DNA of 64,000 nucleotides, taken from NCBI RefSeq assembly GCF_016806835.2, contig NZ_CP086113.1, positions 248,001 through 312,000 of the forward strand, read 5' to 3'. Made by a program: the position numbers and the translations under genes. This stretch comes from Skermanella rosea. Lineage in GTDB: Bacteria; Pseudomonadota; Alphaproteobacteria; Azospirillales; Azospirillaceae. Position 1 is the first letter of the stretch, and the number at the start of each line of letters is the position of its first letter. Under the pieces are notes generated by a model that was not told where the DNA came from, made no database searches, and worked only from the letters and a program-made list of their open reading frames with translations. Below are positions 1 through 64,000 of the stretch, in pieces.

Positions 1-1
1 A

Positions 2-187
2 GTCGAGACGGAGCTGCTGATGGGGCTGACCGAGGAATGGCGCGCCATGAAGAAGGCGCAGCTTCCGATCGGCCGCTTCGGGCAGGTCGAGGAGATCGCC
101 CCCACCGTACTGCTGCTCGCCTCCCCGGCGGGCGCCTTCTATGCCGGCCAGACGCTGTCGCCCAACGGCGGCGACGTGATGGTCTGA
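2..187 (+). CDS. SDR-family oxidoreductase, C-terminal end only
   Basis: The window opens inside this gene; 61 codons and a TGA stop remain. The visible tail (IGRFGQVEEIAPTVLLLAS, then YAGQTLSPNGGDVMV) is the usual end of a classical short-chain dehydrogenase, with the GR-G-EEIA segment and the G-Q-x3-x-GG motif before the C-terminus. Catalytic Ser-Tyr-Lys lie outside the window, so the substrate cannot be judged. It ends 30 bp before the hydantoinase start and is probably the upstream member of the same operon. Confidence 0.8.
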   Translation, partial: VETELLMGLTEEWRAMKKAQLPIGRFGQVEEIAPTVLLLASPAGAFYAGQTLSPNGGDVMV

Positions 188-217
188 CGCGGGAACGGGA
201 CTGAAGGGAGATTCGTG

Positions 218-1651
218 ATGAGTGATTTCGATCTGATCATCCGTGGTGGCACCGTCGTGACCGCTGCGGACACGGTCAGGGCCGACGTTGGCATCCGGTC
301 CGGCCGGATCGCGGCCGTCGCCGACCGGCTGGAGGATGGTGCGGCCCGGGTCGACGCCTCCGGCCTGCTGGTGATGCCGGGCGGCATCGACAGCCACGTC
401 CACCTGGCCCAGCCGGCGTTCGGCGGCCCCGCCATGGCGGACGGGTTCGAGACCGGCACGCGCTCCGCCATCGCCGGCGGCAACACCACCGTGATCCCCT
501 TCGCGCTCCAGCCGCGCGGCGCGTCGCTACGCGCCAGCGTCGCCGACTACCACAAGGAGGCCGATGGCAGGAGCTATTGCGATTACGGTTTCCACCTGAT
601 CATCAGCGACCCGACCGCCAGCGTCCTGGGCCAGGAGCTGCCGGCCCTGGTGGACGACGGCTACACCTCGTTCAAGGTCTTCATGACTTATGATGACCTG
701 GTGCTGAACGACCGTCAGTTGCTGGAGGTGTTCGACTGCGCGCGGAGCTGCGGCGCGCTGGTCATGGTCCATTGCGAAGGCTACGACGCGATCCGCTTCA
801 TGACCGAGCGGCTGGAGCAGGCCGGCAGGAAGGCGCCCTACTACCACGCGGTCTCGCGCCCCGAGTCGGTCGAGCGCGAGGCGACGCATCGCGCCATCAG
901 CCATGCCGAACTGACCGACGTGCCGGTCATGATCGTCCATGTTTCCGGCCGCGAACCGATGGAGCAGATCCGCTGGGCGCAGCACAAGGGCCTGAAGGTC
1001 TATGGCGAGACCTGCCCCCAGTACATCGCGCTGACGGCGGACGACCTGAAGGGTCTCAACATGGACGAGACCGGCGGTAAATACGTCTGTTCCCCGCCGC
1101 CGCGCGACCACGCGAGCTGGGAGGCAATCTGGGAGGGTATCCGCACGGGCGTGTTCCAGACCTTCTCCTCCGACCATTGCCCGTTCTACTACGAGGGCGA
1201 GCAGGGCAAGCTGAATCCCAACGCGCGGACCTCGTTCCGGTGGGTGCCGAACGGCATCCCCGGCGTCGAGACGCGGCTTCCGATCCTGTACTCGAAGGGC
1301 GTGGTCGAGGGACGGATCAGCCTGAACGAGTTCGTGGCGCTCACCTCGACCAACCACGCCAGGATGTACGGGCTCTACCCGCGCAAGGGATCGATCGCGC
1401 CCGGCTTCGACGCCGACCTCGTCCTGTGGGACCCCAACCGCAAGGAAACGATCCGGCAGGAGCTGATGCACCATGGCGCCGACTACACGCCTTACGAGGG
1501 CATGGCGGTCACCGGCTGGCCGGTCGCCACGTATCTCCGCGGCATGCTGGTCGCGGAGGAGGGCCGGATCGTCGGCGAACCGGGCGACGGCGGGTTCCTG
1601 AAACGAGGGTTGTCGCCCTATGCGGTGCCTGCGCATGGCCGTGAAATCTGA
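218..1651 (+). CDS. hydA: Dihydropyrimidinase / D-hydantoinase-type amidohydrolase
   Basis: A 477-residue cyclic amidohydrolase, about the usual length for dihydropyrimidinase or D-hydantoinase, which open hydantoin or dihydropyrimidine rings to N-carbamoyl amino acids in the cytoplasm. Binuclear metal ligands are visible: HVH at residues 60-62 (GGIDSHVHLAQ), the presumed carboxylated Lys in YTSFKVFMTY, His in MVHCEGYD, His in MIVHVSGREP, and Asp in FSSDHCPF. ATG at 218 is preferred over the in-frame GTG at 215 because GAAGGGAG ends about 7 nt upstream of the ATG. It is followed after 9 bp by an SDR and then an asparaginase, so the operon probably processes cyclic amides. The exact substrate is unknown; allantoinase is less likely from the motif context. 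Confidence 0.85.
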   Translation: MSDFDLIIRGGTVVTAADTVRADVGIRSGRIAAVADRLEDGAARVDASGLLVMPGGIDSHVHLAQPAFGGPAMADGFETGTRSAIAGGNTTVIPFALQPRGASLRASVADYHKEADGRSYCDYGFHLIISDPTASVLGQELPALVDDGYTSFKVFMTYDDLVLNDRQLLEVFDCARSCGALVMVHCEGYDAIRFMTERLEQAGRKAPYYHAVSRPESVEREATHRAISHAELTDVPVMIVHVSGREPMEQIRWAQHKGLKVYGETCPQYIALTADDLKGLNMDETGGKYVCSPPPRDHASWEAIWEGIRTGVFQTFSSDHCPFYYEGEQGKLNPNARTSFRWVPNGIPGVETRLPILYSKGVVEGRISLNEFVALTSTNHARMYGLYPRKGSIAPGFDADLVLWDPNRKETIRQELMHHGADYTPYEGMAVTGWPVATYLRGMLVAEEGRIVGEPGDGGFLKRGLSPYAVPAHGREI

Positions 1652-1660
1652 GGTGACATC

Positions 1661-2413
1661 ATGCCGACTGTACTGATAACGGGCGCCGGCATCGGGATAG
1701 GCCGCGCCACGGCGACAGCCTTCGGAGCCGCCGGCTATCATGTCGTCCTGACCGACGTGCTCGACGCCATGGGGGCGGAGGCCGCGGCCGGGATCGTCGC
1801 CTCCGGCGGGCGGGCGGAGTTCCACCGGCTGGACGTGCGCGATACCGCCGGGGCGGAAGCGATCGTCGCCTCGGTCATTGCCGCCCATGGCGGCATCGAC
1901 GTGGTGGTCGCCAATGCCGGCATCGCGCACAAGGTCCCGCTGGCGGACCTGACCGACGAGAAGTGGAACCACACGCTCGACATCGACCTGGGCGGGGTCA
2001 TGAGGATCGTGCGCGCGGCGGCTCCCGGCATGCGCGAGCGGCGCAGCGGCAGCGTGATTGCAATGTCCTCGATCATGGGCGTCGCCTACGGCTGGAACGA
2101 GCACGTCCACTATTCCGCCGCGAAGTCGGGCGTGGTCGGGCTGGTCCGCGGCCTCGCGGTCGAATTGGCACGCGACGGCGTCCGGGTCAACGGCATCGCA
2201 CCCGGATACATCCGCACCGCCCAGGCTCTGTCGGAGGTCCACTCGCTCGGTCCAGCCGGGCTGGAGGCCGCGGCCGACTACATCCCGATGGGCCGCGTCG
2301 GCGAGCCTGAAGAAATTGCCGATGTCGCGTTGTTCCTTGCATCGCCCGCCGCCCGTTACATCACGGGACAGGTCATCGTCGTGGACGGCGGCCTGCTCGT
2401 CGGACGGTATTGA
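1661..2413 (+). CDS. SDR-family NAD(P)-dependent oxidoreductase
   Basis: A 250-residue classical short-chain dehydrogenase. It shows the nucleotide-binding TGAGIGIG near the N-terminus, NAG around residue 87, and the catalytic Ser (AMSSIMG) and Tyr-x3-Lys (HYSAAKSG). The C-terminal ITGQVIVVDGGLL is typical. The start at 1661 has GAGGTGA immediately upstream and follows the hydantoinase stop by 9 bp, so the two are very likely co-transcribed. It may oxidise or reduce a hydroxy/keto group on the compound handled by the neighbouring amidohydrolases; the substrate is not deducible from sequence. Confidence 0.85.
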   Translation: MPTVLITGAGIGIGRATATAFGAAGYHVVLTDVLDAMGAEAAAGIVASGGRAEFHRLDVRDTAGAEAIVASVIAAHGGIDVVVANAGIAHKVPLADLTDEKWNHTLDIDLGGVMRIVRAAAPGMRERRSGSVIAMSSIMGVAYGWNEHVHYSAAKSGVVGLVRGLAVELARDGVRVNGIAPGYIRTAQALSEVHSLGPAGLEAAADYIPMGRVGEPEEIADVALFLASPAARYITGQVIVVDGGLLVGRY

Positions 2414-2433
2414 GGAAAGGGAAGAGAGACCCG

Positions 2434-3414
2434 GTGACACATGTCGTCGTTCTCAGCACCGGCGGAACGATCGCCTCGCGCTACAGCGCGGAGCACGCGT
2501 CCGTCGTCAGCAACGTCGCGGGCGGTGAGCTGATCGCCTCGCTCGGACCGCTCGCCCCCGATGTCGAGGTGAAGACGGAGGAGTTCGCCAATGTCGGCAG
2601 CTACCGCATAGACCTGCCCATGGCCTTCCGGCTGGGGCGGCGGATCGACGCGATCCTGGCGGAGCCGGAGGTCGCCGGCGTGGTCGTCACGCACGGTACC
2701 GACACGATGGAGGAAAGCGCCTGGCTCGCCGACCTGGCCGTTAGGTCGGACAAGCCGGCCGTCTTCACCGGCGCGCAACTCCATGCCGACGAGCCGGATT
2801 CGGACGGCCCGCGCAATCTCGCCGATGCCATCCGCGTCGCCGCGTGCGACGAGGCCCGCGGGCTGGGCGCGCTGATCGTCTTCGGGCAGGAGATCCACGC
2901 GGCCCGGGACGCGACCAAGACCCACGCGTCGCGGCTCGGCACCTTCGCGTCGGCGGAGCACGGCAAGCTGGGCGAGGTCGATGCCGGCCGCGTCCGATTG
3001 CACCGCCGCACCATCCGGCACGATCCGATCGCCGCCGACGGGATCGAGGCCCGCGTGGACCTGATCAAGCTGGTCATGGGGTCCGACGCGGCGTTCATCC
3101 GGGCGGCGGTCGCGAACGGCGCCCGCGGCCTGGTCCTGGAAGCCTTCGGACGCGGCAACGCGACGCCGGAGGTGACGGAAGCCGCGGTCGAGGCGATCGG
3201 CCGGGGCATCCCCGTCGCCGTCACCTCACGCTCTCCGCAGGGGCGGGTCGAGCCGATCTACGGCGCCGGCGGCGGCTCCGACCTCGCGGCGGCCGGCGCG
3301 ATCTTCTGCGGCGACCTCAGCGGCATCAAGGCGCGGATTCTGTTGGCGCTGCTGTTGGGAGCGGGGAAGGACCCGCAGGAGATCCGGCGGCAGATGCGGC
3401 TTCGCGGGCACTGA
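2434..3414 (+). CDS. Asparaginase-family amidohydrolase (L-asparaginase type)
   Basis: A 326-residue member of the bacterial asparaginase/glutaminase family, which hydrolyses L-asparagine-like amides to the acid and ammonia. Both threonine active-site motifs are present: VVVLSTGGTIAS at the N-terminus and VVTHGTDTMEE near residue 83. Start GTG at 2434 is chosen because the purine-rich AGGAAAGGGAAGAGAG sits just before it; an in-frame TTG at 2410 is possible. No signal peptide is seen, so it is cytoplasmic. Its position between a hydantoinase-like and an imidase-like gene suggests it acts on a ring-opened amide (for example an asparagine- or glutamine-like half-amide) rather than serving general asparagine use; that role is inferred. 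Confidence 0.85.
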   Translation: MTHVVVLSTGGTIASRYSAEHASVVSNVAGGELIASLGPLAPDVEVKTEEFANVGSYRIDLPMAFRLGRRIDAILAEPEVAGVVVTHGTDTMEESAWLADLAVRSDKPAVFTGAQLHADEPDSDGPRNLADAIRVAACDEARGLGALIVFGQEIHAARDATKTHASRLGTFASAEHGKLGEVDAGRVRLHRRTIRHDPIAADGIEARVDLIKLVMGSDAAFIRAAVANGARGLVLEAFGRGNATPEVTEAAVEAIGRGIPVAVTSRSPQGRVEPIYGAGGGSDLAAAGAIFCGDLSGIKARILLALLLGAGKDPQEIRRQMRLRGH

Positions 3415-3468
3415 AGCCGCCGTCGGTATTCTCGAAACAGACATCAAATTGCAGGGAAGAACAGACAG

Positions 3469-4368
3469 ATGGCCAAAGAAATCCTGGTTTCCTACGGGAT
3501 CGACGTGGACGCCGTCGCGGGCTGGCTCGGCTCCTACGGCGGCGAGGACAGCCCGTGCGACATCTCGCGCGGCGTCTTCGCGGGGCGCGTCGGCAGCATG
3601 CGGCTGCTGCGCATGTTCGAGCAATGGGGCATCCAGACCACCTGGTTCATGCCCGGCCACTCGATCGAGACCTTCCGCGAGCAGATGAAGGCCGTCGCCG
3701 ACGCGGGGCACGAGGTCGGCATGCACGGCTACAGCCACGAGAACCCGATCGCCATGACCCCCGTTCAGGAGGAGGCGGTCTTCGACAAGTGCGTGGACCT
3801 GATCGCCGAGCTGTCGGGCAAGCCGCCGCGCGGCTACGTGGCGCCGTGGTGGGAGTTCGGCTCCAAGACGAACGAGCTGCTGCTGAAGAAGGGGATCAAG
3901 TACGACCATTCCCTGATGCACAACGATCATCACCCTTACTACGTGACGGTCGGCGACCAGTGGACGAAGATCGACTATTCGCAGCATCCGTCGGCCTGGA
4001 TGAAGCCCTACGTCTCCGGCGAGGAGACTGACCTGATCGAGATCCCGGCGTCCTGGTACCTTGATGACCTGCCGCCGATGATGTTCATCAAGGCGGCGCC
4101 GAACAGCCACGGCTTCGTCAACCCGCGCGACATCGAGCAGACGTGGCGCGACCAGTTCGACTGGGTGTACGAGAACTACGACTATGCCGTGTTCCCGCTG
4201 ACGATCCATCCCGACGTCTCGGGCAAGCCGCATGTCCTTCAGATGCACCAGCGGCTGTTCGACCACCTGAAGGGCCACGACGGGGTGAAGTTCGTGACCA
4301 TGGAGACGATCGCCGAGGACTTCGCCCGCCGGTTTCCCAAGTCCGGCACGGCGCGGCCCCACTCATGA
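3469..4368 (+). CDS. NodB-fold polysaccharide deacetylase-family hydrolase, possible cyclic imidase
   Basis: A 299-residue cytoplasmic protein of the NodB/polysaccharide deacetylase superfamily. Visible landmarks are the N-terminal SYGIDVDA (metal or base aspartate position), [26 protein letters not shown] with two histidines spaced as metal ligands, [10 protein letters not shown], and a C-terminal [11 protein letters not shown] histidine. This architecture without signal peptide matches the subgroup holding PgdA-like amidases and cyclic imide hydrolases (the Pseudomonas putida imidase is the known example I have in mind). Given the adjacent hydantoinase and asparaginase, a cyclic imide or ureide hydrolase is more likely than a peptidoglycan deacetylase. 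A CobW gene downstream may supply its zinc. Confidence 0.72.
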
Positions 4369-4398
4369 CGGCAAGCGGATATGGGAGGCGATGAAGCC

Positions 4399-4719
4399 AT
4401 GTGCGGGTTGTGCGGAACGTTCGGGGCTGCCGATCACTGGACCGACGGCCTGGGGGAAGGTGCGGCGCTTTCCCCATCGGCCGAGCGGAGGCGGCGCGCT
4501 GCCGTCGCCAACGAGGTGCTTGCCCTCTACGGGCTCAAGCTGACGGAGTGGGCGAACCGTTTCACCCTGACCGGCCGGACCGGGAAGTCCGCCGTGGTCG
4601 ACCAGTTCGGCGCCGTCTGGGCCGAGGCCGAGCGGCTCACCGGACGGACCTGCGACCCGCTTGACCCGGCGGTGATCGAGGCGATGGAGGCGCGGCAATA
4701 TGCCGGCCGCCGTGGCTGA
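4399..4719 (+). CDS. Small hypothetical protein with N-terminal CGLCG motif, CobW-linked
   Basis: A 106-residue protein of unknown function beginning MCGLCGTFG, followed by a hydrophilic, mostly helical sequence ([20 protein letters not shown]). ATG at 4399 is preferred to 4381 because GGGAGG at 4384-4389 lies upstream of it as a ribosome-binding site. The Cys-x2-Cys at residues 2-5 could bind metal. It overlaps the CobW start by 20 bp, so the two are translationally coupled. The pairing suggests it is a metal-handling or client protein of the GTPase; I recognise no named family. Confidence 0.65.
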
Positions 4720-5797
4720 CGCCTTGGCCGCCAGCGCGCTGCCGCCGGTGACGGTCAACATCCTCACCGGCTTTCTCGGCTCCGGCAAGACTTCGCTGTT
4801 GAAGCGCCTGCTCGCCCGTCCGGAACTGAGGGATTCGGCGGTCCTGATCAACGAGTTCGGCGAGGTCGGGATCGACCATTTCCTGGTCGAGGAGATCGAC
4901 GACGACGTGGTCCTCCTGAAGAGCGGCTGCATCTGCTGCACGATCCGAGGCGACCTGAAGGAAGCTCTCCTGGACCTGGACCGGCGGCGTGCCGCCGGGC
5001 GGGTGCCCGCCTTCGGCCGGCTGATCCTGGAGACGACCGGGCTGGCCGACCCGGCGCCGATCGTCGCGACCCTGGTGGCCGACCCGGCGTTGCGCCACCA
5101 CTTCCGGATCGGCAACATCGTGACGGTGGTGGATGCCGTCAACGGCGAGCGGAACCTGGACGCACACCCGGAATCCGTCCGCCAGGCCGCCGCTGCCGAC
5201 CGGCTCATCCTGTCCAAGATCGATCTGGCGGACGCCTGGACAGTCGATCTGGTCGAACGCCGCCTGGCCGCGCTGAACCCGACGGCGGACAGGGTCCGGC
5301 TCGACGAATCCCGGACGCCGGACGTGTCGCTGATCCTTGACGACATCCACGATGCCGAAGCCCGCCGGGGCGAAGTCGCGCGCTGGCTGGCCTCGGAGCC
5401 CGGTGAAGACCATCACCGGCACGGCCATCCTGACGTGAACCGCCACGGCGGCGTCCGGGCCTTCCTGCTGACGGCGGAGAAGCCGCTCGACTGGGCCCGC
5501 TTCGGGCTCTGGCTGTCGATGCTGCTCAACCGCCACGGAACGGAAGTGCTTCGCCTCAAGGGGCTGCTGTGGATCCGGGGAGTGGACACTCCCGTCGTCG
5601 TCCAGGGAGTGCAACATCTCATCCACAAGCCGGTTCACCTCGACGCCTGGCCCGACGGCATTCCGGCCACGCGGATCGTCGTCATTGCGCAGGGCTTGGA
5701 CCCTGCAACCGTGCAGAGATCCTTCACCGCCTTCACTGATCCGCAGGCCAGGGCCGGTAGACCGGGCGAGACGCTCGAACGACACGTGGGTGGTTGA
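4700..5797 (+). CDS. CobW/COG0523-family GTPase, metal chaperone
   Basis: A 365-residue CobW-type GTP-binding metallochaperone. It shows Walker [10 protein letters not shown] (about residues 24-32), the metal-binding CICC motif in [13 protein letters not shown], Walker [11 protein letters not shown], the SKID guanine-specificity motif, a histidine stretch ([14 protein letters not shown]) and the CobW C-terminal domain with the GLLWIRG signature. COG0523 proteins deliver zinc or cobalt to partner metalloenzymes. As the last gene of the amidohydrolase operon it probably metallates the hydantoinase or the NodB-fold hydrolase. The final residues (ERHVGG) coincide with the start of an IS3 remnant, so the native C-terminus may have been trimmed or replaced by a few residues. 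Confidence 0.85.
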
Positions 5798-5955
5798 TTA
5801 CGCGCTTGCGGCGACGCAGCATGCGCTCCAAGACCTTCGGCCACCCAAGAGCCGCGGCCTGATCCACCTCTCCGACCAGGAGTCGCAGCATGTTGCCATT
5901 CGGGATGGCGGCATGACTCAACCAGTTCGGCCTCCGGGAATCCCGGCGCGGTTCA
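5786..5955 (+). pseudogene. IS3-family transposase (OrfB) fragment plus terminal inverted repeat
   Basis: The reading frame [19 protein letters not shown] followed by GLIHLSDQESQHVAIRD is recognisable as a decayed DDE-core segment of an IS3 OrfB (normal form ending HHSDRGSQYVAIRY). Immediately after it, 5918-5955 carries the IS3-type end: its reverse complement starts TGAACCGCGCCGGGATTCC. The same end recurs at 24592-24629 and 58805. The fragment abuts the CobW stop, so the IS end defines the 3' border of the operon. Confidence 0.6.
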
Positions 5956-6099
5956 ACTTCGACATGTCTGTTGCTCCCTCTCAATGCAACTGAGACATCA
6001 AGGGGGAACCCCAATTATGCCGAGCGCAAGCGCAGCCCGGACTGGCCAGGACGCCGTGGAATCACGTAAACTGCACAGCTGACCGCCGCGGACTGCGCA

Positions 6100-6333
6100 T
6101 AATCAGACGCGCCACATAATTGCGGAAGACCACGGACGAGCGGATTTCCTGCTCGCTGGCGTTGTTGGTCGGCGGCACGCGGCGGTCGGCGAGGAAGACG
6201 AAGAACTTGCCGCGCCAAGCCTTGACCAGGCGCTGCAGCTCGCGTCCGGCCGGATGGGCGGCGGGGACGCCGACCAGGGCATCGAGGCCCCGCTCGGCCT
6301 TGGCGGCGTAGGCGGCCAGCGTGCTGTCCTTCA
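6100..6333 (-). pseudogene. IS66-family transposase C-terminal fragment
   Basis: Read on the minus strand, one frame gives LKDSTLAAYAAKAERGLDAL, then FVFLADRRVPPTNNASEQEI and SVVFRN. The P-TNN-SE-x-IR-x-V-FRK block is typical of the IS66 DDE transposase near its C-terminus. Both ends are missing: the upstream side is cut by an IS5 insertion at 6334 (preceded by TCA, the trinucleotide flanking other IS5 copies here) and the frame dissolves below about 6100. Non-functional relic. Confidence 0.55.
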
Positions 6334-6617
6334 GAACCTGTTCGCAGACTGGGTGTGCCGCCCTGTGCTAACCGGTATGCTACTTTGAGATGAAAGAGGG
6401 CTGACACGCGGGAGGTTGACGGGCTATGCCGGGAGTCGTCGTCAACAGTCATCGAGCAAGCAGTATATGGGTACCGCCGTCAGAACCGCCAAGACTGGTC
6501 CGGCCTCCTGGGACGCCTTTGCCGACGTTGACGTCTTCGTAGATGAGGTTATGACGGAACTCGCAGCGCTGGAAGCGGACGGCACGAAGCCGACACGCTC
6601 TGGGCCGAAGCCGGCGC
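6334..6617 (+). mobile_element. Truncated IS5-family element (5' end)
   Basis: The left end GAACCTGTTCGCAGACTGGG and the following 280 bp match the left part of the two complete IS5 copies at 20561 and 24630 with scattered substitutions. A transposase start at 6467 gives MGTAVRTAKTGPAS and 49 further residues equivalent to the intact N-terminus, stopping where homology ends at about 6617. The break coincides with the end of an IS630 fragment (TA at 6618-6619, then GAGC), so IS630 insertion or a later deletion removed the rest. It is an older, more diverged copy than the other two. Confidence 0.75.
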
Positions 6618-6619
6618 TA

Positions 6620-7261
6620 GAGCTTTGAGCCTTTAATCTGACGCATATCCGGCGTGTCTGAGATAGTTCCAGCACTCGCTTGGAGTGTATAGATCGCAGA
6701 TCGATCCGACGGCTTTCCAGAGTTCCTCGATGGTGCGGGCGCCGATGCGTCGCAGATGGGCCTTGAGCTTGGCGAAGGCCATCTCGATCGGATTGAGGTC
6801 GGGGCTGCAGGGCGGCAGGAAGAGAAACCAGGCGCCGCGTTGCTTGAGGATGGCTTTGGCCTTTTCGCTTTTGTGGCTGGACAGGTTGTCGAGGATGACC
6901 ACATCGCCCGGCCGCAGGGTCGGGGCGAGCTGGGTTTCCACATAGGTCTCGAAGAGCGTGCGGTTCATCGCTCCGGTGATCATCCAGGGGGCGGTCAGGC
7001 CGTCGCAGCGCAAGGCGGCGATGAAGGTCTGGGTGCCCCAGTGGCCGAATGGCGCCCGGCCTTTGAGGCGTTGCCCGCAAGGTGCCCGGCCCCGCAGCCG
7101 GGTCATCTTCGTGGTGGTGGCGGTCTCGTCGATGAACACCAGCCGCTCCGGCTCCTCGCGCATCCGGAGCTGACGATTGTCCCGCCAGATCCGGCGGTCC
7201 CGCGCCACGTCACGGCGACCGGCCTCGCTTGCGGGCAGTGTTTTTGTGACGGTGAAGCGTC
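6620..7261 (-). pseudogene. IS630-family transposase, C-terminal two-thirds (split gene)
   Basis: On the minus strand this encodes the DDE half of an IS630 transposase: RLVFIDETATTTKMTRLRGR (first Asp), GDVVILDNLSSHKS (second Asp) and LPPCSPDLNPIEMAFAKLK (catalytic Glu), stop at 6633-6635. The IS end beginning GAGC lies at 6620 beside a TA dinucleotide, the IS630 target. The N-terminal helix-turn-helix half is absent: the frame continues up to 7261 (TLPASEAGRRDVARD) and stops at unrelated sequence. The missing half is at 20242-20560, and the two join exactly in frame (see findings). Confidence 0.75.
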
Positions 7262-7384
7262 TCCATGCACGCTGCCACCTACAACACCTTCAACGTCCAG
7301 CGCCATCCGATCTCGCGCCGGACCCTGTGCACCTTCTGGGCGCAGGCCATGGCCGAGCGGAATACTGCGACCGCAGCTGCGTGA
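7262..7384 (+). pseudogene. IS6-like transposase C-terminal remnant
   Basis: The frame MHAATYNTFNVQRHPISRR then FWAQAMAERNTATAAA and TGA at 7382-7384 resembles the conserved tail of IS6-group transposases (F-N-x-Q-RH-x-S-R-x-TLR-x-FRA). Only about 40 residues survive and no upstream catalytic core is seen. It begins exactly where the IS630 fragment is broken, so it may mark the rearrangement point. The family assignment is from memory of the tail motif and is tentative. The following bases to 7656 contain no recognisable gene and include an AT-rich stretch around 7505-7560. Confidence 0.4.
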
Positions 7385-7656
7385 GGAGCGCCTGAGATTC
7401 AGAGTCCTTGTGCACCGGCCAAGATCCTGTGACTGTGCCTGCAGGATGCCAAGGGCGGTTGTATCGGCGCTCGCTGCCGTTCTTCCCGAAATCCCAAGGG
7501 TTCATCCTTGAATATATACAATTGAAGTAATTTAATCGAAAAATAATAACTCGACCGTTTCATTTCAGTCCTGTGGCCTGCGTCCTGTCGCGCATCAGGA
7601 GCGCGGTGCTGACCGGATCGGGCGGTGGTGACATTGGGCGGGGAGCGGCGGCCGGC

Positions 7657-10600
7657 ATGCCCCAGGAAAAAAAGAAGCACCTTCCTTTCCGTTGCGCGCC
7701 TGCCGTCATGGCGACGGTCTGCGCCGTCGTGCTTCTTGCCGTCTGGGGAGGACTGCTTGGCACCGTCCGGTACGACCGCCAGGAAACGATCGGCAAGGCG
7801 CACAGCGACGCCGCCAACCTCGCCCGTGCCTTCGGGGCGCACGTGGAGAGCACGCTCAACCGCCTCGACCGCGTCCTGCTGCACCTGCGGGAGGAGTACC
7901 GGTACGCGGAAAGGGATCTCGCCGCGGGCGCCAAGCCACTTCTGAACATTCTCGCCGCCGAACCGGTGCTCCAGATCAGCGTCATCGACCGGAGTGGCTT
8001 CCTCGGCTACTCCAGCCTTGCCCCGGCCACTGGCCCGGTGGACCTCAGCGACCGCGAACACTTCCGGGGTCCCCGGGACGCGGCGGACGACGACCTGTTC
8101 ATCGGCAGGACTGTCAGCGGGCGGGTGTCGGGCAAGTGGTCGATCCAGCTGGCCCGCAAGATCATCGCGCCGGACGGCTCCTTCGACGGCGTCATGGTGC
8201 TGTCGGTCGACCCGGAACACTTCGCCAGCTTCTACCGGGCCATCGACGCCGGCCGGGAAGGCGTGGTAACCCTGATCGGAAGGGACCGGTACGTGCGGGC
8301 GCAGGCCAGCGGCGCCGATGCCGTGAAGGCCCCCTACGACGAGCCCTTGCCCTCCGATCGGCCTTACTTCCAGCCCGACCAGCCGGACCGGGGCGCCGTC
8401 ACCTTGACCGGCCGCCTGGACGGCATCACCCGCATTGGCGCCTACCGCAGGCTCACGGCCTACCCGTTGGTCGTCCTGGTGATGCTGTCCGAACAGGAGG
8501 TGCTGGCCGCCTTCGAGGAACACCGCCAGATCCTTCTCCTGGCAGGAGCCCAGGCCTCGGCCTTCATCATTGCCGTGGGACTGCTCATCGTCCTGGCGAC
8601 CCGGAAGGAGGCCGCCGCGGCGCGGCGGATGGCCGAGGCCGAGGAACGCTGGCGCCTGGCGCTGGAAGCGGTCGGAGACGGTGTGTGGGACTGGAACGCC
8701 CGTACCAACGAGGTCTACTTCTCCCCAGGCTGGAAGGCGATGCTCGGCTTCGCCGAGGACGAGATCGCGAACCGGCTGGAGGAATGGGACAGCCGGGTCC
8801 ATCCGGACGACCGCGAGGCGGTCCACGCTGCCCTGAACCGGCATCTCTCCCGGGAGGCGTCGGTCTATGTCAACGAGCACCGCGTGCGTTGCAAGGACGG
8901 CGGCTACAGGTGGATCCTGGGCCGCGGCGTCGTGATCAGTTGCGGTCCGGACGGCTTGCCGCTGCGGGTGATCGGCACGCACACCGACGTCACCCGCCGA
9001 CGCCGGGCAGAGGATGCCCAACGGGCGACGGCCGCCCACCTCAAGGCCGTCCTGGCCGGGGTGCCCGTCGGGATCGCTATCGTCGACCGCGACCGGCGCA
9101 TCGGGATGGTCAACCCGCGGGCGGCCGAGATGCTCGGGTCGCATCCGGACAATCTCAGGGGGGCCTCGGCCGAAGCTGTCCATCCTTCCATGGCGTCGGA
9201 CCAGGACAGTCGCCTGGACGCAGGCGGGACCGTCGATGACGAGGTCCGGTTGCCGAGGGCCGACGGCACCGGATTCTGGGCCCGTCTCATCGGGCGCCGG
9301 GTGTCCCCGGCCGATCCCGACCTCGGCACCGTCTGGATCATCGACGACATCGACAACCGGAAGGTGGCGACGCTGGCCCTTGAGGCGAGCCATCGATTCC
9401 AGCGCACGCTCATCGACACGATCCCGCTTCCCGTATTCGTCAAGGACACGGAAAGGCGTTACGTCGACGTGAACTTCGCCCTTGAGCGCTGGTTCGGACT
9501 GGACCGCGCCAGCCTGATCGGCAAGACGGCTCGCGACGTCGTGCCGCCGGAGGCCGCCCGCATCCACATGGAAGCTGACCTGACCGCGCTTGCGAGCCGG
9601 CAGACCGTGGTCTACGACGAGGTCGTGCCCGATGCCGAGGGCGGCGACAGGGAGATGCGGTTCTTCAAAGCCTCTTTCCCGGATGCGGAAGGGAATGCCG
9701 CCGGGATCGTTGGTGTGGTCATCGACCTGACCGAGCGCAGGCAGGACGAACGGGCGCTCCGTGCGAGCGAGGAGCGTTTGCGTCTTGCCGTCCAGGCCGC
9801 AGGGGTCGGCATCTTCGAGTGGGACGTCCCGTCGGACCGACAAGTCTGGTCGCCCGAAACCTTTGCGATCTTCGGCTGGGATCCCGGGACGCCGGTCACG
9901 GTCGGCGCCGTCATGGCCAGCTACCATCCCGAGGATCGCGCGGGCGTACTGGCCAGTTCAACGATGCTCCGCGACCCGTCCGGTCCCGGCATGCTGTGCA
10001 ACGAGACGCGCATCGTACGACCTGACAAGGAGGTTCGGTGGGTGCGGACCATGGCACGCGCCGAGTTCACCGAGGTTGACGGTATCCGCCGTACCGTCCG
10101 GATCGTCGGTGCGGTGCAGGACTTCACCGATCGGCGGAATGCCGAGGAAATACTCGCGCACGTCAATGCCGACCTGGAGCGGCGCGTCCAGGAGCGGACC
10201 GCGCAACTGGTTCAGGCCCAGAAGATGGAGACCATGGGCCAGTTGACCAGCGGCGTGGCGCACGACTTCAACAACCTGCTCCAGGGCGTCGGCGGCTGCT
10301 TGGCGGCGCTGAGGCCCCGGGTCACCGATGGCCGGGCGCGCGAGCTCCTCGCCGCGGCGGATCAGGGTATCGAACGCGGGGGGCGGTTGGTCCAGCAACT
10401 GCTGGCCTTCGCGCGGCGCCAAGCGCTCTCGCCGAAGCCGACCGACATGGGAGCGCTGCTCGATGGCATGCGCCCGCTGCTGGAGCACAGCATGGGCGGC
10501 CTCGTCCGGATCGCCATCGAGGTGGCCGAGGGCACTTGGCCCGCCCACGTCGATCGCACCCAGGCCGAGCTTGGTCTGTTGAACCTGGCGGTCAATGCCC

Positions 10601-11454
10601 GAGACGCGATGGCCGCGGGCGGTCTGGTCCGCATCAGCGCCGAGAACGCAGTGGTTGGGCGGGGGTGTACCGTGGAGCACACCGTCGATGTCACGCCCGG
10701 GGAGTACGTCGTCCTCCGCGTGTCCGATACCGGCGTCGGCATGAACGCCGAGACCCGGGCACGGGCTGTCGAGCCGTTCTTCACGACCAAAGGACCCGGC
10801 CATGGCTCCGGCCTGGGTCTGAGCATGGTGTACGGCATGGCGGCACAGTCGGGCGGCGGCGTGCGGATCGACAGCGAGCCCGGCAAGGGCACCACGGTGT
10901 CTGTATACCTGCCGCGCGCCTCGGCCGAGGCCGGGAGGACCGACCCGCTCCCGGCCGCGCCGACGCGGCGCGGCGGCGGGACGGTGCTGCTGGCCGACGA
11001 CGATGAACTCGTCAGGATGGCTGTGGCCGCGATCCTGGAGGAGTCCGGCCATCGGGTGCTTGTCGCCGAGGGCGGGGCGGAGGCCCTGGACCTGTTCAAC
11101 TCGGACACCGCCGTCGACGTGCTGGTGACCGACTACGCTATGCCCGGCATGGACGGTGCCACCCTCGCGCGCGCGGTGCGCGCCCTGCGACCCGACCTTC
11201 CGATCCTCCTGATAACGGGACATGCCGAGCGGCCCTGTGACGTCGCGGGCCTTGCCTTCCTCCAGAAGCCGTTCCGACCCGAGGCGCTGACCTCGGAGCT
11301 GGCGGCGCTGCTGGACCGGGAGGCGGGTGGGAACCGTCCCGCCCCTTGCATGCCGGAGGCCGAGCCTATCCCGGCAGCCTGGCCGGGCCCTGGACTGCAA
11401 GGCCGCCGCTCGTCTTGCCAGGAGTTGGTCGAAGGAGCCGGCCAGCTGGTGTGA
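7657..11454 (+). CDS. Membrane hybrid sensor histidine kinase with Cache-type sensor, four PAS domains and receiver
   Basis: About 1265 residues from the ATG at 7657 (GGGGAG upstream); an in-frame GTG at 7573 would add 28. Order: TM helix (VCAVVLLAVWGGLLG), periplasmic double-Cache-like sensor of about 260 residues, second TM (ASAFIIAVGLLIVLAT), four PAS domains (starting near ERWRLALEAVGDGVWDW, LKAVLAGVPVGIAIVD, FQRTLIDTIPLPVFVK and RLRLAVQAAGVGIFEWD), HisKA with phospho-His in SGVAHDFNNLL, HATPase (NLAVNARDAM, SDTGVGM, GSGLGLSMVYG), then a receiver with acceptor Asp in VLVTDYAMPGMDG and Lys in LQKPFRP. The kinase is of the class that phosphorylates its own receiver. No partner regulator is adjacent. 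The last 25 or so codons run antisense into a degraded integrase, so the natural C-terminal tail may have been replaced. Confidence 0.85.
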   Translation: MPQEKKKHLPFRCAPAVMATVCAVVLLAVWGGLLGTVRYDRQETIGKAHSDAANLARAFGAHVESTLNRLDRVLLHLREEYRYAERDLAAGAKPLLNILAAEPVLQISVIDRSGFLGYSSLAPATGPVDLSDREHFRGPRDAADDDLFIGRTVSGRVSGKWSIQLARKIIAPDGSFDGVMVLSVDPEHFASFYRAIDAGREGVVTLIGRDRYVRAQASGADAVKAPYDEPLPSDRPYFQPDQPDRGAVTLTGRLDGITRIGAYRRLTAYPLVVLVMLSEQEVLAAFEEHRQILLLAGAQASAFIIAVGLLIVLATRKEAAAARRMAEAEERWRLALEAVGDGVWDWNARTNEVYFSPGWKAMLGFAEDEIANRLEEWDSRVHPDDREAVHAALNRHLSREASVYVNEHRVRCKDGGYRWILGRGVVISCGPDGLPLRVIGTHTDVTRRRRAEDAQRATAAHLKAVLAGVPVGIAIVDRDRRIGMVNPRAAEMLGSHPDNLRGASAEAVHPSMASDQDSRLDAGGTVDDEVRLPRADGTGFWARLIGRRVSPADPDLGTVWIIDDIDNRKVATLALEASHRFQRTLIDTIPLPVFVKDTERRYVDVNFALERWFGLDRASLIGKTARDVVPPEAARIHMEADLTALASRQTVVYDEVVPDAEGGDREMRFFKASFPDAEGNAAGIVGVVIDLTERRQDERALRASEERLRLAVQAAGVGIFEWDVPSDRQVWSPETFAIFGWDPGTPVTVGAVMASYHPEDRAGVLASSTMLRDPSGPGMLCNETRIVRPDKEVRWVRTMARAEFTEVDGIRRTVRIVGAVQDFTDRRNAEEILAHVNADLERRVQERTAQLVQAQKMETMGQLTSGVAHDFNNLLQGVGGCLAALRPRVTDGRARELLAAADQGIERGGRLVQQLLAFARRQALSPKPTDMGALLDGMRPLLEHSMGGLVRIAIEVAEGTWPAHVDRTQAELGLLNLAVNARDAMAAGGLVRISAENAVVGRGCTVEHTVDVTPGEYVVLRVSDTGVGMNAETRARAVEPFFTTKGPGHGSGLGLSMVYGMAAQSGGGVRIDSEPGKGTTVSVYLPRASAEAGRTDPLPAAPTRRGGGTVLLADDDELVRMAVAAILEESGHRVLVAEGGAEALDLFNSDTAVDVLVTDYAMPGMDGATLARAVRALRPDLPILLITGHAERPCDVAGLAFLQKPFRPEALTSELAALLDREAGGNRPAPCMPEAEPIPAAWPGPGLQGRRSSCQELVEGAGQLV

Positions 11455-11514
11455 CATGGTGGGCCGGAGGATGATCCCGAACCCGCGCCTGAGCGTGTTG
11501 CAACTCGACGGACG

Positions 11515-11985
11515 TCGGTAATGTCCGGCCCAAGCGCCAGCAGCTTGGTCGCCATGGTATGGCGCAGTAGGTGCGGGTAGAGGCGTTTCGTGATCGCCAC
11601 GGCGTCGGCGACCTCGCGCACCGCTTGGCCGATGCGCTGCCGCGTGTAGACATACGGGTGCGGACCGGCCCCCTTTTCCCGACTGGGGAACAGCGGGCCA
11701 GCCCGGCGCCTGCCGATATGCAGGGCGAGCAGCCGGGCCAGTTCGGGGCGGATCGGCACCTCCCGCCTCTTGCCGCCCTTGTCCTCCTCAATGGTGACCA
11801 CCCGCTCGGCCAGGCTGACATCCTCGACCCGGAGGGCGACGAACTCGGAAACCCGTGTCCCGGTTTCGAACAGGGTCTGCCTCATCAGGCCACGTTGGCC
11901 GCCCCGGGCATGGGCCCGGTTGATCCCACTACTTGGTGCCGCAAACCCGGCGTTTTCAGGGCTGGGATAGGCGCCCTTGGCGCGT
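11515..11985 (-). pseudogene. Tyrosine recombinase (integrase) catalytic-domain remnant
   Basis: On the minus strand the frame RQTLFETGTRVSEFVALRVE, IEEDKGGKRREVPI and LYPHLLRHTMATKLLALG supplies the first catalytic Arg, the beta-hairpin Lys and the H-x-x-R motif of a phage/integron-type integrase. The final conserved LGH...Tyr block is absent: after DITDVRRV the frame degenerates toward 11460. The N-terminal SAM-like domain is also missing, upstream sequence ending at the IS200/IS605 element. It is a broken gene, perhaps from the same prophage or island as the terminase at 16903. Confidence 0.6.
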
Positions 11986-11998
11986 CCGCGCCGAAGTC

Positions 11999-12403
11999 CT
12001 ACTGGCGCTGTTGCTCGATGTACTGTTTGACGATCTCCAACGGCGCGCCGCCGCAGGATGCCGCGAAGTAGGATGGGCTCCAGAGATGTCCACCCCAGAG
12101 CCTTTGCGCCACTTCAGGGAAGTCGTGCTGACGCAGCAGGCGGCTCGATACACCCTTGAGGCTGTTGACCAGTTTGGAAAGCTGAACCGTGGGTGGGTAC
12201 TCGATCAGCAGGTGGACGTGGTCGTCCTCGCCGTTCGCCTCCTTCAGCCGCGCGCCGAACTCGGCACAGACACCCAGGAAGACGTCGCGCAGCACTTCGT
12301 GGGCGCGGTCGCTGAGAACGCCGCGACGATACTTCGTGACGAAGACCAAATGAACATGCAGCGAACACACGACGCTACGACCCCTGCGATACTCGATGCT
12401 CAT
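11999..12403 (-). CDS. tnpA: IS200/IS605 transposase TnpA (Y1 HUH nuclease)
   Basis: A 134-residue protein, the standard size for TnpA. MSIEYRRGRSVVCSLHVHLV begins the fold, VFVTKYRRGVL follows, and the HUH motif is HVHLLIEY. The catalytic tyrosine is in the C-terminal helix EIVKQYIEQQ. TnpA cuts and rejoins single-stranded DNA at the element ends during replication-linked peel-and-paste transposition. ATG at 12403 faces away from tnpB (start 12443), leaving a 39-bp shared promoter region. All key residues are present, so it may be active. Confidence 0.88.
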   Translation of the reverse strand: MSIEYRRGRSVVCSLHVHLVFVTKYRRGVLSDRAHEVLRDVFLGVCAEFGARLKEANGEDDHVHLLIEYPPTVQLSKLVNSLKGVSSRLLRQHDFPEVAQRLWGGHLWSPSYFAASCGGAPLEIVKQYIEQQRQ

Positions 12404-12442
12404 GAGCTTGCCTCCGAATGAGAGACCGAATATACCTATGCC

Positions 12443-13660
12443 ATGATCAGGCTCAAGGCATACTGCTATCGCGTGTACCCGACCGCCGAACAGGAAGTCC
12501 TGTTCCGGCAGACGGTGGGGTCGTGCCGGTTTGTCTACAACCTGTGTCTCGAACAGCGGAAGCTTGACTATCACCGCAGCCATCCGCGCAGGCTGACCGC
12601 GTACGATCAGATCGCGGAACTGCCGGCGCTGAAGGTCGAGGTGCCCTGGCTGCGTGAGGTGCCGAACCATCCGTTGCAGCAAGCCGTCATCGATCTCGAC
12701 AGGGCGTTCAAGAACTTCTTCGAAGGCCGCGCCAACTATCCGAAGTTCCGCAGGCGTGGAGATCGTGACAGCTTCCGGTATCCCGATCCCAAGCAGTTCA
12801 AACCGGAGGCGGATCGCATGTTCCTGCCCAAGGCTGGATGGGTCGCCTGGGTCCGGCATCGTCCGATGGAAGGCCGGATGAAGACTGCGACGGTCAGTCG
12901 TGAAGCCGACCGGTGGTATGTCTCCATCCAGTGCGAGATCGAGATGCCGGAGCCGATGGCGAACCTGGGGCCGGCGGTCGGGGTAGACATGGGCGTCGCG
13001 AAGCCGATGGTGCTGTCCACGGGGCAGGTGATCCAGCTTCCGCGAACCACGGACAGGGAAAGGCATAAGCTGGCGACGCTTCAGCGCAAGGTCGCCAGGA
13101 AGACGAAGGGGTCGAGAAATCAGGCCAGGGCGCGTCTTGCCGTCGCCCGGTTCCAGGCCCGTCTCGCGCGGCGGCGGAAGGATGCCGCGCACAAGGCGAC
13201 GACAGCGATAGCCAAGAACCACGGCGTCATTGTCGTTGAGGACCTGAAGGTGCGGAACATGACGGCGAGTGCGGCCGGAACGATCGGGCAGCCGGGGAGT
13301 AACGTCAGGGCCAAGTCAGGGCTGAACAGGTCGATACTGGACGTGGCGCCCCATCAGATCAGGCTGATGCTGGAGTACAAGGCCGCGTGGTACGGCGGAG
13401 AACTCAGGACCACGCCGGCGCCGAACACCAGCCGGGAATGCAGCGTCTGCGGCTGCATCCATGCCGACAATCGGCGTTCCCAGGCGGAGTTTCTGTGTGT
13501 CGCTTGCGGTCACCACGAAAACGCCGATTTCAATGCGTCAAAGGTTATCAAGGCCCGAGGACTTCGGGTGTCGGCCTGTGGATCGAGCCGGGCTGCCGGA
13601 CGGAAACAGGAACGCTGCGTTGTGAGGCGCGGAAGCTCGGCCCTTCAGGGCCGAGAGTAG
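12443..13660 (+). CDS. tnpB: TnpB, RNA-guided RuvC-type nuclease of IS605 family
   Basis: A 405-residue TnpB (OrfB). The N-terminal helix-turn-helix region begins MIRLKAYCYRVYPTAEQE. RuvC residues are present: Asp in AVGVDMGVAKP, Glu in VIVVEDLKVRNM and Asp in ENADFNASKV. The zinc finger is CSVCG...CVACGHH. TnpB uses an omega RNA made from the element's right end to cleave donor or target sites, the ancestor activity of Cas12. The C-terminal coding sequence overlaps the right-end hairpin at 13636-13655. No frameshift or lost catalytic residue is visible, so it is a candidate active nuclease. Confidence 0.88.
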   Translation: MIRLKAYCYRVYPTAEQEVLFRQTVGSCRFVYNLCLEQRKLDYHRSHPRRLTAYDQIAELPALKVEVPWLREVPNHPLQQAVIDLDRAFKNFFEGRANYPKFRRRGDRDSFRYPDPKQFKPEADRMFLPKAGWVAWVRHRPMEGRMKTATVSREADRWYVSIQCEIEMPEPMANLGPAVGVDMGVAKPMVLSTGQVIQLPRTTDRERHKLATLQRKVARKTKGSRNQARARLAVARFQARLARRRKDAAHKATTAIAKNHGVIVVEDLKVRNMTASAAGTIGQPGSNVRAKSGLNRSILDVAPHQIRLMLEYKAAWYGGELRTTPAPNTSRECSVCGCIHADNRRSQAEFLCVACGHHENADFNASKVIKARGLRVSACGSSRAAGRKQERCVVRRGSSALQGRE

Positions 13661-13662
13661 TC
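13540..13662 (+). ncRNA. Candidate omega RNA (reRNA) of TnpB
   Basis: In IS605 elements the guide RNA scaffold is transcribed from the 3' end of tnpB through the right end into flanking DNA. This stretch has the expected location and ends in a perfect hairpin CTCGGCCC-TTCA-GGGCCGAG (13636-13655). If so, the guide would be the sequence starting near 13663 (CACCAGGCCCATG...). Borders are inferred from position only; no expression evidence is available from sequence. Confidence 0.35.
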
Positions 13663-13667
13663 ACCAG

Positions 13668-13795
13668 GCCCATGTTCCTAGCACCATGGCCTTTGCGGAC
13701 GCGGGCATGGTCGTCGCTGAAGACGACGTCGAGCCCCCAATGGAGGCGGTTTGGACCGCACCGGGAATGCGGATGGACCATTATTGAGTGCCCGA
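13668..13795 (-). pseudogene. ISAs1-family transposase C-terminal remnant
   Basis: Minus-strand frame NRLHWGLDVVFSDDHARVRK then GHGARNMGLV matches the conserved ISAs1 motif (IEN-x-LHW-x-LDV-x-F-x-ED...AAN). The fragment ends at the right border of the IS605 element, whose insertion or a deletion may have cut it. Roughly 40 residues survive; no function remains. Confidence 0.45.
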
Positions 13796-14075
13796 CAACA
13801 GGGCCGGCAACCCGGTCCGGGGCGCCCGCCGGTTCCGACGGTGGAAGGTGATCGAGACACTCGGCTTCATCGTGCGCGAGGGGGTTCAGTGGCGCGAGTT
13901 CCGGGCAACGGGCGGGCATGTCTCGGGTGCCCCCGTCGCCACCGCCTGGACGAGTGGCACGCGACGGCGCTGCGTCCGCATGGGGCTCTCGGGCCCTTTC
14001 GCCGGCGCGTGGGACGCGGCGGTCGGTCGCTGCTCGGCCTAGGCCGAGCCGGGGTGGGAAGCTGACCGGCCTTGG
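13790..14075 (+). pseudogene. Frameshifted IS5-like transposase remnant
   Basis: Pieces in different frames resemble an IS5-group transposase: VPDNRAGNPVRGARRF, then LGFIVREGVQWREF, and finally SRGGKLTGLG, comparable to the SxRAKRGGELTGPNP block of that group. At least two frameshifts are required to connect them. The assignment is tentative because each piece is short. Confidence 0.35.
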
Positions 14076-14149
14076 CTCGGCCGCCGGGACCATCCGCGCC
14101 GCGGCCAAGGCAGCCACGGCGGTGACCGCGGTCCCGGTTCCCGGCGCTC

Positions 14150-14335
14150 CGCAGCCAGCAGCGTCACCTGGACAGGCGGGCGGCGCGGCAGGCCCGCTTC
14201 GAGGAAGCCGCAGCACTGCACGCCCGCGGCTGGTCGCAGAGCGCGATCTCCCGCAGCACCGGTCTGGACCGTGCCACGATCCGGCATGGCTGCGGGCGGG
14301 CCGGCCTTCCTCGTGGAGCAAACCGGCTGAGGGAG
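14150..14335 (+). pseudogene. ISL3-like transposase helix-turn-helix fragment
   Basis: The frame RRAARQARFEEAAALHARGW, SQSAISRSTGLDRATIRH is a resolvase-like helix-turn-helix of the kind found in the middle of ISL3/IS204 transposases. Nothing of the DDE domain follows before the chemoreceptor gene at 14391. Short relic; the family call is tentative. Confidence 0.35.
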
Positions 14336-14390
14336 AGCAGCACGTGATTGATCAGGATCAAATCTAATCACGCGAAAAGGTATTAATTCT

Positions 14391-16148
14391 ATGGATACAA
14401 GAAGCCGCTCCGCGTTCCGCGAGGGCGTAGTTGCCCTGATCCGAAGGTTTGCCATGTCTCGCTGGTTCTCGAACCTGAACCTCGCCTACAAGCTCCTGAT
14501 TCCTGTCTCCATCCTGCTGCTGGTGATCGTCGCCATCGTCTGGCAGGCGCAGTCCTCGCTCGGGCACCTGTCCGCCTCGCTGGACACGGCGATCGGCCGC
14601 ACGGCGGAGCGCAACTCCCTGGCCTTCCAGATCGAGGCCGCGGTCAACAGCGCGGCCATCGCCGAGAAGAATGTCATCGTCGAGGCCACCTCAGAGAAGA
14701 TGCGCGAGAGCGTGGGGCTCTTCGACGAGCGTATCGCCCGGGCGAAGCAGGCGGCCGACCGGATCATCCCGCTGGCCTTGCCCGAGCGCCGCGCCACTCT
14801 CCAGAATCTGAGCGACATGATCGGCGAGTACGAGGCGATCGCACGGCGGGTGATGGGCCTGGCGCTCGAGTTCCGCAACGATGAGGCCCAGGCGGTCTCG
14901 GCCGCCGAGGGTCTGAGGGTTCGGACGGACCTTGCGCGGCTGATCCAGGACGTGACCGCGTACAATGAGCGGACACTTGCACAGGACCGCTCCGACGGGG
15001 CCAGGCTCGCCGCCGACTCGACGGGGATGCTGTACGCTGTCTCCGGCGTCGGCCTCGCCCTCGCCCTGTGCCTGCTCGGCTTCATCGTCCTGCGTCTGGT
15101 GGTTCGTCCCCTGACCGGCATGGCCGCGGCGATGCAGTCGATCGCGGGCGGAAACCTCGAGACTGAGGTCCGCGGCACCGGTCGCCGGGACGAGATCGGC
15201 ACGCTGGCCCGTGCCCTCCAGGTGTTCAAGGACAACGGCCTGGAGATGCGGCGCCTGGAGCGCGAAGCTGCCGAGCAGAAAACGCGTGCCGAAGCTGAGC
15301 GCAGGGCAGCCCTGCTGAAGCTGGCCGACGGTTTCGAAGCCAGCGTCAGCGGCGTCGTGGACACGGTCTCGGCCGCCGCCACCGAGATGGAAGGTGCCGC
15401 CGCGGCCATGTCGGCGACCGCCGAGCAGGCCAGCCGCCAGGCCATGGCAGTCTCGGCCGCCTCCGAGCAGGCGAGCACCAACGTCAACACGGTGGCCGCC
15501 GCTACCGAGGAACTCAGCGCGTCGGTCACCGAGATCGGCCGTCAGGTCGAGGCCTCGGCCCGGATCGCAGCACAGGCCGTCACCGAGGCCGAGCGGACCA
15601 ACATGCTGATCCAGGGACTGGCGGTCGCGGCCAACGAGATCGGCGAGGTGGTGAACCTGATCAACTCCATCGCCGGGCAGACCAACCTGCTGGCGCTGAA
15701 TGCCACGATCGAGGCGGCGCGCGCCGGCGAGCAGGGCAAGGGCTTTGCCGTCGTCGCCTCGGAAGTGAAGGCGCTGGCGAACCAGACTGCGAAAGCCACC
15801 GAGGGCATCCAGGCCAAGGTGGCCGAGATCCAGCAGGCCACCGGCGGTGCCGTCGAGGCCATCGGCGGCATTACCGGCACCATCGGCCGGATCAACGGGA
15901 TCGCGACCGCCATCGCCTCGGCGGTGGAGCAGCAGAGTGCCGCCACCCGCGATATCGCCGGCAACGTGCAGCAGGCTGCCGCGGGCACCGCCGAGGTCAG
16001 CGTCAACATCGTGGGCGTGACCCAGGCCGCCACCGAGACGGGGTCAGCGGCGACCCAGGTGCTGGATGCGGCGGGCGGGCTTGCCAGGGAGTCGGTCGCC
16101 CTGCGTCAGGAGGTCGAGCGTTTCCTGTCCACGGTCAGGGCAGCCTGA
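14391..16148 (+). CDS. Methyl-accepting chemotaxis protein
   Basis: A 585-residue transmembrane chemoreceptor. TM1 is [20 protein letters not shown], followed by a helical periplasmic domain of about 150 residues (four-helix-bundle type), TM2 [19 protein letters not shown], a HAMP linker ([17 protein letters not shown]) and a long cytoplasmic signalling coiled coil. The hairpin tip reads [20 protein letters not shown] then [16 protein letters not shown], the canonical CheA/CheW contact. ATG 14391 is listed; ATG 14454 (GAAGG 7 nt upstream, [13 protein letters not shown]) is an equally good and perhaps better start. It is a lone receptor between IS debris. The ligand is unknown. Confidence 0.88.
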
Positions 16149-16507
16149 GGAAGCCGGCATCGGATATCCGGATCGACCTTGAGGGAGGGCTTTCTTCGGG
16201 CTTTGGGGGTGGACGGTGGGATGGGATGACGTTGTCGTGTGCCGCCGGCTCAGCGACGCCATCGACCATTCCCCCGGCCATCAGGCCAGCCACCGTTACA
16301 CCAGCCGTGACAGGACGGTAGCTGCCGGCCTGCGCGGAGATGGGAAAACGAAGCCCTGAGAATGATGCAGAAGTTATCGATTATTGGCCGTCCCGGATCG
16401 GGACATTGCCCCCGTCCGGTATGAAACAAAAGCGAACCAAGCGGTCTGATCCGGGGCATGACAGATCGTAATCCGGTTCTTTCACGAGGGATGGGCAGGT
16501 CTTCGTC
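16149..16507. other. Intergenic stretch with no recognised gene
   Basis: Between the chemoreceptor and the next small ORF I see no coding sequence with family resemblance. The first 60 bp after the stop are G-rich (GAGGGAGGGCTTTCTTCGGG) but do not form a convincing terminator. No repeat or RNA gene was recognised. Confidence 0.4.
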
Positions 16508-16699
16508 ATGTCTGACCATTATGATCTTGTCTTGGAAACGATCTCGGACCTCCGGGCGCGGGGTGACGCTTGCTCACCCGCGGTGCGGGACCTCATCCAC
16601 CGGCTCGGCGCGATTCACGACCGTGCCTGCGATGATCGGGAAGCCTGTGACCGGTGCCCGGTCGCCTGCCGGACCAGGTTGGCCGCCCGCCGCCCGTGA
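16508..16699 (+). CDS. Small hypothetical protein, cysteine-containing
   Basis: A 63-residue ORF starting MSDHYDLVLETISDLRARGD and ending with a cysteine cluster (DDREACDRCPVACRTRLAAR). No family is recognised. The codon pattern is plausible and a purine-rich GGGATGGGCAGG lies about 10 nt upstream. It sits alone between the chemoreceptor and a dead phage gene, and it may be a real small protein or chance. Confidence 0.35.
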   Translation: MSDHYDLVLETISDLRARGDACSPAVRDLIHRLGAIHDRACDDREACDRCPVACRTRLAARRP

Positions 16700-16902
16700 G
16701 AAGGTGCAGGTCGGCGCGCCCCCAGCCCCGATCGGTCTTCGAACCGGATTTCCCTCGGATCAGGCCAACACGACATCCACAACCGGATCGGACTGGCGGC
16801 ATACACGAACCTGAACCAGGCTTGTTCCGGCCACACCTGCGTTCGGGAAGCGGGAGCCACCTCATCCGACGGCAATGAACATCGTTCCAGGTCGGAAAAG
16901 GG
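16700..16902. other. Short intergenic stretch, nothing recognised
   Basis: No gene, repeat or RNA structure was recognised between the small ORF and the terminase relic. Upstream terminase coding sequence would be expected here but cannot be traced, so this is probably where the relic was truncated. Confidence 0.3.
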
Positions 16903-17803
16903 GATGAGGAGGTCACGCAGTGGCCGAACCTGGACGCCATGAGCAAGCTCAGGAGCTGCCTGCGGTCGAGCGAAGGCGTGAAGTGCGTGCTGCTGGCCAC
17001 CGGCAACCCGGGCGGACCTGGGCACCAGGCGGCGAAGCAGAGGTGGGTGGACCCCGCCGCCGCCGGCATGCGACCGATCACCGATCCGGAAACCGGCGAG
17101 ATCCGTGTCTTCATCCCGTCCCGGCTGAAAGACGACCTGCCGCTCATCCGGAACGACCCCGGGTACGAGCGAGCGCCGGCTGATGACGCTGGGCGACAGA
17201 CAACTCGTGAAGGCGTGGCGCTACGGCGATTGGGACTGCACCTTCGGTGGCTTCATCGACGACCTGTAGGTTCCGTCGCGGCACGTGCTGGAGCCCTTCA
17301 CGACCCCGCCGGGCTGGACCTGCCGCCGGTCATTCGACTGGGGCAGCAGCGGCCGAGCGCGATTCCCATGTGGGCGATCAGCGACGGCACGCCCGTGCGG
17401 GAGATGGGCGGGTTCGTCTTCCCGCGGGGCAGCATGATCCTGTTCTCGGAATCGTACACGGTGAAGGACGCCGGCGGCAACGTGAAGCCCAACGAGGGCC
17501 TGCGGCTGACAAGCCGGGCGATGGGGCGCGGCATCGCCGAGCGCAGCCGGGGGCGCACCTGGTCAGGCTGGGTCGTCGATCCCGCCATCTTCACGGAGGT
17601 GGGACGGGAGAGCATCTATGCCGAGATCAGGAAGGCCACGGCCGGGAAGGGCCAGGTGCTGAACGTCGGGCGGGGACCGGATCGGGGGCTGGCAGAAGAC
17701 GCGAGAAATCATCGAGAACGCCGCCGAGACGAGGCCGGGGAAGCCCGGCATGTGGGTATTCACCCCCTGCGTCAACTTCCTGCGCACGGTCCCTACCCTG
17801 CAG

Positions 17804-19202
17804 GAGCTATAGCGGAATTTGGGTGACGAGGTATTCAGGCGGCGCTCTGTGATGTCGGCACGCTGACCTCGATGCCGTCGCGGAATGTGACGCCCTGGAT
17901 GAGCTTGGGCAACTGGTTTTCGCCCTTCAACCGTCGCCAGGTTCTGGAGGCTGCCGAGATCAGCTTGAAGACCATGAGCTTGGCAGTGTCCTGCGAGAGC
18001 GCGCCCTTGGTGCGCACCGTCCGGTGACGGACCGTGGCGAAGACGCTTTCGATCGGGTTTGTTGTCCGCACGTGGTCCCAATGTTCGGCGGGGAAATTGT
18101 AGAAGGCCAGCAGGGCGTCGCGGTCCTTGGTCAGGCACTCGACGGCGCCGGAGTACTTGGCGCCGTACTTCTTCTCGAAGACGTCCAGGGCGCGCTCCGC
18201 TGCCTTGAGGTCGGGCGCCATCCAGATCTCCCGCAGGTCCTGCTTGACCGCGGGCTGGAGCGATTTCGCCACCTTGTTGAGAACATTAGAACTTTTATGA
18301 AACCAGCACCGCTGGTGCCGTGTCCCAGGATAGACCTCGTCGAGCGCCTTCCAGAAGCCCAAAGCACCATCGGCGACCGCCAGTTCCGGAGCGATCGTGA
18401 GCCCGCGCGCCTTCAGGTCGATCAGCAGTTCGCGCCAGCTTTGGGCGCTCTCGCGAACGCCGACCTGGAAGCCGAGCAGTTCCTTTTTGCCTTCCGGCGT
18501 GGCGCCGATCATCACCAGCATGCACTCGGCTGTAGGTTCCATACGGGCCTGGAGGTAGACGCCGTCGGCCCAGACATAAACGTAGCGCCGGGCCGACAAG
18601 TCACGCTTCTGCCAGCGCGCGTAGTCGTCCGCCCAGCTCTCCTTCAGCCGGGCGATGACGGACGGCGACAGGTTGGGCGCGTCCTTGCCGAGCAGGACAC
18701 CCAGCGCCTCCTGGAAATCACCGGCCGAGACGCCGCGCAGGTACAGAATCGGAAGCAGAGCGTCGAGACTGGTCGTCCGCCGAGCCCAGCGCGGCAGCAG
18801 CGCCGAACTGAACCGGATCCGCCCCGTAGCCGGACCGGGATCCCGGTCGCGAACCTTGACCCGCTGGAACTCGACCGGGCCGATACCGGTCTGGATCACG
18901 CGTTCCGGCCCATGGCCATGCCGGACCAGCCGATCCCGGCCATCTGGCAGTTTCAACTCCTTCATGGAGGCCAGAAATGCCGCCACCTCGGCTTCGATGG
19001 CCTGCTCCAGCAACTGGCGGGCTCCCGATCGGAGAAGGGCCGTCAGAGGATCATCGATTTCGTCAGGCTGGCAAAACCGGACAATGCTGGTATCTTCGTT
19101 CATGGCGTAGCGCTCCCTCGTGGAGGTTCTGGCAGGCTTCAAGCACCTACCTCGTTACGCCACCTTCCTCACCTCGTCATCACCCAGTTTCCGCCATAGC
19201 TC
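17804..19202. mobile_element. Complete IS256-family insertion sequence
   Basis: A 1399-bp element with imperfect inverted ends, GAGCTATAGCGGAATTTGGG on the left and GAGCTATGGCGGAAACTGGG on the right (reverse complement), bounded by perfect 9-bp direct repeats ACCCTGCAG at 17795-17803 and 19203-19211. It carries one intact transposase. A 9-bp duplication is normal for IS256. Insertion was in the already identifiable terminase gene, whose reading frame continues across the duplicated target. Confidence 0.93.
17835..19103 (-). CDS. IS256-family (mutator-type) transposase
   Basis: A 422-residue transposase from ATG 19103 (AGGGAGCG upstream; an in-frame TTG at 19142 is less likely). The catalytic DDE residues appear as YVYVWADGVYL, LAVADGALGF and TTNPIESVFATVRHRT, and the family C-x2-H signature is RHQRCWFHKSSNVL. 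Length is typical and no frameshift is present. It belongs to the long-N-terminus subgroup (ALLRSGARQLLEQAIEAEVA). With both ends and the target duplication intact, the element is probably mobile. Confidence 0.92.
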   Translation of the reverse strand: MNEDTSIVRFCQPDEIDDPLTALLRSGARQLLEQAIEAEVAAFLASMKELKLPDGRDRLVRHGHGPERVIQTGIGPVEFQRVKVRDRDPGPATGRIRFSSALLPRWARRTTSLDALLPILYLRGVSAGDFQEALGVLLGKDAPNLSPSVIARLKESWADDYARWQKRDLSARRYVYVWADGVYLQARMEPTAECMLVMIGATPEGKKELLGFQVGVRESAQSWRELLIDLKARGLTIAPELAVADGALGFWKALDEVYPGTRHQRCWFHKSSNVLNKVAKSLQPAVKQDLREIWMAPDLKAAERALDVFEKKYGAKYSGAVECLTKDRDALLAFYNFPAEHWDHVRTTNPIESVFATVRHRTVRTKGALSQDTAKLMVFKLISAASRTWRRLKGENQLPKLIQGVTFRDGIEVSVPTSQSAA

Positions 19203-19424
19203 ACCCTGCAGCGGGACGAGTCACGTCCCGACGACGTGGACGCCGACCAGGAGGACCATCACGGGAATGCAGCCCGCTGCGCCTGCAACGGCGTTCCGAA
19301 AGTTCCGAAGCTGGGTAGCTTCGTCACGGGTGGATAGGCAGTTCCCCGCCCGTTCGCAATTTGGGCAGCAGTTAGTTGTAGAACTAACCAGAATCAACCG
19401 ATGCCGAACCTTCTATCTAACGGG

Positions 19425-19447
19425 TTATCCACGAAATGAGTGGATAA
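19425..19447. promoter_or_regulatory. Inverted pair of DnaA-box-like sites in AT-richer DNA
   Basis: TTATCCAC at 19425-19432 and its exact reverse complement GTGGATAA at 19440-19447 are separated by 7 bp, within a stretch (19360-19500) that is clearly more AT-rich than its surroundings. TTATCCAC is the core of the DnaA box. The site could be a remnant of a phage or plasmid origin or a recombinase site. The rest of 19291-19480 holds no recognised gene. Confidence 0.3.
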
Positions 19448-19480
19448 ATCTGTTAGCAAATTACCACATCCGTCTAGGCT

Positions 19481-20160
19481 CTAGAACGGAATAGGTACGT
19501 ATTTTGGCCGAAACGATGGGCCATAGATGTTCGGCCCGAGTGTCCGCAGTTTCATCTCCAGGTCAGGATTGTCGTCGGTGATGTTCGACGCCGTGACCTG
19601 GACCAGGAAGCTCCGCAGGTTTGCGACCCCGTTGGTCAGGACTACGATGCGGGCAGCGCCGTGGTCTTCCATGAAGATCGTCAGGAGCCGGCACGCCTCA
19701 TCAGTCGTCCGTGATCTCCTCGGGCCGCCGTGGCAGCATCCAGACGGCCGGCATGCCTTGTGTGCGTCTTTGTACGCCGTGGCATCAGATGACCGTGAGC
19801 GAAGCCCAGGCCATTCCGTCGCGCGTCCATGCCTTCAGGCGGTTCGCCTTGGTCTTCTTCCCCGGGAATGCATCCAGGTCCTTCCAGAGCGTCTCCCACT
19901 GGAGCGTCGTGCGGAAACGTTCGTGCGCGATCTGGAGCAACACGTTGATGCTGCCGTCGCCCCGGCGAGAGCCGCCGGCGGTGGGTTGGCGATGTCGCCG
20001 AAGCCGGCCAGGTGCATCGAACAGATCTCGACATTGCAGCTGCGGGAGAAACCGTTGCAGACGGCGATCACGAACGCGCCGCCGCCCCAGTCGATCAGCC
20101 TCTGCAGGCGCTTGCGCTGCCGCTCCCCTTCCCTACGGATCAGAAAGCTAGAGCCGTGCC
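19481..20160 (-). pseudogene. Degraded gene of unknown function
   Basis: On the minus strand, coding-like sequence spans several frames: RREGERQRKRLQRLIDWGGG, AFVIAVCNGFSRSCNVEICS then GFGDIANPPPA; a frameshift leads to INVLLQIAHERFRTTLQWET and KANRLKAWTRDGMAWASLTV with a stop; a further piece from 19672 (MEDHGAARIVVLTNGVANLR) ends at 19481. The segments look like real but broken protein, possibly two adjacent genes. I do not recognise the family. Given the terminase relic next door, phage origin is possible. Confidence 0.4.
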
Positions 20161-20560
20161 CGACCGCGTTGATTCGTGAGGAGGGGTTTTCAAGACGGAT
20201 TTCATGATCAAGTCCAGGCCCGGCTGAATTTTGGAGGACGTATGCCGGCACCCTATTCCCAGGATCTTCGCGCCCGTGTTGCTTGGGCGATCTCGAGCGG
20301 TTCGTCCGCCCGGAAAGCGGCCGACCGGTTCGGGGTCGGGATCGGCACGGCGATCCGGTGGGCGCAGCGCCTGCATACCGAAGGCCATGTCGAGGCTCGG
20401 GCCATGGGCGGCGACCATCGCTCGCGGCTGACGGAACATCGGGAAGCGGTGCTGACGTTGATCGCCCACCAGCCGGACCTGACGCTGAAGGAGATCCGCT
20501 GCGCGCTGGTCGAGCGGCACGGCATCACCGTCGGCCGGAGCACCATCTCGCGCTTTCTCA
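20151..20560 (+). pseudogene. IS630-family transposase, N-terminal third (split gene)
   Basis: The end beginning GAGCC at 20151 follows a TA dinucleotide. ATG 20242 opens MPAPYSQDLRARVAWAISSG with a helix-turn-helix (SARKAADRFGVGIGTAIRWA) and a second winged helix (HGITVGRSTISRFL), the standard N-terminal half of IS630 transposases. It stops abruptly at 20560 where an IS5 copy begins. The remaining 209 codons are at 6633-7261 on the other strand. Joined, the halves make a 315-residue uninterrupted frame. Confidence 0.75.
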
Positions 20561-21574
20561 GAACCTGTTCGCAGACTGGGCGTGCCGCCCTGTGCTGACC
20601 GGAATGCTACCTTGAGCTGAAAGAGGGCTGACGCGCGGGAGGTTAACGGGCTATGTCGAGGGCCATCGTTAACAGTCGCCGAGCCAGCAGGATATGGGTA
20701 CCGCCGTCAGAACTGCCAAGACTTCGCCGGCCTCCAGGGACGCCTTTGCCGACGTCGATGCCTTCGTGGACGAGGTTCTGATTGAAGTCGCGGCCATGGA
20801 GACAGATGGCACGAAGCCGACACGCTCCGGGCCGAAGCCGGTGCTGACCGGAGTGGCACTACGCAAAGCGATCATGGCGATCTGGTGCCTGTGCTTCTGC
20901 GGCATGCAGTGGCGCGCCATCGGCCAGCTCTGCGATATCCCGTTCAGCACGCTGTTCACCCTGTTCTCTCGTTGGACCCGGCTCGGGCTATGGCGTCGGT
21001 TGCTCGACCGGCTGCGCCGCACTTGGCGGCTGGCCTGCGGTGATGCCGCGGAGCCGACCGCCGTGGTGATCGACAGCCGATCCTGCAGGTCGGCGCCGAG
21101 CTGCTTCGGCCGTGGCTTCGATGGCGGCAAGAAGATCAACGGCGTCAAAGTTCACCTGGGCGTCGATAAGTATGGCATCCCGCTGGCGATCGACGTCTCG
21201 CCAGCCAATGTGCATGATACGAAAGGTATCATGCCGGTGCTCCGCGAGCTCTCCGGCAAAGGCTTCCGGGGATCGGCGCTGGGCGACCTCGGCTACCGGG
21301 GCAAACGGCTGGCCAAGACAGGGCGGAAGCTCGGCATTACCGTCGAGCCCGTCGCTCGCGGCCGTGATGGCAAGTTCCTCCCGGCCGGGATCTGCTGGGT
21401 GGTGGAGCGCTCCTTCTCCTGGATTGCCAATTACCGGCGGTTGAACACGATCTTCGAGCGAACGAAGGAGCACCTCGTCGCCTTCGTCGAGATCGCCTTC
21501 GTTTCCATCCTCGCCAGGCGCCTGAAGCGCTTGGTGATCGAGGAGGTCACTGCCTGACATCTACGAACAGCTTC
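20561..21574 (+). mobile_element. IS5-family element, copy A
   Basis: A 1014-bp element with ends GAACCTGTTCGCAGAC and, reading inward from the other side, GAAGCTGTTCGTAGAT. It has one intact transposase. The flanking trinucleotides are TCA on the left and TGA on the right, which do not match; the inverted copy at 24630-25643 has the complementary mismatch, revealing a later inversion between them. A single substitution separates the two transposases at protein level (GLWRRL versus GLRRRL). Confidence 0.9.
20694..21557 (+). CDS. IS5-family transposase (copy A)
   Basis: A 287-residue DDE transposase. The N-terminal DUF4096-type region (VLTGVALRKAIMAIWCLCFC, GMQWRAIGQLCDIPF) precedes the catalytic core with Asp in AVVIDSRSCRS, Asp in LGDLGYRGKRL and Glu in WVVERSFSWIANYRRL. 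The C-terminal FERTKEHLVAFVEIAF is typical. The gene is intact and almost identical to copy B, so both derive from a recent common copy. Confidence 0.9.
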   Translation: MGTAVRTAKTSPASRDAFADVDAFVDEVLIEVAAMETDGTKPTRSGPKPVLTGVALRKAIMAIWCLCFCGMQWRAIGQLCDIPFSTLFTLFSRWTRLGLWRRLLDRLRRTWRLACGDAAEPTAVVIDSRSCRSAPSCFGRGFDGGKKINGVKVHLGVDKYGIPLAIDVSPANVHDTKGIMPVLRELSGKGFRGSALGDLGYRGKRLAKTGRKLGITVEPVARGRDGKFLPAGICWVVERSFSWIANYRRLNTIFERTKEHLVAFVEIAFVSILARRLKRLVIEEVTA

Positions 21575-21577
21575 TGA

Positions 21578-21730
21578 TAGAGAACCGCCCGTCCTGGTGG
21601 TCGATGTCCGGCAGACGGCGGCAACCGGCCTGGCCGAGCGCGAGGCGGCCATCTCAATGATTGAGGCCATCCCGGGCCGCCACCGCTTATAACCTGATCC
21701 GCCTGCCCAATCTGCTGGCCACGGCGTAAA
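21578..21730 (+). pseudogene. IS1182-like (IS5-type) transposase, C-terminal fragment with internal deletion
   Basis: The frame IENRPVLVVDV is not intact, but EPPVLVVDVRQTAATGLAER then EAAISMIEAIPG is recognisable as the segment just after the second catalytic region of an IS1182-like transposase. A deletion joins it to the C-terminal AAAYNLIRLPNLLATA-type tail (here ATAYNLIRLPNLLATA, stop near 21729). Its N-terminal part is at 25647-25975 on the minus strand, across the two IS5 copies. Confidence 0.55.
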
Positions 21731-22045
21731 GCACGCCTGGAGTCCGCCTGGACGGCGGCTCCGGGAACTCTGAAGCGGAGCGAAAACGCTTCTCTTCAAC
21801 CAAAATGGGTACAAAACGTGCTGATTTCGATCCTTAAAGGTGGCGAGGGCACTGCAGAGGCATATTTATCCGCGTCCTGTTAAGCCCACCAGCCTCCCGC
21901 TCATCAGCTCATAATCATTTCAAAATAGAACCCTGGTCGGCACGCCTCGTCTGCGAACAAGTCTTTGATTGAGGTCATTTTGACGGTAAATGGAGTGCAA
22001 GTAATATCCGGTATTCATAAGATAATTATTTCCGATTACTTAAAT
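21731..22045. other. Intergenic, no gene recognised
   Basis: This stretch and its AT-rich right half (about 21820-22045) hold no ORF with family resemblance, RNA gene or clear repeat. Its lower GC than the surroundings suggests non-native DNA or a spacer. Confidence 0.3.
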
Positions 22046-22264
22046 TCATTCCGCTGCTTCTAATTCCTGCTGAAGCGTGGCTGAGTCTCCGAAGATGGCA
22101 GGGCGCTCAGTCGGGCATGGAGTGCGGAAACTTTCCATTTCTCGCATCAGCAGCCATAATTGAGCGCGTATACCAGCAAGACGCCGAGCTTGATCTGGGG
22201 GCCAAGGCTCAACGGCGGCTTCGTCAATCGAGCGGATAGCTTCATACAAAGCGGTTCGGTGCAT
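22046..22264 (-). CDS. Small hypothetical protein
   Basis: A 72-residue ORF (MHRTALYEAIRSIDEAAVEP ... LQQELEAAE), helical and acidic, with a good ribosome-binding site: GGAAGGAC ends about 5 nt before the ATG at 22264. Codon use is less GC-extreme than neighbours. No family is recognised. It lies inside the segment bounded by the two IS5 copies and is the only plausible intact passenger gene there. Confidence 0.5.
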   Translation of the reverse strand: MHRTALYEAIRSIDEAAVEPWPPDQARRLAGIRAQLWLLMREMESFRTPCPTERPAIFGDSATLQQELEAAE

Positions 22265-22400
22265 TGCCCGTCCTTCCCAATTAGCCGTAGGACCTAAGGA
22301 GTATGATAGGCCTAATTAGTTAACATTACGTCAATAAGCATATCACGTCGAGCTTGGGCCAAGTAGCCGCCTTTATGCGCCGAGGCGCTGCGCAGCCCGA

Positions 22401-23345
22401 CTACCGAACGAAGATGCTCAGCGTGCGGCCTACAAGCGACTGACCAGGCAGGCCGAAGCGCTGATCGCCGGGACCTACCTGGCCGGCACCAACACCCGCC
22501 GGGTCCGCCGTGCCCTGGGAGCGCTGTTCGGCGGGGCGGTCGGCAAGGACACCGTCAGCCGGGCCTGGCGCAAGGTCCAGGGCGACTGGGAAGCCTGGCA
22601 GAAGCGGGATCTGTCGCAGGACGACATCGTGCGCATCATACTGGATGGCACCGTGGTCAAGGTCCGGCTGGACAAACGGGCCACCGGCATCTCGGTGCTG
22701 GTGGCACTCGGTGTCCGGCGCGACGGCCAAAAAGTGCTTCTCGGCCTGCGCAATATGGGCGGCGAGAGCGAAGCCGCGTGGCGGGCCTTCCTGGATGATC
22801 TGGTCGCCCGCAAGCTCGCCACGCCGGACCTGCTGATCATCGACGGCGCCCCGGGCCTGGAGGCGGCCCTGAGTGCCCTCTGGCCGGACGTGCCGCGGCA
22901 ACGCTGCACAGTCCACAAACATAGGAATCTCGTGGCCCACGCGCCCAAGAAGCTGCACGACGAGATCAGCGCCGACTACACCGACATGATCTACGCCAGG
23001 ACGGTGAAGGAAGTCGAAGCCCGGCGGAAGGCGTTCGTGCGAAAGTGGCGGCTGAAGTGCCCAGCGGTCGCCGCCAGCCTTGAGGAGGCAGGTGCCAACC
23101 TGTTCACCTTCCTGCTCTACCCGCCCGACCAGTGGAAGTCGATCCGGACGACCAACGCCATCGAGCGGTTGCACGAGGAGTTCAAGCGCCGGATCAAGAC
23201 GCAGTGCCTGCTGCCGTGTGCCGAGACCGCTTGCATGCTGTTCTGGGCCCTGCTCGCCAGCGGCCAGATCACCCTGCGCCGCGTTGACGGTTGGGACACC
23301 CTGCACGTCGCTCCCGCCGACCAGCCGCTTGACCTCGCCGCATGA
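22401..23345 (+). pseudogene. IS256/mutator-type transposase lacking its N-terminus
   Basis: The frame opens before 22401 without a clear start (LPNEDAQRAAYKRLTRQAEA) and covers the DDE core: IVRIILDGTVVKVRLDKRAT (first Asp), LLIIDGAPGLEAAL (second Asp) and RTTNAIERLHEEFKRRIKTQ (Glu), with the VPRQRCTVHKHRNL signature, ending TGA at 23343-23345. Around 315 codons survive against roughly 400 in intact relatives, so some 80-100 N-terminal residues are lost. It is a different lineage from the intact IS256 at 17835. Its 3' end abuts an RTX gene fragment, which it probably truncated. Confidence 0.7.
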
Positions 23346-23399
23346 TCCGACGACCCTGAAGCTCAGGAGAATGCGCCCTCAGCAATTCCTACCAACCTT

Positions 23400-24295
23400 C
23401 GGACACGACCCATCGGTGAAGACAAGGTCGATGGCGGGTCCGGCAACGACACCGTCCGAGGTGGCGACGCCAATGATTTCGTCGGCGGCGGCACCGGTGA
23501 CGATAAGCTCTATGGCGATGCGGGTGGCGACTACCTCTGGGACACCGCCGGGTTCGATCAGCTCTTCGGCGGGGCTGGCCATGATCGCCTGTTGGGAGGC
23601 GAGGGGCGCAACAATCTCAGTGGCGATGACGGAAACGATACGCTGGTCGTACAGCAATACAGCAACGTGACAACCAACCTCTCCAGCGTGTATCGCGGGG
23701 GGACCGGAACCGACACCCTGCATGGAAATGTAGACGCGCTGATCGACAGCGATCCCGGACATAATGCCTGGAGCAATGCCGCGTTCTCCGTCAACGTCGA
23801 CGACGTGGCGGCCGATGGTGGGCTATTTGGTTTCAGCGACCGCCAGGAGGGATGGGTCGAGGGGTATCAGTGGCGCCAAGGGGGCTCTTTCTCTGGTATA
23901 GAGCGGATCACAGTGGAGGCGGACACCGTCTTGGAATATCACGGTGGCCGGGCCGCCATGACCGCGATTGGCGGCAATCGTCCTGACTTTTTCCATGGCG
24001 GTGCTGGCAACGAAACCCTCATGGGCGATGGCGGTGCCGATCTGTTCGACTTCTCCGGCATCTACAATCAAGGGCTGGATCGCATCGTGGGCTTCAACGC
24101 CGCTGAGGGGATCTGGTCACCACGCGATGGAGCGAGGAAGGGTGGTACACGGACCCTGTGAACGTCGACATCGTAGAGCGTAACGGGCACACGATCGTCA
24201 CGAGCAGCCAACTCGATGGCACTGTGTTCCATGTCATGGACCTCGATGCCGTCGGCATTCAGAACAACATCATCATCGGAGAAATCTGGGGCTGA
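23400..24295 (+). pseudogene. RTX-type calcium-binding protein fragment
   Basis: Starts without a start codon after the transposase and shows tandem GGxGxDxLxG nonapeptides (VDGGSGNDTVRGGDAND, DDKLYGDAGGDYLWD, LFGGAGHDRLLGGEGRN), a beta-rich region (YSNVTTNLSSVYRGGTGTDT), another repeat (FHGGAGNETLMGDGGADLFD) and an end typical of secreted RTX proteins. A frameshift near 24108 separates the main frame from the natural C-terminus DLVTTRWSEEGWYTDPVNVD...IIIGEIWG with stop at 24293-24295. The N-terminal domains are lost. The intact ancestor would have been exported by a type I system. Confidence 0.7.
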
Positions 24296-24322
24296 TCACC
24301 TTCAGCTCCGCAGTCTGAGTGT

Positions 24323-24412
24323 GTATTCCGACGAAGTCGGCCACTAATTCCAACCGGAAGCCGGCCATTGTTCCGACACGATGTCGGCCATCATACCGAT
24401 CTGATGTCGGCC
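24323..24412. repeat. Tandem imperfect repeats resembling an IS21-type end
   Basis: Four successive units of about 22 bp share the pattern ATTCCGAC-n-GTCGGCC: around 24328 (TTCCGACGAAGTCGGCCACT), 24347 (TTCCAACCGGAAGCCGGCCA), 24370 (TTCCGACACGATGTCGGCCA) and 24393 (TACCGATCTGATGTCGGCC). Multiple repeated sequences of this kind lie at IS21-family termini, where IstA binds. No istA/istB genes are nearby, so this would be a solo end. The remainder of 24413-24591 holds nothing recognised. Confidence 0.4.
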
Positions 24413-24591
24413 GGGTCTGGATGCTGACAGGTCGATTGTGCTCATCTCACGGGACGCAGGTTCGGTCAAGCTTTCGTCGAGCCTGGGTTGCACCGTCTGC
24501 CCGGCTCTCGCAGGGGCTGGGCTGACGGTGGCGGTTACTTTTGCTCGACTTCGGCTTTGTGTTTGCGCAGGGAATCCCCGCTCAGTTCGAT

Positions 24592-24629
24592 TGAACCGCG
24601 CCGGGATTTTCGGAGGCCGATTTGGTTGA
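24592..24629. repeat. Solo IS3-type terminal repeat
   Basis: TGAACCGCGCCGGGATTTTC and following bases match the IS3 ends at 5918-5955 (reverse complement) and at 58805-58845. There is no transposase attached; IS5 copy B is inserted directly beside it, with TGA at 24627-24629 as the flanking trinucleotide. Confidence 0.55.
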
Positions 24630-25643
24630 GAAGCTGTTCGTAGATGTCAGGCAGTGACCTCCTCGATCACCAAGCGCTTCAGGCGCCTGGCGAGGATGGA
24701 AACGAAGGCGATCTCGACGAAGGCGACGAGGTGCTCCTTCGTTCGCTCGAAGATCGTGTTCAACCGCCGGTAATTGGCAATCCAGGAGAAGGAGCGCTCC
24801 ACCACCCAGCAGATCCCGGCCGGGAGGAACTTGCCATCACGGCCGCGAGCGACGGGCTCGACGGTAATGCCGAGCTTCCGCCCTGTCTTGGCCAGCCGTT
24901 TGCCCCGGTAGCCGAGGTCGCCCAGCGCCGATCCCCGGAAGCCTTTGCCGGAGAGCTCGCGGAGCACCGGCATGATACCTTTCGTATCATGCACATTGGC
25001 TGGCGAGACGTCGATCGCCAGCGGGATGCCATACTTATCGACGCCCAGGTGAACTTTGACGCCGTTGATCTTCTTGCCGCCATCGAAGCCACGGCCGAAG
25101 CAGCTCGGCGCCGACCTGCAGGATCGGCTGTCGATCACCACGGCGGTCGGCTCCGCGGCATCACCGCAGGCCAGCCGCCAAGTGCGGCGCAGCCGGTCGA
25201 GCAACCGACGCCGTAGCCCGAGCCGGGTCCAACGAGAGAACAGGGTGAACAGCGTGCTGAACGGGATATCGCAGAGCTGGCCGATGGCGCGCCACTGCAT
25301 GCCGCAGAAGCACAGGCACCAGATCGCCATGATCGCTTTGCGTAGTGCCACTCCGGTCAGCACCGGCTTCGGCCCGGAGCGTGTCGGCTTCGTGCCATCT
25401 GTCTCCATGGCCGCGACTTCAATCAGAACCTCGTCCACGAAGGCATCGACGTCGGCAAAGGCGTCCCTGGAGGCCGGCGAAGTCTTGGCAGTTCTGACGG
25501 CGGTACCCATATCCTGCTGGCTCGGCGACTGTTAACGACGGCCCTCGACATAGCCCGTTAACCTCCCGCGCGTCAGCCCTCTTTCAGCTCAAGGTAGCAT
25601 TCCGGTCAGCACAGGGCGGCACGCCCAGTCTGCGAACAGGTTC
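24630..25643 (-). mobile_element. IS5-family element, copy B (inverted relative to copy A)
   Basis: A 1014-bp element, near-identical to 20561-21574 but on the opposite strand. Flanks on the plus strand are TGA (24627-24629) and TCA (25644-25646). Re-inverting the segment 21575-24629 gives both copies matched 3-bp duplications of the TNA type (TCA/TCA for A; TGA/TGA for B in its own orientation). With copy A it encloses about 3 kb. Confidence 0.9.
24647..25510 (-). CDS. IS5-family transposase (copy B)
   Basis: A 287-residue DDE transposase, identical to copy A apart from GLRRRL in place of GLWRRL. Catalytic positions IDSRSCRS, LGDLGYRG and VVERSFSW are unchanged. The single difference lies before the catalytic core and is unlikely to inactivate it. 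The pair offers long inverted homology for recombination and could in principle mobilise the enclosed DNA. Confidence 0.9.
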   Translation of the reverse strand: MGTAVRTAKTSPASRDAFADVDAFVDEVLIEVAAMETDGTKPTRSGPKPVLTGVALRKAIMAIWCLCFCGMQWRAIGQLCDIPFSTLFTLFSRWTRLGLRRRLLDRLRRTWRLACGDAAEPTAVVIDSRSCRSAPSCFGRGFDGGKKINGVKVHLGVDKYGIPLAIDVSPANVHDTKGIMPVLRELSGKGFRGSALGDLGYRGKRLAKTGRKLGITVEPVARGRDGKFLPAGICWVVERSFSWIANYRRLNTIFERTKEHLVAFVEIAFVSILARRLKRLVIEEVTA

Positions 25644-25646
25644 TCA

Positions 25647-25975
25647 GCGCATGGCCCATGAAGACCAGCTTCGCCGGGTGCCCGTTGTCCTTGCGGTACA
25701 GCCGGGCCTCGGGATCGCTGGTCGAGGCGTGCGTTTCGGTGGACCGCTTCTCTCCATGAAAGTCGCGCTCGCCGTTGCGCCCCGGCGGTTCGCCGCTGCC
25801 GTCTTTGGGTCGGAAGCTCTTCACGATGGCCCATGCCTCAATCAGCGTGCCATCCACTGAGAAGTGCTCATCCGACAACAGCGCCTCGACCCGCGGCTGG
25901 TCCAGGACGGCGGCCAGGAACTTCGCCGCCACGTCGCCGGCCAGCAGCCGCTCGCGACTCCTGCACCGGGGCGTC
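25647..25975 (-). pseudogene. IS1182-like transposase, central fragment
   Basis: Minus-strand frame RERLLAGDVAAKFLAAVLDQ, EALLSDEHFSVDGTLIEAWA (catalytic Asp), KSFRPKDGSGEPPGRNGERD and LYRKDNGHPAKLVFMGHAL. This is the middle of an IS1182/IS5-type transposase; it is cut at 25646 by IS5 copy B. The continuation lies at 21578 after IS5 copy A: the joined bases read GCGC-TGA-TAGAGAACC, encoding ALIENRP. N-terminal sequence above about 25975 is lost or frameshifted. Confidence 0.65.
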
Positions 25976-26066
25976 AATCGACAAGCTGACGAACTCCGCC
26001 TCCCTGCACCAGAGCATCTCCAGGCAACACGGTGGCGCTCACCCTCCTCTCCCCTGCCTTGGCGGC

Positions 26067-27509
26067 TCAGACCGGATGGGCCATGGCGAACTCGTCGAGG
26101 ACGAGGTGGACCCACTCGTGGAAATGGACCGCCTCGACCGATGTCCCCGGCAGCTTCGACCGGGGAGACTTGTCGGCGGCCTTGCGCCGGGCCAGGTTCA
26201 GCCACCGCTGCCGCTGCTGGGCCACCATGTTGCTGAGCGAGAACATGGCCCTGCAGTTGGGCTGGTCCAGGTCGCGGCCCAGGGCTTCCGTCCAGTCCGC
26301 CGGACGGCCCTGCTGCACGGCCAGGACCAGGTCCCCGAACATGGTGGTCAGCCAGCGCTCGAACACCCGGGCGGGCCGGTCGACCTTGACGCCGTGCCGG
26401 GCGCACCATTCCGCCCAGGCCACCACCAGGTCGTCGATCGGCGCGTGGCCGTAGTCGGCGCGCAGACGCTCGCGGGTCTGGGCCGTCAGCCTGCGGGCCA
26501 ACGCTGCCGGATCGATCTCGCAAGCCGGATCGACCGCCGGCAGGTCGAGGGTGAGCTGCCCCGGCAGGTCCTGCGGCTCGGCCTCCATCTTGGCAGGCGG
26601 AAGCGCGCTGGTCGGCCCCTCCACCACGAAGGTCACATGGGTCCGCCGCCGCGTCCGCTCGTCCGCGATCAACTCGTAGCGGACGCGGAAGGCGGCATAC
26701 CGGTTGATCTCGTCCACGGCCACCTTGAGCACGCGACGCTCGAACGCCGCCCAGGAGTCGTAGCTCGCCGCGGCCGCGTTCAGCACCTGCCTCAGGTCGC
26801 CCACCGACACCGTCCAGGAAAAGGTCTCGCGGTCGGCATTGGCGCAGAGGAGCTGGTAGAGGCGGTGGCTGTAGCCGGAGGTGAGCTTGGCCAGCACCTT
26901 CAGCTGCACCAGGAACCGCTCGCCCCGCGTGGACATCAGCTTCTCCAGCTCGGGACTGAAGCGCCAATACACGATGCCCTGGTTCTCGGGCACGTCGGAC
27001 AGAGTGACGAGACTGATGTTCATGTGGCGGAGATTATCGTCGCCCGGCGCGAAATAGCCGATCGTGATGACCGACCCCTGCAGCTTCCGGGCCGCCGCCA
27101 GCAGGCTCTTGTTGCTCTTATGCCCTTCCCATCCCATCGCCCGCTTCATGTCGGTCGCGAGAGCGGAGTAGAGCATGGTGCCGGGAGACGACTTGCCGCT
27201 GGCGACGACGCTCACCACGGCATCGGTGGCATGGGCCAGCATGGCGTCGAGCAGCTTGCGGTCGGTGACCGACAGTTCGGGATCCACGACCTCGATCAGT
27301 TCCCGCACCTTCAGGAAGCTGGGGTCGCCGTGGATCCAGTTCGACACGGCCAGCGGGCTGGTCCGCAAGGCCGGATCCGGCGGCAGGACCTCCGGCACCT
27401 TGCCGGCGCCGGCCGGACCGGTAGCGCCCCTGCCGCAGCCGCCAAGGGCGGCATCGAAACTGTCGGTATCGAAATCCTGCACGAGAACCTCTCCCGGGCC
27501 CCGCTCCAT
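26067..27509 (-). CDS. Plasmid replication initiator, Rep_3 type
   Basis: A 480-residue protein starting MERGPGEVLVQDFD. The region from LSVTDRKLLDAMLAHATDAV through YRLYQLLCANADRETFSWTV and VGDLRQVLN has the paired winged-helix pattern of Rep_3/RepB-like initiators, with FERRVLKVAVDEINRYAAFR as the characteristic second domain. The long C-terminal part (PADWTEALGRDLDQPNCRAM...) is an extension found in large alphaproteobacterial plasmid Reps. It is transcribed away from a dense repeat field at 27520-28290, the likely iterons it binds. This gene is the main evidence that the window belongs to an extrachromosomal replicon. Confidence 0.75.
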   Translation of the reverse strand: MERGPGEVLVQDFDTDSFDAALGGCGRGATGPAGAGKVPEVLPPDPALRTSPLAVSNWIHGDPSFLKVRELIEVVDPELSVTDRKLLDAMLAHATDAVVSVVASGKSSPGTMLYSALATDMKRAMGWEGHKSNKSLLAAARKLQGSVITIGYFAPGDDNLRHMNISLVTLSDVPENQGIVYWRFSPELEKLMSTRGERFLVQLKVLAKLTSGYSHRLYQLLCANADRETFSWTVSVGDLRQVLNAAAASYDSWAAFERRVLKVAVDEINRYAAFRVRYELIADERTRRRTHVTFVVEGPTSALPPAKMEAEPQDLPGQLTLDLPAVDPACEIDPAALARRLTAQTRERLRADYGHAPIDDLVVAWAEWCARHGVKVDRPARVFERWLTTMFGDLVLAVQQGRPADWTEALGRDLDQPNCRAMFSLSNMVAQQRQRWLNLARRKAADKSPRSKLPGTSVEAVHFHEWVHLVLDEFAMAHPV

Positions 27510-27519
27510 GATGGCCCCC

Positions 27520-28290
27520 AGGACGTCATGGTGACCTGTTCGGGGCCATCCTGACAACCCGTCGAAAGGCGGGGGGTTGCCCAACATGACGCGTCGGGGG
27601 CCATAAAGGCGCCAGCAGTGCCGAACTGGGCGACTTGGAGGCCCGCCAAACCCCCGCGTCATCCCGGACCGAGGCCATCACGGCCTCCTACACGTCACGA
27701 TGACCTATTCGGGTCCATGATGGCGCCCGCGCTGAACGCCCATGCACGCCGATTCGGTAGGTGTCCGGGATTGTCGATCGCACCGCGTCATCCTCAAACC
27801 CTTCGCGGCCTTGGGCGCCGACCGAAAGGGTGACATTGAAGTGTCACAACGGTTTCGACGCCACCGACGCCCCGGGCACGTCAGGGTGACGTATCCGAGG
27901 GTATGATGGCTGATCCTCCGGGATCTGCCGGATGCCATCATGCCCCCAAACACGTCACTCCCGCCCAAGGGCGCGCTTTGGACGCCATCATGCCCCCGGT
28001 CACGTCACCCTGACGCCTCAGGGGGCATGATGGCGCCCTGGTTGAGAACCCCGCGGACCCGGGCAAGCCCAATGAACCAGTGCCCAGGGCCATTCCGATC
28101 GATGCGGAGTTGCGAGTCGCAGGGTGACGCGACGGGGGGGTTGATGGCAGGCGGAAGCTCGCACCACCATGCCCCACGACCCGTCACCCTGACACCGCTG
28201 ATGGCATGATGGCAGGCGCACCGGCGCCTTTATCCACCCTTGGCCGTCATCATGACGCGGTGGGGGCCATATTGGCGGGGCAAAACCGAA
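27520..28290. repeat. Iteron array, putative origin of replication
   Basis: About nine related units of 30-37 bp occur in both orientations. The idealised unit is CACGTCAGGGTGAC followed by a variable block and GGGGGCATGATGGC. Best copies: 27691-27727, 27877-27910, 28117-28148 (direct) and 27934-27960, 27984-28016, 28163-28193 (inverted); weaker copies at 27522, 27585, 28015, 28195 and 28246. TTATCCACC at 28230-28238 is close to a DnaA box. Position directly upstream of rep on one side and a helix-turn-helix gene on the other is typical of an oriV. No protein-coding ORF with family resemblance was found in this 950-bp gap. Confidence 0.7.
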
Positions 28291-28467
28291 CATCAGCGTG
28301 TGAATCGGTCGGTAGACCCCATGAGGGAGCGGGCCATCCGGATGCGGTCCTCCTCCATGCCCGGTCCCGGCAGTTGAACGAGCGCCGGACGGGACATGGT
28401 CAGGACGGATCGCGCCGGGATGACGACGGCCCGGCGTCCCGATTGAAGACTTGAAAGGATTTGCTGC

Positions 28468-29298
28468 ATGGAATGCCTTTCCAGGCAGAGGATCGGGCTC
28501 GTTCCGGCCCGTTATCTGGACCACCCCGACCTGGGCGCCGCCGACCTGGCCGTCCTGTTCGTCCTCTGCGCCCATGCCGACCGGCACGGCCTGTGCTGGC
28601 CTTCGCAATCCACGATCGCCGCCAAGTCGAAGCTCGACCGCAGTACCGTCAACCGTATCCTGGCAAAGCTCGTGGACCTCGCGTTGATCGCGAAGGGCCG
28701 GCATCCGAACCCGAGGATCCGCACCTGCACCTACCGTCTCGCGGGGCATGAAGCCCTGTTCCGGATCTTTTCCGACGACCTGGACAACGAGCCCGAAATG
28801 GCGGGCCCTTCGCCTTCGAAGGATCTGCCGGCGGAGGCTGCTGTCGTCCAGCGCGACACAGAACACCTTGAACAACAAACCTCTCCTCCTGGATGCGCTG
28901 GCGCGCGGGAGGCGGGGAATTCCGGAACCGGCAGGACGGTCGCGGCAGAACCGACGATCCTCGGCGACGATTGGACACCCGACCCGTCCGACCTGGTATT
29001 CGCCCACGACCACCGGAGCGACCTCACGCCGGAAGACGTCGCCCTGGTCACCCGCAAATTCATCCTCCATCACGGCGGCAGGCCGCTCACCGACCCTTCA
29101 CGCCTGTTCCGCCGCTGGCTGCTCACCGAAAGGAAGACGCATGCGTGCCCCGACGCTACCCGCGACCCCCGACGCCCTGCCCCACGCTCCGGATTCCCCC
29201 GAGGCGGCGCGGCACAGGGGCCTGCCGGCCAAGCCCGATTTGACGCCTGGGCTCGCGCGGCTGCTGAACGCCGAGCGCGTTACGCTCACCACGCCTGA
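28468..29298 (+). CDS. Helix-turn-helix plasmid protein (HTH_36-type)
   Basis: A 276-residue protein with an N-terminal winged helix: VPARYLDHPDLGAADLAVLF, CWPSQSTIAAKSKLDRSTVN, RILAKLVDLALIAKG, the pattern of HTH_36 proteins associated with plasmid replication control. The rest is low-complexity and charged, with a second conserved-looking segment (LTPEDVALVTRKFILHHGGR, RLFRRWLLTERK). It is divergent from rep across the iterons, suggesting a role in copy-number or accessory replication control. The last 158 bp overlap the next gene in another frame. Confidence 0.65.
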   Translation: MECLSRQRIGLVPARYLDHPDLGAADLAVLFVLCAHADRHGLCWPSQSTIAAKSKLDRSTVNRILAKLVDLALIAKGRHPNPRIRTCTYRLAGHEALFRIFSDDLDNEPEMAGPSPSKDLPAEAAVVQRDTEHLEQQTSPPGCAGAREAGNSGTGRTVAAEPTILGDDWTPDPSDLVFAHDHRSDLTPEDVALVTRKFILHHGGRPLTDPSRLFRRWLLTERKTHACPDATRDPRRPAPRSGFPRGGAAQGPAGQARFDAWARAAAERRARYAHHA

Positions 29299-30856
29299 TC
29301 CCGGCGACGACACGGCAGCCTGCCGGCCCGATTTCGTGGGGACTGCCGAGAAGCCGTGGCACCCCGCTCCCCTGTCCGCCTGCCAAGTCAAGGCGGCACG
29401 GCGGATACTGGCCGGGTTCGACGACTACCTGCGTCCGCAGGACTGGGACGAGAACGGCAGGGCCATGCGGGCCATCGCCGTCCTGCTGTCCAGATACAGG
29501 CAAGCCGACAGGCCTCCCGAGATGGAAGAGGATATCGCCGCGGAATGGGGCGAGGATGTCGAGGAATACCCGCTCTGGGCGGTCCAGGAAGCCTGTCGCA
29601 GCTGGCGGCGCGATCCGAACAACCGCCGGGCTCCCCATCCGGGGGAGTTCCGGACCCTGTGCGAGTCGCTGGTCCGGGAAGCCCGGCAGCAGCGGGACCG
29701 CCTGAAGCGCTGCCTGGAAATGCCTCCCCTGCTGGAACCGCCGAGACCGCTTTCGGCGGAGGACCGCGCCGCCCTGGAGGACCGCCGGAGGGCGGAACGA
29801 CAGGCCGAGATCGCGCGCTTCGAGGAGATCAAGGCCCGGCTGGTGGCAGAGGGCAAGTGGCCCGGCAGGATCGCCGGTAGTCCCCTGCCCTCTCCCGCCG
29901 AAGCCGCCGGTCCGCCGCCGGATACGGCATCGGAGCCGTCCGGCGAGCGGCTGCCGGACCACTCAGTCGCCGACGATGTCGGCTCCGCGGTGCGCAGTGC
30001 CCTGGACCCCGCCGCCCTCCAGGAGGCGGATGCTGTCCTCGACCTCGGCCAGGGCGCGGCGGAGACGGTCGCGCTGGGCCTTCAGCCGGCGCAGGTCGAG
30101 GGTGCCCTGGCGGGGCTTGGCGGCGCGCAGCGAGCGCTTGAACTCGATGATGTCCTTGCGCCCGATGTCCGGCCGCACGAGGCCGGACTGGCGGGCGCGC
30201 TTGATCTCCTCGTCGGACAGGGTAGTCAGCTGGTAGGCAACGGAATAGGACGGCGGGATCTCCTCCTCGACCAGCTTCCGCTCCTCCACCGCCTTGGCGA
30301 TGGCGATCATCTGGCTGGCGATCGGGCGCGAGAACGGCAGCCCCTCGATCAGCCGCTCGAAACGCCCCGGCTGGTCCTCCAGCTTCTCCAGGGCGTTCAA
30401 CAGGTTGCGGCCGATCGCCAGCACGCGCTGACGGGTTTCGCGCCAGAGGCGGTCGAGATGCTCCCGGAACGCGTCGACATCCTCGGGATCGACGATGCGG
30501 TCGAGGCCGGCATCCGGCGCGGCCGGCACGGAGCGGGTCTCCTCCGGATCGCCGATGAAGGACAGCGCCCGGGTGTCGGCGACGGCGGCCTTCTTCTTCG
30601 CCTGGGTAAGACTGACCATCACAGCCTCATTTCGTTACGGACGAAGTGCCACAGCCCGATGCAGTCGTCGCGGCCTTTGGCATTGTCGATGTCGACCGCG
30701 GATAGGCCCTGGTCGGCGAAGGAGTGGATGTGTTCGAGATCGGGAATGTCCACCGGGCAGAGACGGCCCTCCTTCAGGAGCAGCTTCTTGGCGTCGCGAA
30801 ATGCCACCGTCCCCCGCTTCACGCGGTTCATGACGAACGCGGCCTCCTTGCCGTAG
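29141..30856 (+). CDS. Hypothetical plasmid protein; ORF reads through into antisense of the partition operon
   Basis: Starts ATG 29141 within the preceding gene. Credible protein sequence runs to about 29960: ACQVKAARRILAGFDDYLRP, MEEDIAAEWGEDVEEYPLWA, ACRSWRRDPNNRRAPHPGEF, then a coiled helical segment (ALEDRRRAERQAEIARFEEI). It resembles phage/plasmid proteins of unknown function that accompany HTH replication genes. After about residue 273 the frame is the complement of the minus-strand gene 29963-30619 and of part of parA, with no stop until 30856. The true product may be about 275 residues plus an abnormal tail, or a lost stop. Function unknown. Confidence 0.5.
   Translation: MRAPTLPATPDALPHAPDSPEAARHRGLPAKPDLTPGLARLLNAERVTLTTPDPGDDTAACRPDFVGTAEKPWHPAPLSACQVKAARRILAGFDDYLRPQDWDENGRAMRAIAVLLSRYRQADRPPEMEEDIAAEWGEDVEEYPLWAVQEACRSWRRDPNNRRAPHPGEFRTLCESLVREARQQRDRLKRCLEMPPLLEPPRPLSAEDRAALEDRRRAERQAEIARFEEIKARLVAEGKWPGRIAGSPLPSPAEAAGPPPDTASEPSGERLPDHSVADDVGSAVRSALDPAALQEADAVLDLGQGAAETVALGLQPAQVEGALAGLGGAQRALELDDVLAPDVRPHEAGLAGALDLLVGQGSQLVGNGIGRRDLLLDQLPLLHRLGDGDHLAGDRARERQPLDQPLETPRLVLQLLQGVQQVAADRQHALTGFAPEAVEMLPERVDILGIDDAVEAGIRRGRHGAGLLRIADEGQRPGVGDGGLLLRLGKTDHHSLISLRTKCHSPMQSSRPLALSMSTADRPWSAKEWMCSRSGMSTGQRRPSFRSSFLASRNATVPRFTRFMTNAASLP
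29963..30619 (-). CDS. ParA-coupled plasmid protein, DUF3102/ParB-like candidate
   Basis: A 218-residue protein whose ATG (30619) overlaps the parA stop in TGATG, so translation is coupled. The central part LWRETRQRVLAIGRNLLNAL, PGRFERLIEGLPFSRPIASQ, MIAIAKAVEERKLVEE resembles the DUF3102 helix-turn-helix seen in plasmid DNA-binding proteins. The C-terminus is a heptad-like coil (DLRRLKAQRDRLRRALAEVE). Position and DNA-binding character make it the likely centromere-binding partner of ParA, but it is not a canonical ParB; this is inferred. Confidence 0.6.
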   Translation of the reverse strand: MVSLTQAKKKAAVADTRALSFIGDPEETRSVPAAPDAGLDRIVDPEDVDAFREHLDRLWRETRQRVLAIGRNLLNALEKLEDQPGRFERLIEGLPFSRPIASQMIAIAKAVEERKLVEEEIPPSYSVAYQLTTLSDEEIKRARQSGLVRPDIGRKDIIEFKRSLRAAKPRQGTLDLRRLKAQRDRLRRALAEVEDSIRLLEGGGVQGTAHRGADIVGD

Positions 30857-31350
30857 TGCTTCATCACGCCCATCCAGGGTATGGCGGAGCGGCGGTCGTC
30901 GAAGGTCATTCCCGTCGGCAGGAGGACGAAGTCCGCCAGTCCGATCAGGCGGATCACCGCGTCCCGGTAGGCCTGGACGGCGTTGGGCGTGTCGATCACG
31001 ACGAGGTCGTAGCCGGTCAGCTTCTCGATCTCCTCGGGAGCGGTCGTGATGTCCATCGGGAAGCAATCGAGCTTCGCAAGGCTCTCGTAGCCGGATTCGT
31101 CCCGCAGGGTATGCCAGGCGGCAAGGCTTCTCTGGTCGTCGGTATCGACGAGCGCCACCCGCAGTCCGTCCAGGCTCGCGGCGACCCCGACGATGCGGCT
31201 GCATCCTGTCTTGCCGATGCCGCCCTTGCTTCCGGAAATGAGCAGCTTCCGCGGAAGCTTGGCCGGTTCCGCGACCGCACCGTCCGGTGCCGGCGTTCCA
31301 CTGATTTTCTTCGACCTGGGTTTCTTCATCATGACCGCATCGTCCACCAT
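30619..31350 (-). CDS. parA: ParA-family partition ATPase
   Basis: A 243-residue ATPase with the deviant Walker A KLLISGSKGGIGKTGCSRI, the A' motif RVALVDTDDQRSL and Walker B YDLVVIDTPNAV. It segregates plasmid copies by nucleoid-associated ATP-dependent gradients with a centromere-binding partner. ATG 31350 (AGGGGGTG upstream) is preferred to GTG 31356. The N-terminus has a short basic tail (MMKKPRSKKISG) but no HTH, so autoregulation is probably by the partner. Two 19-bp palindromes lie 100-175 bp upstream. Confidence 0.8.
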   Translation of the reverse strand: MVDDAVMMKKPRSKKISGTPAPDGAVAEPAKLPRKLLISGSKGGIGKTGCSRIVGVAASLDGLRVALVDTDDQRSLAAWHTLRDESGYESLAKLDCFPMDITTAPEEIEKLTGYDLVVIDTPNAVQAYRDAVIRLIGLADFVLLPTGMTFDDRRSAIPWMGVMKHYGKEAAFVMNRVKRGTVAFRDAKKLLLKEGRLCPVDIPDLEHIHSFADQGLSAVDIDNAKGRDDCIGLWHFVRNEMRL

Positions 31351-31453
31351 GGCCACCCCCTGGTGATTGGTAATCCCGACGGTCTTATAGGAAACCGCAA
31401 GTCAAGAACAGCAGCATGACGCGGCGGCGACGCGGTTGCCTCGCCGGTGTGTC

Positions 31454-31472
31454 CCGTTTACCCGGTAAACGG
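31454..31472. promoter_or_regulatory. 19-bp palindrome, candidate parS/operator site 1
   Basis: CCGTTTACC-C-GGTAAACGG is a perfect 9+1+9 palindrome upstream of parA. An identical-arm copy lies 53 bp away (31507), about five helical turns. A partition centromere or an autoregulatory operator for the parA operon is the likely role. Confidence 0.6.
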
Positions 31473-31506
31473 TGGAGCTTGCCTATCGTCCCCGCCCGCC
31501 GCGATC

Positions 31507-31525
31507 CCGTTTACCGGGTAAACGG
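31507..31525. promoter_or_regulatory. 19-bp palindrome, candidate parS/operator site 2
   Basis: CCGTTTACC-G-GGTAAACGG has the same arms as site 1 and differs only in the central base. The following 31526-31822 stretch up to the monooxygenase holds no recognised gene; a GGAGGAG ribosome-binding site for that gene is at 31809-31815. Confidence 0.6.
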
Positions 31526-31822
31526 AGAGTGCCCGCTCCTCAAGCAGATCCGCCGGGGTCTCTTCCGATGATCGCCCGGCCCTGCCCTCCCCCGCAAGGA
31601 GCCGTGCTGCATCCCGGATCGGGATCGTCCCGGAAACGATGCTGCTTCCGACGCGATCGCCCGGTGGATCTCCGGAATCGTTCAGTACAGCCCGACGGCG
31701 GTGCCGCTATCCTGCGCGGGTGCGGTGCCGACCGCCCGGATCCCGGGAAGGTGCGGCGCGTCTCCGCGCCTCGGCCGACCGGAACGGCGGCCCGACCGAA
31801 CGACACTGGAGGAGACGACCTA

Positions 31823-33466
31823 ATGGACACGGACACCAGGGGTTTGGGGCCGACTGGGCGCAAGCCGCCCCAGGGGAAACTCGACGCGCTGATCATCGGC
31901 GCCGGCGTCGCGGGGCTCTACCAGCTGCACCTGCTCAGGAGCCAGGGCCTTAGGGTCAGGGCCTATGACAGCGCGTCGGATGTCGGCGGCACATGGTACT
32001 GGAACCGCTATCCGGGGGCACGTTTCGACTCCGAGGCCTATATCTACCAGTATCTCTTCTCGGAGGAGCTTTACAAGGGCTGGAGCTGGAGCGAACGGTT
32101 TCCCGGCCAGCCGGAGATCGAGCGGTGGATGCACTACGTCGCCGACCGCCTCGACCTCCGCAGGGATATCCAGTTCGGGACGGCCATCACGAGTGCCCGT
32201 TATGACGAGGACGCCGCCCGCTGGATGGTCACGACCAGCCGCGGTGAGACCATCGACACCCAATTCCTGATCACCTGCTGCGGCATGCTCTCGGCTCCGC
32301 TGAGCGATCCATTCCCCGGCCGGGACAGCTTCGAGGGGCGGATCTTCCACACCGCGCGGTGGCCCCGCGAGCCGGTCGAGTTCGCCGGCAAGCGCGTCGG
32401 TGTCGTGGGCGTCGGGGCAACCGGTATCCAGGTCATCCAGACCATCGCCGCGGAGGTCGGGCATCTGAAGGTTTTCGTGCGGACGCCCCAGTACGTCCTG
32501 CCCATGAAGAACCTGCGATACGGTCCCGCCGACGTGGATGCCTACAAGGCGCGTTTCGACGAACTGAAGGCGACGCTTCCCCACACCTTCACCGGCTTCG
32601 AGTACGATTTCCAGCACAGATGGGCGGACTTGGCGCCGGCCCAGCGCCTGGAGGTGCTGGAAGAGATCTACGAGAACGGCTCGCTGAAGCTCTGGCTCGC
32701 CTCGTTCGCGGAGATGTTCTTCGACGAAGCGGTCAGCGAGGAGGTCTCGGAGTTCGTGCGCGGGAAGATGAGGGCACGGCTGAAGGACCCCAAGCTCTGC
32801 GATCTCCTGGTTCCGACCGGCTACGGCTTCGGAACGCACCGCGTCCCGCTGGAGACCGGTTATCTCGAAGTCTACCACCGCCCGAACGTCGAGGCCGTCG
32901 GCGTCGCCGACAACCCGATCAAGTGCGTGACCCAGGAAGGCATCAGGACCGCCGACGGCACGCTTCATGAGTTGGATATCATCATCCTGGCGACGGGGTT
33001 CGACGCGGGGACCGGAGCCCTGACCCGGATCGATATCCGCGGCTGGGGAGGGCGCTCGCTCCGGGAGGACTGGGGAAGGGACATCCGCACCACCATGGGC
33101 CTCCAGGTGCATGGCTACCCGAACCTTTTCACGACGGCCGTCCCGCTCGCCCCATCGGCCGCCCTGTGCAACATGACGACCTGCCTGCAGCAGCAGGCCG
33201 AATGGATCAGCGACTGCATCCGGTACATGCGCAACCGGAACCGGACGGTCGTCGAGCCCACTGCCGAGATGGAGGAGCGCTGGGTCGCGCATCATGACGA
33301 GACCGCCGCCGCGAACCTGATCTCCAGGACGGACTCCTGGTATCTGGGCTCGAACGTTCCGGGCAAGCCGCGGCGAGTCCTCTCCTACACCGGCGGGGTC
33401 GGCACCTATCGCAGGAAATGCGACGAGGTGGCAGCCGGCGATTACCAGGGCTTCGAGATGCGATAG
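31823..33466 (+). CDS. Baeyer-Villiger monooxygenase (flavin-dependent, class B)
   Basis: A 547-residue FAD/NADPH monooxygenase. Two Rossmann motifs are visible (ALIIGAGVAGLYQL; VGVVGVGATGIQVIQ), separated by the Baeyer-Villiger fingerprint F-x-G-x3-H-x3-W, here FEGRIFHTARW near residues 169-179. GGTWYWNRYPGARFDSEAY is the conserved substrate/FAD segment of cyclohexanone- and phenylacetone-monooxygenase-like enzymes. Such enzymes insert oxygen next to a ketone, giving an ester or lactone. ATG 31823 is chosen for its GGAGGAG site. The next gene encodes a serine esterase, so ketone oxidation followed by ester hydrolysis is the likely pair. Substrate unknown. Confidence 0.88.
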   Translation: MDTDTRGLGPTGRKPPQGKLDALIIGAGVAGLYQLHLLRSQGLRVRAYDSASDVGGTWYWNRYPGARFDSEAYIYQYLFSEELYKGWSWSERFPGQPEIERWMHYVADRLDLRRDIQFGTAITSARYDEDAARWMVTTSRGETIDTQFLITCCGMLSAPLSDPFPGRDSFEGRIFHTARWPREPVEFAGKRVGVVGVGATGIQVIQTIAAEVGHLKVFVRTPQYVLPMKNLRYGPADVDAYKARFDELKATLPHTFTGFEYDFQHRWADLAPAQRLEVLEEIYENGSLKLWLASFAEMFFDEAVSEEVSEFVRGKMRARLKDPKLCDLLVPTGYGFGTHRVPLETGYLEVYHRPNVEAVGVADNPIKCVTQEGIRTADGTLHELDIIILATGFDAGTGALTRIDIRGWGGRSLREDWGRDIRTTMGLQVHGYPNLFTTAVPLAPSAALCNMTTCLQQQAEWISDCIRYMRNRNRTVVEPTAEMEERWVAHHDETAAANLISRTDSWYLGSNVPGKPRRVLSYTGGVGTYRRKCDEVAAGDYQGFEMR

Positions 33467-33532
33467 GGGGTGACCGGACCGCGACTTTGCTGACGTCGAC
33501 GGATCAGTAATGGTTCATCATCGGGAGGAAGA

Positions 33533-34729
33533 ATGATGCTTACGGAGCTGAAAGCTGCTGAGGACGCCGTGCTGAAGGGCGTGGTCGGTTCGGAACCGCG
33601 CGTTCCCGGCGTCGTCGCGATGATCACCGACTGCGACCGGAACATCTACGAGGGGGCCGCCGGCACCCGCCGGCTCGGCGGCGGCGAAGACATGACGACC
33701 GATACCGTCTTCGCGCTCTTCTCGACGACCAAGGCGGTAACCGGAACCGCGGTGCTCCAACTCGTCGAGGAGGGCAGGCTCGACCTCGATGCGCCGGCCA
33801 GGAACTACGCGCCCGGGATCGGCGAGCTGAAGGTCATCGAGGGCTTCGGCGAGACCGGGGAGCCGAGGCTGCGGGCGCCGAAGCGCGACGTCACCACGCG
33901 CATGCTGATGCTGCACACCGCCGGCTTCGGCTACGACTTCTTCAACCGGACCTATCATCGCCTGGCGCAGGAGAAAGGGCAGCCAAGCGTCATCACCGCG
34001 TCCAGGCGCGCGCTGATGACCCCCCTGCTGTTCGATCCGGGCGAGAAGTGGGAATACGGAAGCAACATCGACTGGTGCGGGCAAGTCGTCGAGGGCATCA
34101 CCGGACGGAGGCTGGGAGAAGTCTTCAGGACGCGCATCTTCGAGCCGCTCGGCATACGCGACATGACGTTCGAGCTCGATGACGGGCTTCGGCGCAGACT
34201 CGCCGGGATGCATGCGCGCAACCCGGACGGCTCCCTGGCGCCGATGGATTTCGAGCTGCCTGCAAATCCGGAGGTCCACATGGGCGGCCATGGCCTCTAC
34301 GGGACGGTCGGCGACTACATGCGGTTCATACGCATGTGGCTCAATGACGGGCAGGGGGAGCACGGGCGCGTCCTCAAACCCGAAACCGTGGCCATGGCCG
34401 AGAAGAACCATCTCGGCGACATGAAGGTCTCCATGCTTCCCGGCGTGATCCCGTCGCTGTCCAACGACGCGGAGTTCTTCCCCGGCCTGTCGAAATCCTG
34501 GTCATTCACCTTCATGGTCAACGACGAGGAGGCCCCTACCGGAAGGCCTGCCGGATCCCTCGGATGGGCGGGGCTGGCCAACCTGTTCTACTTCATCGAC
34601 CGGAAGAACGGCTATGGCGGGTTCTGGGCGACGCAGATCCTGCCCTTCGGCGACCCCGTGTCGTTCAGCGGGTATGTGGACTTCGAATCCGCCCTCTATT
34701 CCTGCCTGAAGCGGACCAAGGCTGCCTGA
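33533..34729 (+). CDS. Serine hydrolase of the class C beta-lactamase / EstB esterase family
   Basis: A 398-residue protein with the S-x-x-K motif FSTTKAV (Ser64, Lys67), the Y-x-N-type motif [12 protein letters not shown] and a C-terminal [20 protein letters not shown] region. No signal peptide is seen, so it is more likely a cytoplasmic esterase than a beta-lactamase. GGGAGGAAGA lies just before ATG 33533; ATG 33536 is equally possible. It starts 66 bp after the monooxygenase and probably hydrolyses its ester or lactone product. Confidence 0.82.
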
Positions 34730-34740
34730 CCCCTGCTGGA

Positions 34741-34774
34741 CCCCGGCCCGGATCGCCGGGCGCCCGGGCCGGGG
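34741..34774. terminator. Hairpin between convergent genes, probable bidirectional terminator
   Basis: An 11-bp perfect stem CCCCGGCCCGG / CCGGGCCGGGG with a 12-nt loop lies between the esterase stop (34729) and the stop of the convergent enolase-family gene (34796). There is no T-tract, so termination would be of the GC-hairpin type or Rho-assisted. Confidence 0.5.
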
Positions 34775-34795
34775 ACGCGGGGCGGGGCCGTCCCG

Positions 34796-36015
34796 TCAGC
34801 CGGGGCGCCGGGCTTTGCCGGTCTCGCGGATCACCGCATCCCCGCGTCCGCGCACTTCCGGCAGGAGGGCGGTGCCCAGGCCCGGCCCGGTGGGCGCTTG
34901 CACCATGCCGTTCATGATCACCGGAAGGTCGGTGACAAGATCCCGGTACCACGTGGCCAGGGTCGCCCTCACGACCTCCTGGAAGATCGCGGTCGGGGCA
35001 TGCAGGCCCAGATGAAGGCCCGCCATCAGGGTCACCGGCCCGGTGCAGTCGTGGGGCGCCAGCGGCTTGGCGTAGGCCTCGGCCAGGGCCGCGATCTTGC
35101 GCCCCTCCGTCAACCCGCCGCACCAGGCGAGATCGAGCATGACCACGTCGACCGCGTCGGCCTCCAGCATGCCCCGGAACGAGACGGCACCGCCCAGCGT
35201 CTCGCTGCCGCAGACCGGCACCCGCGTCCGGCGGCGCAGGTCGGCCAGGGCCCTCGCGTCGCTCATCTTGGCGATAGGGTCCTCGACCCAGAAGACGTCG
35301 AACTCTTCCAGCGCCTGGCAGATCCGGAGGGCGGCGCCGGCACTCCACAGGCTGTGCAACTCGCACATGATGTCGATCCGGTCGCCAACCGCGGTACGAA
35401 CCCTGCGGAACGGCTCGATCCCGGCCTTCAGGTCGGCCAAGCCGATCATCTGGCCGCCCGAAGCATCGGCGTAGATGTCGAGCGGCCAGATCTTCATGGC
35501 CGTGAATCCCTCCGCCAGGAGGCTTTCCGCAAGCCCGCCGGCGTCGCGCATGAAGGCGATCTGATCGTCATAGGGGCCGGCAGGGGCGTCCGCGGCGTGG
35601 ATGGCGCGCCGCGCGACACCGCCGCTGTTGTAGGCATAGCCGGCGCAGGTGTTATAGGCGCGGATCTCCGTCCGGACCGCCCCGCCCAAAGCCTCGTGCA
35701 CCGGAATTCCATGACGCTTTCCCGCCAGATCCCACAGGGCGAGATCGATGGCGCTGGCCGCGCGCATCTCGGCCCCGGTGCTGTGGAACCCCAGGTAGGG
35801 CGTCATCAGATGGCGCGATACCGCTTCGATGCGGCGGGAATCGCGGCCGACCAGCCAGGGGGCGACCTGCTCGTGGATCACCGCCTCCACGGCTTGGGCG
35901 CCGCGGAAGCTTTCGCCGAGACCGGTCAGGCCCTCGTCCGTCTCGATCTCGACCCAGATGAGGTTGGGCCGTTTCGCGATGCGGATCGTGCGGACGCAGT
36001 GCACCTTCGACATTC
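34796..36015 (-). CDS. Enolase-superfamily dehydratase/racemase (mandelate racemase / muconate lactonizing type)
   Basis: A 406-residue enzyme beginning MSKVHCVRTIRIAKRPNLIW. The N-terminal capping domain (DEGLTGLGESFRGAQAVEAV) is followed by a TIM barrel with AMKIWPLD, metal-ligand positions in DIMCELHSLW, FWVEDPIAKM and CGSETLGG, and the PHDCTGPVTL loop with a catalytic His. This loop is typical of sugar-acid dehydratases in the family. The gene is convergent with the monooxygenase/esterase pair. The substrate is unknown; an acid-sugar dehydratase is my best guess. Confidence 0.8.
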
Positions 36016-36149
36016 CTGTTACCCGCCGTGGATGTTGTTGCCGTGGGAAACAGCCTATCACCACGGCCGGCCCCGATCGATCCGGGTATGGCGATTCCGC
36101 TGGCTGGGTCGCTCGCGTCCCGTCGGCATACGAATCATGCCGACAGCGT

Positions 36150-37343
36150 TCAGGAAGGGGGCCGGCTCCCGGCCAGTCCCGCCAACGTGCGCTTGGTCCG
36201 CGCGATCGCCCGGTCGGTGTCCGCCAGCAGCGCATCCAGATCGACCGGCATGTCAGGCTGATGACGGTGGGGCAGGGCGGAGATTTCGAGCACCGGCCGC
36301 ACCGGCTCCTCCAGGTCCCGATCGGACTCCGGCTCGTCCCGGAGCGGCGGCCGGCCGATCATGCCGGCCTGCGGGCGGCGAGGCCCGGCAGTGGCCAAGC
36401 GGAGCGGGGCCAGGTCGGGCAGGCCGTACAGGCGATGGGTCCGCCGGCCGGTCAGCTCGACCGCGACGCCGAGACCGACCAACTCGTTCAGCGCCGTCGT
36501 CGCGGCCGGGATGCTGCGGCCGAGCACCCGCGCCAGCTGGGCCGGTCCAAGGGTCGGCGCGGACGCCAGCAGGGTGACGGTGCGGGGCAGGGGAGAGTCG
36601 GAACGGACGGCCCGGCGCCGGCCCTGTCCGGCCGGCCCCGGCAGACCGGCCCGCCGCTCCAGGGCGTCAAGGGCGTTCAGCCACGCTCTCTCCATCGTCC
36701 CCAGCAGACGGACACCCTCGTCCGCCTCTTCCGCCAGGGCGTCGAGGATCGCGACGAGCCGCCGACCGGCGGTGGCTCGGCCGTCGCGCAGCGCGGCATC
36801 GCCGGTCAGGTTGGGACAAAGGGACCGCATCAGCCCGCGTTCGACCAGCAGCCGGGGGATCGCCGCCCGGATCGCGCCGCGGTCGTCGGATCGCTCCAGC
36901 CAGGTCATCAGGCCGGCGGCGGCCGTCGACAGCACCGGGCTGTCGGCCGGTCCGGAACGCAGGTGCGCCAGCGCCGTCCCGACCGCCGCCTCCAGTTCGG
37001 TCCGCTCGCTGTCGGGATTCTCGGCCGGCGGCCCGGCGGAGTCCGCCGCCACGGCCATCAGGCGGTGATGCCGGCAGGCCAGCAGGTATCCCGCCATCTC
37101 GATCGAACGGTCGACCAGCGACTGGCGGCGATCCACGGTCAGCCGCAGGCCCTCGATCATGGCACCCAGGCGGTGCGGGTCGACGCTGTGTCCATCGGTG
37201 GCCGCATGCCGGCATGCCGAGGCGAGGCGGGTTCGATGCCGCCATGCCGGCGCCAGCGGGTGGCCGGTGACGGCGCTGTCGAGCCGGCCGAGCGCGGCTG
37301 CGGTGCGCTCCAGGGCCAGCAAGCTTGCGCGGTCGCCTAGCAT
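36150..37343 (-). CDS. DUF1612 / RHE_PE00001-like helix-turn-helix plasmid protein
   Basis: A 397-residue protein. The N-terminal ALERTAAALGRLDSAVTGHP, LAPAWRHRTRLASACRHAAT, DGHSVDPHRLGAMIEGLRL pattern matches the DUF1612 proteins carried on rhizobial and related plasmids. The C-terminal part contains a winged helix (PTLGPAQLARVLGRSIPAAT, LNELVGLGVAVELTGRRTHR). Function is not established; a DNA-binding regulator is likely. The Tn402-like transposon starts 188 bp upstream of its start. Confidence 0.65.
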   Translation of the reverse strand: MLGDRASLLALERTAAALGRLDSAVTGHPLAPAWRHRTRLASACRHAATDGHSVDPHRLGAMIEGLRLTVDRRQSLVDRSIEMAGYLLACRHHRLMAVAADSAGPPAENPDSERTELEAAVGTALAHLRSGPADSPVLSTAAAGLMTWLERSDDRGAIRAAIPRLLVERGLMRSLCPNLTGDAALRDGRATAGRRLVAILDALAEEADEGVRLLGTMERAWLNALDALERRAGLPGPAGQGRRRAVRSDSPLPRTVTLLASAPTLGPAQLARVLGRSIPAATTALNELVGLGVAVELTGRRTHRLYGLPDLAPLRLATAGPRRPQAGMIGRPPLRDEPESDRDLEEPVRPVLEISALPHRHQPDMPVDLDALLADTDRAIARTKRTLAGLAGSRPPS

Positions 37344-37531
37344 GAGACCGGGATCATGCGGCGTCGCGCGGCAACGCTCCCGTCGGGAATGGTCCGCCCC
37401 GCCATGGACTCTCCCTCGGCTCCGCGTTTAAGGCTATCCTGCTTATCCCTTAGAACAGCCGTGTTCCGCCGTCAACCGTTCGCGGTACCATCGCGCCGAC
37501 TGCCGTCTCCTGTGATGCCTGCGTCCGCCGG

Positions 37532-37645
37532 TGTCGTTGTCGGGTAGTTCGTGTGAAAAGCCTGATTCTGGTGGGTTGAGCACCCTGTCACGTCCCATTT
37601 TGAAGCCCGGATCATGCGAAATCTTCAGGCCGTTCATGCTAAAAG
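37532..37645. repeat. Left end of Tn402-like transposon with transposase-binding repeats
   Basis: After the TGTC terminus three copies of a motif near GTTCATGCGAAAAG occur: 37547-37560 (GTTCGTGTGAAAAG), 37610-37623 (around ATCATGCGAAATC) and 37632-37645 (GTTCATGCTAAAAG). Their spacing and similarity to right-end copies mark them as TniA binding sites. Confidence 0.65.
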
Positions 37646-37864
37646 CTCGCCATCCGGATGTGGGGCATCACCGCACGTTGTTGAAAAACAAGCTTTTTTC
37701 AAGAAGAGAGGTTCGGGACGCGGCCCGGTCAGGGACCTGACCGTTGCCCGACATCCCGCCGCGTCCGGACGCCGAAACGCCCTCGCGGTTCATCTCGTTC
37801 CAATCGGCAATCCCAACCGGCAGCACGGAGCGCAGCCGCCCTCACCACCGCCAGGGCACTTACG

Positions 37865-37912
37865 TATTTTACCAAACGACCGGTTGCTGGCGGCTGCCAG
37901 TTTGGTAAAATA
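37865..37912. promoter_or_regulatory. Candidate res site / resolvase operator
   Basis: A perfect 13-bp inverted repeat TATTTTACCAAAC (37865-37877) and GTTTGGTAAAATA (37900-37912), separated by 22 bp, lies 56 bp before the resolvase start in an otherwise GC-rich region. It is the natural place for a recombination or control site of the adjacent serine recombinase. The rest of 37646-37864 contains no recognised gene. Confidence 0.55.
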
Positions 37913-37967
37913 GCCTGACAGGGGGCTTTTCCGGTTCGAAAAGCTCCCATCACCGGAGACTTCCATC

Positions 37968-38942
37968 ATGGCGCTGATCGGTTACGCCCGCGTATCCACC
38001 GACGAGCAAACGACCGATCCGCAGATCGACGCCCTGAAGGCTGCAGGTTGCGCCGCCATCCACCGCGAACACGGCTCTGGCGGCGACCGCGCGCGCCCGG
38101 AGCTGAAGCGCGCCATCGAGCGCTGCGCTGGAGGCGATGTCCTGGTCGTGGTCCGCATCGACCGGCTGGCCCGCTCGCTCGCCCACCTGCTCGAGATCAT
38201 CGAGACGCTCGATGCCCGGGGGGCGGGGTTCCGTTCGCTCGGCGACCCGATCGACACCACCAGCCCGCAAGGCCGCTTCACCTTGCAGATCCTCGGCGCC
38301 GTCGCCGAGTTCGAGCGCGCCCTGATCCGGGAACGCACGAAGGCCGGCCTGAAGGCGGCCCGCGAGCGCGGCCGTATTGGCGGCAACCCAGGCCTCCGGC
38401 TTCGCTCAGACGCGGCCGTGCGTGCTGTTCATAGCGCTCGCGAGGCCCGGCGCGACGCTGACGTGCTGCGGGTCGCCGATGACATCCTGCACCACGTCCG
38501 GGAAATGCGCCCGGCCTATCCCTGGGAAACCGTGGCCCGCAGCCTCGACAGGGCAGGGGCGCGCCGCCCGGATGGTGGTCGCTGGACCGGTCCGGCCCTG
38601 GGGCGTGCGGTGCGCCGACTGGTCCGCGATGGCTTCGTGGACGCGAGCGTTCTGGAACGTACCCCGCGCCGCCGCGACACCGACGACCTGGTAACACTGG
38701 TCGCCATGGCGGTCAGGACGCTGAAGCCACCAACCCTGGCCAACATCGCCCGCCATCTCGAGGGACTTCACTGCCGCACGCCGCGCGGCGAAACCCGCTG
38801 GTCGGTGTCGTCGGTGCAGAATCTGCTGGGCCAGGCGGTCGCACAGGGCCTTCTTGAAGACCGGCCGCTTCCCGCACCAGAGGCTCCCCGCCGGCGCGGC
38901 CGCCCGCCCAGATCGCTCAAATCCAGCGTGACGCAGGGCTGA
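37968..38942 (+). CDS. Serine resolvase/recombinase inside the Tn402-like transposon (TniR-like)
   Basis: A 324-residue small-serine-recombinase catalytic domain with an unusually long C-terminal extension. MALIGYARVSTDEQTTDPQI holds the catalytic Ser in ARVST; VVRIDRLARSLAHLLEII and FTLQILGAVAEFERALIRER are the conserved domain E helix and arginines. The extension (about residues 140-324) carries further helical, probably DNA-binding modules (WETVARSLDRAGARRP; RWSVSSVQNLLGQAV) ending in an AT-hook-like RRRGRPPRS. In Tn402-type elements the resolvase resolves cointegrates at res. The candidate site lies just upstream. It is a paralogue of the gene at 43432. Confidence 0.82.
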   Translation: MALIGYARVSTDEQTTDPQIDALKAAGCAAIHREHGSGGDRARPELKRAIERCAGGDVLVVVRIDRLARSLAHLLEIIETLDARGAGFRSLGDPIDTTSPQGRFTLQILGAVAEFERALIRERTKAGLKAARERGRIGGNPGLRLRSDAAVRAVHSAREARRDADVLRVADDILHHVREMRPAYPWETVARSLDRAGARRPDGGRWTGPALGRAVRRLVRDGFVDASVLERTPRRRDTDDLVTLVAMAVRTLKPPTLANIARHLEGLHCRTPRGETRWSVSSVQNLLGQAVAQGLLEDRPLPAPEAPRRRGRPPRSLKSSVTQG

Positions 38943-39014
38943 CCCGTTGCCGGGCGGGAAGCCCTCAGCGCTCCATACCGCGGTCGCTGAGAGAGACCCA
39001 GGCGCTGCCAGCGG

Positions 39015-40472
39015 TTATGTCCCGCCATGCCCCTGGTTCAGACCTTTGATCGCCGTTGCCGAGAGTTTGCGAAGCAGCGCACGCCGTTGGCGGGCACGGA
39101 GTCTTTTGGTGGGTAGGGGCCCGTGGGCCTCCAAGGCAAGCCGAACGGACTGGGCGATATGGTCTTCCACCGAAGCCGTTCTCTCTGGCGCTCGCCTTCC
39201 TGGCGTTGGATCCGGTTTCGCCATGAACCGCCACAAGCCGGCCCGTGTGCTCCAGGTGCGGCGTCGCCATGCGTCCCGGCGCGCTTGTCCGATCAATCCC
39301 GCGGCTTTCGTGCCGGCGGCCACATGCCGGTAGCGAAACGGCCCGGCAATTGGGAACTGGGACATACGTTGAGGATGGCGTTTCCTGATCGCGGCGGAAA
39401 ACAGGATGCCGGTCCAGGCAGCGTGATTCCAATGCGCCTCGGCCAGTCGCTCCGCGTGGCTTGGATCGTTGCTCCAATGCTTGGTCAGGGCAATGGCGAG
39501 TGCGGAGCGGACGCCATCGCTTCCCCAGTCCCGACGCGACAGGGCCTTCCCCGTTAACAGTTGGGCCAGCATCTCCCCCGGCCAGAATTCAAGAAGCAGG
39601 TGGATCAGGGCTGTGAATTGCTCAGCATCCTGCGCGGTTTTCTGGTCGACCGGGTTGATGGTGTGCAGACCGGCAAGGAGCGTGTGGAGCGGATTTGCGA
39701 CGAGGTGCCACGCCAGAACCAGGGAAACGGCCGGATCGTTCCGCGCGTCCGGTGGCAGAGGCAGCGGTTCACCGTCCCCATTCCGGGCGAACGCACGCAC
39801 GATGCGGAACCCAGCCTGATCGCGCAGCGCATCAAACTCGGCGACACGGACGCTGAGATAGGCATTCAGCAGATGGACGAAACGCACGAAAGCGCCAACG
39901 GTGATGGCGGGAGCCAGACGTTTGCCAACGATGCTCGCAAAGGCCGTCGGATCGAAGGCAGCACGGTCGAGAAACGTGATGATTTCCCGCACTTGGCCGT
40001 AGAAAGGCGCCAGGGGAACGTCAGCCCCCACCTCCACTGGTTTGAGGCATGGGGGGTGGTCCGGACAGACCACACGCCAGACGGCCCGTGCGTGAAGCAG
40101 GCCAACCGGCCGCCCAGCCCGGCGTGAGGCTTCATTCGCACAGGCTGAACAGGGAACACGATGGCGTTGGCAGGCATCCTCCAGATCCTGATCAAGACCG
40201 GCGAAGGTCATGCCGAGCAACACGTCTTTGGCGATTCCGGTGTCGGCCTGAAGCCGCTTGATCATGGACGGCAACGGCCGGATCACCAAGTCCCGCTCGA
40301 TCAGCGGCGAGACCCACCGGCGCGGGATCTCCAAACGCCCGAAATACTCCCGCATGGTCAACCCGTAGGTCTGCGCAATGGCCGCGATCCAGCTGCCCAG
40401 CGCCTCCCCCGGGACCGGCAACGGCACGACCGGCAACGCCGGCACCGTAGAGAAGAGCGTCCTTCCCGTCAT
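39015..40472 (-). CDS. tniQ: TniQ-family transposition protein
   Basis: A 485-residue TniQ/TnsD-like protein: VPLPVPGEALGSWIAAIAQT, YGLTMREYFGRLEIP near the N-terminus, and a zinc-binding region with CSACANEASRR and VVCPDHPPCLKPVE. TniQ directs target choice with TniB. Its start overlaps the tniB stop by 4 bp, confirming an operon tniA-tniB-tniQ. It is longer than the compact TniQ of Cas12k systems, fitting Tn402-type elements. Confidence 0.85.
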   Translation of the reverse strand: MTGRTLFSTVPALPVVPLPVPGEALGSWIAAIAQTYGLTMREYFGRLEIPRRWVSPLIERDLVIRPLPSMIKRLQADTGIAKDVLLGMTFAGLDQDLEDACQRHRVPCSACANEASRRAGRPVGLLHARAVWRVVCPDHPPCLKPVEVGADVPLAPFYGQVREIITFLDRAAFDPTAFASIVGKRLAPAITVGAFVRFVHLLNAYLSVRVAEFDALRDQAGFRIVRAFARNGDGEPLPLPPDARNDPAVSLVLAWHLVANPLHTLLAGLHTINPVDQKTAQDAEQFTALIHLLLEFWPGEMLAQLLTGKALSRRDWGSDGVRSALAIALTKHWSNDPSHAERLAEAHWNHAAWTGILFSAAIRKRHPQRMSQFPIAGPFRYRHVAAGTKAAGLIGQARRDAWRRRTWSTRAGLWRFMAKPDPTPGRRAPERTASVEDHIAQSVRLALEAHGPLPTKRLRARQRRALLRKLSATAIKGLNQGHGGT

Positions 40473-41341
40473 GCTGGAACCGGCAGGCTGACGTAATCCT
40501 TGATCATCTCGGGCGTGATTCGCTCTTCACTGGAGCGGATGGCGTCGATGCCAAGGTCGATGAACGTTTCGAACAGCTTGGCGGTCCCACCGCCGCTGTG
40601 GGCCAGCAGAGCCTTGAGAGCCCGTGCTGTCAGAGGCGAGGGGCGGCGCAACGGCAGGGACCGCAGGATGCTGCCGACCAGAGCCTGGAACTCATCACCG
40701 GCTCCCCACATCGGCAGTTCGACGAAGCGGAAACGCCGCGTCAGTTGGCGGTCGTGCATCAGGGCTTCGCGGGCGTCCTGGATGCCGAACAGCACGAGCG
40801 GAATGCCCAGTTCGTTGGACAGGTTCCGGATCACCGCCAGCATCACGCGCTGCTGCCGGACGCTACCCATCAGCATGTTGTGCGCCTCGTCGATCAGGAT
40901 CTGGCGGACGCCCACCAGGCGGTAGAGGGCGACCACCCGGTCCGCCATGAGCGGGATGCTGCTGCGGGTTTCCCCGACCGGCGCGTCAATGGCGCCGAGC
41001 AGCTTGATGTAGAACCAGCGGACATCGCACATCGGCGGCATCTCCAGACCGACCACCGCCACGCGCCGGACACCGGCTCGCTTGTCGAACACCGCCGGGT
41101 GGTCCCGCAGGTGCTTTTCCATGATCGTCGACTTGCCCTGCCCGGACTCGCCCCAGACCAGCAGGTTGGGTTTGATCACGCCGTTCGGTTGGTTGAACTG
41201 GTCGCCAAGCAGATCGAGCACCACGCGGCAGCGCGGGTACTCGGTGAAGCGACGGGCCTGAGTCCGGGCGATGCGTTCCTCGGGGGGCAAGGCGATCACC
41301 TCCAGCGCCGACTTTCCCAGATGCCCGTAGACTTCAGTCAT
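40469..41341 (-). CDS. tniB: TniB, AAA ATPase of the transposon
   Basis: A 290-residue AAA+ ATPase starting MTEVYGHLGKSALEVIALPP. Walker A is LLVWGESGQGKSTIMEKH, Walker B VRQILIDEAHNMLMG, sensor 1 LVLFGIQD and an arginine-rich RRFRFVELPMW follow. TniB/TnsC proteins select target DNA and activate the transposase. ATG 41341 overlaps the tniA stop by 8 bp; a longer in-frame start at 41392 exists but lies inside tniA and is unlikely. Confidence 0.88.
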   Translation of the reverse strand: MTEVYGHLGKSALEVIALPPEERIARTQARRFTEYPRCRVVLDLLGDQFNQPNGVIKPNLLVWGESGQGKSTIMEKHLRDHPAVFDKRAGVRRVAVVGLEMPPMCDVRWFYIKLLGAIDAPVGETRSSIPLMADRVVALYRLVGVRQILIDEAHNMLMGSVRQQRVMLAVIRNLSNELGIPLVLFGIQDAREALMHDRQLTRRFRFVELPMWGAGDEFQALVGSILRSLPLRRPSPLTARALKALLAHSGGGTAKLFETFIDLGIDAIRSSEERITPEMIKDYVSLPVPA

Positions 41342-43019
41342 CCCAGTCCTCGGTTTCGTAGTAGGGCAGTTCAAGCGGGACGTCGTCACCATCGGGCACG
41401 ACCTGAAAATCCGCGTCGATCGTTCGTGTGGGCTCGGCTGCCGGCAGAGTCGGCCCCGATCCCGGTCGTGCGCCGCGCGCCCGTTCCAGCCGAGCCCGCC
41501 GGCTGCGCCCGCTGGCCTCCTCCACCAGCTTGCGCCGGGCCAGCACCATGTCGAAAATCATGGCTTCGTCGACGCCGGCCTGCCCCTGACGGCGCAACGC
41601 ACGGGCAGCTGCTCTCAGCTCCCACTTGGAAATCGCCGGGCGGCGCAGGTTGCGATATGGGACCTCCAGGTACTCGCCCGACATTCCCCGTATGAAGACC
41701 TTGGACAGGTTGGCCGGATCGTAGTGGACTGTGACCTTCCGCTTGTCGTGGAGAAAGGGCGTCAGGGCGTCGTGCCAGTAAGAGATGTTGAACAGATGGA
41801 CGCCGTCACGCTGTACCGCGCGATCCTCGAACGGTAGAAAATCGCGGTGGAACGTCCGGAGGTCGGCCGGCATCCGGAAGGTCCGACCCTCGGTGTCGGC
41901 CGCCCATCTGGCGTTGGGTGACGTGCCGATGCCCTCATGGAAGGACGCGTGGTGTTCAAGGATGATGCTGGCTACCAGCCACTCGATCTCGGCGATGGTC
42001 AGGCAGGCATTTCCGGCCGGATCGTAGACGCCCCGCTCCTTGATGTTGGAGAAGGTGGTGCCGGGCAGCAGGTGCAGTTCCTGCATAAGATGGCCGATGC
42101 GGCGTTCGACATGCCCGCCCATGTGCGGTGTCGCCGGCGGCCGGTACCGCACCTCGATGCCGTAATCTTCGCAGGCCCGGGTGAACGCCTTGGAGTGAAA
42201 CTCCTTACCGTTATCGACGTGGATGATCTCGCACAGCCCGGCGACCGGCCAACGGGGCGGAAGGCCGCGCGCCACCAGCCAGTCGTTCTTGTCCATCACC
42301 GCGTGGGCGACGCATGCCGCCACACTGGATGCGCCGGGAGGATCGAAGGTCAGGTAGAAGCCGCAGTACATGCGGGTTCGAATGTCGATCGCCAAGGTGA
42401 TGAAGGGCCGCCCGATGACCTCCAGCGTATCAGGTTCGACAGCCATGATGTCGGTCGGAGTATGGTCGATCTGGACGATCTCCAGGGAGCGTTCGGCCTC
42501 CAGCGAGCCGCAGATCGGGGCGAAGTCGTCCCGCGCTCTCTTGCGGCCGTGGCGACGCCTGGTCTGTTCCCGCTTGCTGATCGCCGTCAGCCGACCCTCG
42601 ACGGTCTCCCGCGCCGGCTTCGGCAATCCCTCCGCCGTGCATCGGGCATGGATGCCCTTCATCAACTTGGACTTCTTCGGTTTCAAAAGCCTCAGGTACT
42701 GGGTCTGGATCTCCTCCTCGATGATCGCTTCGACACGGCGGTCGAGGCGTCGCTGCCCAGCCTGCGGGCCAGGGGTCTTCGGCAGCAGGGAGCGGGTTCG
42801 GGGATCGGTCCCGTAGGCTTTGAGCAGACGATAGAGATGGTGCGGGCTGAGGCCAAGATCAGCCGCGGCCGTCGTCATCACCTCGCTGCGGGTGCCGTAA
42901 ACAGGCGGCTCCAGAACAAGCTGCCGGATCACACGCTCACGGTCCCGGGCAGCCTCCCAGACCTCGTCCGGTACGCCCGTCAGCGGCTTGTCACTGCGTG
43001 GATGTCCAGCACTTTTCAC
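41334..43019 (-). CDS. tniA: TniA, Mu/TnsB-type DDE transposase
   Basis: A 561-residue transposase. Helix-turn-helix modules near the N-terminus (DLGLSPHHLYRLLKAYG; KLMKGIHARCTAEGLP) precede an RNase-H-fold core with Asp in IVQIDHTPTD, Asp in IIHVDNGKEFHSKAF and Glu in GGHVERRIGHL, then a Mu-C-type beta barrel (KVTVHYDPANLSKVFIRG). The start is GTG 43019, within one of the end-binding repeats, suggesting TniA may repress its own expression. No frameshift; the transposon core genes all appear intact. Confidence 0.9.
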   Translation of the reverse strand: MKSAGHPRSDKPLTGVPDEVWEAARDRERVIRQLVLEPPVYGTRSEVMTTAAADLGLSPHHLYRLLKAYGTDPRTRSLLPKTPGPQAGQRRLDRRVEAIIEEEIQTQYLRLLKPKKSKLMKGIHARCTAEGLPKPARETVEGRLTAISKREQTRRRHGRKRARDDFAPICGSLEAERSLEIVQIDHTPTDIMAVEPDTLEVIGRPFITLAIDIRTRMYCGFYLTFDPPGASSVAACVAHAVMDKNDWLVARGLPPRWPVAGLCEIIHVDNGKEFHSKAFTRACEDYGIEVRYRPPATPHMGGHVERRIGHLMQELHLLPGTTFSNIKERGVYDPAGNACLTIAEIEWLVASIILEHHASFHEGIGTSPNARWAADTEGRTFRMPADLRTFHRDFLPFEDRAVQRDGVHLFNISYWHDALTPFLHDKRKVTVHYDPANLSKVFIRGMSGEYLEVPYRNLRRPAISKWELRAAARALRRQGQAGVDEAMIFDMVLARRKLVEEASGRSRRARLERARGARPGSGPTLPAAEPTRTIDADFQVVPDGDDVPLELPYYETEDWDD

Positions 43020-43141
43020 TCAATCCACCCTCAGCTTTTCACCAGAATAACTCTCCTTTTCTCATGAACCTCTCTGAGGAAAGGGACTAACCACCGCGGA
43101 ATCCCTGACCAACTTTTCGCATCAACTACTCTGCGGTGACA
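43012..43141. repeat. Right end of Tn402-like transposon with transposase-binding repeats
   Basis: Four copies of the same motif, in reverse complement, occur: 43113-43126 (CTTTTCGCATCAAC, part of the terminus), 43056-43069 (CTTTTCTCATGAAC), 43035-43047 (CTTTTCACCAGAA) and 43012-43025 (CTTTTCACTCAATC), the last overlapping the tniA start codon. The right end has more sites than the left, a common asymmetry in this transposon group. Confidence 0.65.
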
Positions 43142-43146
43142 GCCGG

Positions 43147-43431
43147 TGTCGCCGTCGGGTGGATCCGTTCAGACAAGAGTGGGTCGGGTTGGAAGCCGTC
43201 GCCCGTCGGCCTCCGGCGGTTTTCGCCCGGTCCCGCGGGCCGACGTGACCGCCCCGGGCACCTCCGGGGACGCCAGGGCTTTCGTCGCGCGCTGCGGGCA
43301 TGCCCACGGGACGGCGGCGGCAGCCGGAACATGCCTCCACATTCATCCGGGTGGATAAGAGCGACTGATATTCTGTACAAAGGCGGCGGGGCGCCCGCCC
43401 CGCCACGTAGAACCCGCAGGAGAGGTCTCCG
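43147..43431. promoter_or_regulatory. Upstream region of the second serine recombinase
   Basis: No gene is seen. A perfect hairpin GGCGGGGC-GCCC-GCCCCGCC occupies 43385-43404 directly before the recombinase start, and an imperfect palindrome ATCCGGGTGGAT lies at about 43345. This region and the matching DNA left of the transposon (37344-37531) together would be the control or res region of the recombinase at 43432, now split by the transposon. Confidence 0.4.
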
Positions 43432-44343
43432 ATGGCCCTCATCGCCTACGCCCGCGTCTCCACCGAGGACCAGTCCACGGACTCGCAATTGCTCGCCCTC
43501 CGGCAGGCGGGCTGCTCGACCATCTTCGAGGAGCACGCCTCGGGCGGCGACCGCGACCGGCCGGTGCTTGCCAAGGCGCTCGCCAGCCTGAGGAAGGGCG
43601 ACACCCTGGTGGTCGCCCGGATCGACCGCCTGGCGCGCTCGCTGTTCCACCTGCTCGAGGTGATCGATGGCCTGGAGCGGCGCGGCGTCGCCTTCAAGTC
43701 GCTCGGCGACCCGATCGATACCACCAGCCCGCAGGGCCGGTTCGCCCTGCAGGTGCTGGGAGCGGCGGCCGAGCTGGAACGCGCCCTGATCCGCGAGCGC
43801 TCGGTCGCCGGGCTCCGGGCCGCCGTGGCCCGGGGCAAGGCTCCCGGCAATCCCGGGCTGCGCCGACGGGACCCGGCGGCGCTCGAAAAGGCGCGCCGGG
43901 GCCGCGCCAGCGCCCGCGATGACCTCGTCATCCTGTACGCCCAGGACTTCCTGCCCACCGTGGAGGCGTTGCGCCCGACGGCGCCGTGGGACCGGGTGGT
44001 GCGTGCGCTGAAGGGGGCGGGCAGGAGCCGGCCCTGGGACGGCAAGCCGTGGACGCCCAACAGCCTGATTCGTGCCGTACGGCGGCTGGCCGCGGCCGGA
44101 CTGATCCGCCGGGACGTCCTCGACCCGGCGCCCAAGCGCGTCGACAGCGACGACCTGGTCCTGATGGTGGCGGGCCTGGCGCGGTCCGAGCCCGGCATCA
44201 CGCTCGACGGCATCGCGCGCCGGATGCAGGCGATGGGGCAGCGCACGCCGCGCGGCGGCCTGCGCTGGAGCCGCTCGTCGGTGAAGAACCTGCTGGACCG
44301 TGCCCGGGAACAGGGGCTGATACGTGAGGAGCAGCCGGCCTGA
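43432..44343 (+). CDS. Serine recombinase (resolvase), paralogue outside the transposon
   Basis: A 303-residue protein collinear with the transposon resolvase: MALIAYARVSTEDQSTDSQL with catalytic Ser, VVARIDRLARSLFHLLEVID, SLGDPIDTTSPQGRFALQVL, then the same type of long helical C-terminus (PWDRVVRALKGAGRSRPWDG; RWSRSSVKNLLDRAREQGL). It probably resolves dimers of the host replicon. The upstream flank was invaded by the Tn402-like element. The stretch 44344-44551 downstream has no recognised gene. Confidence 0.82.
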   Translation: MALIAYARVSTEDQSTDSQLLALRQAGCSTIFEEHASGGDRDRPVLAKALASLRKGDTLVVARIDRLARSLFHLLEVIDGLERRGVAFKSLGDPIDTTSPQGRFALQVLGAAAELERALIRERSVAGLRAAVARGKAPGNPGLRRRDPAALEKARRGRASARDDLVILYAQDFLPTVEALRPTAPWDRVVRALKGAGRSRPWDGKPWTPNSLIRAVRRLAAAGLIRRDVLDPAPKRVDSDDLVLMVAGLARSEPGITLDGIARRMQAMGQRTPRGGLRWSRSSVKNLLDRAREQGLIREEQPA

Positions 44344-44551
44344 CGGGACCGCCCGCCGCGTTCGATGGCGACCGGGCCGGCCCAGGCGCGCACAGAAGCC
44401 ACCTCAGATTGCTGAACGACGTCGGTAGAAAACACAGCGATGCCGTGGTCGATTTGTATTCTCTAGCGTGTGAACCGGGGGTGCGGAAGAACCCGAAATC
44501 GGAGGGCGGATTCCGCCGGAATATTCGAAGCTTATCCACCACGAACGGTTT

Positions 44552-46357
44552 TCAGTAACGGCCGTTTGCCCGCATCATGGCATCGACACGGGCCTGCGCG
44601 GATTCCAACGCTGCCGCGATCGTCTTCGCGCCTGTCAGCATATCGTGGATCTCCTCGCCGGCAATGGAGACGATTCGGGGTAGCTCGGCTATCGGTGGGC
44701 GAGGCCACATCTGCAGCAGGCCCGTGCGTGCCATCTGGTCGATGGCCGGAATGATGGGCGAGATGGCCGAAACCTGAGGGTCGCTGCTGACACTGAACCT
44801 TGGGCTGACGACGCTGCCGTTCATCAGGTACAGCTTGGTGGCGCTGGGGGAGGTGAGGGTGCGCAACGCGGCCCAGGAGGGCTCGATCCGCTCCGGCGCC
44901 AGATTGGCCGGGATCGCCAGCGCATAGCCGCCAAGCGGCGCCACGGGGTGGCCGGCCGGGCCGGGCGGATGGGGCAGGTAGCCGGTGTTCCCACGAGCGG
45001 GGGAGGAAGGATTGAGTTCGAACAGCGGCGCCAGGAGGGAGTAGCAATAGGCCATGGCGACCTTGCCCTGGGCGTAGCATTGCGCCCGTTCATACCAGGA
45101 CATGTTGAGGATGTTCGGTGGTGAATAATCCAGCAGGGCGCGCAGGTATTCCGCCGTTTCCCGCGCCGCGTCGGACAGGAACATCGGCTTGAAGTTCCCG
45201 CCTTCGACAGTCTCGCCGTCGAAGCCGTCGCCTGCCCTGCGCAGGTTGATGACGGGCTGGCCGAAGGCCGCCATGATCATGATGAACGAATGGCCGACCG
45301 GTGTTCCACGGGCCGCATTCCAGGCGATACCGCTGAAGTTGCGGCCCGGTGCATGCAACTGGCGAGCCGCCTCCAATGTGTCGGCGGCGGTGAGCGGCGC
45401 CGGGATGCCGGCTTCCTCGAGCAGGTCCTCGCGATAGCACATCAGTTCGGGCGTGGTCTGGACGGGAATGCCGAACTGCCCGCCGTGATAGCGGGTGCTG
45501 GCCACCGCTTCGGGATGGAAATCGGAGATGTCGTGTCGGTCCCGGGCCAGCAGATCGTTGAGCGGCAACAACATTCCCTGAGATGCCAGTTCGCCGAACC
45601 AGGGCAGGTCGCACGCGATGATATCGTAACGTGAATTCGGTGCTGCGGCATTCCTGTGGATCTCTTCGCGCAGCCGGTCGATCGTGAGCGCCCGGCTGCC
45701 GATCCCGACGCCGAAGATCATCTCGAACTGCTTCTTCAGCGTGTTCATCGCCATGAAGGTGGGGTCCGCATGGACCAGGATGCGAAGGTCCCCCTGCAGG
45801 TTCAGCTTCTTCTCCAGGACGGCCGGCGGCGGGATGATCCGCGCCGACATGTAGGAGGCGCCGAAGAAATAGTCATTGCCGTGTCCCGGCCGCGTGTCCA
45901 TGCCGAACACGGACCCCAGCAGCGTCTTGATGCGCCGCGCATATTCCTCCCATTCCCGGATCAGTTCGGTCGACGGATGGAGCGAGTAGGCCCTGCCGGC
46001 TTTCGTGCGGGGCCGCTTGATCACCAGCCCGCGCTCGATGACGCTGGTGACGGCGCGCGATGCCGTTCCGTAGGTCAGGCCGGATGCTGCGGCCAGCGAG
46101 GACGGGGTCGTCAGGCGGCCCGCCAAGTGGTTGCGCATCAAATGCACCATCATGCGGACTTCCCGATAGCCGCCGCGCATCGCCAGCGCCTGTTCTGTCT
46201 CATCCTCCAGACGCTCGATGAACTCCACGAACCGGGACAGCTCCGAATTCGAGATACGCGGGGGCGGGATATGGCCATTCGTGCCGTATGGCCCTTCCGA
46301 CAGGGAATCTGGTTTCGCTCCTGCGCCTTGCGCGGTCCTTTTCACGTGTATCGACAT
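44552..46357 (-). CDS. Regulator fusing a winged helix to an ABC-type solute-binding-protein domain
   Basis: About 601 residues from ATG 46357. Residues roughly 30-150 form a MarR-like winged helix (FVEFIERLEDETEQALAMRG, LTTPSSLAAASGLTYGTASR, VIERGLVIKRPRTKAGRAYS). From about residue 195 the sequence is a family-1-type extracellular solute-binding protein fold: DLRILVHADPTFMAMNTLKK, YDIIACDLPWFGELASQGML, GGQFGIPVQTTPELMCYRED and a C-terminal FLSDAARETAEYLRALLD region. There is no signal peptide, so the binding domain would work in the cytoplasm as a ligand sensor. The gene is divergent from the ribose-type importer and probably controls it. An in-frame extension to 46468 is possible. Confidence 0.78.
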   Translation of the reverse strand: MSIHVKRTAQGAGAKPDSLSEGPYGTNGHIPPPRISNSELSRFVEFIERLEDETEQALAMRGGYREVRMMVHLMRNHLAGRLTTPSSLAAASGLTYGTASRAVTSVIERGLVIKRPRTKAGRAYSLHPSTELIREWEEYARRIKTLLGSVFGMDTRPGHGNDYFFGASYMSARIIPPPAVLEKKLNLQGDLRILVHADPTFMAMNTLKKQFEMIFGVGIGSRALTIDRLREEIHRNAAAPNSRYDIIACDLPWFGELASQGMLLPLNDLLARDRHDISDFHPEAVASTRYHGGQFGIPVQTTPELMCYREDLLEEAGIPAPLTAADTLEAARQLHAPGRNFSGIAWNAARGTPVGHSFIMIMAAFGQPVINLRRAGDGFDGETVEGGNFKPMFLSDAARETAEYLRALLDYSPPNILNMSWYERAQCYAQGKVAMAYCYSLLAPLFELNPSSPARGNTGYLPHPPGPAGHPVAPLGGYALAIPANLAPERIEPSWAALRTLTSPSATKLYLMNGSVVSPRFSVSSDPQVSAISPIIPAIDQMARTGLLQMWPRPPIAELPRIVSIAGEEIHDMLTGAKTIAAALESAQARVDAMMRANGRY

Positions 46358-46664
46358 GGTCCTGTCCAGTTTGGATGTCGGCCGTCCGGTGCTGCCTCGC
46401 GTCGGATTTGGCAAGCATAACAGCCGTCGTGCCGCCGGTGCCGAATCTTCCAGTTCACCTGAATTCATCCATATTGAATTGATATCAAATGGCTTTCTCC
46501 AGCTTGTGGGCCACAAGATGTCCAAGATGGATAAATTAGCCGGCGCATTTTTATGCTGCCTGGGATTAGCATTGAAAATCGAAAGGGGCGGTCGGCCGGA
46601 AAGAGCACTGCGAAGCCATACCAATCAAGTGCGACAGCCTCCAAATAAACCTGGGAGAAACGTC
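46358..46664. promoter_or_regulatory. Divergent promoter region with candidate operator
   Basis: A 307-bp gene-free region between the fusion regulator and the solute-binding protein gene. It is AT-rich compared with its surroundings and contains the exact palindrome TTGATATCAA at 46479-46488, embedded in a longer imperfect dyad from 46469 to 46492. This is the best candidate binding site for the divergent regulator. GGGAGA at 46652-46657 is the ribosome-binding site of the next gene. Confidence 0.45.
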
Positions 46665-47600
46665 ATGAAGGTCGAGACACTTGCCGTTGCTGCGGCGATC
46701 ACAATTGCTTCCACCGGCTTCGTTTCCGCTGATACCATACGGATCGGCATTACCCAAAACAATGTGGGTGTTGACAGTTATCAGACAACCTATGAAAAAG
46801 CATTTCTGGAAGCGGCGAAGGCCAATCCCGATGTCGAGGCCGTGGTTCTCGACGCTGGCGGCGATGTCGCCCGCCAGATCGGCCAGTTGCGGGACCTGGT
46901 CCAGCAACGCGTCGATGTGATCATCATCTGGCCGACCAACGGCCAGGCCGTGGTCCCCGGAATCCGTCAGGCCGATCGCGCCGGCATCCCGGTCGTGGTG
47001 ACCAATTCCAAGATCGCCGAAGCGGGCAACGAGTTCATCGCGGCATTCTCCGGTCCCGACAATATCGCCCAGGGCCGCCACGCGGCGGAAATGATGTGCG
47101 AAGCGCTGGATGGCAAGGGCCAGATCGTGCAGATCGCCGGTCAGCCGGGCTACACCACCGCCATGGAGCGCGCACAAGGTTTCGAGGAGCGGCTGGCGGA
47201 GGCTTGCCCCGATGTCGAGCTGATGGAAACCCAGCCGGCCGACTGGAACCGCGAGAAGGCCCAGCGGGTCATGGAGAACTTCCTGACCAAATACGACCGG
47301 ATCGACGGTGTCTATGCCGGCGACGACAATATGGGCGTCGGCGCGCTGAACGCCGCGAAGGCCGCCGGACGCAAGGACATCGCTTTCATCGGCGCCACCA
47401 ATTTCGCGGTCGGTTACGAAGCGATGGAGCGGGGCGAATATTACGGATCGGTCTATCAGTCCCCGGTCGAGGATGCCCGCAATGCCTTGAATACCGCTGT
47501 CGCCGTTGTCAAAGGCGAGGAAGTTCCGAAGTTCAATTACTTTGACACACCCAAGATCACCAAAGACTCCGTCGCCCAGTTCGATAAGCCGGTGTTCTGA
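46665..47600 (+). CDS. Ribose-type ABC importer, periplasmic substrate-binding protein
   Basis: A 311-residue protein with a cleavable signal peptide (MKVETLAVAAAITIASTGFV, cleavage after SA) and the peripla_BP_4/RbsB fold: DTIRIGITQNNVGVDSYQTT, QIGQLRDLVQQRVDVIIIWP, GIPVVVTNSKIAEAGNEFIA, QIVQIAGQPGYTTAMERAQG, DGVYAGDDNMGVGALNAAKA. Proteins of this class bind sugars, cyclitols and related polar small molecules. It heads an operon with two permeases and an ATPase. Confidence 0.88.
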   Translation: MKVETLAVAAAITIASTGFVSADTIRIGITQNNVGVDSYQTTYEKAFLEAAKANPDVEAVVLDAGGDVARQIGQLRDLVQQRVDVIIIWPTNGQAVVPGIRQADRAGIPVVVTNSKIAEAGNEFIAAFSGPDNIAQGRHAAEMMCEALDGKGQIVQIAGQPGYTTAMERAQGFEERLAEACPDVELMETQPADWNREKAQRVMENFLTKYDRIDGVYAGDDNMGVGALNAAKAAGRKDIAFIGATNFAVGYEAMERGEYYGSVYQSPVEDARNALNTAVAVVKGEEVPKFNYFDTPKITKDSVAQFDKPVF

Positions 47601-47723
47601 TCCGACCGGCCGACAGGCCGCAACAGACAGCCACGACTACTGAAATCACGCGGGGGAGCTGCCCAGCCGGGCGGCTTCCAACCCTCACCACATTCAAAAT
47701 CAGGCCAAAATCAGGAGCAGCCC

Positions 47724-48512
47724 ATGGGCACGATGTCGAACCGCACATGTATCGTCACAGGATCCGCCAAGGGGATCGGCCGGGCGATCGGCGAAGCCCT
47801 GCTTCGCGACGGCGCCAACGTGGTCTTCGCCGACCTGGACGCGAGCGTCACCGAAACTGCCGAGCAGGCGAACCGGCACGCCGACGGCGGCCGCGCCATC
47901 GGCATCCGGATGGATGTCACCGACCGCGCCGAGGTGCGCGGGGCGGTCGAGCGCACGGTGGAGGAATTCGGCTCGCTCGACGTGATGTTCAACAATGCCG
48001 GCGTCAACAAGCCGATGAACTTCATGGACGTGACTGAGGACAACTGGAACTTCATTATGAAGATCAACGGGCTGGGTGTGCTGATCGGCACCCAGGAGGC
48101 GGCCCGCCAGATGATCGCGCAGGGCAAGGGCGGCAAGATCGTCAATACCGCGTCCATCGCCAGCCGCCAGGGCTTCGACAACGTCGCCCCCTACTGCGCG
48201 TCCAAATTCGCGGTTCTTTCGCTGACCCAATCGGCCGCCCGCGCGCTCGCCAAGCACAAGATCACGGTCAACGGCTTCGCCCCCGGCGTGGTCGCGACCG
48301 AGCTGTGGAAGCAGCTCGACAAGGACCTGATGGAGATCGGCGCCAGCGAGCGGCCGGGTCAGGCCATCGAGGAGTTCTCGACCGGCATTCTGCTTGGCCG
48401 GCCGGCACTGCCGGACGACCTGACCGGGACTACGTCGTTCCTCGCCTCTCCGGCATCCGACTACATGACCGGCCAGATCATCATGATCGATGGCGGCATG
48501 ATCCTGGTCTAG
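47724..48512 (+). CDS. SDR-family NAD(P)-dependent dehydrogenase
   Basis: A 262-residue short-chain dehydrogenase: CIVTGSAKGIGRAIGEALLR (coenzyme binding), FADLDASVTE (acidic residue after beta-2 suggests NAD preference), FNNAGVN, catalytic IVNTASIASRQ and YCASKFAVLS, end YMTGQIIMIDGGMILV. It lies between the binding protein and the permeases, an unusual place that argues it acts on the imported compound, probably oxidising a hydroxyl group. AGGAG is 7 nt before the ATG. Confidence 0.88.
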   Translation: MGTMSNRTCIVTGSAKGIGRAIGEALLRDGANVVFADLDASVTETAEQANRHADGGRAIGIRMDVTDRAEVRGAVERTVEEFGSLDVMFNNAGVNKPMNFMDVTEDNWNFIMKINGLGVLIGTQEAARQMIAQGKGGKIVNTASIASRQGFDNVAPYCASKFAVLSLTQSAARALAKHKITVNGFAPGVVATELWKQLDKDLMEIGASERPGQAIEEFSTGILLGRPALPDDLTGTTSFLASPASDYMTGQIIMIDGGMILV

Positions 48513-48635
48513 CGAGCCTCGATCGTAGGTCGGCACACGCAAGTCCAGGCAAGTCCAGGCGAAGAAATCGCCACGCCGGGAGCGCGGGTATCCGCTCTCC
48601 CGGCGCAGGGAAAACCCGAATGCGGGGGGAAGACG

Positions 48636-49646
48636 ATGGCAACCCAACAAGGTGTCAGCGTACAGAAGACAACAAGCCTTTTCGACCGCGAGAGAATAGC
48701 AAGGGTATTGACGCAGCAGGGCATCCTGTTGGCCTTCGTCGTCTTCCTCGCGGCGTTTGCCCTTCTGTCCGACCGTTTCCTGTCGACCGACAACATCATG
48801 ACGGTGATCCGGCAAGCCTCGATCGTCGGCGTCATCGCCATCGGGGTCACCGTCGTCATCATCGGCGGCAATCTGGATCTCTCGGTGGGATCGATGCTGT
48901 CCTTCGCGACCGTCATCGTGGTCGACCTGCACGACAAGGTCGGACCGGAACTGGCGATCGTCGGAATGTTCGCCGCGGTCCTGCTGGCGGGCGCCGTCAA
49001 CGGCCTGCTGGTCGGGTATTTGCGGTTGAACTCCCTGATCGTCACGCTGGGCATGCTCTCGGTCATCCAGGGCGTCACGCTGATCTATACCGGCGGGCAG
49101 AATGTCGATATCGCCAACCAAGCCGACACCTGGTTCGCGGTCTTCGGGCGCGGGTTCGTCCTCGGCGTCGCGGTGCCGGTGGTGATCTTCCTGGGGCTAG
49201 CATTGGTGGCCGATCTGGTCATGCGCTACACATCCTACGGCCGCAAGATCTTCGTCGTCGGCGGAAATCCCACGGCGGCCGTCTTCTCCGGGCTGCGGCG
49301 CTCGCGGCTGGTCTTCAGCACCTATCTGCTGTCGGCCTTCGCGACCGCCTGCGCGGCCCTGATCCTGGGCTCCCGCGTGATGGGATCGCAGAACAATGTG
49401 GGGCAGGGCTATGAACTGCTGGTCCTGGCCGGCATCATCCTGGGCGGAACCAGCCTGCTGGGAGGATCGGGCAGCATCTGGAAGACCGTGATCGGCGTCA
49501 TGATCCTGGGCTTCATCCAGAACGGCCTGCTGCTGCTGGGATATCCCTACTACACGCAATGGTTGGTCACTTGGGTCGTCATCATCCTGGCGGTTTGGCT
49601 CGACCTCGCGTCCCGGCGCCGCCGCCTGTTCACCGCGTTCTCCTGA
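48636..49646 (+). CDS. Ribose-type ABC importer permease 1
   Basis: A 336-residue RbsC/BPD_transp_2 permease with about 8-10 hydrophobic segments (GILLAFVVFLAAFALLS; ASIVGVIAIGVTVVIIGGNL). The signature GNLDLSVGSMLSFATVIVVD is conserved. The cytoplasmic coupling loop is YGRKIFVVGGNPTAAVFSGL. A second, related permease follows, so the importer has a heterodimeric membrane domain. Confidence 0.87.
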   Translation: MATQQGVSVQKTTSLFDRERIARVLTQQGILLAFVVFLAAFALLSDRFLSTDNIMTVIRQASIVGVIAIGVTVVIIGGNLDLSVGSMLSFATVIVVDLHDKVGPELAIVGMFAAVLLAGAVNGLLVGYLRLNSLIVTLGMLSVIQGVTLIYTGGQNVDIANQADTWFAVFGRGFVLGVAVPVVIFLGLALVADLVMRYTSYGRKIFVVGGNPTAAVFSGLRRSRLVFSTYLLSAFATACAALILGSRVMGSQNNVGQGYELLVLAGIILGGTSLLGGSGSIWKTVIGVMILGFIQNGLLLLGYPYYTQWLVTWVVIILAVWLDLASRRRRLFTAFS

Positions 49647-49701
49647 TCCTTCCACCGATGACTCTTCCACCGATCCAAGGGCGAACCCTGGAGGAAACAC
49701 C

Positions 49702-50661
49702 ATGTCCGCACTTCGCCGTCTACTGACCGGCCGCGGCGCCGTTCAGCCGATCTGGCTCTTCGTCATCCTGATCACGCTGCTGTTCAGCCTGACGGCCGAT
49801 CATTTCCTCGATTTCAACAATTTCATGAACATCCTGATCCAGACCTCGACCATCGGTCTGATCGCGCTGGGCATGACCTACGTCATGATCAACGGCAACA
49901 TCGACCTTTCGGTCGGCGCCGTGCTGGCGCTGGCGGCCACCCTGTCGGTCGACCTGCAATCCTACGGCTTGGGCGTGGCGGTGGTCGCCGCCCTGCTCAG
50001 CGGGATCGCACTGGGCGCGCTGAACGGCCTGATCGTCTGGAAGACCGGGGTCAGCGCCTTCATCGTCACGCTGGGTGCCATGATCGGCATCCGCGGCCTC
50101 GTCTTCATCTATACCGGCGAGCAGTCGTTCTACGCCGAGAACTTCGCCTTCTCCGACTTCGGCGTCAGCACCATCGGCCCGGTCCCCACGCTGGCGGTCA
50201 TCTTCCTGGGTTTCACGGCCGTGATGCACTGGGTCCTGACCCGCACCGTCCATGGCAGCAACATCTTCGCCGTCGGCGGCAACCGCGAGGCCGCTACCGA
50301 TGCCGGCATCCGCGTCGGCCGGCACATGGTCATCAACTTCATGATCGTCGGATTCTTCGCGGCGCTGGCCGGCGTCACGCTGGCGACCCAGATGGGCGCC
50401 TCGACCCCCAACCTGGGCCGCGACTACGAGCTGTGGACGATCACCGCCGTGGTCCTGGGCGGCACCAAGCTGACCGGCGGCTCCGGCAGCATCACCGGCA
50501 CGCTGGGCGGCGTTCTCGCCATCGGCATCCTGCGCAACGGGATGAACCTGATGCAGGTCCCCGCCTTCTACGTGCTCGTCATCATGGGGCTGATCCTGAT
50601 CGCCGTGCTGCTGCTCGACAGCCGGGTCAACCGCCGCTCCGGACAGGAGGTCCAGGCATGA
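49702..50661 (+). CDS. Ribose-type ABC importer permease 2
   Basis: A 319-residue RbsC-like permease: IGLIALGMTYVMINGNIDLS, VGAVLALAATLSVDLQSYGL, and the coupling loop HGSNIFAVGGNREAATDAGI. It shares family motifs with the upstream permease but is clearly diverged. The stop overlaps the ATPase start (ATGA), so translation is coupled. Confidence 0.87.
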   Translation: MSALRRLLTGRGAVQPIWLFVILITLLFSLTADHFLDFNNFMNILIQTSTIGLIALGMTYVMINGNIDLSVGAVLALAATLSVDLQSYGLGVAVVAALLSGIALGALNGLIVWKTGVSAFIVTLGAMIGIRGLVFIYTGEQSFYAENFAFSDFGVSTIGPVPTLAVIFLGFTAVMHWVLTRTVHGSNIFAVGGNREAATDAGIRVGRHMVINFMIVGFFAALAGVTLATQMGASTPNLGRDYELWTITAVVLGGTKLTGGSGSITGTLGGVLAIGILRNGMNLMQVPAFYVLVIMGLILIAVLLLDSRVNRRSGQEVQA

Positions 50662-52238
50662 CACACGCAATCCAGACCAACTCATCACCTACCGGTGTCC
50701 GACAGGCCCAAGACGAACCCGTGCTGATCCTGCAGGGCATCACCAAGCGCTTTCCCGGCGTCGTCGCCCTCAACAAGGTGGACTTCACCGTCCGCGCCGG
50801 GGAGGTCCACGCCCTGCTCGGCGAGAACGGCGCCGGCAAATCGACCCTGATGAAGATCCTGGCCGGCAAGCACCATGCCGAGGAGGGCCGGATCCTGCTC
50901 GAAGGCGAGGAGGTCAGGCTGGAAAGCCCGATCCAGGCCAAGCAGCGCGGGATCGTGCTGATCCACCAGGAACTGTCCCTGGTGCCGGAAATGACCGTGG
51001 CCGAAAACATCTATCTCGGCAGCCTGCCCATGAAGTGGGGCAACCGGATCGACTGGAAAAAGCTGCGCGCCGATGCCGGGGCCATCCTGAAGCGGCTGCA
51101 ATGCTCCTTCGGTCCCGACGACATCGTCGCCGACCTGTCCATCGCCCGGAAGCAGATGGTCGAGATCGCCCGCGCACTGGCCTTCACCCCGAAGATCGTC
51201 ATCTTCGACGAGCCGACCGCCTCGCTGACCGACCACGAGAAGCCCGTCCTGTTCGGCATCATCCGGACCTTGCAGGAGCATGGCGTCGGGGTGGTCTACA
51301 TCTCGCACCGCATGGACGAGATCTTCACCCTGTCCCAGCGCATCAGCGTGCTCCGCGACGGCGAGTACCGCGGCACTGTCGATACCGCGGATACCAACGA
51401 GGACGAGGTCACCCGGCTGATGATCGGGCGCAGCCTGGAACTCGACCAGAGCGCCAAGCCGAAGGAATTCGGCGAGACCGTGCTGGACGTGCGCCGTCTC
51501 GGCATCGACGGGGTGTTCGAGGACATCAGCTTCAGCGTCGCCAAGGGCGAGATCGTCGGCATGTACGGCCTGATTGGGGCCGGACGGTCGGAGATCGCCG
51601 AGACCCTGTTCGGCCTGCGCCGGCCGTCCACGGGCGAAATCCGCCTTGAGGGCGAGGTGGTGACGATCCACTCGCCGACCGATGCGGTGCGGCGCGGCCT
51701 CGCCCTGGTGCCGGAAAGCCGCAAGGAGCAGGGGCTGGTCCTGGGCATGAACTGCCGGGACAACATGACCATCGCCCAGATCGACCGGCTGTCCAGCCGC
51801 GGCGTGCTGAACCAGAAGAAGGAGTTGGAGGTCTACGAGAAATATGCCCGCGAGCTGAAGGTGAAGACCCCCGGCTGGGCCGAGAAGGTCGGCAATCTCA
51901 GCGGCGGCAACCAGCAGAAGATCGTCATCGGCAAATGGCTCAGCACCCATCCGAAGCTGCTGATCCTGGACGAGCCGACCCGCGGCATCGACGTCGGCTC
52001 CAAGGCCGAAATCCACAGCTTGATCAAGCAGTTGGCGAAGTCGGGCTACGCGATCCTGGTGATCTCGTCGGAAATGCCGGAGGTGCTGGGCGTCAGCACC
52101 CGCGTGCTGGCCCTGTATTCCGGCCGCATCACGGGGGAGTTCGATGCCGACGCGGTGACCGAGGACGACCTTGTCCAGGCCATCACCGGCCAGACGACGC
52201 ATGGAAAAGCGGCAGGAAACATGGGAGCTGTAGCATGA
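50658..52238 (+). CDS. Ribose-type ABC importer ATP-binding protein (double ATPase)
   Basis: A 526-residue RbsA-type protein with two ATPase domains. First: Walker A LLGENGAGKSTLMKIL, Walker B IVIFDEPTASLT, with signature region DLSIARKQMVEIARAL. Second: degenerate Walker A GLIGAGRSEIAETLFG, signature NLSGGNQQKIVIGKWL, Walker B LLILDEPTRGIDVGSK. This arrangement is typical of sugar and autoinducer importers. ATG 50658 overlaps the permease stop, and its stop overlaps the next ATG. Confidence 0.9.
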   Translation: MTHAIQTNSSPTGVRQAQDEPVLILQGITKRFPGVVALNKVDFTVRAGEVHALLGENGAGKSTLMKILAGKHHAEEGRILLEGEEVRLESPIQAKQRGIVLIHQELSLVPEMTVAENIYLGSLPMKWGNRIDWKKLRADAGAILKRLQCSFGPDDIVADLSIARKQMVEIARALAFTPKIVIFDEPTASLTDHEKPVLFGIIRTLQEHGVGVVYISHRMDEIFTLSQRISVLRDGEYRGTVDTADTNEDEVTRLMIGRSLELDQSAKPKEFGETVLDVRRLGIDGVFEDISFSVAKGEIVGMYGLIGAGRSEIAETLFGLRRPSTGEIRLEGEVVTIHSPTDAVRRGLALVPESRKEQGLVLGMNCRDNMTIAQIDRLSSRGVLNQKKELEVYEKYARELKVKTPGWAEKVGNLSGGNQQKIVIGKWLSTHPKLLILDEPTRGIDVGSKAEIHSLIKQLAKSGYAILVISSEMPEVLGVSTRVLALYSGRITGEFDADAVTEDDLVQAITGQTTHGKAAGNMGAVA

Positions 52239-52963
52239 GGGCGGCACTCTTCGTCGGCGGCTGGGAAGGCCACAATCCCGAGCGGTTCCAGCGCTGGGCG
52301 ACCGAACTGCTGGAAGCCAACGGCTTCACCGTCGAGACCTTCGACGCGCTGGCCCCGCTGGCCGACCGCGAGAAGATGAAGTCGGTCGATCTGATCGTGC
52401 CGATCTGGTCGAGCGCGCGGTCCGCCCACCGGCCGGAGTTCGGCAGCATGGAAAAGGCCGAGGAGGACGGCCTGCTGGCCGCCATCGCCGACGGCTGCGG
52501 CATCGCCGGCTGGCACGGCCATATGGGCGACGCCTTCCGCGACCGGCCGACTTACCATTTCCTGATCGGCGGGCAGTTCGTCGCCCATCCGCCGGGCTGG
52601 CCGGACAACCCGGTGCCGTCGGACGACTTCATCGACTACGACGTCAACATCGTCTCCGGCCATCCCATCGTCGAGGGCATCGGCGATTTCCGGATACATT
52701 CCGAGCAGTACTACATGCTGGTCGATCCGTCCAACGAGGTGCTCGCCACCACGACCTTCAGCGGCGAGCACCTGCACTGGATCGAGGGCGCCGTGATCCC
52801 GGTGACCTGGATCCGCCGCTGGGACAAGGGCCGCGTCTTCTACTGCTCCATCGGGCATTCGGTCGAATGCCTGGATGTGCCGCAGGTCCGCGAGATGATC
52901 CGCCGCGGGATGATCTGGGCGGCCCGCAAGCGCCAAGGCGAAGCGGGGAGGGTGCCGTCATGA
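52235..52963 (+). CDS. ThuA-like (glutamine amidotransferase-like fold) protein
   Basis: A 242-residue protein: MRAALFVGGWEGHNPERFQR, GCGIAGWHGHMGDAFRDRPT, YHFLIGGQFVAHPPGW, SEQYYMLVDPSNEVLATTTF, PVTWIRRWDKGRVFYCSIGH. These are the conserved blocks of ThuA/trehalose-utilisation domain proteins, which often accompany sugar ABC importers; their chemistry is poorly defined (some are linked to 3-keto-sugar or dehydrogenase systems). The start and stop codons both overlap neighbours by 4 bp, so it is firmly part of the operon. Confidence 0.82.
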   Translation: MRAALFVGGWEGHNPERFQRWATELLEANGFTVETFDALAPLADREKMKSVDLIVPIWSSARSAHRPEFGSMEKAEEDGLLAAIADGCGIAGWHGHMGDAFRDRPTYHFLIGGQFVAHPPGWPDNPVPSDDFIDYDVNIVSGHPIVEGIGDFRIHSEQYYMLVDPSNEVLATTTFSGEHLHWIEGAVIPVTWIRRWDKGRVFYCSIGHSVECLDVPQVREMIRRGMIWAARKRQGEAGRVPS

Positions 52964-54321
52964 CCGGGACCCTGTTCAAAGACGCCACCATCGTCACCAT
53001 GGACCCCGCGCTCGGGGACTTTCCGGCGGCCGACCTGCTGGTCGAGGACGGGCGCATCGCCGCCATCGGCCGCGAGATACCGGCCGAAGGGCGCGAGGTG
53101 GTGGACTGCCGCGGCCGCATCCTGATACCCGGTCTGGTCAACGCCCACATGCACACCTGGCAGACGGCCTTGCGGGCGGTCGCCTCCAACTGGACGCTGC
53201 TGGAATATTTCCGGCACGTCCACCGGGGGCTCGCCACCCTGTTCCGGCCCGAGGACATCCATATCGCCACGCTGGCCGGGGGTTGGAACCAGATCAATTG
53301 CGGCACCACCACCCTGGGCGACTGGTGCCACAACAACCCGACGCCGGAGCACACCGACGCCGCGGTGGACGCCCTATTCGAATCCGGCATCCGGGCGGTC
53401 TTCCTGCACGGCTCGCCCAAGCCGGACCCCAAGCCCGGACAGCCGCATTTCAGCGAGGTACCGCACCCGCGCGGCGAGGTCGAACGCCTGCTGCGCGGGC
53501 GGCTCGCCGACCGCGGCGGCCGGGTCACGCTGGCGCTGGCGATCCTTGGGCCGCACTATTCGACCCTGGACGTCTCAATGCACGATTTCCGGCTCGCCCG
53601 CGAATTCGGGCTGGTCGCCTCGATGCACCAGGGCGGCGGCGAGGCCCGTACGCCCGGCGGTTGGGACGTGCTGGAGAGCAGCGATCTGGTCGGGCGCGGT
53701 ATCAACATCGTCCACGGCCATGGCCTGCCGGCGGAGCAACTGGACCGCTTCGCCGACCTGGGCGTCAGCTTTTCGGTCACGCCCGAGAACGAGATGACCC
53801 AGGGCCACGGTTTTCCGATCACCGGGGCGGTGCGGCGGGCGGGCGGTACCCTGTCACTGGGCGTCGATCTGGAATCGGTGCTGTCCGGCGACATGTTCAC
53901 GGTCGCCCGCATGGCGCTCGGCATGCAGCGCGCGCTGGACAATGACGAAAGCCGCCGTTCCACCGGCAGCATCCCGGAAACCTCGACCATCACGACGCGC
54001 GAGGCGCTGGGCTGGATCACCATCGACGGGGCGCGGGCGCTCGGCATCGACGACCGGACCGGCAGCCTGACGCCGGGCAAACAGGCCGACCTCGTGCTGC
54101 TGCGCGCCGACGACCTGAACATGTGGCCGGTGCACGACCCGGTGTCGTCGGTGGTCATGCAGGCCGGCCTCGCCAACGTGGACAGCGTGATGGTCGGCGG
54201 ACGCTTCCTCAAGCGCCATGGTCGGCTGCTGGCCGGGGACATCGAGAACAGAAAGCAGGAACTGGCCGAATCCGGTCGCCGCATCGTCGCGGAAATACGC
54301 CTGCGCGAACAGACGGGGTAG
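52960..54321 (+). CDS. Amidohydrolase-superfamily deaminase/hydrolase (TrzN/SsnA-like)
   Basis: A 453-residue metal-dependent hydrolase. Metal ligands: NAHMHTWQTAL (H-x-H), LVASMHQGGGE, IVHGHGLP and LGVDLESVL (Asp). The N-terminal beta-sandwich (VEDGRIAAIGREI; GRILIPGL) and C-terminal AIDDRTG-type GSLTPGKQADLVLLRADD are typical of the subgroup that deaminates or dechlorinates cyclic substrates such as triazines and purine-like rings. In this pathway it could remove an amino group from, or open a ring of, the imported compound. The actual substrate is unknown. Confidence 0.82.
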   Translation: MTGTLFKDATIVTMDPALGDFPAADLLVEDGRIAAIGREIPAEGREVVDCRGRILIPGLVNAHMHTWQTALRAVASNWTLLEYFRHVHRGLATLFRPEDIHIATLAGGWNQINCGTTTLGDWCHNNPTPEHTDAAVDALFESGIRAVFLHGSPKPDPKPGQPHFSEVPHPRGEVERLLRGRLADRGGRVTLALAILGPHYSTLDVSMHDFRLAREFGLVASMHQGGGEARTPGGWDVLESSDLVGRGINIVHGHGLPAEQLDRFADLGVSFSVTPENEMTQGHGFPITGAVRRAGGTLSLGVDLESVLSGDMFTVARMALGMQRALDNDESRRSTGSIPETSTITTREALGWITIDGARALGIDDRTGSLTPGKQADLVLLRADDLNMWPVHDPVSSVVMQAGLANVDSVMVGGRFLKRHGRLLAGDIENRKQELAESGRRIVAEIRLREQTG

Positions 54322-54326
54322 GAAAG

Positions 54327-55247
54327 ATGAAACAGCAACAGGACAAGCCTGTCGCCTGGATCGGCCTCGGCAAGCTGGGCCTTCCGATGGCGGCCCGACT
54401 GGCGGACGCCGGATGGCGGGTCCGCGGCTGCGACAGGGACCCCGGCCGGCTCCGGCTGGGGGCCGAACGCGGCATCGCCATTGCCGACGACATGGCGGCG
54501 GCGGTGGCCGGCTGCCCGGTGGTGTTCGCCTCGCTGCCCGACGACCGGGTGTTGCGCGAGGTGGCGCTCGGCGGCGACCTGATCGGCCTCATGGAGCGCG
54601 GGTCCGTCCTGGTGGAGACCAGCACGGTCAGCGTCGCGGCCTCGCAGGAGGTGGCATCGGCGGCGGCGGCGCGCGGCGTAGCATATCTTCGATCGCCGGT
54701 GTCGGGCAACCCGGTGTCGGCCGAGGCGGGCGCGCTCAGCGCCCTGGTCTCGGGACCGCGTGATGCGTTCGACGCCGTCCGCCCGCTGCTCGCCACCTTC
54801 ACCCGCGCCCAAAGCTGGCTCGGCGAGGAGGAACAGGGGCGGTTCGCCAAGCTGGCGATCAACCTGATGATCGCGGTCAGCGCCGGCATGATGGGCGAAG
54901 CGCTCGCCATCGCGCGGCGCGGCGGCATCGGCTGGGACGACATGCTGGCGGTGATGTCCGACAGCGCGGTCGGCTCGCCGATGGTCAAGTACAAGATCGA
55001 CCCGCTGGCCCAGCGGGATTTCACCGCGACCTTCTCGTGCCGGCAGATCGCCAAGGACCTCGACCTGATCCTGGCCTGCGCCCGCGATGCCGGGGTGCCG
55101 GTCTCGTTGGCCGCCCAGATGCGTGAAGCCTACTCCGCCATCATCGCCATGGGGGAGGGCGGCGACGATTACATCGCCACGGTCCGCCATGTCGAGCGTC
55201 TGGCCGGATTGCCCGCCGTGAAGCCCGACGTGAAGGCCGCCGGCTGA
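54327..55247 (+). CDS. 3-hydroxyisobutyrate-dehydrogenase-family oxidoreductase
   Basis: A 306-residue beta-hydroxyacid dehydrogenase: N-terminal VAWIGLGKLGLPMAARLADA (GxGxxG), then a phosphate-loop region GCDRDPGRLR, catalytic-site block YLRSPVSGNPVSAEAGALSA and the conserved Lys helix GRFAKLAINLMIAVSAGMMG, ending in an all-helical domain. The family oxidises beta-hydroxy acids (3-hydroxyisobutyrate, tartronate semialdehyde, 6-phosphogluconate). GGAAAG precedes ATG 54327, 5 bp after the amidohydrolase stop. Confidence 0.83.
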   Translation: MKQQQDKPVAWIGLGKLGLPMAARLADAGWRVRGCDRDPGRLRLGAERGIAIADDMAAAVAGCPVVFASLPDDRVLREVALGGDLIGLMERGSVLVETSTVSVAASQEVASAAAARGVAYLRSPVSGNPVSAEAGALSALVSGPRDAFDAVRPLLATFTRAQSWLGEEEQGRFAKLAINLMIAVSAGMMGEALAIARRGGIGWDDMLAVMSDSAVGSPMVKYKIDPLAQRDFTATFSCRQIAKDLDLILACARDAGVPVSLAAQMREAYSAIIAMGEGGDDYIATVRHVERLAGLPAVKPDVKAAG

Positions 55248-55266
55248 CGTGTAAAAGGAGAGACCT

Positions 55267-56127
55267 ATGCGCAATCTCAACGAGAACAACATCACCGATG
55301 CGGTCATTGCCCGTTTCCAGGGCTGCGACGACCCGCGGCTCAAGGCCGTCCTGACCAGCCTCGTGAAGCACCTGCACGCCTTCGTCCGCGATGTCGAGCC
55401 GACCGAGCAGGAATGGGCCTTCGGCATCGATTTTCTGACCCGCACCGGGCACATGTGCGACGACAAACGGCAGGAGTTCATCCTGCTGTCCGACACGCTG
55501 GGTGTCACCATGCTGGTCGATGCGATCAATCACCGGATCGCGGGCAAGGCCACCGAGAGCACGGTGCTCGGGCCGTTCTACGTGGCCGATCCGCCCGAGA
55601 CCCCCATGGGCGGCGGCATCGGCTGGAACGTCGAGGGCGAACCGTTGTTCGTCGAAGGGCAGGTGCGCTCCGCCGAGGGCTCGCCGCTGTCCGGTGTGGT
55701 CGTCGATGTCTGGCAGTCCGACGGCGACGGCTTCTACGACGTACAGAAATCCGGCATGGACAGCCCGTCGCTGCGCGCCCGCTTCCGCACCGGCGCGGAT
55801 GGCCGCTACGCCTTCTGGGCGGTGACGCCGTCGGCCTATCCGATCCCGACCGATGGGCCGGTGGGCCAGATGCTGGAAGCGACCGGTCGCCACCCGTACC
55901 GCCCCGCCCACGTCCACTTCATGCTCAAGGCCGACGGCTTCGAGACGCTGGTGACCCAGGTCTTCGCCGAGGGCGACAGCTACCTGGATTCCGACGCCGT
56001 GTTCGGGGTCAAGGACTCGCTGGTCAGGACCTACGAGCAGCGGCCACCCGGAAAGGCACCCGACGGCCGGGTGGTGGAGCGCCCTTGGCGCCACCTTTCC
56101 TACGATTTCGGCCTCAAGCCTCTGTGA
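55267..56127 (+). CDS. Intradiol ring-cleavage dioxygenase, probably hydroxyquinol 1,2-dioxygenase
   Basis: A 286-residue enzyme with the helical dioxygenase N-terminal domain (EFILLSDTLGVTMLVDAINH, ESTVLGPFYVADPPE) and the catalytic beta-sandwich. Iron(III) ligands are Tyr157 (DGFYDVQ), Tyr191 (SAYPIPTDGP), His215 and His217 (YRPAHVHFML). The downstream maleylacetate reductase makes hydroxyquinol (1,2,4-trihydroxybenzene) the likely substrate, giving maleylacetate; catechol or a substituted catechol is the alternative. No upstream hydroxylase is in the cluster. Confidence 0.85.
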   Translation: MRNLNENNITDAVIARFQGCDDPRLKAVLTSLVKHLHAFVRDVEPTEQEWAFGIDFLTRTGHMCDDKRQEFILLSDTLGVTMLVDAINHRIAGKATESTVLGPFYVADPPETPMGGGIGWNVEGEPLFVEGQVRSAEGSPLSGVVVDVWQSDGDGFYDVQKSGMDSPSLRARFRTGADGRYAFWAVTPSAYPIPTDGPVGQMLEATGRHPYRPAHVHFMLKADGFETLVTQVFAEGDSYLDSDAVFGVKDSLVRTYEQRPPGKAPDGRVVERPWRHLSYDFGLKPL

Positions 56128-56169
56128 AGGCTCGGCACCCTCAAAACAACCCATGACACAGGAATCATC

Positions 56170-56760
56170 ATGAATACGCTCGACAGCCACGCCCTCGACC
56201 TGCTGTTCCACGAAGCCCGCTCCCAGAACGGCTGGCGCGACGAGCCGGTCACCGAAGAGCAACTGCGCCGGCTCTACGAGATCATGCAATGGGGGCCGAC
56301 CTCGATGAACTGCCAGCCCCTGCGCATCCTGTTCCTCCGCTCGCCCGAGGCCAAGGAGCGGCTGCAACCGGCGCTGATGCCGAACAATGTCGCCAAGACA
56401 ATGTCGGCCCCGGTGGTCGCGATCCTCGGCTACGACACGAAATTCTACGAGAACCTGCCGCGCACCTTCCCGCACAACCAGAAGGCCAAGTCCCTCTTCG
56501 AAGACAAGCCGGACTTCGCCGACACCACCGCGTTCCGCAACAGCTCGATCCAGGGCGGCTACTTCATCATCGCGGCCCGCGCGGTCGGGCTGGACGCCGG
56601 CCCCATGTCCGGCTTCGCCAACCCCAAGGTCGATGCCGAGTTCTGGCCCGACGGCCGGGTGAAGAGCAATTTCCTGTGCGGCCTGGGCCAGGGCGATCCG
56701 GAAAAGGTCTTCAACCGCAGCCCGCGCCTCGCCTTCGACGAGGTCTGCACCCTGGTTTAG
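56170..56760 (+). CDS. Nitroreductase-family protein, RutE/HadB-like
   Basis: A 196-residue flavin reductase of the nitroreductase superfamily. The N-terminus LDLLFHEARSQNGWRDEPVT, EEQLRRLYEIMQWGPTSMNC and QPLRILFLRSPEAKERL, and the C-terminal FLCGLGQGDPEKVFNRSPRL, match the RutE (malonic semialdehyde reductase) subgroup in length and motif. Here it could reduce a semialdehyde or quinone product of the ring-cleavage route, or regenerate hydroxyquinol from its quinone. That role is inferred. Confidence 0.8.
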   Translation: MNTLDSHALDLLFHEARSQNGWRDEPVTEEQLRRLYEIMQWGPTSMNCQPLRILFLRSPEAKERLQPALMPNNVAKTMSAPVVAILGYDTKFYENLPRTFPHNQKAKSLFEDKPDFADTTAFRNSSIQGGYFIIAARAVGLDAGPMSGFANPKVDAEFWPDGRVKSNFLCGLGQGDPEKVFNRSPRLAFDEVCTLV

Positions 56761-56778
56761 TCAGCAAAGGCAATCACC

Positions 56779-57867
56779 ATGGACTCATTCACATACGAAG
56801 GTCTGCCGTCCCGCGTGGTGTTCGGCTGGGATGCGCTGGCAAGCCTGCCCGCCGAGATCGACCGCCTCGGCGTGCGCCGCGTCCTGGTGCTCGCCACCCC
56901 GCCCCAGCGGGCCGAGGCGGACCGCATCGCCGGGCTGATCGGGGACCGGGCGGCAGGATTGTTCGCCGGGGCGGTGATGCACACCCCGGTGGAGGTCACG
57001 GAGCAGGCGCTGGCGGTGGTCCGGGAATGCGGGGCCGATGCGACGCTGGCGGTCGGCGGCGGCTCGACCACGGGACTCGGCAAGGCGGTCGCGGTGCGCA
57101 CCGACCTGCCCCAGATCGTCGTTCCGACGACCTATGCCGGGTCGGAAATGACGCCGATCCTCGGCGAGACCGAGAACGGCGTCAAGACGACCCGGCGCGA
57201 TCCGCGCATCCTGCCCGAACTCGTGGTGTACGATCCGGCGCTCACGCTGTCGCTGCCCCCGGCCCTGTCGGCGACCAGCGGCATGAACGCCATCGCCCAC
57301 GCGGTCGAGGCGCTTTATGCCCGCGACCGCAACCCGATCGTCTCGCTGATGTCCGAGGAAGGCATCCGCGCGCTGGCCTCGGCACTCCCGGCCATCGTCC
57401 GGGACCCGGCGGATTGGAAAGCCCGCGAGCGGGCGCTCTACGGGGCGTGGCTGTGCGGCGTGGCGCTCGGCACCGTGGGCATGGCGCTCCACCACAAGCT
57501 CTGCCATGTGCTGGGCGGCAGCTTCGACCTGCCGCACGCCGAGACGCACACGGTGGTGCTGCCCCACGCCGTCGCCTACAACGCCGCCGCGGCGCCCGCG
57601 GCCATGGCCGCGGTCGAGCGGGCGCTGGGAGGCAGGCAGGGACACCGGTCGGCGGCCGAGGGGCTGCGCCGGCTCGCCGAGGCGGTCGGCGCGCCGGTCG
57701 CGCTGAAGGACATCGGCATGCCCGCCGACGGGATCGACCGCGCCGCCGATCTCGCCACCGCCAACCCCTACTGGAACCCGCGGCCCATAGAACATGCGGC
57801 GATCCGCGCCCTGATCGAGGACGCCTGGGAAGGGCGATCCCCCGGCGCCACCGTCCCGCGTGCCTGA
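56779..57867 (+). CDS. Maleylacetate reductase (iron-type alcohol dehydrogenase family)
   Basis: A 362-residue enzyme: SRVVFGWDALASLPAEIDRL, coenzyme motif LAVGGGSTTGLGKAVAVRTD, VVPTTYAGSEMTPILGETEN, LSATSGMNAIAHAVEALYAR and the histidine-rich ALHHKLCHVLGGSFDLPHAE, all hallmarks of maleylacetate reductase rather than other group III alcohol dehydrogenases. It converts maleylacetate to 3-oxoadipate with NAD(P)H. With the dioxygenase it forms the classic hydroxyquinol lower pathway. Confidence 0.87.
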   Translation: MDSFTYEGLPSRVVFGWDALASLPAEIDRLGVRRVLVLATPPQRAEADRIAGLIGDRAAGLFAGAVMHTPVEVTEQALAVVRECGADATLAVGGGSTTGLGKAVAVRTDLPQIVVPTTYAGSEMTPILGETENGVKTTRRDPRILPELVVYDPALTLSLPPALSATSGMNAIAHAVEALYARDRNPIVSLMSEEGIRALASALPAIVRDPADWKARERALYGAWLCGVALGTVGMALHHKLCHVLGGSFDLPHAETHTVVLPHAVAYNAAAAPAAMAAVERALGGRQGHRSAAEGLRRLAEAVGAPVALKDIGMPADGIDRAADLATANPYWNPRPIEHAAIRALIEDAWEGRSPGATVPRA

Positions 57868-57919
57868 AACCACCGCATCACCTTCATGAGGCAAGAAGAA
57901 TTCCTTGAAAGGGAGAGTC

Positions 57920-58750
57920 ATGCCCAGACCTGTCGTCATCGCCGTGGCGATCACCGGCTCGGTTCCGCGCAAGAGGGACAATCCGGCCTTGCCGGTCACT
58001 CCGTCGGAGCAGATCGAATCCACCCACGAGGCCTTCGAGGCCGGGGCCACCCTCGTGCACATCCATGTGCGGAACCCGGATGAGTCCTCGTCCTCCGACC
58101 CCAAGCTGTTCGCCCAGGTCCAGGAGGGCGTCCGAAAGCACTGCCCCGGCATGATCGTGCAGTTCTCGACGGGCGGCCGGGGCCGCAGCCAGGAGGAGCG
58201 CGGCGCTGCGCTGTCGCTGCGGCCGGAGATGGCGTCTCTGGCGACCGGTTCGGTCAACTTCCTGACCATCGTGTACGAGAACCCGCCCGCGCTGATCGAG
58301 CATCTGGCGCGCACCATGCTGGAATACGACATCAAGCCGGAGATCGAGATCTTCGACCTGGCGATGCTCTACAACACCCGCAAGCTGGTTGACCGCGGCC
58401 TGCTGAGGGAGCCCGTGCACGTCCAGTTCGTCATGGGCATCCAGAATGCCCTGCCGGCCCGGCGAAACGTGCTGGAGTTCATGGTCTCCGAACTTCAGCA
58501 CGTGCTGCCGACCGCGACCTGGACGGCGGCCGGCATCGGGCGGCATCAGCTTGAGCTGAGCCGCTGGGCTCTGGAGTTGGGCGGCCATCTCCGCACCGGC
58601 CTGGAGGACAACATCCGGGTCAACAAGGAGCGCCTCGCCGCCAGCAACGCCGAACTGGTCAGGATCACCGCCGACCTGTGCGCCGAGTTCGGCGCTCGCC
58701 CGGCCACGGCCGCCGAGGCCCGACATTTGTTCGGCATCCAGGCAAGCTGA
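57920..58750 (+). CDS. BKACE (beta-keto acid cleavage enzyme, DUF849 family)
   Basis: A 276-residue zinc-dependent enzyme: VVIAVAITGSVPRKRDNPAL, LPVTPSEQIESTHEAFEAGA, TLVHIHVRNPDESSSSD (His-x-His zinc ligands), IVQFSTGGRGRSQEERGAAL, EIEIFDLAMLYNTRKLVD, VQFVMGIQNALPA. BKACEs condense a beta-keto acid with acetyl-CoA and cleave it to acetoacetate plus a new acyl-CoA. Next to a route ending in 3-oxoadipate, the natural products would be succinyl-CoA and acetoacetate, substituting for PcaIJ and PcaF. GGGAGAG lies before ATG 57920. Confidence 0.85.
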   Translation: MPRPVVIAVAITGSVPRKRDNPALPVTPSEQIESTHEAFEAGATLVHIHVRNPDESSSSDPKLFAQVQEGVRKHCPGMIVQFSTGGRGRSQEERGAALSLRPEMASLATGSVNFLTIVYENPPALIEHLARTMLEYDIKPEIEIFDLAMLYNTRKLVDRGLLREPVHVQFVMGIQNALPARRNVLEFMVSELQHVLPTATWTAAGIGRHQLELSRWALELGGHLRTGLEDNIRVNKERLAASNAELVRITADLCAEFGARPATAAEARHLFGIQAS

Positions 58751-58804
58751 GGGGGCGACATCGTTCTCATGTTGCGGGCCAAGGATCAAGTCCTCACGTT
58801 GGAG

Positions 58805-59165
58805 TGAACCGCGCGGGGATTTCCGAAGGCCGATTTGGTTGAGTCACGCCGCCCCGGCGACGTCCTCGGTTTGAGCATAGTAGCGTGCTTCGGCCTCGGC
58901 GGGCGGAATGTTGCCGATGGGTTCGAGCAGGCGCCGGTGGTTGAACCAGTCCACCCACTCCAGAGTGGCGAACTCGACGGCGTCCAGGGTGCGCCATGGC
59001 CCGCGGCGGCGGATTACCTCAGTCTTGTAGAGGCCGTGGATGGTCTCCGCCAAGGCATTATCGTAACTGTCGCCGACGCTGCCGACCGACGGCTCGACAC
59101 CGGCCTCGGCTGGATGCTCGGTGTACTTTATGGCAACATATTGGGCGGATTCGAACGGTCGTCGC
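58805..59165 (-). pseudogene. IS3-family OrfB C-terminal remnant with terminal repeat
   Basis: Minus-strand frame QYVAIKYTEHPAEAGVEPSV, GSVGDSYDNALAETIHGLYK, RRRGPWRTLDAVEFATLEWV and DWFNHRRLLEPIGNIPPAEA ends with a natural stop at 58844. It is the last third of an IS3 OrfB, including the final catalytic Glu (NALAETI). The IS end TGAACCGCGCGGGGATTTCC starts at 58805. Upstream of about 59150 homology stops; ATGATGAAGCGGAATCGG at 59189 resembles the start of an IS3 orfA on the plus strand, hinting at a second broken copy. Confidence 0.65.
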
Positions 59166-59326
59166 AACAGCCTGACGCAGGAGGTTGCGATGATGAAGCG
59201 GAATCGGCAATCGGATCGATCTGGGCGGGCTCCTCTGCGGTCACTTGGCCGGCCCCCCGTAGCGCAACGTGAGGAGCGTCAGCAATTCTGCACTCCTCCA
59301 GTGCCGGGGAGAGAAAGTCCGGGCGG

Positions 59327-59912
59327 TCACGCCGGCGTTCCGGTCAGGTCGCGCAGGCAGGCGACCAGCGTGCGGCGCGCGAGCGGAATCTTGAAGTCGT
59401 TGCCGCCGTGCCCGCCGGTGTCGGCCAGCAGGGCGTCCGCCGCCGTCTCGAACACCCCGGTGGCGGGTTTCCGGCCGACGAGGGCCCGCTCCACCGCCGG
59501 GTCGCGCCACGGCATGATGCCGAGCCCGCCGAACGCCAGGGCGGCGCCCGCGATACGGCCGTCCCGCACCTCCACCGCACCCGCCACCGACACCAGGGCG
59601 AAGGCGTAGGAGGCGTGGTCGCGGACCTTGCGGTAGAGCTGGCCTCCGGGCGGGGGCGGGGGCAGCTCGACCTGCCTCGGCCGAGCCGATCCCCTCGATC
59701 GTGGTGATGTCGTCGTCCTGGTGCATGACCGCGAGCGTCAGGCAGGAATTGATCCGCCGCCCGTTCACCAGCACCGTGCAAGCACCGCACTGGCCGTGGT
59801 CGCAGCCCTTCTTGCTGCCCGTGAGGTCCAGGTGTTCGCGCAGCACGTCGAGCAGCGAGGTCCGGATGTCCGGATCCAGGTCGTAGGAGCGACCGTTGAT
59901 CGTGAAATGCAT
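59327..59912 (-). pseudogene. Deletion fusion of molybdenum aldehyde oxidoreductase subunits (PaoA N-terminus to PaoB C-terminus)
   Basis: From ATG 59912 the minus strand encodes a [2Fe-2S] ferredoxin domain (MHFTINGRSYDLDPDIRTSL, SKKGCDHGQCGACTVLVNGR, INSCLTLAVMHQDDDITTIE) as in YagT/PaoA-type subunits. Near 59670 this stops, and another frame continues with QLYRKVRDHASYAFALVSVA and IAGAALAFGGLGIMPWRDPA, NDFKIPLARRTLVACLRDLT: the C-terminal domain of the FAD-binding YagS/PaoB-type subunit, ending at 59327. The second iron-sulfur domain and most of the FAD subunit are deleted and the join is out of frame. The molybdopterin subunit expected downstream is absent. Non-functional. Confidence 0.72.
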
Positions 59913-60059
59913 CGGAGTCACCCTTCTGGTGGATGTCCTGGAACGCCGGGCGGCTGCGGTTGGCTCCGCCGCCGGTGTGACAGTCCCGGATTGGTTACGG
60001 CGTTCCGCACCTACATTGGGCAACTCCCGCCTGCGTAGAAGGCAGGGTATTATCCTGGG

Positions 60060-60419
60060 ACAGGGCTATCCCATGTTGAGGTCCGCCCTGGTGCCGGCGT
60101 GCTCTACATCCTGACCGACCCGGCCGCCCGGCACCTGCTGGGTGCCGCCTGGGCCGACGAGGCAAGGCGCATGGTCGCGCAGTTCCGCGCGACGCACGAC
60201 CTGCTCGCGGGCGATCCCGCCTTCCTCGACCTGCTGGAGCGCGCGCGGGCAGGCTGCTCCGAGATCGCGGAGTGGTGGCCGGAGCACGACGTCCGCGACG
60301 CCGGGGGCGGGCGCAAGGTCATGAGCCATCCCGAGCGGGGGCTGCTGCGCTTCGAGTACGCGACCTTCCAGTCGAGCGACGATCCGGCGCTCAAGCTGAT
60401 CCTGTACACGCCGGCATGA
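60060..60419 (+). pseudogene. MmyB-type XRE regulator, C-terminal ligand-binding part only
   Basis: The frame VLYILTDPAARHLLGAAWAD, EARRMVAQFRATHDLLAGDP, FLDLLERARAGCSEIAEWWP and LLRFEYATFQSSDDPALKLI is the MmyB-like ligand-binding domain found after an HTH_31 domain in many actinobacterial and proteobacterial regulators. The roughly 150-residue HTH part is absent; an apparent GTG start at 60099 is inside the domain. It is probably a truncation beside the deleted oxidoreductase locus. The gap 59913-60059 has nothing recognised. Confidence 0.55.
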
Positions 60420-60449
60420 AACCGTTCGGGCAGATCCGCGGTGAACCGC

Positions 60450-63077
60450 TCAGGCCGCGTTCAGCGCCTTCCGGAGGATGCTCGCCAGATGGTCCGGCGA
60501 GAAGGACCTGACAAGAACGCCTTCCACCGGGTAATCCGTCGGCACTCTGGTAACGCCGGACGAAACCAGGATGATCCTGATTCCGAACTCCCGGTACAGC
60601 CTTCTCCCAACGTCGATCCCGTCGAAAGCCTCGGCGCTGCCCGCATCGACCAGGGCGATCAGCGGCCGGTGCCCGGCCTGAAGCTCCGCGATGTCGCCGT
60701 AGGAGGACAGGGCCTTGCAGTTGCCGAATCCGGCATTGCCGACCAGGGACGCCAGCGTCTCCCGGCTGGCCGGGTCGGGGTCGACAACGGCGACTGGGCT
60801 GGTGTCGGCCGGTTCCGAGGATCCATCCGCGATGATGCGCTGCACCTCGCGGACCAGATCATCCGCCTGGTATGGCCTGTTCAGGGTGCGGAACCGGTTC
60901 GGCGGAGCCGGGCCGGGCCTGCTCGAGCCGAGCGGCGCGATAATCCGCAATCCCGGTATGTGGGCAGCCAGGGTTTCCGCAAGCCTCGGGCCGGTGCCCC
61001 CTGCCTGGTCGGTCCCGGTAACCAGGACATCCACTTTGTCGAGGTCGGACAGCCGCCGGGCCTCCTCGGCACTGCCCACGTCGAACACCGTGAAGCCGGC
61101 TTCGCGCAGCAGGGTCGCCGACGCGTAGCGGACCGCCAGATCATCCTCGACGATCAGGATGGTTCCGGACGGGCTGCCCGGAGCGCCGTCCCATGTCCGG
61201 GACGGGACCGGCATCGAGTGGGTCCTCGGGAGCCGGATGCGGACGGTGGTGCCCTGGCCCGGAGCGCTGTCTATATGCATGTCGCCGCCGAACTGGCGGG
61301 CGAAGCCGAACACCATGCTGAGCCCGAGGCCTGTGCCCCTGCCGCCCGGCTTCGTCGTGAAGAACGGCTCCGCCGCGCGGGCGACCACGTCGGGCGTCAT
61401 GCCGATGCCCTCGTCCCGGATCACCAGCGCGACGTAATCCCCGGAAGGCGCGTCGTCCGTACCCACGCTCCCCGCCGCGACGGTCTGGTTCAGGGTACTG
61501 ATGGTGATCGCTCCGCCATTCGGCATCGCATCGCGCGCATTGACGGCCAGGTTGAGAAGGGCGGCCTCGAGCATGCCGCGATCGGCCATGCAGGGCCACA
61601 GCCGGGCTTCGAGATCAAGACTGATCGGAACTTCGCCGCGCAGGGACAGGCTGAGGAAACTCACGATGCCCGTGACCACCGTGTTCAGGTCGACCGGTTC
61701 GGGGTCGACTTTCTGCTGACGGGCGAAAGCGAGCAGCTGCCGGGTCAGGCTGTTGCCGTGAGCGAGCGCGGCTTGCGCCAGTCGCAGCCGCTCCAGGATC
61801 TCCCTGGACGGCATCTGGCGCTCGATCGATTCCAGGTTGAGGGAAACGGCGGTGATGAGGTTGCTGTAGTCGTGGGCGACGCCGCTCGCCATCTGCCCCA
61901 GGGCTTCAAGGCGCTGCGACTGATACAGCCGGGACTCCATGCGCTGCCGTTCGGTCAGGTCGCGCGCGCTGATCACGATGCTCCAGTCGCTGTCAGGGTC
62001 CTCCACCCGGACGGCGCTGCATTCACAGGGAATCTCCGCCCCGTCGCTGGCGGTCAGGGCGCACTGCAGCCGGGCTACGGGTTCTCCGCCCTGCGCCTCG
62101 CGAAGCCAACCCTGAACTCGGGGCCTGTCATTCTGCGCCACCAGGTCGATGAACTTCCGGCCACTGAGATCGCCCGGAGCGTAGCGGAGCAGGCGATTGG
62201 CCGAGAGGACTTCCCCGACCAGCCGTCCCTGGGCATCGAGTGGCGAGATAAGGTCGGACGACAGGCGCAGCAGGTTGCGGAACCTGCGGATGCTCTCGGT
62301 CGCCTTGACCGCCCGGGTCTCGACCTCGTCGGTATATCGGCGGTCGAGCCGGGACGCGAGCATGACGATCAGCAGCGCCGTGGAGAGCGTGATGAATATC
62401 GCGAACGCCAGGAGGGAAACGGGTATCGGCGCTGCGTCATGGGAAGTCTGCCCGGGCGCCATGACCATGCGGCAGGAGGCTATGGCCGTGTAATGCATGC
62501 TGCTGATCGCGATGCCCATGACCACGGCGCCGACGGCGGCCAGCCTGAGACTGGGGCTCGGTTTGAAGGCGATGAACAGCGCCGCGGTGGAGAGTGCCAT
62601 CGCGAGAAACACCGACAGGGCCGCCAGGAAGGGATCATGGGTCATGACGGCGTCCATGCGCATCGCCGCCATCCCCATGAAATGCATGACGATGATGCCG
62701 GAGCCCATGATGAAGCCGCCGAGGAGAAGGGTGGGCGCTGACCGCTGCCGGACCACTGCCAATCTCAGGCCGACCCAGGTCACCAGGATCGGCAGGACCA
62801 GGGACGCGAAGGTCCACCAGAAATCATAGGTCACCATCATCGGCATGCGCAGGGCCAACATGCCGATGAAATGCATCGACCAGATACCGCCCCCAGCGGC
62901 AATCGCGGCGGCGCTCAGCCAGACTGACCGCATGGATCCGGAGGCTGAACGCGCTCGCAGACAGATGTCGTAGGAGATGAGCGATGCCAGGATCGCGATG
63001 GCGATCGAGATAGCGACGATGCCGTAGTCGTAATCGAACACGACGATCTGGTTTGCTGGCAGGGCTTCGGATTGCAT
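60450..63077 (-). CDS. MHYT-domain hybrid histidine kinase with two receiver-like domains
   Basis: An 875-residue membrane protein. The N-terminal 240 residues form an MHYT sensor with seven TM helices and three repeats (IWSMHFIGMLALRMP, IIVMHFMGMAAMRMD, ISSMHYTAIASCRMV), proposed to bind copper and sense gases. Next: PAS (LLRLSSDLISPLDAQGRLVG), HisKA with SGVAHDYSNLITAVS, HATPase (NLAVNARDAMPNGG, VIRDEGIGM, GRGTGLGLSMVFGF), then a receiver TILIVEDDLAVRYASATLL whose acceptor region reads VDVLVTGTDQAGG, with Gly where the phosphorylated Asp should be. A second receiver-like domain (VAVVDPDPASRETLASLV) keeps an Asp in IALVDAGSAE. No partner regulator is adjacent. Confidence 0.85.
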   Translation of the reverse strand: MQSEALPANQIVVFDYDYGIVAISIAIAILASLISYDICLRARSASGSMRSVWLSAAAIAAGGGIWSMHFIGMLALRMPMMVTYDFWWTFASLVLPILVTWVGLRLAVVRQRSAPTLLLGGFIMGSGIIVMHFMGMAAMRMDAVMTHDPFLAALSVFLAMALSTAALFIAFKPSPSLRLAAVGAVVMGIAISSMHYTAIASCRMVMAPGQTSHDAAPIPVSLLAFAIFITLSTALLIVMLASRLDRRYTDEVETRAVKATESIRRFRNLLRLSSDLISPLDAQGRLVGEVLSANRLLRYAPGDLSGRKFIDLVAQNDRPRVQGWLREAQGGEPVARLQCALTASDGAEIPCECSAVRVEDPDSDWSIVISARDLTERQRMESRLYQSQRLEALGQMASGVAHDYSNLITAVSLNLESIERQMPSREILERLRLAQAALAHGNSLTRQLLAFARQQKVDPEPVDLNTVVTGIVSFLSLSLRGEVPISLDLEARLWPCMADRGMLEAALLNLAVNARDAMPNGGAITISTLNQTVAAGSVGTDDAPSGDYVALVIRDEGIGMTPDVVARAAEPFFTTKPGGRGTGLGLSMVFGFARQFGGDMHIDSAPGQGTTVRIRLPRTHSMPVPSRTWDGAPGSPSGTILIVEDDLAVRYASATLLREAGFTVFDVGSAEEARRLSDLDKVDVLVTGTDQAGGTGPRLAETLAAHIPGLRIIAPLGSSRPGPAPPNRFRTLNRPYQADDLVREVQRIIADGSSEPADTSPVAVVDPDPASRETLASLVGNAGFGNCKALSSYGDIAELQAGHRPLIALVDAGSAEAFDGIDVGRRLYREFGIRIILVSSGVTRVPTDYPVEGVLVRSFSPDHLASILRKALNAA

Positions 63078-63203
63078 TCTTTTGGCTTTGTTATTCTCCC
63101 AAGACCCGCTCGAAACAATCCTGAAGCCTCAAAGTTTCCAAGTTTATTTGATTGCAATTGAGTAAAGTCATGATTCGATCGCATCGAGGCGCTTAAGCGA
63201 TCT

Positions 63204-63305
63204 TTGTCTACACCGACTCGGATCTTCACGCCCTCGATCTTCTTGCGGCCATCCAAACCGCGCCCGAAGCAGTTCGGCGCCGACCTTCGGGAACTCTCAT
63301 ACGGC
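63204..63305 (-). pseudogene. IS5-family transposase core fragment
   Basis: About 33 residues (SRRSAPNCFGRGLDGRKKIE, GVKIRVGVDKDRL) on the minus strand correspond to the region after the first catalytic Asp of the IS5 transposases at 20694 and 24647. Both ends are lost. The neighbouring 63078-63203 is AT-rich and empty of recognised features. Confidence 0.5.
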
Positions 63306-63332
63306 AGCTGTCCGCTTGCGGACGGCGGAAGG

Positions 63333-63369
63333 GGCTGGGACCACGGCAATCGGCACCGTGGTCCCAGCC
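63333..63369. terminator. Strong hairpin, probable terminator of the sugar dehydrogenase gene
   Basis: A 14-bp perfect stem (GGCTGGGACCACGG paired with CCGTGGTCCCAGCC, loop CAATCGGCA) lies about 95 bp beyond the stop of the minus-strand gene ending at 63463. No T-run follows. Confidence 0.5.
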
Positions 63370-63462
63370 GGCCCGGCCGCCTGCCGGGGTCTCACGGATG
63401 CCGTGCCGTTCCCGAGGTTTGGTTCCGGCGGTCACCCGCCGAAGCTCCCGGGTTTCGTCGCA

Positions 63463-63999
63463 TCAGTTCCCGCTGGCCTCGCTACCGGTGTCCATCGGTG
63501 AAATACGCCATACGGCTCCCTCGGTGCTGTCGTTGATGACGTAGACGGCGCCGTCCGGTCCTTGCGCCACGTCGCGGATTCGGCCACCCAGGGGAATGCG
63601 TTCAGCCTCGCGCGCCGTGTTCCCTTCGAAGGTCACGCGGACCATGGCCGTACCGCTCAGGGAGCCGATCAGGGCGCTGCCCTGCCACTCCGGGAAGAGG
63701 CCGGCATCGTAGAACACCATGCCGGACGGGGAGATCACCGGCGTCCACCGCATCACGGCGTCGGCGAACTCCGGTCGGGTCGACGGGTCGGGAATGTCGC
63801 GGCCGTCGTAATGCCGACCCCAGCTGACCACCGGCCAACCATAGTTCCCGCCAGCCCGCGGCCGGTTCAGTTCGTCTCCGCCGAGCGGCCCTATCTCGGC
63901 CACCCAGAGGATGCCGGTGGAGGGGTCGATCGCCGAGGCCTCGATGTTGCGATGGCCATAGGACCAGATGGCCTCATCCGCGCCGGCTTTGCCGACGAA
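63463..63999 (-). CDS. PQQ-dependent soluble aldose/sugar dehydrogenase (Gdh-B / YliI-like), C-terminal part
   Basis: The gene runs off the right end of the window; 178 codons are visible. IEASAIDPSTGILWVAEIGP, GGDELNRPRAGGNYGWPVVS, WGRHYDGRDIPDP and SPSGMVFYDAGLFPEWQGSA are the conserved blades of the beta-propeller GSDH family, including the GGDELN calcium/PQQ site. The C-terminal GRIRDVAQGPDGAVYVINDS is typical. Family members are periplasmic quinoprotein sugar dehydrogenases; the signal peptide and PQQ residues of the earlier blades are outside the window. Confidence 0.85.
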   Translation of the reverse strand, partial: FVGKAGADEAIWSYGHRNIEASAIDPSTGILWVAEIGPLGGDELNRPRAGGNYGWPVVSWGRHYDGRDIPDPSTRPEFADAVMRWTPVISPSGMVFYDAGLFPEWQGSALIGSLSGTAMVRVTFEGNTAREAERIPLGGRIRDVAQGPDGAVYVINDSTEGAVWRISPMDTGSEASGN

Positions 64000-64000
64000 G

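Follow-up and report, generated by a model that had tools for sequence, protein, structure and literature searches.

A CUT2 importer operon in Skermanella rosea with a predicted hydroxyquinol-to-3-oxoadipate pathway and no ring hydroxylase gene

We analyzed a window of 64,000 nucleotides of Skermanella rosea DNA (contig NZ_CP086113.1), in which 12 co-oriented genes, all on the plus strand, occupy positions 46665 to 58750. By sequence they form a catabolic operon that joins a CUT2 sugar importer and an SDR to a ThuA-domain protein, an amidohydrolase, a 3-HIBDH-like enzyme, an intradiol dioxygenase, a flavin reductase, a maleylacetate reductase (MAR) and a BKACE, and the Pfam, NCBIfam and PDB matches bore out this gene set, its families and its single strand as listed in a preliminary description of the locus. 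That description had mentioned several 4-bp overlaps; with the start codons chosen here we found three (permease/ATPase, ATPase/ThuA and ThuA/amidohydrolase), and the ATPase gene has one at either end. A scan for promoters and terminators returned about as many hits as shuffled sequence (1 versus 2.2 and 8 versus 7.7, respectively). The gene set, the operon layout, the enzyme family of each member and the recurrence of the set in other genomes can be regarded as established at the level of sequence.

Divergent from the first gene of the operon lies a minus-strand gene (44552..46357, start codon uncertain) for a regulator in which an N-terminal MarR-like HTH is fused to SBP_bac_1. In Pfam the latter domain scored 81 bits, and MarR_2 scored 20.8 bits, under its 27-bit cut-off. 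The earlier gene list had started at 44552 and omitted this gene, to which the position belongs. Homologues of the regulator were seen in related clusters of Phaeobacter, SC52, Marinovum, Shinella, Halomonas, Marinobacterium and Sinorhizobium B11.

The distal half of the operon is well supported. The dioxygenase (55267..56127) matched the hydroxyquinol 1,2-dioxygenase 1tmx with 313 bits, 8r2x with 307 bits and 3n9t with 281 bits, while catechol dioxygenases reached at most 129 bits, and these results supported a hydroxyquinol-type rather than a catechol-type enzyme. For the MAR (56779..57867), the top PDB match, 3jzd (475 bits), is named just as an Fe-ADH, and it is followed by the maleylacetate reductase 3w5s (437 bits) and by 3hl0 (433 bits), in keeping with the pairing of hydroxyquinol dioxygenase and MAR proposed before. 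The last gene (57905..58750, likely ATG at 57920) encodes a BKACE that scored 469 bits against NF053568, the curated 3-oxoadipate:acetyl-CoA family (cut-off, 350 bits), and 371.5 bits with PDB 3no5; no sequence difference from that family was noted, and the protein could, as previously suggested, replace PcaIJ/PcaF. The matches argue strongly for the steps from dioxygenase to BKACE. The BKACE is no fixed component of dioxygenase clusters, being in view at 2 of 45 dioxygenase-bearing loci (L024 and L091). Between the dioxygenase and MAR genes lies a gene (56170..56760) whose product had been called a nitroreductase; the fold assignment stands, and the protein is more precisely a RutE-like flavin reductase, as it passed NF003768 for the malonic semialdehyde reductase RutE with 296.5 bits (cut-off, 152). 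RutA, B, C and D are absent among the operon genes, and a uracil (Rut) pathway was dropped since the operon holds no further Rut genes.

At the proximal end, the periplasmic binding protein (SBP; RbsB-like, 46665..47600, Peripla_BP_4), two permeases (48636..49646 and 49702..50661, BPD_transp_2) and an AraG/RbsA-like ATPase with two ABC_tran stretches (50658..52238) together have the domain make-up of a CUT2 sugar importer. The SBP reached no NCBIfam equivalog cut-off for a named CUT2 substrate class, including ribose, arabinose and rhizopine; it scored 135 of 337 bits with RbsB and 31 of 420 bits with the rhizopine SBP, and with a score so far below its cut-off rhizopine catabolism was dropped. 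Its identity is 73 to 79% to Halomonas and Marinobacterium proteins and 67 to 70% to those of roseobacters. A roseobacter module (Phaeobacter L009, SC52 L010 and Marinovum L186) shares the regulator, SBP, SDR, permeases and ATPase with the window at 46 to 72% identity, and L009 and L010 also have the ThuA protein (70 to 72% identical). Unlike the operon, this module carries an E1/E2-type complex, an SSADH and a second SDR, with no ring-cleavage gene within the stretch shown, and L009 and L010 have a 3-HIBDH-like gene with just 28 to 31% identity to that of the window.

Four further proteins are encoded upstream of the dioxygenase. The SDR (47724..48512) is nearest to acetoin reductase and to 2,3-butanediol and sorbitol dehydrogenases, with 274 bits for TIGR02415, below the cut-off of 304, and 222 bits for PDB 3wye. 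The 3-HIBDH/beta-hydroxyacid dehydrogenase-like enzyme (54327..55247) contains NAD_binding_2 (121 bits) and NAD_binding_11 (77 bits) and matched the tartronate semialdehyde reductase 1vpd with 120 bits. The ThuA-domain protein (52235..52963; Pfam ThuA, 137 bits) had no PDB match at 1e-5 and no match in the five closest clusters (L022, L024, L025, L026 and L032), and for these reasons it was dropped as a candidate key enzyme. The metal-dependent amidohydrolase (52960..54321) belongs to the PRK08204 subfamily of the TRZ/ATZ group (NF006056, 595 bits; cut-off, 391), which also contains AtzA and deaminases. This membership would suit an imported ring that is already aromatic or heterocyclic, from which the amidohydrolase strips an N-, Cl- or acyl-substituent while the 3-HIBDH-like and RutE-like enzymes act on the side chain, hydroxyquinol being the ring that remains. 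Such a reading would also agree with the amidohydrolase/3-HIBDH-like pair traveling with no dioxygenase in view in L028, L029, L034 and L068, near Mo-hydroxylase genes in the first three, and with YciI and FMN reductases beside the dioxygenase in other clusters. However, alignment with 7ww2, 3hpa and 4f0r placed a glycine in the column of the HxxE glutamate, the active-site residue of aromatic deaminases and chlorohydrolases of the TRZ/ATZ group. A glutamate does occur two residues further in the window protein (MHQGGGE), and it is not common to all relatives. Because the HxxE glutamate is missing, simple aromatic deamination by this enzyme is weakened, and the deamination step of the preliminary description found no support. 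The importer, moreover, is of the sugar type and has orthologues in the roseobacter clusters, where ring-cleavage genes are not in view. We consider import of a ready-made aromatic or heterocyclic ring rather unlikely.

We examined recurrence at the 80 closest amidohydrolase loci. By tblastn matches the dioxygenase was present at 45 and the dioxygenase together with a CUT2 importer at 35, in Halomonas, Bradyrhizobium and others, and 29 of these 35 had no match to any of the four hydroxylases in the panel, a panel that is blind to distant importers and hydroxylases. For L019, L181 and L188, which panel criteria left unmarked as CUT2, an importer is evident from annotation or gene order. A chance neighborhood was ruled out because the gene set is found again in further genera and orders. 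On the dioxygenase tree the importer association needs seven changes, of which at least four are forced. CUT2-type dioxygenase loci are rare: of 56 dioxygenase loci listed in a class sample, 38 from other genomes were retrieved, and one of these had such an importer.

The operon contains no ring hydroxylase gene, as had been stated. It shares a hydroxyquinol-type dioxygenase and MAR with the conventional hydroxyquinol pathway and differs in that a CUT2 importer, SDR, ThuA, amidohydrolase and 3-HIBDH-like enzyme take the place of the hydroxylase and a BKACE provides the final step. A conventional pathway would place the hydroxylase elsewhere in the genome and give the importer another purpose. 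Some loci of Bradyrhizobium, Bosea and Burkholderiales, as well as other plasmid clusters, do have a hydroxylase in the vicinity of the dioxygenase. In six Bradyrhizobium loci and in B. vaviloviae an FAD_binding_3 hydroxylase lies within about 10 kb, and L083 and L096, both from Burkholderiales, have a member of the same hydroxylase family close to the dioxygenase. The preliminary description had allowed for a hydroxylase elsewhere in the genome, and in the S. rosea genome HpaB had no match, the Bradyrhizobium hydroxylase had none at 1e-20, and of 19 FAD_binding_3 matches just two, PobA and a UbiH-family protein, scored above 35 bits as single matches; P450, diiron and Mo enzymes and Rieske oxygenases beyond BenA, which lie outside this count, would leave room for this pathway. 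With the importer association repeated on the dioxygenase tree as well, we regard the conventional pathway as improbable.

Sister clusters pair the dioxygenase with CUT2 importers, with IolG, Gfo/Idh or SDR dehydrogenases and with a TIM barrel that has IolI and QuiC among its named, low-scoring relatives. All five TIM-barrel neighborhoods opened had the dioxygenase and an SDR or IolG/Gfo protein, a CUT2 importer was present in four of the five, and MAR was present in four of the five; in L089 and L091 the TIM barrel and a window-type amidohydrolase occur in one cluster. The clusters of Rhizobium leguminosarum and Azospirillum oryzae (L181, L190 and L188) resemble the window in their CUT2 importer, dehydrogenases, dioxygenase and MAR, whereas the TIM barrel and IolG/SDR replace the amidohydrolase and 3-HIBDH-like enzyme, and their importer parts are about 25 to 40% identical to those of the window. 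A. oryzae IolG scored 407 against an equivalog cut-off of 355. Of the combination of polyol dehydrogenase and IolI/QuiC-like TIM barrel with dioxygenase and MAR, the window has an SDR but not the TIM barrel, while the sister clusters have both; IolG, IolE and IolD of the classical inositol (iol) pathway are likewise absent from the operon genes, and the R. leguminosarum TIM barrel had no match in the S. rosea genome at 1e-25.

A related arrangement has been described in Corynebacterium glutamicum, where the inositol importer gene iolT2 stands with MAR and dioxygenase genes (rhcM2D2) and a 1,2,4-trihydroxybenzene-responsive repressor, IhtR, and where oxiC-cg3390-oxiD-oxiE, with proven inositol dehydrogenases, adjoins by locus number (PMC7764795, PMC9603128). 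In the available parts of these descriptions, iolT2-rhcM2D2 matches the window in a sugar/inositol importer, a hydroxyquinol-type dioxygenase, MAR and the lack of a hydroxylase in the operon; it differs in that IolT2 is a secondary transporter and in its inositol dehydrogenases and putative sugar phosphate isomerase, and the amidohydrolase and 3-HIBDH-like enzyme of the window are not mentioned there. Because of this locus and the sister clusters, formation of the ring from an imported carbocycle, as first proposed, gains indirect support, and the absence of the TIM barrel from the window counts against it.

3-Keto-glycoside catabolism likewise makes use of CUT2 importers and of ThuA, AP_endonuc_2 and Gfo/Idh proteins. 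These shared families would allow a glycoside of a hydroxyquinol-type phenol to enter via CUT2, its sugar to be oxidized by an SDR, Gfo/Idh, GMC or FAD oxidase depending on the cluster, and the 3-keto-glycoside to be split by a ThuA- or TIM-barrel-type enzyme, passing the aglycone to the dioxygenase with no need of a hydroxylase. It also fits that levoglucosan dehydrogenase gave the highest score (107 of 650 bits) for the Gfo protein of L091. On the other hand, the five closest clusters lack a ThuA match, the operon genes include no glycoside hydrolase or sugar kinase, the amidohydrolase is left without a role, and A. oryzae IolG together with OxiD/OxiE, in the available part of PMC9603128, suggests cyclitols instead. 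We judge the aryl-glycoside route unlikely.

Our leading reading is that the ring forms from an imported carbocycle, and we infer the substrate and all steps before hydroxyquinol as follows. The CUT2 importer would bring in a sugar-like compound with several hydroxyl groups, in all likelihood a carbocycle such as a cyclitol, deoxycyclitol or carboxylated relative. The SDR, and probably the 3-HIBDH-like enzyme, would carry out NAD-dependent dehydrogenation of the ring; water would then be lost, and the amidohydrolase and ThuA-like protein might in addition remove a substituent, so that hydroxyquinol would arise with no oxygenase used; the stoichiometry of a deoxyinosose fits (C6H10O5 minus two H2O gives C6H6O3). 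The RutE-like flavin enzyme may prevent hydroxyquinol from standing as the quinone. The dioxygenase would then yield maleylacetate, MAR would reduce it to 3-oxoadipate, and the BKACE would convert this with acetyl-CoA into succinyl-CoA and acetoacetate. A pure cyclitol route offers no obvious step for the amidohydrolase, and as a full explanation of the operon we give this scheme slightly less than an even chance. Somewhat more tentatively, we propose that several bacterial orders and Corynebacterium convert imported deoxyinosose-type carbocycles (quercitol-like or related cyclitols) into hydroxyquinol by dehydrogenation and dehydration alone, ahead of the intradiol dioxygenase, and that this oxygenase-free entry was put together on more than one occasion, using CUT2 importers that differ.

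If true, this would be an entry to the hydroxyquinol pathway in which the aromatic ring is built rather than an existing one modified; judging from the related gene sets, there may be bacteria that convert a cyclic sugar alcohol into an aromatic ring and then cleave that ring. It would account for hydroxyquinol dioxygenases having sugar-type importers and inositol dehydrogenases as neighbors, and it could assign a role to the iolT2-rhcM2D2 operon and IhtR, and such clusters may carry labels of aromatic-pollutant degradation. Among the titles and abstract openings in the literature matches listed, with few subscription journals, none linked a cyclitol to hydroxyquinol formation.

In further support of the distal half of the pathway, BKACE homologues occur elsewhere in the S. 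rosea genome in the benzoate/catechol locus (71% identical; NF053568 score not taken) and 11 to 15 kb from QuiC and PobA (69% identical, 466 bits). As a check for transposon cargo, we inspected 25 inverted repeats, the longest among 146, and saw no pair in these 25 that marks the ends of an element. Immediately upstream of the operon lie Tni-type genes and resolvases.

The operon comprises 12 co-oriented genes at 46665-58750 on the plus strand, whose gene families agree with those named in the preliminary description, as do the several 4-bp overlaps (three were counted). The start of 44552 assigned to the operon there was wrong, as this position is the edge of a divergent minus-strand gene that had gone unmentioned. 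This gene (44552-46357, minus strand) encodes a regulator in which an HTH is fused to an SBP_bac_1 domain, the latter matched at 81 bits and the former at 20.8 bits, under its cut-off, by Pfam profiles. Regulators fusing an HTH to a solute-binding-protein domain adjoin CUT2 (sugar-type) importers in several orders.

The operon dioxygenase matched the hydroxyquinol 1,2-dioxygenase 1tmx at 313 bits in a PDB search versus at most 129 bits for catechol dioxygenases, and the Fe-ADH matched maleylacetate reductases (MARs) at 437 and 433 bits. The BKACE scored 469 bits against a cut-off of 350 for the curated 3-oxoadipate:acetyl-CoA family. Two of the 45 dioxygenase-bearing loci recovered with the best 80 of 588 amidohydrolase relatives, L024 of Halomonas (494 bits) and L091 of Caballeronia (490 bits), likewise have a BKACE of this family 3' of a similar gene set. 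From these family scores and the two recurrences, the order dioxygenase, MAR, BKACE already put forward in the preliminary description can be well inferred, and we consider this predicted lower half, taken alone, very probable. BKACE chemistry has been described for another substrate (PMC6365646). Among the five BKACE-family proteins of the own genome, two are close to that of the window: the copy on contig C4 (69% identity; 466 bits, passing the same family) is separated from QuiC by about 11 kb and from PobA by about 15 kb, and the copy on contig C1 (71%) lies in a benzoate/catechol locus (G000:C1:5560102-5567298 and beyond) with benA, muconate cycloisomerase and an intradiol dioxygenase, where it adjoins PcaI and PcaJ homologues, so that this locus perhaps has two routes for finishing 3-oxoadipate. 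A second hydroxyquinol-type dioxygenase gene, 56% identical to the first, is found at G000:C3:379595-380449, with no pathway genes recognized among its scanned neighbors.

In the pathway that we favor, the substrate would first be imported and would then undergo dehydrogenation followed by dehydration to hydroxyquinol, the ring of which would be opened and the product reduced, with cleavage by BKACE as the last step. This complete scheme, from import through BKACE cleavage, is tentative, and we rate its chances as slightly short of even. Deamination, part of the preliminary description, is not the obvious reaction for the amidohydrolase, since this family has a glycine at the alignment column where the aligned deaminases carry the HxxE glutamate.

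Sister clusters in Burkholderia WSM2232 (L089) and Caballeronia GAFFF1 (L091) contain the same amidohydrolase and a CUT2 importer together with Gfo/Idh, SDR, dioxygenase, FMN reductase and MAR genes and an AP_endonuc_2 TIM barrel. The only NCBIfam match of the barrel at 1e-10 was QuiC, a 3-dehydroshikimate dehydratase (61 bits for L091 and 44 bits for the R. leguminosarum homologue L181), far below a cut-off of 1,200 bits that is set for a longer fused protein; in the PDB it matched Lmo2234 (79 bits), IolI (41 bits) and a 637-aa protein labeled 4-HPPD (40 bits). The substrates of IolI and QuiC are carbocycles. Five plasmid neighborhoods of TIM homologues were opened, from R. leguminosarum (L181 and L190), Agrobacterium (L187), Azospirillum oryzae (L188) and Shinella (L189). 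All five contained a dioxygenase plus SDR or IolG/Gfo genes, four showed a CUT2 importer (L187 showed only a binding-protein gene, itself cut at the edge), and four contained MAR, with none in view in L189. In L188 the gene order is dioxygenase, TIM, iolG, Gfo/Idh, chvE-mmsA-mmsB, Dabb and MAR, and the IolG encoded there scores 407 against an equivalog cut-off of 355. L189 carries a window-type regulator (35% identity) and a P450 gene upstream, and L187 encodes an LLM-class flavin enzyme some 6 kb away from TIM. On plasmids, the dioxygenase was within 3 kb of the TIM gene in 23 of 23 records with a TIM at least 60% identical to that of L181, mostly close Rhizobium relatives, and in at least 2 of 20 records below 60%, among 60 of 308 dioxygenase records. 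The window holds an SDR and lacks the TIM barrel; thus, its amidohydrolase and 3-HIBDH-like enzyme would have to replace the TIM barrel and Gfo/Idh of the other clusters, or act on a substituent. Two Sinorhizobium loci (L134 and L135), in which genes for enolase-superfamily, type II dehydroquinase, NTF2-like and TIM-barrel proteins accompany a dioxygenase of the hydroxyquinol type, represent a further dehydratase-rich cluster.

A published parallel exists in C. glutamicum. As described in PMC7764795, iolT2-rhcM2D2 encodes an inositol importer, a maleylacetate reductase and a dioxygenase, with RhcM2 and RhcD2 homologous to enzymes acting on 1,2,4-trihydroxybenzene; this compound disturbs binding of the repressor Cg3388 (IhtR) from 0.05 mM, hydroquinone and indole do so at higher levels, and inositol does not. 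Cluster iol2 is not needed on myo-inositol (PMC9603128). Judging from their locus numbers, iolT2-rhcM2D2 and the operon oxiC-cg3390-oxiD-oxiE, with its inositol dehydrogenases, appear to adjoin each other. A route from cyclitol to hydroxyquinol is proposed in the available parts of neither paper.

The neighborhood search suggested in the preliminary description revealed that the gene set recurs. The best 80 of 588 confirmed amidohydrolase relatives from a scan of genome contigs were taken; 45 of these loci had the dioxygenase, accompanied by MAR in 43, by a 3-HIBDH-like gene (at least 40% identity) in 41 and by a CUT2 importer in 35. The nearest clusters, in Marinobacterium (L022) and Halomonas or kin (L024, L025, L026 and L032), have importer proteins 68 to 81% identical, accompanied by the SDR, the regulator, a gene of the RutE-like type and a permease of the TauE/SafE family, and gave no match to ThuA, a gene likewise found in none of four same-genus genomes. 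The TauE/SafE permease gene, conserved inside these clusters, perhaps encodes an exporter of a released anion. Clusters of Bradyrhizobium, Bosea, Xanthobacter and others combine MAR, amidohydrolase, 3-HIBDH-like gene and dioxygenase with a GlcD-like FAD oxidase, a different CUT2 importer and, in most, YciI. Members of a panel of four flavin hydroxylases were seen in 8 of the 45 loci; six of these eight, all from Bradyrhizobium, belong to the 35 with a CUT2 importer, and the B. vaviloviae cluster also has a hydroxylase, which argues against oxygenase-free aromatization in that subgroup. The same amidohydrolase family occurs near molybdenum-hydroxylase genes in five loci (L028, L029, L034, L088 and L090; in L028 also near homogentisate-pathway genes), a putative other pathway.

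In an even class sample of 385 genomes, 47 had the dioxygenase, 15 the amidohydrolase and 7 both, the two genes adjoining in three (G000, G121 and G438); genome G001 gave no dioxygenase match. A CUT2 importer was seen at 1 of 38 fetched non-own dioxygenase places (56 listed; several stretches stop at contig ends), and the CUT2-linked type is thus a minority among dioxygenase loci of the class. A quickly built tree contained 73 dioxygenases, reduced from 104 by dropping near-copies; on it the CUT2 label changed 7 times, at least 4 of these forced by starred branches, versus a mean of 14.8 for shuffled labels, none of 500 shuffles being as low as 7. Since searches for the amidohydrolase and the TIM barrel supplied the rows, four labels were assigned manually and the four rows that combined an importer with a panel hydroxylase were lost as near-copies, this count shows a repeated importer-dioxygenase association and says nothing on its frequency. 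The window dioxygenase grouped with those of Marinobacterium and Halomonas (SH-aLRT 100).

As had been described, no ring hydroxylase is among the operon genes. In the genome, HpaB gave no match in a profile search that gave matches in 4 of 14 control genomes. For FAD_binding_3, the two of 19 matches exceeding 35 bits singly were PobA and a UbiH-family protein, and a third reached 39.7 only together with neighbors in frame. BenA shows that Rieske enzymes are present in this genome. The Bradyrhizobium hydroxylase tied to such clusters had no match in the genome at 1e-20, a result that shows little without a positive control. The genome search for a hydroxylase covered HpaB, FAD_binding_3 and this Bradyrhizobium hydroxylase.

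Homologues of the window regulator, SBP, SDR, permeases, ATPase and ThuA (46 to 72%) were found in Phaeobacter (L009) and SC52 (L010), and the same set without ThuA in Marinovum (L186). Unlike the operon, these roseobacter modules contain E1/E2 subunits (pyruvate-dehydrogenase-like by score in L009), SSADH and a second SDR, and their shown stretches have no dioxygenase. Thus, to judge from these homologies, the cargo of the importer need not be aromatic, and roseobacters may use other cleavage chemistry after import.

Directly upstream of the operon lie TniB, a Mu-type transposase and two resolvases (37968-44343), in transposon DNA that shares about 83% identity with Azospirillum plasmids, and just 3' of it, on the minus strand, is an ORF with a 2Fe-2S (Fer2) domain (59241-60023). 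The GC content is 61 to 63% over 45-50 kb of the window versus 66.5 to 70% over 53-59 kb, and the two halves of the operon may thus have separate histories.
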